NCBI GenBank assembly: GCA_027313705.1
Contig: DAHVDE010000116.1
Coordinates: forward strand, 1 to 36,918
DNA from: Actinomycetota bacterium
Lineage (GTDB): Bacteria > Actinomycetota > Actinomycetes > Streptosporangiales > Streptosporangiaceae
Reading direction: 5' to 3'
DNA length: 36,918 nucleotides
Shown: in pieces, positions 1 through 36,918 of the stretch
Numbering within the stretch: position 1 is the first letter of the stretch
Layout of the letters: each line of letters opens with the position of its first letter
Position numbers and translations under genes: made by a program
The notes under the pieces: generated by a model
What the model was told of the DNA's origin: nothing
Database searches by the model: none
The model's input: only the letters and a program-made list of their open reading frames with translations

Positions 1-230
1 CACGCGGGCGGCGGATCTTCCCGGCGCGACCTGACCTCGACGTCGAGCTCGCCCGGCCGCGCGGCGGTGACGACGCACTGCGCGGTCAGGCCCGCGCCAT
101 CGGTGATGTCGACAAGTTCGCCAGGCGCCAGCCTGCGTACCGTCGTCGCGTGCCTGCCCTCAGCTCCCGCCAGGGTAAACCGGCCGCCTGTCAGCGTCGC
201 CCGGTCACAGACGAATACCGGCGGCCTCAC
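1..230 (-). CDS. rsmE: 16S rRNA m3U1498 methyltransferase RsmE, N-terminal part
   Basis: Only the first ~76 codons are inside the window; the gene runs off the left edge. Translation from a GTG at 230 gives an N-terminus beginning MRPPVFVCDRATLTGGRF followed by EGRHATTVRRLAPGE, which fits the PUA-like N-terminal domain of RsmE (pattern ExxHxxxVxRxxxGE). RsmE methylates N3 of U1498 in 16S rRNA using SAM in the cytoplasm. The start lies nine bases after the dnaJ stop on the same strand, and hrcA-dnaJ-rsmE is a familiar actinobacterial order, so it is probably the third gene of that operon. No strong Shine-Dalgarno is seen. The catalytic SPOUT domain is outside the window, so identity rests on the N-terminal domain and context. 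Confidence 0.85.
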   Translation of the reverse strand, partial: MRPPVFVCDRATLTGGRFTLAGAEGRHATTVRRLAPGELVDITDGAGLTAQCVVTAARPGELDVEVRSRREDPPPA

Positions 231-239
231 TTGCGCCGC

Positions 240-1376
240 TCAGCGCCCGTTGAAGGCGTCTCGCAGCCTGGAGAAGAATCCCTGCTCCCCTGGCGCGAAC
301 CGGCCAGGCGGCGACTCCTCGTTCCTGAGCCTCGCCAGTTGCCTCATCAACTCCTCCTGCTCGGGCTCGAGCTTGGTCGGCGTCTCGACCGTCACATGGA
401 TGATCAGGTCGCCGCGGCCAGGGCCGTGCAGGTGCGAGGAACCTTGCCCGTAAAGCGGGATGGACTGGTTCGACTGGGTGCCTGGCCGAAGGTCGATGCT
501 GGCCGGGCCGTCGAGTGTCTGGATCGGCAGCGTGGCGCCGAGCGCGGCGGCCGTCATCGGGATCGTCAGCGTGCAGTGCAGGTCATCGCCGCGCCGCTCG
601 AAGATCGGATGCGGCCTCTGAACGATCTCGAGGAACAGGTCGCCAGGCGGACCGCCGCCCGGTCCGACCTCGCCTTCAGCCGCGAGCTGAATGTGGGTGC
701 CGTCCTCGACCCCGGCCGGGATCCTGACCTTCACGGTGCGTCTGGTCCTGACCCGCCCGTCCCCGTCGCACTCCGGGCATGGCCGCCTGATCACCGTGCC
801 GAAGCCACCGCAGCCAGGACACGGCCGGGAAGTCATGACCTGACCGAGGAAGGACCTGGTGACCTGGCTCACTTCGCCGCGTCCGTTGCAGACGTCGCAC
901 GTAGTCGGGTGGCTGCCTGGCGCGCTGCCTTCGCCCGAGCAGGTCGGGCAGACCACGGCCGTGTCGACCGTCAGGTCCCTGGTCGCACCGAAGACGCACT
1001 CGGCCAGGTCGAGGTCCACGCGGATCGTGGCGTTGCGGCCGCGGCGCGCCCGGCTGCGCGGACCTCGGCTCGCGCCCGCCGTGCCGCCGAAGAATGCGTC
1101 CATGATATCGCTGAACGGGAAGCCCGCAGTGCCGAATCCCCCGCCACCGCCTGGGGCGAATGGATCGGCACCAAGGTCGTACATCTGCCGCTTTTGCGGG
1201 TCAGAAAGTACCTCGTAGGCCTGAGTGATTTCCTTGAAGCGCTCCTGGGTCACCGGGTCTGGGTTGACGTCAGGGTGCAACTCCCTGGCGAGCCTCCGGT
1301 ATGCCTTCTTGATCTCGTCGGCATTCGCTTCCCGGCTCACGCCAAGAGCGGCGTAGTAGTCCGTTGCCACGCTCAT
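240..1376 (-). CDS. dnaJ: Chaperone protein DnaJ (Hsp40), HrcA-linked copy
   Basis: A 378-residue type I J-protein that stimulates DnaK ATP hydrolysis and holds unfolded clients in the cytoplasm. The J domain covers residues ~5-70 with the HPD triad at 34-36. A Gly/Phe-rich linker follows (~72-105). The zinc-binding domain has four CxxCxGxG-type repeats with cysteines at 143/146, 160/163, 186/189 and 200/203, all intact. Client-binding beta domains fill the rest. The start is an ATG three bases after the hrcA stop (TAG-GGG-ATG), so it is translationally close to hrcA. Actinobacteria commonly have one dnaJ with dnaK-grpE and a second (often called dnaJ2) downstream of hrcA; this fits the second kind. 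Expression is presumably under HrcA/CIRCE control with hrcA. Confidence 0.95.
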   Translation of the reverse strand: MSVATDYYAALGVSREANADEIKKAYRRLARELHPDVNPDPVTQERFKEITQAYEVLSDPQKRQMYDLGADPFAPGGGGGFGTAGFPFSDIMDAFFGGTAGASRGPRSRARRGRNATIRVDLDLAECVFGATRDLTVDTAVVCPTCSGEGSAPGSHPTTCDVCNGRGEVSQVTRSFLGQVMTSRPCPGCGGFGTVIRRPCPECDGDGRVRTRRTVKVRIPAGVEDGTHIQLAAEGEVGPGGGPPGDLFLEIVQRPHPIFERRGDDLHCTLTIPMTAAALGATLPIQTLDGPASIDLRPGTQSNQSIPLYGQGSSHLHGPGRGDLIIHVTVETPTKLEPEQEELMRQLARLRNEESPPGRFAPGEQGFFSRLRDAFNGR

Positions 1377-1379
1377 CCC

Positions 1380-2393
1380 CTACGACTCCGCCAGGATCTG
1401 GCCCGTGTACCGTGCCACGGCGCGTACCGCTCCCATTGCTGTTGGATAGTCCATTCTCGTCGGCCCTACCACGCCGAGCCTGGCCAGCGGGCGATCAGCC
1501 GACCCGTAGGCGGCCGCGACCACCGAGGTGCTGCGCAGTCCGAGCACGTCATTTTCCGCACCGATCCTGACCGTGACCGATGTCTGATCGTCAAGCTCGC
1601 CGAGCAGCCGCATGAGGACCACCTGCTCTTCGAGTGCCTCGAGTACCTCGCGCAGCCCGGCGGAGAAGTCTGCGGCGGTCAGGTTGGATGCCCCGCCGAC
1701 GACGATCTTCTCCTCGTGCCGCTCGACAAGTGTCTCAAGGATGACAGAGAACACCGCCGCCGCGCTGGCACGTTCCCTAGGCTCGACCCGCTCGGGCAGG
1801 CCGGCCAGAATGGTAGCGACTTCGGCCAGTTTGTGCCCGTCCAGGCAGGCGTTGAGCACAGCCCGCAACTGCACGATGGAATCCTCGTCGAGGACTCCGG
1901 GCAACTCGACCACCCGCTGCTCGACCCGGCCGGTGTCGGTGATCAGCACCAGCAGCAGCCTGGTGTCGTTCAGCGGCACGAGCTCGACATGGCGGATCGC
2001 TGACTTGCTGAGCGACGGGTACTGCACGACGGCTACCTGCCTGGTTAGCTGGGCTAGCAGCCGCACGGTGCGCATAACGACGTCATCAAGATCGTAGGCG
2101 CCGACCAGGAAAGTCTCTATCGCACGCCGCTCGGCCCTGGAAAACGGCTTGATGCTAGACAGCCGGTCGACGAAGAGCCGGTACCCCTTGTCGGTAGGTA
2201 TCCGGCCGGCGCTCGTGTGCGGCTGGACGATATAGCCCTGGTCCTCCAGCACCGCCATGTCGTTCCTGATCGTGGCCGGTGAGACATCAAGGCCATGCCT
2301 GTCCACCAGAGCCCGCGACCCAACCGGCTCGTTCGTCGAGACAAAGTCCTCGACGATCGCACGCAGCACTGCGAGCTTCCTGTCGTCCAGCAT
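1380..2393 (-). CDS. hrcA: Heat-inducible transcription repressor HrcA
   Basis: A 337-residue repressor of class I heat-shock genes that binds CIRCE operators and depends on GroEL for folding. The N-terminal winged helix (residues ~1-75) carries the family's typical stretch [20 protein letters not shown] and ends with [14 protein letters not shown]; the GAF-like/dimerisation region follows. The ATG at 2393 is preceded by a strong Shine-Dalgarno (GGGAGGTG, seven to eight bases upstream). A CIRCE-like element lies immediately upstream of it, so the gene is very likely autoregulated. It is followed by dnaJ after three bases. Confidence 0.96.
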
Positions 2394-2406
2394 CCGTTCA
2401 CCTCCC

Positions 2407-2433
2407 CTGGCACTCGATGCTCCTGAGTGCCAA
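2407..2433 (-). promoter_or_regulatory. CIRCE operator of hrcA-dnaJ
   Basis: Nine-base arm CTGGCACTC, nine-base spacer, arm GAGTGCCAA. The CIRCE consensus is TTAGCACTC-N9-GAGTGCTAA, so the spacing is exact and seven of nine positions match in the left arm and eight of nine in the right. It lies 13 bases upstream of the hrcA ATG, overlapping the Shine-Dalgarno side, which is the usual position for HrcA autoregulation. The arms pair with each other over nine of ten bases. Confidence 0.9.
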
Positions 2434-2438
2434 GTCTA
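2433..2438 (-). promoter_or_regulatory. Probable -10 box of hrcA
   Basis: On the minus strand TAGACT (a TAnnnT match) directly abuts the upstream arm of CIRCE, so bound HrcA would block polymerase. No convincing -35 box is visible 16-18 bases upstream. Confidence 0.4.
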
Positions 2439-2516
2439 TGGCGGAAACCATACTTGGACAGCCCCGGCCAAGTCACCGTGTGGAACCTACCTGGTTTCAC
2501 TCGCCGTTAAGTTTGG

Positions 2517-2550
2517 TGACTGTACGTGTAATTCTGCTAACGTACAGTCA
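2517..2550. promoter_or_regulatory. Perfect 11-bp inverted repeat, putative operator
   Basis: TGACTGTACGT at 2517-2527 and its exact reverse complement ACGTACAGTCA at 2540-2550, separated by 12 bases, so the half-site centres are 23 bp apart (about two helical turns). It sits 33 bases upstream of the ATG at 2583 in the hrcA/DUF4870 divergent region. TAATAT directly follows the right arm and could be a -10 for the rightward gene. It does not match CIRCE or the actinobacterial LexA box. The bound protein is unknown. Confidence 0.7.
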
Positions 2551-2582
2551 TAATATCTGCCACCTTACGGGGAGGAACCGCC

Positions 2583-3203
2583 ATGAGGTCTGTCGCCGGC
2601 CGGCCGGAGCAGGCACGCGCCTGGCCCCTGCGCGAGCGTGCCGCCACCGGCCGGCCGGCCATAGTGCCTCTCGTGATCCCGGCACAGTCCACCGGGATAC
2701 AGCCAGCAGGGATACAGCCAGCCGGGGTCAGGCCGGCACTCGAAAGCGCTCAGCGTCGCAGCCTGCCCTCAGGTTCGAGCCGCGCGGAGGTGCCTGCCGC
2801 ACTTGTGCCGCCGGTGACCTCAGCCAGGGTCACTGCCTTCACCACCTACCTGCTGACCGCGGTGCTCAGCTTCATTCCGGCGGCCGTGACCTGCCTGCTG
2901 GGCAAGCGCAGGGACACCTTCCTGCGGCGCCACGCCGTCCAGGCCATGAACGCCGCCTTCACCACGCTGCTCTATTCGGTGAGCTCAGCCGTCCTGACCG
3001 CCATCCTCGCGCTCGACAACCTTCGGCTTGGCCTTCAGGCCGGAGCCACCGCCGCCATGTTCTGCTGGCTGGTGACCTTCGGCTACCTGGTCGCGGCCGC
3101 GATCTCGGCCGCTCGCGGCCGCTTCTACCAGATGCCCCGCTGCCTGTGCGCTGATCTGCTGCACCCTCGGCGGGTCAGAGCCGGCCAGAGCGCCGACACC
3201 TAA
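2583..3203 (+). CDS. DUF4870-like integral membrane protein
   Basis: 206 residues. The first ~85 are Pro/Ala/Arg-rich and probably disordered and cytoplasmic, including a short GIQPA-GIQPA-GVRPA repeat encoded by a 15-bp duplication at 2694-2723. From ~90 the sequence has hydrophobic helices: TYLLTAVLSFIPAAV, then the DUF4870-typical FLRRHAVQAMNAAF, then about two more helices to ~175. DUF4870 (Tic20-like) proteins are small three- to four-helix membrane proteins of unknown function. The ATG has a good Shine-Dalgarno (GGGGAGG) and lies behind the perfect inverted repeat at 2517-2550. The stop codon overlaps the stop of convergent hemW by four bases. Confidence 0.75.
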   Translation: MRSVAGRPEQARAWPLRERAATGRPAIVPLVIPAQSTGIQPAGIQPAGVRPALESAQRRSLPSGSSRAEVPAALVPPVTSARVTAFTTYLLTAVLSFIPAAVTCLLGKRRDTFLRRHAVQAMNAAFTTLLYSVSSAVLTAILALDNLRLGLQAGATAAMFCWLVTFGYLVAAAISAARGRFYQMPRCLCADLLHPRRVRAGQSADT

Positions 3204-4417
3204 TCGGTCAGGTCGCGGATGACGGCGTCAGCCAGCAGGCGGCCAGGTGCAGTCAGCACAACCCGGCCAGCGGCAAGCGCCTGAGCGTCGGCCATGCCGT
3301 CGGCCATCCAGGCCGTTGCCGCACGCCGGCCTGCCGCAGACAACTCGCTGACGGCGCAGCCTCCCGCCAGCCTGGTAGTCAGCAAGATCCGCTCGATCCT
3401 GCGCTGGTCCGCGTCGAGCACCTCCCTGGCCTGCCCAGGGCTGGCGCCAGAGGAAATCCTGGCGGCGTAGGCGGACGGGTGCCGCACGTTCCACCAGCGG
3501 GTGCCGCCCACATGACTGTGCGCACCAGGGCCGATGCCCCACCAGTCGCCGCCCTGCCAGTACAGCAGGTTATGCGCGCACCTCGCCTGTTCTGCGGCGG
3601 CCCAGTTGGAGATCTCGTACCACGCAAGCCCGGCCGCGGTGAACTCGGCATCGGCGGCCAGGTACTTGTCGGCCATCTCATCGTCGTCAGGTGCGGCCAG
3701 ATCGCCTCGCCTGATCGCAGCGGCCAGCCTGGTGCCTTCCTCGACTATCAGCGCATAGGCCGAGACGTGGTCGGGCCCGGCTGCCAGCGCTGCGTGCACG
3801 GACTCCTTCCAGTCTGCGGCGCTCTCCCCTGGCGTGCCGTAGATCAGATCCAGGCTGACGTGCTCGAAACCCTCGGCCCTGGCCCAGGCGGCGCACTTGG
3901 CGGGCAGGCCAGGCGTGTGAGTGCGGTCAAGGACGCTGAGTACATGACCGGCCGCGCTTTGCATGCCGAAGGAGATCCTGGTGAACCCGGCGGCTCGCAA
4001 CAGGCCAAGTGACCGCTGGTCGGCGCTTTCCGGATTCGCCTCCGTAGTCACCTCGGCGCCGTCCGCCAGCCCGAACTCGCCCTCGATCGCGCGCAGGATC
4101 GCGGCCAGGCTAGCCGGCGGCAGCAAGGTCGGCGTGCCGCCGCCGAAGAACACCGTCCGCACCCGCGGCGCGGACGGGCCGAGCACCCGGCGCGCGAACC
4201 TGATCTCCTCGATCGCCAGCCGCGGGTAACTGTCCCGCGAGGCACCGCCAAGCTCGGCGGCCGTGTAGGTGTTGAAGTCGCAGTACCCGCACCTGGTGCG
4301 GCAGAAAGGCACATGCACGTACATGCCGAACGGCTGGTGGCCAAGGCCGCCGAGCGAGGCCGGCGGGAGCTGGCCGTCGGCTGGAACTGGCTGGCCGCCA
4401 GGTGGCGTTCCCGGCAT
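3200..4417 (-). CDS. hemW: Radical SAM heme chaperone HemW (HemN-like)
   Basis: 405 residues. Members of this HemN-related radical SAM family bind heme and deliver it to acceptor enzymes rather than acting as coproporphyrinogen dehydrogenase. The radical SAM CX3CX2C motif is at C39, C43, C46 (PFCRTRCGYCDF), followed by FFGGGTPTLLP and a TEANPES segment. The reading frame stays open upstream into the MOSC gene, but the ATG at 4417 is the right start: the N-terminus beginning MPGTPPGGQPVPADGQLP resembles other actinobacterial HemW proteins as I remember them, and it begins two bases after the MOSC stop (TGA-GC-ATG). It is therefore probably co-transcribed with the MOSC gene. Confidence 0.9.
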   Translation of the reverse strand: MPGTPPGGQPVPADGQLPPASLGGLGHQPFGMYVHVPFCRTRCGYCDFNTYTAAELGGASRDSYPRLAIEEIRFARRVLGPSAPRVRTVFFGGGTPTLLPPASLAAILRAIEGEFGLADGAEVTTEANPESADQRSLGLLRAAGFTRISFGMQSAAGHVLSVLDRTHTPGLPAKCAAWARAEGFEHVSLDLIYGTPGESAADWKESVHAALAAGPDHVSAYALIVEEGTRLAAAIRRGDLAAPDDDEMADKYLAADAEFTAAGLAWYEISNWAAAEQARCAHNLLYWQGGDWWGIGPGAHSHVGGTRWWNVRHPSAYAARISSGASPGQAREVLDADQRRIERILLTTRLAGGCAVSELSAAGRRAATAWMADGMADAQALAAGRVVLTAPGRLLADAVIRDLTD

Positions 4418-4419
4418 GC

Positions 4420-5067
4420 TCAGGCCCGTACCCGGCCGAGCACTTCGGCACCGATCTCGTCCCACTTCGCGCCGCGCCCGGCCACTGTCAGCAGGGTCCG
4501 CATGATCTCGGTATCCCCGTAGTACGCCCGCATGGCATCGGCCACGGTTACCCGCACCTCCGGCCGGCTCAGCACCACTATCTGGTCGCCCGCCCCGATC
4601 TCGCCAGCACTGAGCACCCGCAAGTACGCACCGGGCCGCCCTGCGGCCGCGAACCGCCTGACCCACTGGCCTTCGCCCGTCCATGCCTTGAACACCTGGC
4701 AGGGGATCCTGGGCGCAGTGACCTGCGCCACGACGTCCTCGCCGAGTTGCCAGACCTCGCCGATGAGCGCCCCGGTCACGTCGAGCGATGAAGTAGTGAG
4801 GTTCTCGCCGAACTCCCCGTTGCCGAACTCACGTCCTGCCTGCTCGGTCCACCAGTCAAGGTCCTCCCTGGCGTAGGCGTAAAGCGCCTGCTCGGCGCCG
4901 CCATGATGGTCGAGGTCGGCCTGATGGTCACCGGCCAGGCCGAGTGCGCAGGCGAAGACGCGGCCAGGTACCTTGCGCTTGTCGATCGCGGTCCGACCCT
5001 GGCGGCCGGACACCTCGATGTCCTTGATCTCACCTACGTTGACGGAGATGATCCTGGCGTTGCTCAT
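4420..5067 (-). CDS. MOSC domain-containing protein (YiiM-like)
   Basis: 215 residues. MOSC domains occur in molybdenum-cofactor sulfurases and in YiiM-type reductases that detoxify N-hydroxylated bases with Moco. Seen here: GDHQADLDHHGGAEQALYAY (residues ~46-65), FGNGEFGENLT (~81-91), and PRIPCQVF with the conserved cysteine (~120). The C-terminal ~60 residues resemble the YiiM-type extension. The ATG at 5067 is preceded on its strand by a TAGCCT box six bases away and no Shine-Dalgarno, suggesting a leaderless message. The hemW start follows its stop by two bases. Substrate is not predictable. Confidence 0.85.
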   Translation of the reverse strand: MSNARIISVNVGEIKDIEVSGRQGRTAIDKRKVPGRVFACALGLAGDHQADLDHHGGAEQALYAYAREDLDWWTEQAGREFGNGEFGENLTTSSLDVTGALIGEVWQLGEDVVAQVTAPRIPCQVFKAWTGEGQWVRRFAAAGRPGAYLRVLSAGEIGAGDQIVVLSRPEVRVTVADAMRAYYGDTEIMRTLLTVAGRGAKWDEIGAEVLGRVRA

Positions 5068-5073
5068 GCCCGC

Positions 5074-5079
5074 AGGCTA
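5074..5079 (-). promoter_or_regulatory. -10 box of a leaderless MOSC-hemW transcript
   Basis: TAGCCT on the minus strand, six bases before the MOSC ATG at 5067, with no Shine-Dalgarno between. This is the spacing expected when transcription starts at the A of the start codon. Confidence 0.6.
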
Positions 5080-5103
5080 GCCGACGCAGGGGTTACCCTA
5101 AGA

Positions 5104-5610
5104 ATGGCTTTTCCAGGCGGGGCAGAGCGACGGGACCAGGCATCGATGGCAACTGGCAGCTACTACGGGCGGATGCGGGCAACCGACGCTGACCGTGAGA
5201 AAGTCCACGAGGTACTTCAGTCCGCTTACGCGGACGGCAGGCTCACCTGGGAAGAGTTCGATAGCCGCTCGACCGCCCTGGTCAACGCCAAGACCTACGA
5301 TCAGCTCGCCTCGCTGACCACCGACCTGCGCAGGCCGGCGCCCTACCAGGCTCAGTCCTACCCGCTGGCGGTTCCTTCCGGGCGCACTAACGCGCTTGCC
5401 GCGGTTTCGCTCGGGTTCGGCGTCGGCCAGATATTCCTGCCCATCCTCGGGGCCATCATCGCGATCGTGACCGGGCACCTCGCCAAGGGCCAGATCAAGG
5501 ACAGCGGAGACTACGGCAGCGGGCTGGCCACCGCGGGGCTGGTGCTCGGCTATGTCGGCCTGATCCTCCCGATCCTGCTCTTCGTGCTGGTCTTGGGGGC
5601 AGTCGGCTGA
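5104..5610 (+). CDS. DUF1707-DUF4190 membrane protein (copy 1)
   Basis: 168 residues from the ATG at 5104; an in-frame ATG at 5146 would give 154. The frame is open further left but that part lies over the MOSC gene on the other strand and is not credible. DUF1707 (short actinobacterial N-terminal domain) is seen as MRATDADREKVHEVLQSAYADG and LTWEEFDSRSTALVNAKTY; DUF4190 follows as two hydrophobic helices (VSLGFGVGQIFLPILGAIIAIVTGHLAKG; then TAGLVLGYVGLILPILLFVLVLG). A TACCCT box ends four bases before the 5104 ATG, a little short for a leaderless start. Function is unknown; family members are small membrane proteins. A close paralogue follows directly. Confidence 0.75.
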   Translation: MAFPGGAERRDQASMATGSYYGRMRATDADREKVHEVLQSAYADGRLTWEEFDSRSTALVNAKTYDQLASLTTDLRRPAPYQAQSYPLAVPSGRTNALAAVSLGFGVGQIFLPILGAIIAIVTGHLAKGQIKDSGDYGSGLATAGLVLGYVGLILPILLFVLVLGAVG

Positions 5611-5625
5611 CCACCTGGCACTGGC

Positions 5626-5631
5626 TAGTCT
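5626..5631 (+). promoter_or_regulatory. -10 box of a leaderless DUF1707 gene
   Basis: TAGTCT followed by exactly six bases and the ATG at 5638, with no Shine-Dalgarno. It indicates that the second DUF1707 gene has its own promoter within the 27-base gap. Confidence 0.55.
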
Positions 5632-5637
5632 GGCTAG

Positions 5638-6132
5638 ATGACGGCTAGTGAGTACCGCGGCCGCAGGCTTGGCTCCATGCGGGCGACCGATGCGGACCGT
5701 GAGACAGTCAGGGCCATACTCGAAGATGCCCACGCGGAAGGCAGGCTGAGCTGGGAGGAGTTCGATACCCGGTCGACCGCGCTGGTCAGCGCAAAAACCT
5801 ACGACCAGCTGGCCAGCCTGACCGCGGACTTGCCCAACCGGATTCCTGCCGTGCCTCCGCAGGTCTACGACCCTGGCATGCCCATCGGGGAAGCACCGCT
5901 CAACAACCTGGCGCTCGCCTCGTTCTCGCTTGGCCTCAGCCAGATCTTCTTCTGGTTCCTCACCGGCATCCCCGCCATCATCACCGGGCATATCGCCCGT
6001 CATCAGATCAAGCGGACCAGCGAGCAGGGCGCGGGTTTCGCGCTCGCCGGGCTCGTACTCGGTTACGCCGGCCTCGGGCTTGCGGTGCTCACCGGCCTCA
6101 TCATCACCTTGATCGTCCTCGCCACGATCTAG
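5638..6132 (+). CDS. DUF1707-DUF4190 membrane protein (copy 2)
   Basis: 164 residues, clearly a tandem paralogue of the preceding gene: MRATDADRETVRAILEDAHAEG, LSWEEFDTRSTALVSAKTYDQLASLT, then two hydrophobic segments with SFSLGLSQIFFWFLTGIPAIITGHIARHQIK between and after. The DUF1707 halves are much more alike than the linkers. Both copies keep the TGH(L/I)A motif between helices that is typical of DUF4190. The start is 27 bases after the stop of copy 1 and appears leaderless. No function is known; paired expression suggests a hetero-oligomer or dosage effect but this is inference. Confidence 0.8.
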   Translation: MTASEYRGRRLGSMRATDADRETVRAILEDAHAEGRLSWEEFDTRSTALVSAKTYDQLASLTADLPNRIPAVPPQVYDPGMPIGEAPLNNLALASFSLGLSQIFFWFLTGIPAIITGHIARHQIKRTSEQGAGFALAGLVLGYAGLGLAVLTGLIITLIVLATI

Positions 6133-6178
6133 CGAAGCCGGACCCGACGCCCGGCGCGCCTTCGGCGGTTGCGTGCCT

Positions 6179-8122
6179 TCAGCGGTTCTTGTCCGGCCCC
6201 TGCTCGGCGGACAAGGCTGCGACGAAGGCCTCCTGCGGCACCTCGACCCGGCCGATGGTCTTCATCCGCTTCTTGCCTTCTTTCTGCTTTTCCAGCAGTT
6301 TGCGCTTGCGGGTGATGTCACCGCCGTAGCACTTGGCAAGCACGTCCTTGCGCATCGCCCTGATGTTCTCCCTGGCGATGATCCTGGCACCGATGGCGGC
6401 CTGGATCGGCACCTCGAACTGCTGCCTGGGAATCAGCTCCTTGAGCCGCGCGGTCATGGCCAGGCCATACTCCCTGGCCTTGTCTGAGTGCACGATCTGG
6501 CTGAAGGCGTCGACCGGCTGGCCCTGAAGCAGGATGTCGACCTTCACGAGGTCGGCCTCCTGCCCCCCGGCCGGCTCGTAGTCGAGCGAGGCATATCCCC
6601 TGGTACGCGACTTAAGCTGGTCGAAGAAGTCAAAGATGATCTCGGCAAGCGGCATGGTGTACCTGATCTCGACCCGGTCCTCCGACAGGTACTCCATGCC
6701 GATCAGCACGCCTCGCCTTGACTGGCAGAGTTCCATGATCGCGCCGATGTAGTCGGCTGGCGCGAGAATGGTAGCCCGCACCACCGGCTCGTAGACACTC
6801 GCGATCTTGCCCGCGGCGATGACTCCCGTCTTGGTGGCCACACCGCCTGGACCGCTCGGGAACTCACTTGGGTTGGTCACGACCACCTCGGCGCCGGAGT
6901 CCATGACGACCCGGTACACCACGTTAGGCGCCGTGGAGATCAGCGAGAGATCGAACTCTCGCTCAAGCCGCTCCCTGACGATCTCCATGTGCAGCAGGCC
7001 GAGAAATCCGCACCTGAACCCGAAGCCGAGCGCCGTGGACGTCTCTGGCTCGTAAACGAGCGAGGCGTCGTTGAGCCTCAGCTTGTCCAGGGCATCACGC
7101 AGATCGGGATACTCGTCGCCGTCTACCGGGTAGAGGCCGGAGAACACCATCGGCTTGGGGTAGGAGTAACCGGGCAGCGGCGCTTTCGCCTGGCGTGCGG
7201 CGCTCGTCATCGTGTCGCCGACCCTGGCCTGCCTGACGTCCTTAACGCCGGTGATCAGGTAACCGACCTCGCCTGCTGCCAGTCCGTCTGAGGGCACAGG
7301 CTCAGGCGAGATCACCCCGATCTCGAGCGTCTCGTGAATCGCGCCGGTCGAGAGCATCAGCGTGCGCTCCCGGCGGGAAAGCTGACCGTCGACCATCCGG
7401 ACGTAGGTGACGACACCCCGGTAAGTGTCATATACCGAGTCGAAAATCAGTGCTCGCGCGGGCGCGTCGAGCACGCCGTTCGGCGCGGGCACCTGGGCAA
7501 CCACCTCATTGAGCAACTCGGTGACGCCTTCTCCGGTCTTGGCCGACACTCTCAGGACTTCGGATGACTGGCAGCCGATGATCTTGGCTAGCTCTTCTGC
7601 GTACTTCTCCGGCTGGGCCGCCGGCAGATCGATCTTGTTGAGCACGGGGATCAGGTGCAGGTCAGCGTCGAGTGCCAGGTACAGGTTGGCGAGGGTCTGG
7701 GCTTCGATTCCCTGAACGGCGTCGACGAGCAGGATCGCGCCCTCGCACGCGGCCAGTGACCTGGACACTTCATAGGAGAAGTCCACGTGCCCAGGGGTGT
7801 CGATCAGGTTGAGCACGTAGTTTCGACCATCGGTGCCCCGCCACGGCAGCCGCACTGCCTGGCTCTTGATCGTGATGCCGCGCTCGCGCTCGATGTCCAT
7901 CCTGTCCAGGTACTGCGCTCGCATCTGCCGGTCACCGACCACGCCGGTGAGCTGAAGCATGCGGTCGGCCAGCGTCGACTTGCCGTGATCGATATGAGCG
8001 ATGATGCAGAAGTTCCTGATCATCGCCTGATCGGTGCGGGAAGGTTCGGGCAGCACTGCGGCACCCGCCTGCGCTTTCATTCGCGCGGCCGGTGCAGCCG
8101 GGCTGCTCGCTGGCTCGGACAT
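6179..8122 (-). CDS. lepA: Elongation factor 4 (LepA), ribosome back-translocase
   Basis: 647 residues from the ATG at 8122. LepA is a translational GTPase resembling EF-G without domain IV that acts on stalled or assembling ribosomes. G1 AHIDHGKST is at ~42-50, switch II DTPGH at ~108-112, then NKIDLP. EF4-specific segments follow, with the basic C-terminal domain ending [20 protein letters not shown]. The frame is open upstream to 8626, but that part overlaps rpsT on the other strand; the N-terminus [11 protein letters not shown] leading to [19 protein letters not shown] matches the layout of actinobacterial LepA. A GTG nine bases further upstream is an alternative. No clear Shine-Dalgarno is seen. 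Confidence 0.93.
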
Positions 8123-8353
8123 TGGTGGCACGCCGTCTATGGTCGCATGCCAGAACCGGTGCACTGGCCAGCGGCCATGGCTGCTGGCCATGGCCGCGCG
8201 GGCACGGCTGCGGGCACGGCTCCCGGCGCAGCCGCGGGTATGTGCGGTACGAACTGGCCGATTGGTTTGAAGACGAGAGCAGGAGTCGGATATTCTTGCT
8301 TGTCTGCCGGGCGGAGCCCGACCAACGAACCCATGAATTAGCGAGGCTTTCGC

Positions 8354-8623
8354 GTGGCGAATATCAAGTCCCAGATCAAGCGTAACAAGCAAAACGAAAA
8401 GGCCAGGCAGCGCAACAAGGCCGTCAAGTCCTCGCTCAAGACCGCCGTGCGCAGCTTCCGCGAGGCTGCCGATGCCGGCGACGCCGACAAGGCGGGCGAG
8501 GCGCTGCGTGCCGCCTGCGTCAAGCTCGACAAGGCAGCCAGCAAGGGCGTCATACACAAGAACCAGGCCGCGAACCGCAAGTCTTCCCTTGCCAAGCGCG
8601 CCGCCGCCCTTAAGCAGGGCTAG
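8354..8623 (+). CDS. rpsT: 30S ribosomal protein S20
   Basis: 89 residues, start GTG, N-terminus [20 protein letters not shown] and the basic helical hairpin expected of bS20, ending KRAAALKQG. It binds 16S rRNA at the base of the 30S body. It is divergent from lepA and convergent with holA, an order often seen in actinobacteria. The stop codon is embedded in a 17-bp tandem duplication (8612-8645), so the stop and the three codons before it are copied just downstream. Confidence 0.96.
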
Positions 8624-8655
8624 CACAGAAGCAGGGCTAGCACAGAAGCAGGCTA
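8612..8655. repeat. 17-bp tandem duplication across the rpsT stop
   Basis: AAGCAGGGCTAGCACAG at 8612-8628 repeated exactly at 8629-8645, with a third partial copy from 8646. The first unit contains the last codons and TAG stop of rpsT. Confidence 0.9.
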
Positions 8656-8673
8656 AGCCGGTGACCGGCCATC

Positions 8674-8717
8674 GTCGCGTCGGCGTTAGTCGGCGGTCGC
8701 GTCGGCGTTAGTCGGCG
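8674..8717. repeat. 22-bp tandem duplication across the holA stop
   Basis: Two perfect adjacent 22-bp units (8674-8695 and 8696-8717), each starting GTCGCGTCGG and ending TTAGTCGGCG. The right unit contains the TAA stop of holA on the minus strand, so the stop is duplicated downstream of itself. Confidence 0.9.
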
Positions 8718-9733
8718 CGCGACCGGCACTCAACGATGACGCGGACGAGATGCTCGAGCGCGTATCCTGCGCTGGCACCTTCTCCCTTGACCTGGGCGTC
8801 GGCCAGTGCGACGGCGGCGTGGGCGCGCGCTAGCCCGGCCGGGGTCCAGCCACGAAGCTGCTGGCGGGCCTTGTCGATCATCCAGGCGGGCATGCCGAGT
8901 TCTGCGGCTGCGGCCTGCCCGCTCTTGCCACGAGACACCGAGCCCACTTGTCCTAGCGTGCGAAGGCCGCGCGCCAGCGCACTAGTGACAAGTACCGGCG
9001 CAGTTCCGACCGCCAGCGCCCAGCGCAACTGCGTCAGGGCCAGGGCCAGGTTGCCTTCAAGAGCCCGGTCGGCGACGCTGAAGCCGGTCGCCTCGGCTCG
9101 CCCGCGCCAGTAGCGAGCCACGACCTGCGCGCTGACCACCCCAGTGGTGTCTGACACCAGCTGATCGCACGCGCCGGCCAGGTCGCGAAGATCGGTACCG
9201 ACCGCGTCCAGAAGGCCGCGCAGCCCGCCGTCGTCTGCCTTCCGCCCGGCGCGGGCGAACTCGGCGCGCAGAAAGTCCATCCGCTCACCGAATTTCCTGA
9301 CCATCTGACAGTCGACCCGGCGCGCCCCGGCCGCTTGCAGCGTGCCCAGCAACTGCTTGTTCTTGGCCCCTCCCGAGTGCGTCACGACCAGGGTCACCTC
9401 AGGCGGCGGATCGGCCGCCAGCGCGCCGAGCTCGGCTGCCACTGCGGTGCTCGCCTCCTGGGCCGCCCTGACGATCACTACGGTCTCCCCGCCGAACAGC
9501 GAAGGCGAGGTGAGCACCGACAGCTCGCCGACGGCAAGTTCGCCCGCCCTGGCATCGTGAATGTCCGCACCAGCCGCCTGGTCACCAGCCGCAGGCCCGC
9601 CATGGCCCGCGCTGGCAAGCGCGGCCTTGACGGCTCGCTCGATGAGTAGCTCTTCCTCGCCGACGATGAGGGTGATAGATGGCCTGGCGGCCTTCGCCGC
9701 GGCCTGGTCTTCTCGCGAAGCTCGCGCTGCCAC
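8708..9733 (-). CDS. holA: DNA polymerase III subunit delta
   Basis: 341 residues. Delta opens the beta sliding clamp in the clamp-loader complex. The N-terminal nucleotide-fold start is seen as ITLIVGEEELLIERAVKAAL (residues ~20-39), and the C-terminal part has the helical collar features of HolA, with VADRALEGNLALALTQLRWAL and the end ALEHLVRVIVECRSRAD. Length is normal. The start is a GTG at 9733 preceded on its strand by TAGGCT six bases away, so the message is probably leaderless. It is convergent with rpsT and divergent from a membrane protein. Confidence 0.9.
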   Translation of the reverse strand: MAARASREDQAAAKAARPSITLIVGEEELLIERAVKAALASAGHGGPAAGDQAAGADIHDARAGELAVGELSVLTSPSLFGGETVVIVRAAQEASTAVAAELGALAADPPPEVTLVVTHSGGAKNKQLLGTLQAAGARRVDCQMVRKFGERMDFLRAEFARAGRKADDGGLRGLLDAVGTDLRDLAGACDQLVSDTTGVVSAQVVARYWRGRAEATGFSVADRALEGNLALALTQLRWALAVGTAPVLVTSALARGLRTLGQVGSVSRGKSGQAAAAELGMPAWMIDKARQQLRGWTPAGLARAHAAVALADAQVKGEGASAGYALEHLVRVIVECRSRAD

Positions 9734-9739
9734 CCGGCA

Positions 9740-9745
9740 AGCCTA
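9740..9745 (-). promoter_or_regulatory. -10 box of leaderless holA
   Basis: TAGGCT on the minus strand followed by six bases and the GTG at 9733; no Shine-Dalgarno is present. Confidence 0.6.
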
Positions 9746-9839
9746 CCGATCCCGCCCCCCGGATGCCGCAGGCTAGCGGGCTACCCTGGACCGGCCGGCT
9801 GGTAAGCTCACCGCATCAAGACCATCCGCGCCGGACGCC

Positions 9840-11180
9840 ATGCCCTCCGAACCCCAGCCCGTTAGCGGCTGGCCTGCCAGCGACTTGCCCGCCCCCGCGC
9901 ATACCTGGACGCGCAGGCTGATCAGGAGCCCGTTCCTGCCGCTGTCCGCCTGGACCGGCATCTGGTTCGCCATTCTGGCCAGGCACGGCGGGATCGCCTG
10001 GATCTTCTTCGTCAAGGGCAGCAGCCTGCTCTTCGACGGTAACTACAACGGTCATAACCGGCCGGGTTTCATGCACCTGTACCACAGCTACCCTGGCATG
10101 CAGATCGGCCCGCTGGCTTTCGTGCTTGCCCAGGTGATCAGGAACGTCGTCCCCGGCCAGCCGGTCGGCCCGTACCAGGGAGTCGTGCTCGCCCAGCTCA
10201 TCATGTCGGCCATCGGGCTCGGCGCACTCGCGGTGATCCGCCGGATAATCCTGGTCAGCCGTCAGGACCTTGCGGCCAGCAGGGGGTTCCGGCCGGCCTT
10301 CCTGGCGGGCGGCGCCGTCTTCATGGTCGCCTGGACGGAACTCGCAGTCGCCTACGGCCACCTCGATGATGCCCTCGCGCTGCTGCTCGGCACCTGCGCC
10401 TTGCTAGCCGCGATCACCGGCCGCCCGGTACTGACCGGGCTGGCGATCGGCCTGGCCGCAGACGCCAAGCCGTGGGCGCTGATTTTCCTGCCCGTGCTGC
10501 TGGTTACCGACCGCAACTGGCGGGTGGGCCGGCCCTGGCAGGACAGGCCGCCCGGCCGGCCGCTGCTCGCCAGCCTGCGCTCGCCGCTCATCGCCACCGC
10601 GTTCGCGCTGGCTGCGGTTGTCGCGGCCTGGCTGCCCTTCTTCATCGCCGATCCGCTGACCATCAGAGCACTGCACTACACGATCGCCAACATGCCGGAC
10701 TCAGGGCTGCGGGCACTCGGCGTCCACGCGGCCGCCACTCCGCCCTGGGATCGCTCAGCCCAGGTCCTCGTGGCGTGCGCGCTCGGTGTCGTCGCGATCT
10801 GGCGCCGTCGCTGGCCAGCGATATTGCTGCTCGGCGCCGGGGCCAGGATCGCACTCGACCCAGGAGTGCACGGCTATTACACGCCCGACATCATGGTCGG
10901 CGCGTTGCTCTGGGACCTGCTCGGCACCCGCCGACCGCTGCTCGCCTGGACCTGCATCTCGTTCTTCGCGCTCAACTTGATACCGCTCATCACCGCGAAC
11001 AGCGTTATCCGAGGCGACTTCCGCCTCTACCTTGTTGTCGCCTTCACGATATTCGTGCTCGCCGTACCCGCCCGCCTGACCTGGGATCTGCGATCCGATG
11101 CCGCCCATGAGCAGCCAGCCAGCCAGCACCTGACCGCCGCCCCGACACCACCGCCAGCCAGGCCGGCCGTCAGAGGGTGA
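9840..11180 (+). CDS. Polytopic membrane protein, probable GT-C/GT87-type glycosyltransferase
   Basis: 446 residues with roughly ten hydrophobic helices. The segment GHLDDALALLLGTCALLAA followed by GLAIGLAADAKPWALIFLPV resembles actinobacterial polyprenyl-phosphate mannose-dependent transferases of the GT87/DUF2029 kind, where an acidic residue after the first loop and a Lys-Pro/Lys-Trp motif recur. The first loop here (FDGNYNGHNRPGFMHLYHSY) would face outside and hold the acidic site, which is inference. Substrate is unknown. The C-terminus (after ~425) is a Pro/Ala tail. The start ATG at 9840 has no strong Shine-Dalgarno; TAAGCT at 9804-9809 may be its -10. Its end overlaps the hutI-like gene by 11 bases, convergently. 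Confidence 0.65.
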   Translation: MPSEPQPVSGWPASDLPAPAHTWTRRLIRSPFLPLSAWTGIWFAILARHGGIAWIFFVKGSSLLFDGNYNGHNRPGFMHLYHSYPGMQIGPLAFVLAQVIRNVVPGQPVGPYQGVVLAQLIMSAIGLGALAVIRRIILVSRQDLAASRGFRPAFLAGGAVFMVAWTELAVAYGHLDDALALLLGTCALLAAITGRPVLTGLAIGLAADAKPWALIFLPVLLVTDRNWRVGRPWQDRPPGRPLLASLRSPLIATAFALAAVVAAWLPFFIADPLTIRALHYTIANMPDSGLRALGVHAAATPPWDRSAQVLVACALGVVAIWRRRWPAILLLGAGARIALDPGVHGYYTPDIMVGALLWDLLGTRRPLLAWTCISFFALNLIPLITANSVIRGDFRLYLVVAFTIFVLAVPARLTWDLRSDAAHEQPASQHLTAAPTPPPARPAVRG

Positions 11181-12378
11181 CCGGTTCCCCGCCGCGCCAC
11201 ACCCGGTAAGGGCGCAGCCCGTGCGACCAGGCGAAGGCGCCTTCGTGGTCGGCATCCCAGGCCACGATGTCGGCCAGTCTGCCTCTGCCCATCGCTCCCC
11301 GGTCAGGAGCCCGCAGTGCCTGCGCACCTCCCACGGTCGCCGCCCGCAGCGCCTCTGTGACGCTCAGGCCGAAGTTGGCGATCGCCATCGTGATCACCAG
11401 CGGCATCGACGTGATGCCATTGGTGCCTGGCGAGTGCCCGGAACCGAGCGCGATGTTCGCGCCGCGGTCGAGCAGTGCGCGCACCGGAGGCGTCCTGCCG
11501 TTGTCTGACTGGTTCGCCGGGCAGACGACCGCGGTCACGTTCGCCTTGGCCAGCGAGGCAACATCGCCGTCATCGATGCTGTAGAGCAGGTCGGCGGAGA
11601 CGCACCCGATTTCCGCGGCCAGTTTCGCCGCGCCGAACCTCGGCTCGCCAGTAACGTGAATCCTGGGCAGCAGGCCGGCGGCCCGTCCCACGTTCAGGAT
11701 CCAGCGTGCCTCATGCTCGGTGAACCTGCCCTCGTCGCAGTACACGTCGATGCTGTCCGCCCCGGCCGCCGCCGCGTCATTGCACCAGGTACCGACCGCG
11801 TCCACGTAGTCGTGCCTGCGCCCGAAGTACTCGGGCGGAAGCGCGTGAGCCGCGAAGAAAGTAGCGTGGACCCGCGGCATGTCCCGCTCGGCGGCCAGCG
11901 ATCGCAGCAGCCGGACGTCGGCGAGTTCGCCGTCCCTGGTGAGGTGGTAGCCGGTCTTGGCCTCGATCGTGGTAGTACCGCTGACCAGCCAGTCCCTGAG
12001 ACGGCCGCGGACATGATTGCACAGGGTCCACGGATCGGTGCCCCTGGTGACCGTCACCGTCGAAGACAACCCGCCGCCGGCCGACACGATCTCGGTCATC
12101 GACGCGCCACCTGACCGCATCGCAAGCTCCGCCCAGCGATTCCCGGCGTAGACCGGGTGGGTGTGGCTGTCGATGAGTCCAGGCGTGACCAGGGCGCCAC
12201 CCAGGTTTTCTACCTGATCGACATCGACAATGTCATCGATTACGCCCGGCAAGCTGGGCGGAAGCTGGTTCGCCTGGCCCGCCCAGACAATTCGGTCGTC
12301 CTGCATGAGGATCGCCGTATTACTGACTATTTCAGTACCAGTCCATAGTCGGCCGATATTGGTGAGCAGGCGGATCAC
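11170..12378 (-). CDS. HutI-like imidazolonepropionase homologue with an altered active site
   Basis: 402 residues, full-length relative to HutI, amidohydrolase fold. Recognisable HutI features: LIDSHTHPVYAGNR with the metal-pair histidines H72 and H74, IEAKTGYHLT (~139-147), FFAAHALPPEY with H178, DVYCDEGRFT, RIHVTGEPRFGAAKLAAEIG with H241. However, by alignment from memory to HutI, three positions are replaced: the catalytic Glu/Gln after the H(A)(D/N) motif is G244, the His of SADH is L264 (SADLL), and the metal-binding Asp of the (S/T)D(C/F)NPG motif is G314 (GSGHSPG). The LPG motif is CPA. The protein is otherwise intact, so it may be a divergent amidohydrolase or non-catalytic. No hutH or hutU is in the window. 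Start GTG with GGAG upstream. Confidence 0.8.
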   Translation of the reverse strand: MIRLLTNIGRLWTGTEIVSNTAILMQDDRIVWAGQANQLPPSLPGVIDDIVDVDQVENLGGALVTPGLIDSHTHPVYAGNRWAELAMRSGGASMTEIVSAGGGLSSTVTVTRGTDPWTLCNHVRGRLRDWLVSGTTTIEAKTGYHLTRDGELADVRLLRSLAAERDMPRVHATFFAAHALPPEYFGRRHDYVDAVGTWCNDAAAAGADSIDVYCDEGRFTEHEARWILNVGRAAGLLPRIHVTGEPRFGAAKLAAEIGCVSADLLYSIDDGDVASLAKANVTAVVCPANQSDNGRTPPVRALLDRGANIALGSGHSPGTNGITSMPLVITMAIANFGLSVTEALRAATVGGAQALRAPDRGAMGRGRLADIVAWDADHEGAFAWSHGLRPYRVWRGGEPVTL

Positions 12379-12665
12379 CGGGGCGCTCCAGGCTTCCGCC
12401 CGCTCCGTCGCAGGTCCGCTGCCTGCGCAAACTCGCGCGAGCAGCCACCAGCAGGGCGCGTTCTTGCCAAGGTCGTTACCGCCACCTCACCTGCCGCGCG
12501 ACTCCGGCACTGAATTAGCCGGACGGATCGCTCACATCAAATCGGATAGCACGATATGTGACTGCAGTGTCCACTCAACGGGACCTCACATACCATATCG
12601 GCTGCGTGAGCTTAACGCACTAGCCAATCACGATCCGGCTACGAAGACTCTGCGGCCGGACGAAG
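12379..12665. other. Intergenic region with three related TCACAT/ATCG motifs
   Basis: A 287-base gap between hflX (its stop) and the hutI-like gene (its start). It is less G/C-rich than its surroundings. It contains TCACATCAAATCG (12532-12544), CGATATGTGA on the opposite sense (12552-12561) and TCACATACCATATCG (12586-12600), which could pair as a hairpin or serve as repressor half-sites. They are ~155-220 bases upstream of the hutI-like start. No gene is seen. Confidence 0.45.
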
Positions 12666-14096
12666 CTAGCTGGGTTCCGCGCTCACCACGAACCGGTCGA
12701 GCTCGTGCGCCAGGCCAGGCGGAACGCGCGCTGCCAGGACCGTGCCAGCACCGGTGTGCTCCACGCTCAGCACCTCGCCTTCCTGGTGCGCCCTGGCCAG
12801 CAAGTCGCCGCGGGCGTAAGGCAGCAGGACGTTAACCTCGGTGACCAGCCTGGGCAGCAGTCGCTCGATCTCGGCAAGCAGTTCGGGCATTCCGGCACCG
12901 GTCAGCGCGGACACGGCGACTGACTGCGGCTCGACCAGCCGCAGCCCTTTCAGGTCGATCTCCGGCGCGGCGTCGGCCTTGTTGAACACCACGAGCTCAG
13001 GCACCTCGCGGGCGCCAACCTCGCCAAGCACCTCGCGCACGGCCGCGATCTGCGACCTGGGGTCGGCGTCCGAGCTGTCTACCACGTGCAGGATCAGGTC
13101 GGCGTCGGCGACCTCTTCGAGAGTCGACCTGAACGCATCGACCAGCTGATGCGGCAGATGGCGGACAAACCCCACCGTATCGGTCAGCGTGAATGGTGCG
13201 CCAGATGGCAGCCTCGCCTTGCGGACTGCCGGGTCGAGCGTGGCGAACAACGAATTGTCCACCAGCACGTGCGCCCCGGTCATGCGGTTGAGCAAGCTGG
13301 ACTTGCCCGCATTGGTGTATCCGGCGATCGCGACCGATGGCACCTCACGGCGCCGTCGCTCGGCGCGCTGTACCTCACGGCCGACCGACATCTGCGAGAT
13401 CTCGCGCTTCAGCTTGGCGATCCTGGCCCTGATCCGGCGCCGGTCGGTCTCGATCTTGGTCTCGCCTGGACCTCGGGTCCCGATGCCGCCGCCTCCGGCC
13501 ACCCGGCCGCCGGCCTGCCTGGACAACGCCTCGCCCCAGCCGCGCAACCTCGGCAGCATGTACTGCATCTGCGCGAGTTCTACCTGCGCCTTGCCCTCCT
13601 TGCTCTTGGCGTGCTGGGCGAAGATGTCGAGGATGAGCGCCGTACGGTCAACGACCTTGACCCGTACCACGCCTTCGAGCTTGCGCAGCTGCGACGGGGT
13701 GAGCTCGCCATCGCAGATCACCGTGTCCGCGCCCGTCTCCGCCACGAGTTCAGCCAGTTCCCGCGCCTTTCCCGATCCGACGTAAGTCGACGCGTCCGGT
13801 CTGCCGCGGCGCTGAACGAGACCGTCGAGCACCGCGGAACCCGCGGTTTCCGCTAGCTGGGCAAGCTCGCGCAGCGAGTGCTCGGCCATCTCGAGCGTGC
13901 CCTCAGTCCATACGCCAAGCAGGACAACGCGCTCAAGCCGCAGCGCGCGGTACTCAACTTCGCTGACGTCCTGCAGTTCGGTCGACAGGCCTGCCACTCG
14001 CTTGAGCGCGTGCCGCTCATCTAGGTCAAACCGGCCGGGATCGTAGCTTTCACCGCTCGCGTCGTCATCGGCGTGGTAATCGAAGTCTGCTGTCAT
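12666..14096 (-). CDS. hflX: GTPase HflX
   Basis: 476 residues. HflX is a ribosome-associated GTPase that splits stalled or hibernating 70S ribosomes under heat or antibiotic stress. The N-terminal HflX domain (~50-200) contains YVGSGKARELA and the Gly-rich GGGGIGTRGPGETKIETDRR (~201-220), the family's hallmark. The G domain has Walker A GYTNAGKS (259-266), DTVGF (306-310), NKAD (~370) and SALTG (G5). A C-terminal ~60-residue extension is normal. It starts at the ATG at 14096. In Streptomyces-like genomes hflX lies close to dapF/miaA; here about 19.6 kb separates them. Confidence 0.95.
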   Translation of the reverse strand: MTADFDYHADDDASGESYDPGRFDLDERHALKRVAGLSTELQDVSEVEYRALRLERVVLLGVWTEGTLEMAEHSLRELAQLAETAGSAVLDGLVQRRGRPDASTYVGSGKARELAELVAETGADTVICDGELTPSQLRKLEGVVRVKVVDRTALILDIFAQHAKSKEGKAQVELAQMQYMLPRLRGWGEALSRQAGGRVAGGGGIGTRGPGETKIETDRRRIRARIAKLKREISQMSVGREVQRAERRRREVPSVAIAGYTNAGKSSLLNRMTGAHVLVDNSLFATLDPAVRKARLPSGAPFTLTDTVGFVRHLPHQLVDAFRSTLEEVADADLILHVVDSSDADPRSQIAAVREVLGEVGAREVPELVVFNKADAAPEIDLKGLRLVEPQSVAVSALTGAGMPELLAEIERLLPRLVTEVNVLLPYARGDLLARAHQEGEVLSVEHTGAGTVLAARVPPGLAHELDRFVVSAEPS

Positions 14097-14139
14097 CTGC
14101 CTTCCAGAACCGGGTCACGAGACTGCGTGCCACTCGATG

Positions 14140-14165
14140 GTGACATGAGCGGCACTCATAGTCAC
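14140..14165. promoter_or_regulatory. Interrupted dyad between hflX and aceB
   Basis: GTGACATGAG, five bases, then CTCAT-A-GTCAC: the two halves are complementary over all ten positions with one extra A. It lies 44-69 bases upstream of hflX and ~135 bases upstream of aceB in a divergent region. It could be an operator for either gene. Confidence 0.5.
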
Positions 14166-14250
14166 ATGAATAACACCGCGGCACGCCCGGATGTGCCCGC
14201 CGGCGTGGTTCAGGATCTGACGGCCGGCGAGAATGGGCAAGTCGATGCGC

Positions 14251-14278
14251 ACGAAGTCCTTACCACGAAGTCCTTACC
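14251..14278. repeat. 14-bp tandem duplication upstream of aceB
   Basis: ACGAAGTCCTTACC repeated exactly (14251-14264, 14265-14278), followed by ACGAG. It ends 21 bases before the aceB ATG, just ahead of the GAGAGG Shine-Dalgarno, so it lies in the probable 5' untranslated region. Confidence 0.85.
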
Positions 14279-14299
14279 ACGAGCGAGAGGCGCGGCGGG

Positions 14300-15904
<1,605 letters not shown>

Positions 15905-15938
15905 GGCCAGCGGCCGCGCGCCGGAGCGCAAATCGGGC

Positions 15939-15944
15939 TAAGTT
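15939..15944 (+). promoter_or_regulatory. -10 box of the leaderless lyase-like gene
   Basis: TAAGTT followed by six bases and the ATG at 15951, no Shine-Dalgarno. It implies a separate promoter for this gene 35 bases after aceB ends. Confidence 0.55.
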
Positions 15945-15950
15945 CTGGGT

Positions 15951-16769
15951 ATGCCAACCCAGTTTGAGAAGGCCGAGCAGTTCCTCGCACTGCACCGCGG
16001 CAAGTCCCCGCTGCTGATGCCCAACGCGTGGGATGTCGGGTCGGCGAAGCTGCTCGCCTCGCTCGGATTCCAGGCGCTAGCGACCACCAGCAGCGGCTTC
16101 GCGGCGACTCTCGGTCAAGTCGACGGGACGGTGACCCGCGAAGAGGCGCTGGCGCACTGCGCGGCGATCGTCGGCGCCACCGACCTGCCGGTATCCGCTG
16201 ACCTTGAGAACTGCTACGCCGAGGACCTCGAAGGAGTCGCGCAGACGGTGCGGCTGGCGATCGAGGCCGGCCTGGCCGGCTGCTCGATCGAGGATTACTC
16301 GAGCGGACCAGACGCCAGGATTTACGACCGGGAACTTGCAGCCGAGCGGGTCGCGGCCGCCGCCGCGGCGGCGCACGCCGGTCAGGTACCGCTGGTCCTG
16401 ACCGCGCGCGCCGAGAACCACATCCGCGGCAACCCCGACCTCGCCGACACGATCGCCAGGCTGCAAAGCTACGCCGAGGCCGGCGCCGACGTGCTCTACG
16501 CACCCGGCATCACCAAGCACGCCGAACTGCGCGAACTCGTCGCCTCCGTGGACCGCCCGGTCAACGTGCTCGCGCTGCCGCAAGTCCCGCCGGTCGCCGA
16601 ACTCGCCCAGCTAGGGGTCGCGCGCGTGTCGGTCGGCGGTGCCTTCGCCTTCGCCGCTCTCGGCGCCGTTGCCGAGGCCGGCCGGGAACTGCTCGAGCAC
16701 GGCAGCTACGGCTACTGGGCGCTGGCCAGGCCGGGCACCGCCGCGGCCCGCGCCGCCTTCACCCGCTGA
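15951..16769 (+). CDS. Isocitrate lyase/PEP mutase superfamily protein
   Basis: 272 residues, a single (beta/alpha)8 barrel domain of the PEP mutase/ICL family. Seen: LLMPNAWDVGSAKLLASLGF (~21-40), TTSSGFAATLG (~45-55), SADLENCYAED with the Mg-binding acids D84 and E86, CSIEDYS (~111-117), LTARAENH (~145-152). It lacks the KKCGH loop of true isocitrate lyase and is far shorter, so it is not aceA. Family members include oxaloacetate hydrolases, 2-methylisocitrate or dimethylmalate lyases and C-P bond enzymes; the substrate cannot be read from sequence. Its place next to malate synthase makes a glyoxylate- or oxoacid-yielding lyase attractive but unproven. Confidence 0.8.
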   Translation: MPTQFEKAEQFLALHRGKSPLLMPNAWDVGSAKLLASLGFQALATTSSGFAATLGQVDGTVTREEALAHCAAIVGATDLPVSADLENCYAEDLEGVAQTVRLAIEAGLAGCSIEDYSSGPDARIYDRELAAERVAAAAAAAHAGQVPLVLTARAENHIRGNPDLADTIARLQSYAEAGADVLYAPGITKHAELRELVASVDRPVNVLALPQVPPVAELAQLGVARVSVGGAFAFAALGAVAEAGRELLEHGSYGYWALARPGTAAARAAFTR

Positions 16770-16826
16770 CCCGGGCGTCAGCCAACCGCTGGGCCTCGAA
16801 GCCTGCCGAGCTGCACGATCGGGTTG

Positions 16827-17001
16827 AAGCTGGGCGACGCTTCGTGAGTTCTACGGCGATGAGGCACGGGCGCAGATCACGCAGGCCATCGGCGCTCTCT
16901 CACTCGTCGGCAAGTTCCCGCAAGTTCCTTCCCTGGCAGGTCCTCGGTCGGGCAGCCTCGATGCCGACGACGGTGAGATGCCGCCACGGGGTCGAAAGTC
17001 G
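16827..17001 (+). pseudogene. Possible gene fragment cut by the IS
   Basis: In one frame the stretch reads LREFYGDEARAQITQAIGAL and onward without stops into the left IS end. The pattern (FYGDE...ITQAIGAL) recalls the C-terminal helices of carboxymuconolactone decarboxylase/AhpD-like proteins, but it is too short to be sure. There is no start codon with a ribosome binding site, and a stop lies just upstream in frame. The rest of 16770-16826 shows nothing. Confidence 0.25.
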
Positions 17002-17049
17002 GGATCTAGCCCGTATTTTCGTGATGGTCTCGGCCCTGTCGCGGCCGGG

Positions 17050-17582
17050 TTACTGGCTGAGCAGGACGTGCTTGCGCAGTAGCCCGAAGGTGGCTCGGCC
17101 ATACATCTGCCGCTTGAGCATTTTCAGAGTTCCATGGCAGGGTCAGGCCGTTGAGGACAGCGTCGTGGTCGTGGCGCAGGCCCAGGTGAAGGAGTGCAGG
17201 TCGGGCTGGTCGTCGGCCTCGACGGCGGTGATCCAGTCCGCCGGGCGCGCCGCGCGGTCAGCCCCGCGATCTGCTCAGCGAAGGTTTTCTTCCGGCAATC
17301 CGGGTTAACGCCGAAGAACCGGCGCACCGCTAGCCGGATCACCACCCGGCGGCCGCCAACCGGGGCGTCAGCCAGCCGCCGCCCGTAAGAGCTGTGCACC
17401 CGGCCCGACACCTGGCCGCAGCGCGGGCACGCGGCCTGGTCCGCGCGGGCGCGCGCCCGCAGGCACAAGCACCCCGCCAGCTCGGCGGCCTCCACGATCA
17501 CCCCGCCCAGATGCGGCAGCAGCACCTCCGGCCTGATCCCAAGCTGGCACGACAAGCAACCCCTGACCTGCGACAATGACAC
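17050..17582 (-). pseudogene. ISL3 family transposase, internally deleted and frameshifted
   Basis: From the GTG at 17582: an N-terminal zinc-ribbon region with LLPHLGGVIVEAAELAG, CPRCGQVSGRVHSSYGRRLA, RRFFGVNPDCRKKTFAEQIA and GLTARRARRT. That is the ISL3 N-terminus (one Cys of the usual CxxC in the second pair appears lost). After this the catalytic core is missing. C-terminal pieces follow in three frames: DWITAVEADDQPDLHSF, then LRHDHDAVLNGLTLPWNS, then KMLKRQMYGRATFGLLRKHV, ending at TAA 17050-17052. These last motifs are the ISL3 C-terminal signature with the intervening GAVEG segment deleted. The gene cannot encode an active transposase. Confidence 0.8.
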
Positions 17583-17585
17583 GGC

Positions 17586-17637
17586 GGACTCCTGGGAGGA
17601 CGGCTGGCTTCGACAACCGCCGGCCTACCAGGAGTCC
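17586..17637. repeat. 10-bp inverted repeat upstream of the transposase start
   Basis: GGACTCCTGG (17586-17595) and CCAGGAGTCC (17628-17637) with a 32-base loop, immediately upstream of the transposase GTG on its own strand. Possibly a leader hairpin limiting transposase expression. Confidence 0.5.
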
Positions 17638-17750
17638 CTCCAAAATTCCCCCGTAACACGCCGACCACCGGATAAAGCAGGCCGGATCGTTACACGCCCA
17701 ACTTCCGGCCGAAAGGGCTCGTTACCGTCACGAAATACCGGCCAGATCCA

Positions 17751-18004
17751 AAATTCGAACGCCGTTGACGCTGCCATAGGCTGGCAAACGCTAGACGGGG
17801 CGGTGCGAGGACCGCCCGCTGTGTCACATCGGGTTGCCCGGGTGGATCGCCGGTGAACGCCGCGCCGTCCAGGAATATCATCGACTCGCGTACGGCCAGT
17901 TCCTTGGCTAGTTGCTGGACCGACAGAAGGGCGTCCGGCGGAAGGCCGTCGAGCAGGTCATCGGTGACGCAATCCCAGCGCCAGTCAGCCAACAGCGACC
18001 TCAC
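17751..18004 (-). pseudogene. DUF6247 partner gene, 3' end displaced by the IS
   Basis: Reading from a GTG at 18004, which overlaps the end of the DUF6247 gene by 20 bases: WRWDCVTDDLLDGLPPDALL, LAKELAVRESMIFLDGAAF, GDPPGQPDV. I do not recognise the family with certainty; the layout (small basic/acidic protein translationally coupled to DUF6247) resembles a toxin-antitoxin-like pair. The frame runs into the IS terminal repeat at 17750 (reading SNF then GSGRYFVTVT from the repeat) and stops at 17690, so the native C-terminus is gone. A TTG at 17992 is an alternative start. Confidence 0.45.
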
Positions 18005-18338
18005 GGTAAGCGGCCTGGACGATTTCGGCCGCTTCCCGGATGGCCCGTTCGCGGATGTCGGCGTCGGGATCGGCGAGCGCGTGCTCGGCGGCGTGCAGGC
18101 GCGTGGCGACCGAGGGCCGGCGCTCGATCGCAATGGTGGCGCCCCAGCGCTGGTAGAAGTGCCGGATCGGGAAGACGCTGTCTTCTTGGCCGGCCTGGGT
18201 GAAGGCATCCTGGATTTCCTGGAAGAACTCAGGCAGCCGGGAGGGCACGAGGACAGCTACCGCTTGCCGCAGCGCGTCGAGCGTCAGCGCTGGCGTGGCT
18301 ATCAGCGGCTCGTCACCTTGCACCCGCTCAGCTGTCAT
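17985..18338 (-). CDS. DUF6247 family protein
   Basis: 117 residues, mostly helical: TLDALRQAVAVLVPSRLPEF, FYQRWGATIAIERRPSVATR, HAADP-like end ADPDADIRERAIREAAEIVQ. This is the pattern of DUF6247, small actinobacterial proteins of unknown function usually found upstream of a small partner gene, possibly antitoxin-like. The ATG at 18338 has a strong Shine-Dalgarno (AAGGAGG, eight bases away), favouring it over an upstream in-frame start at 18371. The downstream partner has been truncated by an IS, so the pair is probably no longer functional as a unit. Confidence 0.65.
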   Translation of the reverse strand: MTAERVQGDEPLIATPALTLDALRQAVAVLVPSRLPEFFQEIQDAFTQAGQEDSVFPIRHFYQRWGATIAIERRPSVATRLHAAEHALADPDADIRERAIREAAEIVQAAYREVAVG

Positions 18339-18897
18339 CGGTGGTGCCTCCTTGTTCCAGGCCAAGGACAACCGCGCCAGGTGTCACTTGGCCCTGCACT
18401 CGCCTGGGCAGTGCGGTGGCTCCAAGTAGGCCACCTGCTGACCGGCGGGTCCGGGAACCACCTTCGCCGAAGGTGACCGAGAACCAGGACTAGGCCCGCG
18501 CCTGCCTGACAACTTGCTAGCCGTCCTGATGGCGGTCAGCATCGCGGCCGACAGCAAACAAAGGACAAGGGCTCGATGTCTTAGCTCGCGTGGCCCGGAG
18601 CTGGCGGCGCCGTACCGCGAGAAGCCGGCGGAGGCCGGGCAATCTCGCTGCGGTGGCGCTGGAGTTCGGCTGGGTCGGCGAGCGGGCCGGGGTGGGCTAG
18701 CTTGCCCGGGTTGATGACTCGCCAGGTCCCCGAGGAACACCAGCACGGTCAAGTCGAACGATCAGCGGATCAGCATGCAAACGATCTTGAGCGGCACCCG
18801 GTCAGCCAGCCATCACAGCGCTAGCCTCTCAGGCAAACGGGCAACTCAACACCGCGATCCAGTTTGCGGTCACCACAAGATCCAGATCTGGCATACA
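18339..18897. other. 559-base region without a recognisable gene
   Basis: Open frames exist on both strands (for example 18384-18752 minus) but have the Pro/Arg/Ser composition of chance high-GC frames, with no ribosome binding site and no family motif. Probably the upstream region of the DUF6247 gene plus decayed DNA from the accessory region. No RNA gene or clear repeat is seen. Confidence 0.5.
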
Positions 18898-20457
18898 TTA
18901 CGGCTTAGATGAAGAAAAGTACCAGCATGTCGACAAATCTAATTCCCGATTAGCAGGTGGCAGACGGTATGCGCGGTTGCGGCTGGCGGGCGGGGCGGTC
19001 GCTATTAGTTGTCCGGCTGTGACGAGGCGGGCAAGGTGGCGGTTGGTCATGGCTTTGCTGAGACCGGTGGCCCTGGCGATGTCGGCGGCGGTGAGGTCTT
19101 GCTGGCCGGTAAAGAGCGCGAGGATCTCGGCGGGCCGCCCGGCGAGGTTTCCGCGCGCGCGGGAGAGGTCTCTTCCCGCGCCGGACTCGTCGCTGCTGGG
19201 TGTGTCGCGGGTGAAGGTGACGGTGAAGTGGCTGATCGCATTGGAGAGCTTCGCTGATGCGGTGCCCGAGCGGCGCAGTTGCCCGAGCATTGCAGGGATG
19301 CCGGTACCCCGGTTTTCGCAGATGACCCGGTCGCTGCCGGGTAGTTGCACTTCCTGGAGCAAGGCCGAAAGGACGGGGTTGCGGGACGAGGTGACTCCCT
19401 CAGTGCCGAGTTCGCCCTCGGCCACGGGACCGAACAGGCCTCCGGGGTTCCGCACGACGAGCCGCCTTGGGTACATCTCGACCTGGACCTGTGCTCCTCG
19501 TGACGGCGGTGAGTAGTCCCGGTGCATGATGGCGTTGACGACCGCTTCTCGCAGCGCCTCCACCGGGTACTCGTAGACGTCTTGCCTGCCGATTCCCCGC
19601 ACGGTGCCCGCGAGCCGCATGTTCCTCGTGATGGCATCCACAGCATCGGAGACCATCCAGGGGACCGCACCGTTCAGCGAGCGGTTGTCGATGAATCGCG
19701 GCCCGCCCTCCGGGACGACGCCCACCTGATCCGAGGGGAACATCACGAAGGTGACGTTCAACTGCGGGAAGAACTCCTGGGGGTAGGTCCCGAGCGTCAG
19801 CAGGCCTGCCAGTGACGGCACCAGCCTGTCCGACTCCGGGGCCTCTGGCACCAGAACGCCGAGCCGCCGCAGGGCCACCTTATCGGATACCAGGCGAAAT
19901 GCCCGGGGCTGCCGACGCCGCATCCGCTGCAGAAGCGCCGAGACAGCGTCATCGTCCAGATCGACGGTCGACGCCCCAGCGACCGGCTCCCTGTCGGCGC
20001 GCGGCTGCCCCCGATTCGCGTGCAGCAGCGCGACCTCGTAGTCCGACAGCTTCCGGTCCCCGCCCTTGATGAATGATCCTTGGTATTCCCCGCGGCCACG
20101 CACGTATGCGGGCTTGCTGAGCGGGCTGATCTCGGGAACTTCGGCCACCACAACCTGGGCGCCCTCGAACGGGAGGATGTCTATCACAGTCCGGACCGGA
20201 GGATGGATATCGTCCGCGCATGCACGAGCGAGCGCGTCCCGCGTCTTCACCGCGTCGAACCCGGGAGCGGGCCGGAAACCCGTTCCCTCGTCCAGCCCCA
20301 AGATCACCGTGCCGCCGGCGCTGTTGCTGAACGCGCTGAGTGTCTCAGCCAGCGATTTCGGCAGCTTCCCAACCGCCGACTTCACCTCGACCGAGTGCGT
20401 GTCCGCTCTGACAGAGCGAAGCTCAGCCACCAGACGGTTCAGGCTTTCAGTATCCAC
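18898..20457 (-). CDS. AlbA_2 (Schlafen-type)/GHKL ATPase/winged-helix regulator
   Basis: 519 residues. Domain order: AlbA_2/Schlafen-AAA_4 type nucleic-acid binding domain (~15-140; EVKSAVGKLPKSLAETLSAF, SNSAGGTVILGLDE); a GHKL-like ATPase domain (~265-430) with N-box EALREAVVNAIMHRDYS (300-316), G1-like VVRNPGGLFG and G2-like NRGTGIP (382-388); then a winged helix (~440-495; AADIARATGLSKAMTNRHLA). Such proteins are often named ATP-binding or RecG-related; some act as transcription regulators and related Schlafen-type domains occur in phage defence. GTG start with GGAGG five bases upstream. An array of repeated motifs lies 75-120 bases upstream, suggesting autoregulation. Intact and full-length. 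Confidence 0.8.
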   Translation of the reverse strand: MDTESLNRLVAELRSVRADTHSVEVKSAVGKLPKSLAETLSAFSNSAGGTVILGLDEGTGFRPAPGFDAVKTRDALARACADDIHPPVRTVIDILPFEGAQVVVAEVPEISPLSKPAYVRGRGEYQGSFIKGGDRKLSDYEVALLHANRGQPRADREPVAGASTVDLDDDAVSALLQRMRRRQPRAFRLVSDKVALRRLGVLVPEAPESDRLVPSLAGLLTLGTYPQEFFPQLNVTFVMFPSDQVGVVPEGGPRFIDNRSLNGAVPWMVSDAVDAITRNMRLAGTVRGIGRQDVYEYPVEALREAVVNAIMHRDYSPPSRGAQVQVEMYPRRLVVRNPGGLFGPVAEGELGTEGVTSSRNPVLSALLQEVQLPGSDRVICENRGTGIPAMLGQLRRSGTASAKLSNAISHFTVTFTRDTPSSDESGAGRDLSRARGNLAGRPAEILALFTGQQDLTAADIARATGLSKAMTNRHLARLVTAGQLIATAPPASRNRAYRLPPANRELDLSTCWYFSSSKP

Positions 20458-20527
20458 CGGCGCCTCCAGCTCCCGCGCGGATGCCGGCGCATCAGCCGCG
20501 TACGCGGCTCCGCATCATGCGCCAGGA

Positions 20528-20578
20528 CGTCAGTCTACCATCGGTCTACCATGTGATGCGACTGACAGTAGACTGACG
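20528..20578. promoter_or_regulatory. Operator-like repeat array upstream of the AlbA_2 gene
   Basis: A perfect 11-bp inverted repeat, CGTCAGTCTAC (20528-20538) and GTAGACTGACG (20568-20578). Inside it the left side repeats GTCTACCAT at 20533 and 20544, and the right side repeats ACTGAC at 20561 and 20572, both with an 11-bp period (one helical turn). It is 71-121 bases upstream of the GTG at 20457. Likely binding sites for an oligomeric repressor, probably the product of that gene (inference). Confidence 0.65.
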
Positions 20579-20776
20579 GCAGTACGGCGCTGCCGACCAG
20601 GCGTGCCAACAGGCCAGCGAGCCCAAGTCCGGTGACGAGAGAGACGACGATAGTGCTCAGACATCCTGAAATGCCAGGTCAGAGTAAAGGATCTAGACGG
20701 ACGGTCGGAGTAACCACTCCCACCTGCCCCGTCCGTGGCCTTTCCCTACTCCGGCCGTGGGCTGGTCCGTGCTCGT

Positions 20777-20797
20777 CCGTGGCCGGTTCCGCCACGG
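20777..20797. terminator. Perfect GC hairpin, possible terminator or protein-binding site
   Basis: CCGTGGC, seven-base loop, GCCACGG. No T-run follows on either strand, so a Rho-independent terminator is not assured. The same core sequence recurs as GTCCGTG several times between 20728 and 20840. Confidence 0.3.
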
Positions 20798-20851
20798 TCG
20801 GGTGGACCGCTTGGGCACGGAACCCGGCACCCACGGACGCATAGCGGACGT

Positions 20852-20926
20852 CATGACTACGCCGATACCGGAAGCACGGTCAGCCGATGAGACGATGAAT
20901 CCGCCCGCCTCGTGACAGGCGCAGCG
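20852..20926. repeat. Direct repeat copy 1 (75 bp), left boundary of 6.1-kb block
   Basis: Identical to 27030-27103 except for one extra T in this copy, which changes CGCCCGTGAC to CGCCTCGTGAC. Both copies begin CATGACTACGCCGATACCGG and end GACAGGCGCAGCG. In this copy the ATG-led frame (MTTPIPEARSADETM...) stops after 20 codons because of the extra base. Sequence outside the 75 bases is unrelated on both sides. Confidence 0.9.
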
Positions 20927-21032
20927 CCTTGACGCTTGGGCGAGTCAGGAAGGTGATGATCTGGGCCGGCTGTTCCAGGTAATGGACCTGCCGGACAGGA
21001 TGTACCAGTGTTCCCGCTCAGGGAATTTCTCG

Positions 21033-21236
21033 TTATATTCCTTCACTTGCCTGTCTAAGCTCTTCGATGTGATAGGGGCACAGGAAAACCGAGAGCCGGT
21101 GTTGCACGTCTTTCATCTCGGCCTCTAGCGGCACTGAGAGCGGCTCGTGTCGTTTCAGCTCGTCGCATACATTCCAGATCGCGTTGCACAACGAAGAACC
21201 TTCTTTCGTCCCTTCGCTGCCAGCGCTGAACTTCAT
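21033..21236 (-). CDS. Small unknown protein, 67 residues
   Basis: Last gene of a four-gene minus-strand operon. The likely start is the ATG at 21236, eight bases after the stop of the gene before it; the frame is open a little further (to 21284) but that overlaps the upstream gene. The sequence (SLCNAIWNVCDELKRHEPLS, LEAEMKDVQHRLSVFLCPYH) looks helical with three cysteines and an acidic C-terminus. No family is recognised. Base composition is less G/C-rich than the surrounding core genes. Confidence 0.5.
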   Translation of the reverse strand: MKFSAGSEGTKEGSSLCNAIWNVCDELKRHEPLSVPLEAEMKDVQHRLSVFLCPYHIEELRQASEGI

Positions 21237-21244
21237 ACGCCGTT

Positions 21245-21514
21245 CTAGCTCACTGCCCGCGCGGCATCCGGCATGGGAGCGCATTCCTCATCAGGCGACA
21301 GCGCGTCGAGCAGAACGCCGATCAGCTTGTTCTTGGCAGCGCCGAACTCGGCCGAGAAGCGCTCCAGATCCCCGTTCACCGGCTCCTGGTCCCGCAGTGC
21401 CTTGATGATAGCCAGGTCTGCCGCGTCCACGGCATCCCACAGCACCACCAGCGCTTTTTCAACCGCCGTAACCCAATCCGGGGGCGTCAGTTTCGCCATT
21501 ACCTGTTCCTTCAT
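21245..21514 (-). CDS. Small unknown helical protein, 89 residues
   Basis: Starts at an ATG that overlaps the stop of the upstream HTH gene as ATGA, so the two are translationally coupled. Predicted almost wholly helical: WVTAVEKALVVLWDAVDAAD, IIKALRDQEPVNGDLERF, AAKNKLIGVLLDALSPDE. No cysteines in the core and no transmembrane segment. No family is recognised. An internal ATG at the sixth codon is an alternative start. The tight coupling to an HTH protein suggests they work together. Confidence 0.6.
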   Translation of the reverse strand: MKEQVMAKLTPPDWVTAVEKALVVLWDAVDAADLAIIKALRDQEPVNGDLERFSAEFGAAKNKLIGVLLDALSPDEECAPMPDAARAVS

Positions 21515-21891
21515 GTCGCTAAATGAAACGCCAGGGGCAAGCCAGCCAGGCCCGCCAGTGCGCCAAGAGTCAGCTTACGGTCGGCCGGAACATCTCTATT
21601 ACCCGGCCAGTTCTCATACTCACTCAGATGCGCCGAAGTCATACCGCAGAAGCCTCCAGGGTCCACGCCAATCTCGCCGCGATAGCTGTTAATCCTCACG
21701 GCAGCCTCTTGCAGCGTCCAGCCATACGCCTCACGCCACGCCGGACGCGGGCGCAAATGATAGACACGGGCAAACTCGGCGGCGATCTGCCGGTAACCCA
21801 TGCCCGCCGAGCGCATCCGCTCATGCAGCTCCCGCCTCTCCCCTCGCAGGCTCGTCCGTGCATAAACCACTCCTAAACCACCCCCTTCCAT
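21511..21891 (-). CDS. XRE-type HTH protein, short form
   Basis: 126 residues from the ATG at 21891 (GTG at 21894 also possible), with AAAGGTGAG just upstream. It contains the segment typical of the N-terminus of large actinobacterial XRE-TPR regulators: RSAGMGYRQIAAEFARVYHL, RPAWREAYGWTLQEAAVRIN, GMTSAHLSEYENWP and LGALAGLAGLPL. Those relatives usually carry several hundred further residues; here the protein ends just after the HTH, so it is a stand-alone DNA-binding module or an ancestral truncation. Second gene of the four-gene operon; its stop overlaps the next start. Confidence 0.65.
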   Translation of the reverse strand: MEGGGLGVVYARTSLRGERRELHERMRSAGMGYRQIAAEFARVYHLRPRPAWREAYGWTLQEAAVRINSYRGEIGVDPGGFCGMTSAHLSEYENWPGNRDVPADRKLTLGALAGLAGLPLAFHLAT

Positions 21892-21941
21892 CACTCACCT
21901 TTGGTCGCACCTCGGCTGCCGGCCGCTCCAGTCGTCACGGA

Positions 21942-22295
21942 TCATCTGGCGCACTCGGAGGAGCTCTCAGTCGTGCTGCTCAACCTGAGCAGCATCTCCG
22001 GAATCGGCGCAGGCGACCCGAGGCTCACTTGCACCGCCGCTAGCTGAGCATCGCCGACTTTTCCCGCAATGTACGCGGCGAGCACGCGGCAATAGTGAAT
22101 CCCGCGCGGCTTGCACAGGACGCCGTTCTGCCCGCCGTGCGCGTTGCAGAACGAACACCACTCGGTGCAAGAAACGATCGCGGCCTGCTCGACTAGCTCC
22201 CTGACGTGCGACTCGCCCGGCGAGGCACTAACAACCTTGGCCACTGCACTGCGTGAATGTTCCTGCCGCATGGTCACGCTAACTATTATGACCAT
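21942..22295 (-). CDS. Small Cys-rich protein with a CX3CX2C motif
   Basis: 117 residues, probably the first gene of the operon that continues with the HTH gene 50 bases on. The middle reads SCTEWCSFCNAHGGQNGVL then CKPRGIHYCRVLAAYIAGK: cysteines at 43, 47, 50, 61 and 69, plus C115 near the end. The CX3CX2C spacing equals the radical SAM cluster motif, but the protein is far too short for that fold, so a zinc or small Fe-S site is more likely. The start could be the ATG at 22295 or the ATG at codon 9 (22271). An A/T-rich TAATAG patch lies around the first start. No family is recognised. Confidence 0.55.
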   Translation of the reverse strand: MVIIVSVTMRQEHSRSAVAKVVSASPGESHVRELVEQAAIVSCTEWCSFCNAHGGQNGVLCKPRGIHYCRVLAAYIAGKVGDAQLAAVQVSLGSPAPIPEMLLRLSSTTESSSECAR

Positions 22296-22375
22296 GGCAT
22301 TTATGCCAGCGGAAGATGACAGGCGTTGGCAAGGGGGTTAACATGGGGGCCGTTAGCCTATGACATCATGAACGC

Positions 22376-23404
22376 ATGCGCCTGCTGATTCTTGGTGGCA
22401 CTTGGTTCCTGGGCCGGACACTGGCTGAACAGGCTGTGAGGCAGCAGTGGCAGGTCACGACTTTTTCCCGGGGACGCAACGGCCACGACGTACCCGGCAC
22501 CGTGGCCATCAGAGGCGATCGTAACCGCGAGGCTGACCTTGTCGCCTTGGCCAGCGCCGGACGCTGGGATGCTGTGGTGGATACCTCTGGCTATTCACCC
22601 GAAATGGTGGCCGTGTCCGCAGCGGCGCTCCGGCCGGTTTCAGATCACTATGTCTACCTGTCGACAGTGAATGCCTACCGCGGGTGGCCGGATGAACCAC
22701 TGAAGGACGACTCTCCGATTTTCGATGCCGCCGATGCCGTCGGCAGCGAAAGAGTTGATGCGGGCAAGGGGTCATCGGTTGCCTATGGCCCGCTCAAGGC
22801 CGCGTGCGAAATGGCTGCCGAGTGTCATTTTGCGAATCACGACTGCCTGGTGCTGCGGCCTGGCGTGGTGCTTGGTCCCTATGAATACGTCGGCCGGCTG
22901 CCGTGGCTGCTGGCCCGTATGCGCAAAGGCGGTCCTGTGCTCGCGGCCGGAGATCCGTCCCGGCTCATTCAGCCGGTTGACGTGCGTGATCTGGCAGAAT
23001 TCATCCTGCTAGGGATTTCGAATAGACTCAGCGGCAGCATGAACGTAACTGCGCCGATCGGGCATTCTAGCTACGGGGAGCTGCTTAGCGCTTGCAATGA
23101 GGTTACAGGAAACCGCGCGGAACTTGTCTGGGTCAGTGAGCAGTGGCTTTCTGAGCAAGATGTGAAGCCATGGACAGAGATACCGCTATGGCGAATGTCG
23201 CCCGGCGCGTGGGCAGTTTCTTCAGACAGGGCTGTCAGCGCTGGTCTCATATGCCGGAGCCTAGGCGAAACGGTTGCGGATACCTGGGAATGGCTCGGCC
23301 ACGAGCAGCCCATTCCGCACCAGCGAGCTAGCGAAATCGGCATCGACTCAGCGAAGGAACGGCGGCTACTCGCTGCCTGGAACAATAGCGGCGCCCGGCG
23401 GTAG
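22376..23404 (+). CDS. NAD-dependent epimerase/dehydratase family protein (extended SDR)
   Basis: 342 residues, Rossmann fold. N-terminal nucleotide-binding GGTWFLGRTLAEQA (residues ~7-20), VVDTSGYSPEMV (~66-77), STVNAYRGW (~95-103) and the catalytic YxxxK as VAYGPLKAACEMA. C-terminal part carries substrate-binding PVDVRDLAEFILLG. Closest in style to actinobacterial reductases/epimerases of unknown substrate. Less G/C-rich than neighbours, with many A/T third positions, indicating transfer. Divergent from the four-gene operon (80-base gap) and its 3' end overlaps the XRE-TPR gene by 39 bases convergently. TAGCCT at 22354-22359 is a plausible -10; an ATG at 22368 opens a six-codon frame (MNACAC) overlapping the true start. 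Confidence 0.8.
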   Translation: MRLLILGGTWFLGRTLAEQAVRQQWQVTTFSRGRNGHDVPGTVAIRGDRNREADLVALASAGRWDAVVDTSGYSPEMVAVSAAALRPVSDHYVYLSTVNAYRGWPDEPLKDDSPIFDAADAVGSERVDAGKGSSVAYGPLKAACEMAAECHFANHDCLVLRPGVVLGPYEYVGRLPWLLARMRKGGPVLAAGDPSRLIQPVDVRDLAEFILLGISNRLSGSMNVTAPIGHSSYGELLSACNEVTGNRAELVWVSEQWLSEQDVKPWTEIPLWRMSPGAWAVSSDRAVSAGLICRSLGETVADTWEWLGHEQPIPHQRASEIGIDSAKERRLLAAWNNSGARR

Positions 23405-25048
23405 GGCTTTGGGCGCAGCGACAGCCGTGAACGCCGCAATGCGCCCGATAAGGTTCTTTGCCATCCTGGGCCGCGCCGAATGCGATTTGCCGGCAAGGGC
23501 GACGGAGATGTTCCCGAGACGCTCAACCAGGCCGTAGCGCCGCTGGCCGGACTCTAGTTCCCAGATCGGCGTCAGGGTCTCCTCGACCGCGTCTGCGTGG
23601 CCCTGGGCCAGTTCAGCATAGGCAAGATCCGCTCTGGCCAGGACGCTGACGCGCTGTCCGGCCTGGTCTTCGGGCTGCAACCGGATTGCCTCCCGAGCGC
23701 GCTCAGCCGACTGAAACGCATCCCCGATTGCCAGCAGCGCGCTGGCCGCTGACATCGTCTGGCGGGCCGGACCCCAGGCAAACTGACCGCCGATCACATC
23801 ACGAAGTTCGTCGCCACCGCTGTCACCGATGCCATCGCGGTCACGATCAGCCAGCGCCAGAGCAGCGCGGGTACGCTCCGGGTCGCCGACGTGCGACCAC
23901 GCACGAGCCAGAACGCTGTGCAGGTGAGCCCGTGCAGAACCGGCCGGTGCCAGGGCGACGCCAGCCTCAGCGAGCTTCACTCCCTCCGCAGCGCGGCCAC
24001 GCCAGTACGCCGTGATGGCCTGCATCCCCAGAGCCCACGACTGCAACGACCGGTAACCGATCATCTCAGCGTAGAGCGACGAAGCGTGAGACTGCTCAAT
24101 GACTGCGGGCCATATGCCAAGGTCGAACGACGCTTCTGCCATCAGCGCACAGAGCTGGCCGGTAATCAAATACAGATCGGCGCTCTGGCCAGGCCGTTTC
24201 GTGCGTTCCTCCAACCGCAACGCCAGATCACGGGACTCACGGCATTCCGACAGGAACGCAATCGGCGAGATGCTGCCGAAATTACGGGCCAGATAGATGA
24301 CATGCGCCCGCAGATAGTCAATGCTCGCATCCGGCACAAGTCTCCCGGCATGGTCGGCAGCCTTGTCACCCGACTCATGCGCCGTTGCCATAACCAGCGC
24401 CCCGACATCAGTCCAGAATGCAATCTCGCGACCGACCGGCGGCGATGCCTGTTTCTTGCCGCCAAGTTCACGGGGAGACAGCCCGAAAAGCTCGCATAGC
24501 AGGGGCCGGTAGAATTCGTCGGGTACATAGTGACCGTTTTCCCATCGGGATAGCTGTGTCTTCAGGCTCCGCGCGGAAGCTACCGTCATCTTCTTTTTTG
24601 CCGCGAGGTTCGTTATCTCCCACACAGCGCGTCCCTGCGACCAGCCTTTATCGCGGCGCGCGGCCTGGAGTGGAGTTACCGCAAGGCCGGAATCGTCCTG
24701 GTCGTCCATGACGGCGGCGTCCCTGCCGGGCACGTCCGACGGTGCCATGTCCTGTCCCGGGCGGACGAAGCCCAGCTCAGCGAACGGCCGCTGGCACAGC
24801 TCGGCGAGCACCCGGCGGTAGGCCGGGTGCGGATACCGGATGTCCCCGTCTTCCAGCCGGGCCACGTACCGCTCAGAGGGCGACGCCTGCTCTCCCAGCC
24901 TGGCTGCCGCCCGCGTCATGGCGTCGGCGAATTCCTGCCGGGTCTCGCGACGTTCCTCCTCGCGGATGCGGCGCAAGACCACGTTCGGCCTCTTGCGCGT
25001 TTCGCGTTCCGGGCGCTCGCGAATCGCGCCGGACTCCGGCGGGGTCAA
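23366..25048 (-). CDS. XRE family regulator with two HTH segments and TPR-like C-terminus
   Basis: Up to 560 residues. First HTH-like region ~20-90 (VVLRRIREEERRETRQEFAD ... YVARLEDGDIRYPHPAYRRV), second ~125-195 (LQAARRDKGWSQGRAVWEIT ... LKTQLSRWENGHYVPDEFYR, LFGLSPRELG), then helical TPR-like repeats from ~240 to ~530 (AEMIGYRSLQSWALGMQAIT, WSHVGDPERTRAALALADRD). Large actinobacterial XRE-TPR proteins regulate nearby genes, sometimes in response to a small peptide or partner. The start is uncertain: TTG at 25048 (GGGGAG upstream) or GTG at 24982 (AAGAGG six bases upstream, 538 residues). Upstream, CCCG-AAAA-CGGG near 25056 is a small dyad. Confidence 0.75.
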   Translation of the reverse strand: MTPPESGAIRERPERETRKRPNVVLRRIREEERRETRQEFADAMTRAAARLGEQASPSERYVARLEDGDIRYPHPAYRRVLAELCQRPFAELGFVRPGQDMAPSDVPGRDAAVMDDQDDSGLAVTPLQAARRDKGWSQGRAVWEITNLAAKKKMTVASARSLKTQLSRWENGHYVPDEFYRPLLCELFGLSPRELGGKKQASPPVGREIAFWTDVGALVMATAHESGDKAADHAGRLVPDASIDYLRAHVIYLARNFGSISPIAFLSECRESRDLALRLEERTKRPGQSADLYLITGQLCALMAEASFDLGIWPAVIEQSHASSLYAEMIGYRSLQSWALGMQAITAYWRGRAAEGVKLAEAGVALAPAGSARAHLHSVLARAWSHVGDPERTRAALALADRDRDGIGDSGGDELRDVIGGQFAWGPARQTMSAASALLAIGDAFQSAERAREAIRLQPEDQAGQRVSVLARADLAYAELAQGHADAVEETLTPIWELESGQRRYGLVERLGNISVALAGKSHSARPRMAKNLIGRIAAFTAVAAPKALPPGAAIVPGSE

Positions 25049-25352
25049 CCCGCACTCCCCGTTTTCGGGATTTCAGACATCACACCAAGGCCCTTCCCAG
25101 AAACCGGGATCAGCCTACCGGTCGGCGGGGCAGGCTAGAAGTAAAGCCACGGCCGCTCCCGTGACCGTGCGTGATCGTCTCAATGTCTCAGCCCTCGCGC
25201 GTGTCTGCACGTAAAGGGCCATATCTGGCAGTTAGACGAGACCATAAGACAATCACAGGACGTGACATCCTGGCAGGTGCGACAGCCCGACTAGCGCGTG
25301 TCGCGCAGGCGCACGCGCACGGCTCGCGTGCGTCTGCACTATAGGGGCAGCG
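25049..25352. other. 304-base intergenic region with a repeated GTCTGCAC motif
   Basis: No gene. GTCTGCAC occurs at 25203-25210 (followed by GTAAAG) and 25332-25339 (followed by TATAGG), 129 bases apart, possible operator or promoter elements for the XRE-TPR and ATPase-remnant genes that flank it. The CCCGTTTTCGGG-like dyad near 25056 lies just ahead of the XRE start. Confidence 0.35.
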
Positions 25353-25605
25353 TTGCGCGACCGGGCGGGCACTCTCGTCTTGCCGCAGGCCAGCCAACTC
25401 CCCGTCACCACGACCAGCCCCGCAACCGTGGCGGGCGTGGCGCGGGCCGCGCCGTTCGCTGCGCAGCGGCCGTACCGGAGTTTCCTCGAACTGGGCGCAG
25501 TGCCCTGCGCCCGGCTGCACGCCCGCCTCGTCCTAGCCGAATGGGGCCTGGCCGCGCTCAGCGAGACCCCCGAACTCGTGGTGTCAGAGCTGGTCACCAA
25601 CGGGT
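25353..25605 (+). pseudogene. RsbW-like ATP-binding protein, N-terminal remnant
   Basis: From a TTG at 25353 the translation contains RSFLELGAVPCARLHARLVL followed by AEWGLAALSETPELVVSELVTNG, the start of the actinobacterial histidine kinase-like ATPases related to anti-sigma factor RsbW (N-box E..SELVTN). After VTNG the match ends abruptly and the continuing frame (to 25871) has only chance-like sequence, so the ATP-lid and G boxes are missing. These ATPases are often found beside XRE regulators, as here. The region from 25606 to 25994 shows no gene; it has a T-rich patch near 25945 ahead of the antitoxin gene. Confidence 0.6.
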
Positions 25606-25994
25606 CCGGGCCTCCCGCGCGATGGGGCAGGTCAGGCAGGCCGATGCGACATGTCTGCCACACTTATGCATCGGTTTTGCTGTGGTTCTGCCCGGCAGTG
25701 CCGGGTTACCTAGAGAGTACGACAGCAGGGGCACCCGGAACGACATCGCCTCGGCCGGCCCGCTTGCGTTCCCGGCCGGGTGAGCCGTCTCGGAGGAGCG
25801 GTGCGCGGGACCGCGTTCGGTCCCGTTTAGTTTGCGCGCGCAGCTCATGCGTGTGTTCCATGGAGTCGTGACGCTGTAGAACAGGCGGACAGGAGGCTCT
25901 GCGTTGGTCCGCAGGATTCGAGGCTCCTCTGGTGTTGTTCGGTTTTTTCGTTTAGCCGCATGCTTAGGAAGAAACTTTGCGAGGAGTCGGGTGG

Positions 25995-26489
25995 ATGAGT
26001 GCGCAGGCGGCCAGTAATGAGCCAACGACGTACCTGCCGGAAGGCAGCGAGCTTGCCGCGGTCGTGGACTTCGCCGCCGTGCTTGCGCGCCATGGTGTCG
26101 CTGTGCCCGAGCCGCGTCCTGCCCTGGTGGACGTGGAAGGCAACCGCGTGGAGGTGCCGGAGCCGCTCTTCGAGGCGCTGGTTCAGGTGGCGACGGCCAT
26201 GGCCCGCGGCCAGGCGGTGACGGTCATGCCGCACAGCGCTCTCCTGACTACCCAGGAAGCCGCTGATCTGCTGGGCATCTCTCGGCCTACCGTTGTGCGA
26301 TTGCTGGAAGGCGGCGAGATCCCGTTTGAGGTCCGGGGTCGTCATCGCCGTATCAGGCTTGCTGACCTGCTGGCCTACCAGGAGCAGATGCGCCATCGGC
26401 GGCGCGAGGCGCTGGCGGAGATGGTGCGGGTCGGCGAGGAAACCGGCCAGTATCAAGCGACGGCCGGGCCGCCGCCGCGCACGCGGTAG
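25995..26489 (+). CDS. Excisionase/MerR-type HTH antitoxin of a PIN toxin
   Basis: 164 residues from the ATG at 25995, with GAGGAG nine bases upstream (an in-frame upstream start at 25977 is less likely). An N-terminal ~80-residue part is followed by an HTH_17 excisionase-like domain at ~84-131: LLTTQEAADLLGISRPTVVR, LLEGGEIPFEVRGRHRRIRL, ADLLAYQEQ. Proteins of this build stand directly before PIN-domain toxins in actinobacteria and act as their DNA-binding antitoxins. The PIN gene begins nine bases downstream but is broken. The antitoxin itself looks intact. Confidence 0.75.
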   Translation: MSAQAASNEPTTYLPEGSELAAVVDFAAVLARHGVAVPEPRPALVDVEGNRVEVPEPLFEALVQVATAMARGQAVTVMPHSALLTTQEAADLLGISRPTVVRLLEGGEIPFEVRGRHRRIRLADLLAYQEQMRHRRREALAEMVRVGEETGQYQATAGPPPRTR

Positions 26490-26498
26490 AGTCCGGCC

Positions 26499-26985
26499 GT
26501 GGCGTTCACGGCCTTTCTCGATACCAATGCGCTTTACGGCGAGTACTTGTGCGACACGCTGCTGCGCCTGGCGGGGGCGGGAACGTATCGGCCGCAGTGG
26601 TCGGCAGGGGTGCTTGAGGAGCTAGAGCGCAACCTCGTCGAGAATGCCTGGCTGTTCTGACGTGCTGGTTACGTTCAGCGTCAGTGATTTTCCCGATGAC
26701 TCGACCGCACCGTATGACCTCGAAGTCATTAGCGCGGACGATTTTCTGCTTGATCAGCTGGATCTCTATCCTGGCATCACTTTGGCGGTCTTGCGCAGTC
26801 AGTCCGGCGACTATGCGGTGCCGCCTATGACGACGGAGCAACTCCTGGGCGCCCTGGCAATCGCTGGTGTCGCCGCACTGGGCAATCGGAGGCGACGAGC
26901 ACTGGTTCCGAAGAACCCCGCCTTCCGATCGAGGACCTGTATCACGACAGCGGTGCCGTGCCATGCGACGGCGAGGCCGTGTTAG
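26499..26985 (+). pseudogene. PIN-domain toxin, internally deleted and frameshifted
   Basis: Starts with GTG at 26499: AFTAFLDTNALYGEYLCDTL (first PIN Asp at position 8), LLRLAGAGTYRPQWSAGVLE, ELERNLVEN, then a stop at 26658-26660. The family's C-terminal part continues at once in another frame (from ~26650): VLVTFSVSDFPDDSTAPYDL, EVISADDFLLDQLDLYPG, MTTEQLLGALAIAGV. About 50-55 residues that would hold the central catalytic acidic residues are missing, and the Asn usual in VTFN is Ser. It cannot form a normal PIN nuclease. Its location next to an intact antitoxin shows a decayed toxin-antitoxin pair. Confidence 0.75.
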
Positions 26986-27029
26986 CTGGCGGGGACCTGC
27001 TTCGTCGCGCCGCGACTGGTCCCACGCGG

Positions 27030-27103
27030 CATGACTACGCCGATACCGGAAGCACGGTCAGCCGATGAGACGATGAATCCGCCCGCCCGTGACAGGCGCA
27101 GCG
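27030..27103. repeat. Direct repeat copy 2 (74 bp), right boundary of 6.1-kb block
   Basis: Second copy of the 75-bp repeat at 20852-20926, differing by one missing T. Here the ATG at 27031 opens a 41-codon frame (MTTPIPEARSADETM ... VAVVDDGYR, stop at 27154-27156) that runs past the repeat to 29 bases before the glcD start. No Shine-Dalgarno precedes it and no family is recognised, so coding is uncertain. Confidence 0.9.
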
Positions 27104-27184
27104 AAATCCGGGCTCTGGCCCGGCAGGTCGCCGTTGTGGATGATGGATACAGGTGAGCCGCCCGATTCGATTGGAGCCGAGCCC

Positions 27185-28648
27185 ATGACACAGGACGTGG
27201 CCACCCTTGCCCCCCGTCTCGCGGCTATCTGCGGCAAGGACGCAGTGATCACCGACCCGCTCGAACTGGCGACCTACGAGTGCGACGGCCTGACCGCCCA
27301 CCGCTGCCGTCCGGGGCTAGCGGTGCTGCCCCAGACCGCGGCCCAGGTCGCGGACGTCGTGAGGGTCTGCGCGCAGGAGAACGTGCCTTTCGTGGCGCGG
27401 GGCAGCGGCACAGGGCTCTCAGGCGGGGCGCTCCCCGCCGCCGACGGGGTGCTGATCGTCACCGCCAGGATGCGGGCGATAGTCGAGATCGACGCGGAAA
27501 GCCGCCGCGCGATAGTCGAGCCAGGCGTCACCAACCTGGCGGTCAGCAAGGCTGCCCAACCTTACGGGCTGTTCTACGCCCCCGACCCGTCCAGCCAGCA
27601 GGTGTGCTCGGTTGGCGGCAATGTGGCGGAGAACTCGGGCGGCGCGCACTGCCTGAAGCACGGGTTCACCGTGCACCACGTCACCGGGCTGGAGATCGTG
27701 ACCCCGGCAGGTGAGCTGACCTGGCTGGGTGACGGGACGGGGCTAGCCCCAGGGTATGACCTGACCGGCGCCTTCACCGGCTCGGAAGGCACGCTCGGCA
27801 TCGTCACCAAGATCATCGTCAAGCTGACGCCGATCCCGCAGGCCGTGACCACGCTGCTCGCCGCCTTCGAGACGACCGGCCAGGGCGGTGCCGCCGTCTC
27901 CGCCATCATCGGCGCGGGCATACTGCCCGCCGCGATCGAGATGATGGACGCCCTGTCGATCGAGGCTGCCGAGGCCTCTGTCGCCTGCCACTATCCGCAG
28001 GGCGCCGGCGCCGTCCTCATCGTCGAACTCGACGGCCCCGAGCAGGACGTGCTCGCCGAGTCGGCCGCCGTCCGCCAGATCGCGGCAGACGCAGGCGCCT
28101 TCGAGATCAGGGAGGCCGCCGATCCCGATGACCGGGCGGCGATCTGGCGGGGGCGGCGGGCGGCCTTCGCCGCGATGGGCAGGATCAGCCCCGCCTACAT
28201 CGTGCAGGATGGTGTCGTGCCGCGCACGGCGCTGCACGACGTGCTCGACCGGATCGGCGAGCTATCGGCGGCGGCCGGCCTTCGGGTCGCGAACGTGTTC
28301 CACGCGGGCGACGGCAACCTGCACCCGCTGGTGCTTTTCGACGATTCGAGCGAGGCAGAAGCGGCAGCGGCGGAGGAGTTGTCTGGCGCGATTCTCGACG
28401 AGTGCATCAGGCACGGCGGCTCGATCACCGGCGAGCACGGTGTCGGCGTGGACAAATCCAAGTACATGCCGCGCATGTTCGGCCCCGACGACCTCGACAC
28501 CATGCAACTGCTCCGCTGTGCGTTCGACCCGGCTGGCCTGTGCAATCCAGGCAAGGTCTTCCCGACGCCTCGGCTGTGCGGTGAGGTCCCTGGCGTGCGG
28601 CGCGAGCCGCATCCGCTGGTGACGTCCGGCCAGGCGGAGCTGTTCTAG
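27185..28648 (+). CDS. glcD: Glycolate oxidase subunit GlcD (FAD-binding)
   Basis: 487 residues from the ATG at 27185 (GGAG nine bases upstream); in-frame ATGs further left are less likely. It is the FAD-carrying catalytic subunit that oxidises glycolate (or D-lactate) to glyoxylate. PCMH-type FAD-binding domain: FVARGSGTGLSGGALP, EPGVTNLAVSKAA, YAPDPSSQQVCSVGGNVAEN, GSEGTLGIVTKI. C-terminal FAD-oxidase domain: HAGDGNLHPLVLFDD and TGEHGVGVDKSKYM, FDPAGLCNPGKVFP. First gene of glcDEF, whose members follow by two bases and zero bases. D-lactate dehydrogenase is the main alternative; the E and F subunits next door favour glycolate oxidase. Confidence 0.92.
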   Translation: MTQDVATLAPRLAAICGKDAVITDPLELATYECDGLTAHRCRPGLAVLPQTAAQVADVVRVCAQENVPFVARGSGTGLSGGALPAADGVLIVTARMRAIVEIDAESRRAIVEPGVTNLAVSKAAQPYGLFYAPDPSSQQVCSVGGNVAENSGGAHCLKHGFTVHHVTGLEIVTPAGELTWLGDGTGLAPGYDLTGAFTGSEGTLGIVTKIIVKLTPIPQAVTTLLAAFETTGQGGAAVSAIIGAGILPAAIEMMDALSIEAAEASVACHYPQGAGAVLIVELDGPEQDVLAESAAVRQIAADAGAFEIREAADPDDRAAIWRGRRAAFAAMGRISPAYIVQDGVVPRTALHDVLDRIGELSAAAGLRVANVFHAGDGNLHPLVLFDDSSEAEAAAAEELSGAILDECIRHGGSITGEHGVGVDKSKYMPRMFGPDDLDTMQLLRCAFDPAGLCNPGKVFPTPRLCGEVPGVRREPHPLVTSGQAELF

Positions 28649-28650
28649 CC

Positions 28651-29940
28651 GTGGCGCATACCTCGATCCCCGCCAGCCTGGCGAGCGCCTGCGATGACGT
28701 CAGGCCGGCCACTGCGGCGGACACCGTCGCGGGGATACAGCCAAGCCTGGTAGCGGCGCCCGCGACGACCGAGCAGGCCAGCGCCGTCATGCGGGCCGCG
28801 GCCGCGCTCGGGCTTGCCGTGATCCCGCGCGGCGCCGGCACCAAGCTGCACTGGGGTTACCCGCCTGAGCGGGCCGACCTGGTACTTGACCTGACCCGCC
28901 TGGACCAGGTAGTTGAGCACGCGGCCGGTGACCTGGTAGTCACCGTCCAGGCCGGCGTCCGGCTAGAGCACCTCGCCAGCGTGCTTGCGGAGGCAGGTCA
29001 GCGGCTGGCCCTCGACTGCGCGGCACGACCGCTGCCGTCCGGGCCGGCCACCGCGGGCACCATCGGCGGCGTACTCGCCGCCGGCGCCGCCGGGCCGCTG
29101 CGCCTTCGGTACGGCACGCCGAGGGATCTGCTGATCGGCATCACGATCGTCAGGGCCGACGGCACGATCGCCAGGTCGGGCGGCAAGGTCGTGAAGAACG
29201 TGGCCGGTTATGACCTTGGCAAGCTGTTCGCCGGGTCGAGGGGCACCCTCGGCCTCATCACCCAGGCAACTTTCAGGCTGCACCCCATCCCGGCCGCCGC
29301 GGCGTACGTGATCGTTTCCTGCGACTCGGCTGCCGCCTGCGCCAGACTGGTCTCGGCGGCACTGGCCGCCGCGGTCTCCCCGGTCGCCGCCGAGCTTCAC
29401 CTGGCCAGTCTCGCCGGTCCCTGCGAACTGGCCGTCGCGCTCGAAGGTGACCATGACGGCGTAGCGCAGCGAAGTGGCATGCTGGCGGATCTGATGGCAG
29501 TGCAGGAGACAAGCCACGTGGCGGCAGTGGCTAGCCAGCCGCCCGCATGGTGGCGATCAGCGGGTGGCGCACCGCAGGAGGGCACGCTCATCCAGGTAGC
29601 TTTCTGGCCGGGAAAGCTCGGTTCTGTCCTGACCGGGATCGCGGCTGCCGCCGAGCGGGCCGGCCTTGACCCGGTACTGCGGGGCTCGGCCGGGTCGGGG
29701 GTGCTCCACCTGTCCGTGCCGCGCTCAGCCGACCCGGCCAGGGTGGCCGGCCTGGTTGCCAGCTTGCGTGCCGCGCTGCATGACCGGGGCAGCGCCGTCG
29801 TGCAGCACGCACCGCCACCGGTCAGGGACCTGGTCGACCTGTTCGGCCCGGTTCCCTCGCTGAACCTGATGCGGGCGGTAAAGCAGCAGTTCGATCCTGA
29901 CCGGGTGCTTTCGCCCGGCCGATTCGCCGGGGGTATCTAG
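28651..29940 (+). CDS. glcE: Glycolate oxidase subunit GlcE (FAD-binding)
   Basis: 429 residues, GTG start two bases after the glcD stop. A PCMH-type FAD-binding protein paralogous to GlcD: VIPRGAGTKLHWG, VTVQAGVRLEHLASVLAEAG, GTIGGVLAAGAAGPLRLRYG, GGKVVKNVAGYDLGKLFAGS, GTLGLITQATFRLHP, with the C-terminal FDPDRVLSPGRF. It forms the membrane-associated glycolate oxidase with GlcD and GlcF and is needed for activity. Its stop is directly followed by the glcF ATG. Confidence 0.9.
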   Translation: MAHTSIPASLASACDDVRPATAADTVAGIQPSLVAAPATTEQASAVMRAAAALGLAVIPRGAGTKLHWGYPPERADLVLDLTRLDQVVEHAAGDLVVTVQAGVRLEHLASVLAEAGQRLALDCAARPLPSGPATAGTIGGVLAAGAAGPLRLRYGTPRDLLIGITIVRADGTIARSGGKVVKNVAGYDLGKLFAGSRGTLGLITQATFRLHPIPAAAAYVIVSCDSAAACARLVSAALAAAVSPVAAELHLASLAGPCELAVALEGDHDGVAQRSGMLADLMAVQETSHVAAVASQPPAWWRSAGGAPQEGTLIQVAFWPGKLGSVLTGIAAAAERAGLDPVLRGSAGSGVLHLSVPRSADPARVAGLVASLRAALHDRGSAVVQHAPPPVRDLVDLFGPVPSLNLMRAVKQQFDPDRVLSPGRFAGGI

Positions 29941-31272
29941 ATGGCCGCGAAGGACGCGCGGAGCGAACTCGATCCGTCGGGCGAGCTGACCGAGATCACT
30001 GGCGACTGCGTGCACTGCGGATTCTGCCTGCCTTCCTGCCCGACCTATCAGCTCTGGGGCGAGGAGATGGACTCGCCGCGCGGCCGGATCCACTTGATCG
30101 CCCAGTTGCTTGACGGCGCGGTCGCCAGCGAAGCGGCGGCCAGCCACCTGGACCGCTGCCTTGGCTGCATGGCCTGCGTGCCCGCCTGCCCGTCAGGCGT
30201 CAGGTACGACAGGCTGATCGAGGCGGCCAGGTCCTGGGCGGCCGAGCCGGTGCGCACACTGCCGCCGAGGTCCGCGCGTGAACGCCTGTTGCGCACCGCG
30301 ATCTTCGCGACCTTTCCTTATCCGGCGCGGCTGCGGCTGATGCTCGGCCCGCTGCGGGCCGCCCAGCGCAGCGGAGCCGACCGGCTGCTGACGCGCAGGC
30401 CAGCCGACCGGGTCGCGCCAGAGGTGGCCGCCGCGCTCAGGGTGGCGCCGCGCCGGGCGGCAGGAAAACCGCCGCGCGGGCGGCTGCCGGAGCGGATCGC
30501 CGCCAGGGGCGAACGCCGCGCCGTCGTCGGCATGCTCACCGGCTGCGTGCAGCAAGTGCTCTTCCCTCAGGTCAACATCTCAACTGCACGGGTGCTCGCC
30601 GCCGAGGGCTGTGACGTCGTGATCCCGAGGACGCAAGGTTGCTGCGGCGCGCTTTCGCTGCACGACGGGCGCCGGGCGGAAGCGGCCAGGTTCGCCGCCG
30701 CGCTGATCGAGACTTTCGAGCGAGCCGACGTAGACGCGATCGTGGTCAACTCGGCCGGCTGCGGGTCAGCGATGAAGGAGTACGCCGGGCTGCTCGCGGG
30801 CGATCAGGCGCTGGCCGGCCGGGCTGCTGCCCTGGCCGGGCGCGTCACCGACCTGAGCGAGTTCCTGGTCAGGCTCGGGCCCGCCGCGACCATGCACCCG
30901 CTGCCGGTCAAAGTCGCCTACCACGATGCCTGCCACCTCGCCTACGCACAGCGGATCACCAGCCAGCCACGCGAACTGCTCAAGTCGATCCCTGAGCTCA
31001 CCCTGACCGAAGTAGCCGACGCAGGCACCTGCTGCGGCTCGGCGGGCATCTACAACCTGGTGCAGCCGAAGACCGCCAGGGAACTCGGCAAGCGAAAGGC
31101 TGCGGCGGTCGCCGCGACCGGGGCTGACCTGGTAGTTTCCGCTAACCCTGGCTGCTCGCTGCAGATCGGCTCCGCACTGGCTGATGCCGGCACGCCGCTG
31201 CCTGTCGCCCACCTGGCACAGGTGCTGGACGCGTCGCTGCATTCCATTGCCCTGAGCGACATCGTGGGGTAG
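29941..31272 (+). CDS. glcF: Glycolate oxidase iron-sulfur subunit GlcF
   Basis: 443 residues, ATG directly after the glcE stop (TAG-ATG). It passes electrons from the flavin subunits to the quinone pool. Two CxxCxxCxxxC 4Fe-4S motifs: C23/C26/C29/C33 (CVHCGFCLPSC) and C73/C76/C79/C83 (CLGCMACVPAC). Two CCG domains follow, with TQGCCGALS, AYHDACHLAYAQ and AGTCCGSAGIYNL. Length is slightly above the usual ~410. glcDEF is tightly packed and surely one operon. No glcR-type regulator is adjacent. Confidence 0.94.
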   Translation: MAAKDARSELDPSGELTEITGDCVHCGFCLPSCPTYQLWGEEMDSPRGRIHLIAQLLDGAVASEAAASHLDRCLGCMACVPACPSGVRYDRLIEAARSWAAEPVRTLPPRSARERLLRTAIFATFPYPARLRLMLGPLRAAQRSGADRLLTRRPADRVAPEVAAALRVAPRRAAGKPPRGRLPERIAARGERRAVVGMLTGCVQQVLFPQVNISTARVLAAEGCDVVIPRTQGCCGALSLHDGRRAEAARFAAALIETFERADVDAIVVNSAGCGSAMKEYAGLLAGDQALAGRAAALAGRVTDLSEFLVRLGPAATMHPLPVKVAYHDACHLAYAQRITSQPRELLKSIPELTLTEVADAGTCCGSAGIYNLVQPKTARELGKRKAAAVAATGADLVVSANPGCSLQIGSALADAGTPLPVAHLAQVLDASLHSIALSDIVG

Positions 31273-31541
31273 TCCGGACGGCCGCCTCCGGCATTGCTAA
31301 TATTTTCCCCTGAACCCGGACAACTGCCCCAGGGCTTGCCGGCCTTTGCCCTCAGGCGGCCCTGTCGTGGCTTACCGCCGGCTTCATCAGGGGTAACTGG
31401 CGGAGGTAGTGCCAGGCCGGCAGAACCCGAAGGAACTCACTCATGCCATCGGCCGTTCTCACTGAGATGACAGAACACTAGATATGGATCTATTTTGCCA
31501 ATGAAACGCCGGCGAGCCGAACGACGCGGATATCGTGACAC
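31273..31541. other. 269-base intergenic region
   Basis: Between glcF and the large membrane protein gene. It holds several short GCCGGC-rich inverted repeats and an A/T-rich patch (GATATGGATCTATTTTGCC) near 31480-31500, but no clear terminator with a T-run and no gene. Confidence 0.4.
31531..31536 (+). promoter_or_regulatory. -10 box of the leaderless membrane protein gene
   Basis: TATCGT followed by five bases and the GTG at 31542; no Shine-Dalgarno. Confidence 0.45.
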
Positions 31542-33722
31542 GTGAGCTCGCCCCTGACTGACGCTAACCCGCAGCGCACGACGACGGTCAGCTCACCGGC
31601 CGCTGCCCGGCCGCCGCTCAGGGCCAGATCCAGGCATCCTGTGTGGGTTCACCTGGCCGTGCTTGGTGCCTATCTCGCCATTGACGTCGCGGTCACCTGG
31701 CCGCACGCGACATACCTGGCGGGCAAGCTACCCGATACCCGCGACGCGGGCAGCTATGTATGGGGCTTCTGGTGGATGGCGCACGCCGTGCTGCACCTTC
31801 AGGACCCCTGGGTTACGCACTCGATCGCCGCGCCAGTCGGTACTGACCTTGGCATGCACGCCCTGATGCCGCTGGCCGGCCTGGTGATGCTGCCTGTCAC
31901 GGTGCTGTTCGGGCCGAGCGCCGCGTTCAACTCGCTGTCGATCATGATGCCTGCCCTGATGGCCTACGCGATGTGGCGGGTCGCCAAGCTGTGGCTGCCC
32001 GCGCAGGTCGGGGCGCTCGCCGCCGGAGCCTTCTTCGGCTTCTCCAGCCTGCTTGACTTCCAGAGCTGGGTGCACCTGAACCTGGCTGCGGGCGCGCTGT
32101 TCCTGCCGATCACGCTCGAGGCCGCGGTCCGGCTGCGACGCCGGCCAGGTGTCGGTCAAGCAGTCGTCCTCGGGCTGGTAGTCGGCGCCAGCATGCTGGT
32201 TGACCAGGAGTCGGCGGTCTTGTGCGGCGCGGTGGCCGTCGCGGCGACGCTTCCCTGGCTGATCGGATCCCGCCGCCTGGCAAGGCCTGGCCGCCGGGCC
32301 AGGCTGCGCGGCCTGATCACGCCCGTGACTCACGAGAGCCTGAGCGCCCCGGCAGGCATAACGGCAGCCGAGCAGGTCGCCGCGCTTCCATCGGTACCAA
32401 GGACAGCGGCGGACGTGGCGCGGCTGCCGCAGGATGCCGCTGAGCCCGGCCAGCCGCCGTCAGGCCAGTCGCCGCCAGATCAGCCGCAGCCAGGCCAGCC
32501 GCCGCCAGGCCAGTCGCAATCAGACCAGTCGCAATCAGGCGAGCATGACCAAGCCGGGCGCGCGGGCTCAGCGGCGAACCGATCATGGCCGAGGCGGGCG
32601 ATGCGCCCTGGCCGTTCGCTTCCGCAGGCATCGCGCCGGTTCCCCTGGCTGAGGGTCGGACTGCTCGGACTGGCCATGCTGATCGCGCTGGCGGTTGCCA
32701 CGCCGCAACTGGTGGCGATCCTGCACGCCGACGCGCAGGGAAGTCCTCCGGCGACGCTCAGCGCCGGCGCCTACCTGTACGGCATCAGGCTGCCCGACAT
32801 GTTCCTGCCGTCACCGCGGATCACCTCGTTCGGCCTTCACTTCACGCACGCGCAGAACTCAAGCACCTACGGCGCCCTGCCCACACTGCTCGCCCTCGTC
32901 GGCCTGGTCCTGGCCTGGCGCAGACGCAGCGCCTGGCTGCTTGCCGCCTTCTGGCTCGGCGCCGCGCTGCTCGCGGTGGGGTCGGACATCCTCTTGCCCT
33001 CCACCACCTACACGCCGTTCCCTGAGGTCCTGAACGGCACCAGGGTGTCGGCCATCCTCCCGTTCACCTGGTTCGCCAAGATCCCTGGACTGTCCGGTTT
33101 CCGCGAGCCGTCCCGCATCGCCGAGCTAGGCCTGCTCTCCGTCGCCCTCCTGGCCGGCTATACGGTCAGCTGGCTACGCTTCCACGCCAGGTACCTGCTC
33201 GTCGTGGTACTCGTGCTCGGAGTGTTCGAAGCCGGCCTGACAACCCCGCCAGGTGCCAAGACGATGCCGGACCGACTGCCTGCGCTCGACAACCCGATCG
33301 CCGCCGACCACTCGGGTTCCATCGTGGTGGACGTGCCTTTCGGCTTGCGCGGCGGCACCGGCATCACTGGCATGCCCTTCGCCGTCGAGTCCCAGGTCCT
33401 GGCCACCGCCGACGGGCACCCTCTCGCCGATGCGCTGCTGTCCAGGGTGCCGACCGCTACCAAGGTGGCTTTCGAGCACGAGCCGTTCTTCGCCGACCTG
33501 ATCGCCGCCCAGACCGGCCACTACTCACTGACTCCTGCCCAGTTCCTCGTCGCGGCCAAGAACGCCGTCCGCATGCACATCGGCTGGGTGCTGCTCTGGG
33601 TCGCTAACAAGCACCTGCGGGATTTCCTTGCCCAGTGCGGCTTCCGGTACGTCTACCGGGCCGACGGTGCCTCGGCCTGGCGGCCGAGCGGCTACGCGAA
33701 CGCCGCGCTCCCCCAGCCCTGA
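31542..33722 (+). CDS. Large polytopic membrane protein, probable GT-C glycosyltransferase-like
   Basis: 726 residues, about ten to twelve hydrophobic helices in two blocks. The first extracytoplasmic loop (LPDTRDAGSYVWGFWWMAHA) has an Asp-rich start like the acidic active-site loop of GT-C transferases, and hydrophobic runs such as LMPLAGLVMLPVTVLFG and LGLVVGASMLVDQESAVLCG follow. Between the blocks, around residues 300-345, is a low-complexity linker made of (G/D)Q(P/S)(P/Q)(P/S) units. A C-terminal ~200-residue region (after the helices) looks soluble and extracytoplasmic (IVVDVPFGLRGGTGITGMPF). Start GTG appears leaderless. Substrate and pathway are unknown; the 3' end abuts dapF convergently. 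Confidence 0.6.
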   Translation: MSSPLTDANPQRTTTVSSPAAARPPLRARSRHPVWVHLAVLGAYLAIDVAVTWPHATYLAGKLPDTRDAGSYVWGFWWMAHAVLHLQDPWVTHSIAAPVGTDLGMHALMPLAGLVMLPVTVLFGPSAAFNSLSIMMPALMAYAMWRVAKLWLPAQVGALAAGAFFGFSSLLDFQSWVHLNLAAGALFLPITLEAAVRLRRRPGVGQAVVLGLVVGASMLVDQESAVLCGAVAVAATLPWLIGSRRLARPGRRARLRGLITPVTHESLSAPAGITAAEQVAALPSVPRTAADVARLPQDAAEPGQPPSGQSPPDQPQPGQPPPGQSQSDQSQSGEHDQAGRAGSAANRSWPRRAMRPGRSLPQASRRFPWLRVGLLGLAMLIALAVATPQLVAILHADAQGSPPATLSAGAYLYGIRLPDMFLPSPRITSFGLHFTHAQNSSTYGALPTLLALVGLVLAWRRRSAWLLAAFWLGAALLAVGSDILLPSTTYTPFPEVLNGTRVSAILPFTWFAKIPGLSGFREPSRIAELGLLSVALLAGYTVSWLRFHARYLLVVVLVLGVFEAGLTTPPGAKTMPDRLPALDNPIAADHSGSIVVDVPFGLRGGTGITGMPFAVESQVLATADGHPLADALLSRVPTATKVAFEHEPFFADLIAAQTGHYSLTPAQFLVAAKNAVRMHIGWVLLWVANKHLRDFLAQCGFRYVYRADGASAWRPSGYANAALPQP
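32448..32537. repeat. Six 15-bp units encoding a Pro/Gln/Ser linker
   Basis: Degenerate tandem 15-mers beginning GGCCAG(C/T)CG or GA(T/C)CAG, at 32448, 32463, 32478, 32493, 32508 and 32523. They encode GQPPS-GQSPP-DQPQP-GQPPP-GQSQS-DQSQS in the cytoplasmic linker of the membrane protein. The third-base pattern shows recent slippage expansion. Confidence 0.85.
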
Positions 33723-33740
33723 CTACCAGCCCTGACTACC
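33715..33740. repeat. 13-bp tandem duplication across converging stops
   Basis: AGCCCTGACTACC at 33715-33727 and again exactly at 33728-33740. The first unit contains the TGA of the membrane protein gene and the TAG of dapF (minus strand); the second copies both. Confidence 0.85.
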
Positions 33741-34577
33741 AGCTGGCCAGGAAGCGGCCGGATAGCCGGGATCGGCGGCGCGGAGCCAGCGCGGATCAAA
33801 GTCACCTTCCGCCACGATGACGGCCGGGCCGGTCAGCATGGCTGCGGTCGCACCCGGCGTGACCGCGACCACGCCACCTGGAACCTTGACCTTCCACACT
33901 CCGCCGTCTTCGTCCGGCCCGTGGCCGGCGGCCTGCGCCGCCGCCGTGGCGGCAGCGACCGCCCCCGTGCCGCAAGACAGGGTCTCGCCGCAGCCACGTT
34001 CGTACACCCGCATCTCGATGGCATGTTCCCCTGTCACCCGCGCCACCTCGACGTTGACGCCGCCGGGGAACTGGCCGGCATCGACCTGCGGCGGACTGGC
34101 CAGGTCGAAGTCGTCAGGTGACTCGGTGACGAGGCACACCAGATGCGGATTCCCGACGTTGACCGCGACGCCCGCGCAGTGCCGGCCGCCGATCTCCGCC
34201 TCGCCTGCCCCTGTCACCTCCGCTGGCCCCATGTCAACCCTGAACAGCTCGCCGCCGTCCCAGCGCACCTGCCTGACCCCGGCCCGCGTGCCGATGACCA
34301 GGTCAGGGCCGGTCGCCAGCTTGTGGTCGGTCAGGTACCTGGCGAAGACCCTGATGCCGTTACCGCACATCTCCGCCACGCTGCCGTCCGCGTTCAGGTA
34401 GTCCATGAACCATGGCACGCCGTCACCGAGCGCGACCCGCAGTACTCCGTCGGCGCCGATGCCCGCATGCCGGTCACAGAGCGCGCTGACCAGGGCGGGA
34501 GTCAGCTTAAGCTCGTCATCAAGGTCTGGAAGGATCACGAAGTCGTTTCCGGTGCCATGTCCCTTGGCGAAATGCAT
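33723..34577 (-). CDS. dapF: Diaminopimelate epimerase
   Basis: 284 residues. It interconverts LL- and meso-diaminopimelate for lysine and peptidoglycan. Start MHFAKGHGTGNDFVILPD. The two catalytic cysteines are present: C71 in MCGNGIRVFARYL and C202 in GCGETLSCGTGA. Also NADGS and VNVGNPHLV. The frame is open upstream but overlaps miaA; the ATG at 34577 gives the canonical N-terminus. On its strand TAGCAT (34585-34590) precedes the ATG by seven bases and includes the miaA stop TAG, so dapF may have its own leaderless promoter besides read-through from miaA. Confidence 0.95.
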   Translation of the reverse strand: MHFAKGHGTGNDFVILPDLDDELKLTPALVSALCDRHAGIGADGVLRVALGDGVPWFMDYLNADGSVAEMCGNGIRVFARYLTDHKLATGPDLVIGTRAGVRQVRWDGGELFRVDMGPAEVTGAGEAEIGGRHCAGVAVNVGNPHLVCLVTESPDDFDLASPPQVDAGQFPGGVNVEVARVTGEHAIEMRVYERGCGETLSCGTGAVAAATAAAQAAGHGPDEDGGVWKVKVPGGVVAVTPGATAAMLTGPAVIVAEGDFDPRWLRAADPGYPAASWPAGSQGW

Positions 34578-34584
34578 ACCGCCG

Positions 34585-34590
34585 ATGCTA
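34585..34590 (-). promoter_or_regulatory. -10 box of leaderless dapF, overlapping the miaA stop
   Basis: TAGCAT on the minus strand, seven bases before the dapF ATG at 34577. Its first three bases are the miaA stop codon. Confidence 0.45.
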
Positions 34591-35505
34591 GTCACCGGAG
34601 CTGACATCGTGATCGATCGCCGCCAGCGCCACGCTGACCGGCACCTGACCACTGGCAGGCAGCCAGCTAATTCGCGGGTCACGCCGGAACCAGGACTCCT
34701 GCCGCCGCGCGAACCTGCACGTAGCCAGCACCGTCTGGGCAAACGCCTCGTCCTGGGTCCATTCGCCGTCGATGAACCTGATCACCTGGGCGTAGCCAAG
34801 CGCACGGCTTGCGGTTCTTCCTTCCCGCAGACCGGCCAGGAGCAGCCCGCGAACCTCGTCCACGAGCCCGTCCTGCCGCATCTGGCCCACCCTCGCCGCG
34901 ATGCGCTTGTCGAGCGCATCGCGCGGAAGCTCAAGGCCAAGCTGGGTGGTCGGCCGCACGGCGTGGTAGTCGGGCAGCGTGGCGCTGAATGGCCGGCCGG
35001 AAAGCTCGATCACTTCGAGCGCCCTGACGACCCGGCGCCCGTTGCTGGCCAGGATCGCGCTGGCCGCAGCCGGGTCGAGGCTGGCCAGCCGTGCGTGCAG
35101 CGGGCCCGGCCCTGCCTCGGCGAGCTCGGCCTCCAGCCTGGCCCTGATCAGCGGATCGGTGCCGGGAAACTCCAGGTGGTCGATCACCGCGCGCACGTAG
35201 AGCCCTGACCCGCCGACCAGGATGGGCGTGCGACCGCGACCGCTGATCTCGTCGGCCTTGGCCCTGGCCAGCCGCTGGTACTCCGACACGCTGGCCGGCT
35301 CGGTCACGTCCCAGATGTCAAGCAGGTGATGCGGCACGCCGCGCCGCTGCACCGGGGCGAGCTTGCCTGTCCCGATGTCCATGCCGCGGTATAGCTGCAT
35401 GGAGTCCGCGCTGATCACCTCGCCGTCCAGCGCGGCGGCCAGGCGCAGCGAAAGCTCGGTCTTGCCTGCTGCCGTCGGCCCGACCAGCGCGATCAGCCGC
35501 TTCAG
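34588..35505 (-). CDS. miaA: tRNA dimethylallyltransferase MiaA, apparently with a CTG start
   Basis: 305 residues if begun at the CTG at 35505. It adds a dimethylallyl group to A37 of tRNAs reading UNN codons, the substrate of MiaB encoded just upstream. P-loop GPTAAGKT at ~9-16, then VISADSMQLYRGMDIGTGK, DIWDVTEPASVSEYQRLA, ILVGGSGLYVRAVID. Between the in-frame stop and the P-loop there is no ATG, GTG or TTG; the first conventional start is a GTG at 35418, which would drop the P-loop. The CTG at 35505 has AGGTGG four bases upstream and gives LKRLIALVGPTAAGKTELSL, a natural-looking start. A second CTG at 35496 is the alternative. Confidence 0.88.
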   Translation of the reverse strand: MKRLIALVGPTAAGKTELSLRLAAALDGEVISADSMQLYRGMDIGTGKLAPVQRRGVPHHLLDIWDVTEPASVSEYQRLARAKADEISGRGRTPILVGGSGLYVRAVIDHLEFPGTDPLIRARLEAELAEAGPGPLHARLASLDPAAASAILASNGRRVVRALEVIELSGRPFSATLPDYHAVRPTTQLGLELPRDALDKRIAARVGQMRQDGLVDEVRGLLLAGLREGRTASRALGYAQVIRFIDGEWTQDEAFAQTVLATCRFARRQESWFRRDPRISWLPASGQVPVSVALAAIDHDVSSGD

Positions 35506-35518
35506 CGCGCCACCTGCT

Positions 35519-36918
35519 TCAGGCCGGGCGGGTCAGGGCTGGCATGCCGAGCAGCACACCCGACGACGGCGTTCCGGCGGGCGCTGCGGCGTGCTGCCTG
35601 GCCAGCCAGGCGTCGCCGCCCCGCGTCCTGCGGACCTCGAGCGGCGCGTCATCGGCGATCAGGTAGTGCGGCGCAGCCCTGGTGACCACGGTCGTGACGA
35701 CATCGCCTGGCCGCGGCGGCTCAGCGCCTGCCACCGGGGTGAAGTGCACGAGCCTGTTGTCCCTGGCCCGGCCGGACATGCGGTGCGTGACCTCGTCCTT
35801 GCGTCCCTCGCCGTCCGCGACCAGCACCTCGACCACGTGGCCGACCATGGCCTCGTTCTGCTTCCTGGCGACTTCCCCGGCCAAGGCGACCAGCCGCTCG
35901 TACCTGTCCGCCACCACCTCGGCAGGCACCTGGCCGGGCATCGACGCGGCGGGCGTGCCAGGCCTGATCGAATACTGGAAGGTGAACGCGCCAGCGAACC
36001 CGGCCCGCCTGACGACGTCCAGGGTGTCTTGAAAGTCCTCCTCGGTCTCGCCAGGAAAGCCGACGATGATGTCGGTCGTGATCGCGGCCGATGGAATCGC
36101 CGCCCGCACCCGGTCGATGATCGCGAGGTAAGAGTCCTTCCTGTAGGCCCGGCGCATGGCCTTGAGCACGGCATCCGAGCCGGATTGGAGCGGCATGTGC
36201 AACTGCGGCATCACGTTGGGCGTCTCCGCCATCGCGGCGATCACGTCATCGGTGAAGTCGCGCGGATGCGGCGAGGTGAACCTGACCCGCTCGATCCCGT
36301 CGATCTCGCCGCAAGCGCGCAGCAGTTTGCCGAAGGCAAGCCGGTCGCCGAACGCGACGCCATAGGAATTCACGTTCTGCCCGAGCAGCGTCACCTCGAG
36401 CACGCCGTCGTCCGCGAGCGCCTTGATCTCGGCGAGGATATCTCCTGGCCTGCGATCCTCCTCACGGCCGCGCAGGCTAGGCACGATGCAGAAGGTACAG
36501 GTGTTGTTGCAGCCGACCGAGATCGCGACCCAGGCCGAGTAGGGTGACTCACGCCTGGCAGGCAGCACGGAAGGGAACCGCTCGAGCGACTCGGCGAATT
36601 CAGCTTGGGCCCGCCGATGCACTCTCGCCCGCTCGAGCAGGGCGGGCAGCGAGCCGATGTTGTGAGTGCCGAACACGACGTCGACCCAGGGCGCGCGGCG
36701 GGTGATGGACGTGCGCTCCATCTGGGCCAGGCAGCCGACCACCGCGATCTGCATGCCCGGGGTGGCGTTCTTGACCGGGAGCAGGTGCCCCAGGTTGCCG
36801 TAGAGCCGGTCGGCGGCGTTCTCCCGGACGGCGCAGGTGTTGAACACGAGCACGTCGGGCGTGGCGTCACCAGGGGCGCGTTGGTAGCCGGCGTCTTCCA
36901 GCAGGCCGGCCAGCCGCT
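35519..36918 (-). CDS. miaB: tRNA-2-methylthio-N6-dimethylallyladenosine synthase MiaB, 5' end outside window
   Basis: The window holds the C-terminal ~466 residues; the frame stays open to the right edge ([20 protein letters not shown] precedes [20 protein letters not shown]). It is the radical SAM methylthiotransferase acting on i6A37 made by MiaA. Seen: N-terminal UPF0004 domain with cysteines in FNTCAVREN and VGCLAQ; radical SAM CX3CX2C as [42 protein letters not shown]-terminal TRAM domain around [20 protein letters not shown]. It ends 13 bases upstream of the putative miaA CTG. Confidence 0.93.

Follow-up and report, generated by a model that had tools for sequence, protein, structure and literature searches.

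The closest described systems to the locus examined here are those in which an XRE-type regulator gene lies beside a DUF397 gene. Passages of one report note that XRE-DUF397 pairs have been proposed as type II toxin-antitoxin systems and present one such pair as an activator of antibiotic production (PMC10364602); part of a second report likewise discusses DUF397 with an HTH gene as a toxin-antitoxin system (PMC7159879). For XRE-DUF397 loci of the WhiJ/BldB type, the sections of a third report drawn on here (PMC10294661) describe extensive families of paralogs, in Streptomyces as well as in other actinobacteria. In Streptomyces venezuelae, according to the same sections, the XRE protein WhiJ9 binds repeats between iosA and whiJ9, is needed to activate iosA when bldB is mutated, and apparently represses itself; the DUF397 protein BldB interacts with BldB9 and appears not to bind DNA. 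The action of the variable third genes of these loci is left open in those sections.

We analysed a stretch of 36,918 nucleotides (the window) that makes up one whole contig of a 118-contig genome from the Streptosporangiaceae. A first-pass annotation had singled out four small ORFs, here A to D, as a compact unit of unfamiliar type. We consider it probable that three of them, B, C and D, represent a degraded copy, carried on an island, of a compact regulatory locus that combined an XRE-type regulator with two small partners, C and D. B-C-D is best read as the XRE/DUF5753-DUF397 (WhiJ/BldB-like) kind of locus with other small partners. This kind of regulator is itself already common in actinobacteria.

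Layout and gene models

The four ORFs lie on the minus strand as first annotated, and the features on which the analysis rests are as follows.

21942-22295, minus strand: ORF A, Cys-rich, 117 aa; an open frame of unproven coding status.
21511-21870, minus strand: ORF B, limited to the HTH domain, 119 aa when counted from the probable GTG at 21870; 17-row alignment with longer relatives.
21245-21499, minus strand: ORF C, 84 aa from the likely ATG at 21499; relatives in genome G017, HMM match, codon score, AlphaFold2 model.
21033-21236, minus strand: head of D, reading as 67 aa; matched by an HMM of five G017 members (E 5e-4).
20960-21082, minus strand: tail of D, in another frame than the head; matched by the same five-member HMM (E 1.2e-11), by tblastn of five G017 members, and by profile.
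20849-20926, plus strand: left copy of a direct repeat, 61 bp at 98% (20849-20909) or 78 bp at 97% with one gap.
27027-27103, plus strand: right copy of the direct repeat, 61 bp at 98% (27027-27087) or 78 bp at 97% with one gap.
16745-27200, no strand: variable site, where three relatives from the same genus carry other genes instead (blastn against L035, L036 and L037).

Several gene models needed revision. The open frame of B (21511-21894) gives 127 aa from a GTG or, as first annotated, 126 aa from the next ATG, but translation probably begins at GTG 21870, where the sequences of its relatives start. For C, the open frame (21245-21514) gives 89 aa from ATG 21514, and the ATGA overlap described earlier is present; this may not be the true start, because the relatives of C begin at ATG 21499, which probably serves as its start codon. 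The 67-aa ORF for D and the eight-base gap before it are also there, but what had been taken for a whole protein is a frame-broken piece whose homology continues in another frame. The divergently transcribed neighbor, first called an SDR enzyme, is an NAD-dependent epimerase-type SDR.

The first-pass annotation stated that the three partners of the HTH protein match no familiar family; none of the four ORFs reaches a Pfam cut-off, and none is matched in NCBIfam, PHROGs or PADLOC at the limits used. It also stated that the architecture matches no named toxin-antitoxin, bacteriocin or defence type; the arrangement does resemble XRE-DUF5753/DUF397 (WhiJ/BldB) loci.

Among the four ORFs, C gives the strongest coding signal. 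Its codon score, 0.411, exceeds the 99th percentile of wrong-frame controls (0.280; n=162, mean -0.247, 95th percentile 0.176). Scores for A (-0.007), B (-0.025), D (-0.018) and the SDR gene (-0.010) are alike, and since B, D and the SDR gene have homology behind them, within this block the codon test is informative for C alone. A promoter and terminator scan gave nothing clear: one promoter-like site, on the opposite strand, and three terminator-like sites where 1.0 would be expected. A pair of the latter, at 21546-21530 and 21100-21088, falls inside the unit and on the strand of its genes and, if real, would speak against a single transcript. An 11-bp tandem repeat (21863-21884) crosses the start of B, at a frequency near chance window-wide (1.2 expected per 36.9 kb).

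Two small protein families, C and D

Credible relatives of C or D were found only in the window's own genome (G000) and in G017, an assembly from another genus in 440 contigs, listed as 90% complete and 7% contaminated. The first relative of C lies on G017 contig C36 (32% identity over residues 2-73), and a second, weak match lies on C183 (E 0.01). A three-row profile extended the family to five places in G017: C387 (E 4.3e-15), C188 (E 2.8e-14), C354 (E 2.9e-6), and the query rows C36 and C183. An HMM built from the C183, C188 and C387 members, with the window and C36 left out, found ORF C as its sole match at E <= 1 among 882 window frames (19.7 bits, E 3.4e-5); the best of 17,640 shuffled frames reached 8.2 bits. 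Window C is thereby similar in sequence to C-like proteins that are linked to XRE genes in G017. At E <= 1 the same HMM misses the member on C36, whose link to the other members therefore runs through the C of the window.

ORF C is a complete gene, unlike B and D. AlphaFold2, run on the single sequence, predicts two helices (residues 11-42 and 50-72; mean pLDDT 71.6), so C, a small acidic protein, is probably a helical hairpin. A Foldseek search with C returned 6 matches at E <= 10 and none at E <= 0.001, and PDB sequence searches with A, B and C gave nothing below E 0.04. No match to C was seen in plasmids or viral contigs, nor any relative in a scan of genome contigs, of a kind that reaches close relatives only. 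In three overlapping draws, C occurred in 2/60 relatives, 1/297 genomes of the order and 2/230 genomes of the family. A match in G459 was rejected by eye as a histidine-kinase-like frame.

A single-sequence search with D found one marginal relative, in G017 (E 0.002; two of 250 genomes, counting its own). With a two-row profile, a second piece appeared in the window's own genome at 20960-21082, in another frame (E 0.005). The G017 protein, used as query in turn, recovered five G017 copies, the other four 40-51% identical to it, together with both window pieces. Finally, an HMM of the five G017 members, built without the window, placed just two of 882 window frames above its inclusion line: the tail, at 40.3 bits (E 1.2e-11), and, with a lower score of 15.8 bits, the head. 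The best of 17,640 shuffled frames reached 8.9 bits. Members of the family are about 97-138 aa long, and the intact form was taken to be one uninterrupted frame with the conserved C-terminal part. Because head and tail match the HMM in different frames, the gene is split between two frames: D does not occur here in one uninterrupted frame, and the window holds a broken member of the family. As the cause of the break, decay seems the simpler view on sequence grounds, compared with an assembly error or a programmed frameshift, because B is truncated and a PIN-domain remnant lies nearby.

D occurred in 2/250, 1/297 and 2/250 genomes in three overlapping draws; one more match in the second draw and matches in five other genomes in the third were not accepted. 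Three relatives of C or D had no match in plasmids, and one D relative had none in phages. Four further candidates were set aside: a coiled-coil-like match in G150, a match on contig C66 of the window's own genome with four stops, a match to a 571-aa frame in G002 (E 0.005), and an ORF at L009:395-574 that looks D-like by eye and had no support in the search. One D-family query picked up proteins of DUF2087 (PF09860) in four genomes, all from a single genus, at per-genome E-values between 5e-4 and 5e-3. The hhalign probability is only 37.7, neither window D nor any of the five G017 D proteins matches that model, and D was not assigned to this family. The scanned members of the C and D families are nameless in Pfam, with weak matches below cut-off only, and one D relative, like the window proteins, has no name in NCBIfam, PADLOC or PHROGs; an earlier description under another name is possible.

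C-like and D-like genes beside XRE regulators

The G017 genes of both families tend to lie beside XRE regulators, five of five D-like genes and three of five C-like genes doing so:

G017:C188, D-like gene: 2 bases after an XRE-DUF5753 gene, with a C-like gene directly ahead of that XRE gene.
G017:C137, D-like gene: after an XRE-DUF5753 gene.
G017:C238, D-like gene: after an XRE gene (HTH_31, no DUF5753 match) and a 181-aa ORF.
G017:C15, D-like gene: opposite an XRE-DUF5753 + DUF397 pair.
G017:C289, D-like gene (L077, near 5645-5926, plus strand): opposite an XRE-DUF5753 gene (L077 4610-5869, minus strand).
G017:C387, C-like gene: opposite an XRE-DUF5753 + DUF397 pair.
G017:C183, C-like gene: opposite an XRE-DUF5753 gene.

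The total of 8 of 10 places (7 loci) is a raw count and carries no probability. Each neighbor regulator scanned has HTH_31, and all but that of C238 have DUF5753. The C-like genes on C36, beside an IS4-type transposase, and on C354 have no regulator among the larger neighboring ORFs scanned.

On C188 both families meet in one tight C-XRE-D operon (9396-10956), with C at 9396-9686, the XRE gene at 9683-10537 and D at 10540-10956; C and XRE overlap by GTGA, and XRE and D are separated by a 2-base gap. The operon lies within one 65-kb contig and therefore was not created by binning, though the contig could still be another organism's. Given this operon and the 8 of 10 places beside XRE genes, C and D are real XRE-associated families. 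The recurrence that the first-pass annotation asked about, of a Cys-rich protein, a short HTH protein and two small helical proteins together, was borne out for an HTH regulator with C and D, in one G017 operon; the Cys-rich protein was not convincingly found elsewhere.

Set against described systems, these loci resemble the XRE (HTH_31-DUF5753)/DUF397 pairs of Scr1-Scr2 type, as presented in parts of PMC10364602 and PMC6262351: an XRE gene stands beside a gene for a small protein, and the C-like and D-like genes of G017 share such loci, two of them facing an XRE-DUF5753 + DUF397 pair. They differ in that C and D are not DUF397 proteins (A, C and D have no DUF397 match) and in that window B lacks DUF5753 and ends before any second domain. 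The WhiJ9-BldB9-IosA locus of Streptomyces venezuelae, as described in the sections used of PMC10294661, also has a third small gene adjoining an XRE + DUF397 pair, as on C387 and C15. IosA is a 15-kDa protein of pI 10.3, whereas C and its relatives have pI 4.3-4.6 and the D relatives 5.1-6.7.

Two minor features were seen at the G017 loci. The divergent arrangement of a D-like gene and an XRE-DUF5753 gene is repeated, on C289 as on C15. The 181-aa ORF between the XRE gene and the D-like gene (L016 1895-2440, plus strand) has no Pfam or PHROGs match and is perhaps another small partner family.

ORF B is a truncated regulator

The B query found 16 places in 8 of 250 family genomes at E <= 1e-10, the window included. 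Its open frame of 127 aa is the shortest; the others run from 207 to 682 aa. In an alignment of 17 rows (15 distinct places, two pairs being apparently the same contigs), the HTH domain is followed in every row by a conserved continuation, and each row extends at least 206 aa from the start of the match. Four rows are short as well (206-222 aa from match start), none as short as B. Because B ends where the conserved continuation of its relatives begins, it is a truncated regulator. The earlier description of B as only the N-terminus of large regulators is upheld, as relatives continue past the HTH and the long ones are TPR-like; its description as a stand-alone HTH is not, B being a truncated form of longer regulators (17 of 17 rows are longer).

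Its best match in the named collection is L022, from a Streptosporangiaceae MAG (66%). Against HTH_31, B scores 15.2 bits, below the cut-off of 27, and no Pfam HTH model matches above cut-off. B has no DUF5753 and no NCBIfam match, and viral contigs held no relative of it. Long relatives carry a TPR-like region, and one of them, L023, approaches the NsdA family model NF053720 (71.1 bits, cut-off 75), which the neighboring window gene at 23366-25048 also matches (124.5 bits). B differs from the NsdA family in keeping the HTH domain only, without the TPR-like region.

The possibility that the ORFs are fragments of one decayed longer gene was rejected. In the window, the TPR regions of L023 and of a further long relative, L024, match only at 23.4-24.4 kb, within the separate gene 23366-25048, leaving no remnant at B-C-D, and C and D have relatives of their own. 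That outcome, named at the start as one that would overturn the proposed unit, is nevertheless approached, in that B and D are truncated and frame-broken forms of longer proteins.

These two lesions bear on a further reading, that the unit is a whole, working toxin-antitoxin-like module with B as a short antitoxin or repressor and C, D or both as toxin. A compact unit within an island, with frames that overlap or are closely spaced, would suit such a module, as would the proposal of XRE-DUF397 pairs as type II systems in passages of PMC10364602. We regard it as quite improbable, with D frame-broken, B truncated, no PADLOC or NCBIfam match for any of A-D, and one XRE-DUF397 pair acting, in the same passages, as an activator of antibiotic production.

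Two observations concern regulators outside the B-C-D locus. In the L022 MAG, a 216-aa B-family regulator stands directly behind a 97-aa second HTH-like ORF (3552-4512, plus strand). In the window, the gene at 23366-25048 (minus strand) encodes a complete NsdA-family TPR-like regulator (cut-off 75) and is convergent with the SDR gene at 22376-23404, the two overlapping by 39 bases.

ORF A is an orphan

ORF A holds five Cys within 27 residues, spaced C43-X3-C47-X2-C50-X10-C61-X7-C69 exactly as the first-pass annotation had it. A search of 60 relatives found it in its own genome only, and 296 class genomes gave four weak matches besides its own (G241, G086, G238 and G257; E 5.7e-4 to 0.01), none of which was accepted. 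Of the three alignments inspected, two lack the Cys pattern and that of G257 (E 0.01) has three of the five Cys in a frame that holds a stop; the frame of the G241 match, outside the three, also holds a stop. Neither plasmids nor viral contigs held a relative, and there was no Pfam match at E up to 10, and no ORF A at the C and D loci of G017. Its codon score lies inside the range of the wrong-frame controls, and its fold prediction is unusable (pLDDT 51.4). Nothing beyond the open frame supports A as a gene; it is an orphan ORF and not part of a recurring unit.

The cysteines, and the place of A upstream of B on the same strand, might suggest a sensor that binds a metal or a cluster and acts together with the products of B, C and D. 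With no convincing homolog in any of the collections searched, a codon score not above controls, and absence from the G017 loci, this is very improbable indeed. The CX3CX2C pattern is reminiscent of radical SAM enzymes, but there was no family match at E up to 10 and 117 aa are too short for that fold.

Proposed function of the intact locus

By analogy with the described systems, the XRE protein of an intact locus would bind its own control region and would control, or be modulated by, the small proteins C and D, much as WhiJ9 is reported to act with iosA and BldB9 in the sections used of PMC10294661. On this analogy, an intact C-XRE-D operon would most likely be a self-regulated XRE switch, with the small proteins as its output or modulators. 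The window copy, whose regulator lacks everything behind the HTH domain and whose D is split, would be expected to do little or nothing, since no more than C and a repressor-like HTH would be left.

Several findings stand against viewing B-C-D as a degraded locus of this kind. G017 is the only genome outside the window's own with credible relatives of C or D, and its contamination is 7%. Its regulators are of the HTH_31(-DUF5753) type, and B belongs to another HTH family; the gene order is C-XRE-D there and B-C-D here. For two of the five C-like genes no XRE neighbor was seen, and none of the B-family loci fetched has a C or D gene.

A more far-reaching proposal, which we hold tentatively and stop short of favoring, is that C and D are two undescribed small partner families standing where WhiJ-type XRE loci have their variable component (DUF397, AbaA or IosA), and that a C-XRE-D operon is the full version. 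Loci of this sort would then be exchangeable regulator-output cassettes that travel on islands, and the window cassette would have swapped its regulator for an NsdA-like HTH and be decaying. Two further small families sharing WhiJ/BldB-type loci, with an uninterrupted operon, would widen the known partners or outputs of these regulators. Being broken, the copy in the window is of little importance on its own; it is useful mainly as a pointer to intact copies, namely two unnamed partner families and an uninterrupted operon elsewhere.

Genomic setting

The locus lies in a block less rich in G+C, as first described (60.5-62.2% between 21 and 23 kb; every other 1-kb step has 63-72%). The direct repeat said to bound this block is likewise present, its copies at 20849 and 27027 enclosing 6.2 kb. 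No further copy was reported in the window's own genome or in G001-G004, and no scanned ORF of the repeat-bounded block matched an integrase model.

Comparison with relatives from the same genus defines a wider variable site. Window matches to G001, G002 and G004 end at 16744, 16731 and 15900, and resume, on the same contig in each, at 27206, 27245 and 27200. Between these flanks the relatives carry inserts of 4.45 kb (G001), 1.46 kb (G002) and 5.07 kb (G004), compared with 10.5-11.3 kb in the window; the G003 contig covers the right side of the site only. The inserts hold other genes, in G002 mainly one that appears by eye to be S-adenosyl-methyltransferase-like, and queries with A, C and D had no match in G001-G004. 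With the same flanks and different contents in relatives, the locus therefore sits in a variable site.

A site of this kind, with truncated genes in it, raises the alternative that B, C and D are chance neighbors, unrelated remnants piled up in an integration hotspot, and that their order has no meaning. The regulator type and gene order unlike those of the G017 operon, and the absence of C and D from every B-family locus fetched, agree with that account. We judge it unlikely, as the C and D families are both XRE-linked in G017, with one locus holding both, and here both follow immediately after an XRE-type HTH gene and share its strand.

Other genes in and around the site were noted. At 26016-26660 (plus strand), an excisionase-type HTH gene (TIGR01764, 58.2 bits) is followed by a 53-aa PIN-domain fragment (26499-26660) that matches positions 2-41 of the 177 in NF046100; the two resemble an HTH-PIN pair that has been truncated, within the block that also holds B-C-D. 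The stretch at 25353-25700 (plus strand) looks by eye like the first part of an anti-sigma-type HATPase domain, after which the resemblance stops; it has no Pfam or NCBIfam match. The gene at 18898-20457 (minus strand) encodes a protein with AlbA_2 (Schlafen), HATPase_c_4 and winged-helix matches, and near-identical 11-bp tandem copies ahead of it (20530-20552) are a candidate operator. The conserved right flank of the variable site (27089-31272, plus strand) consists of two FAD-linked oxidase genes and a gene for a 4Fe-4S/CCG protein in a row, reminiscent of a glycolate oxidase set.
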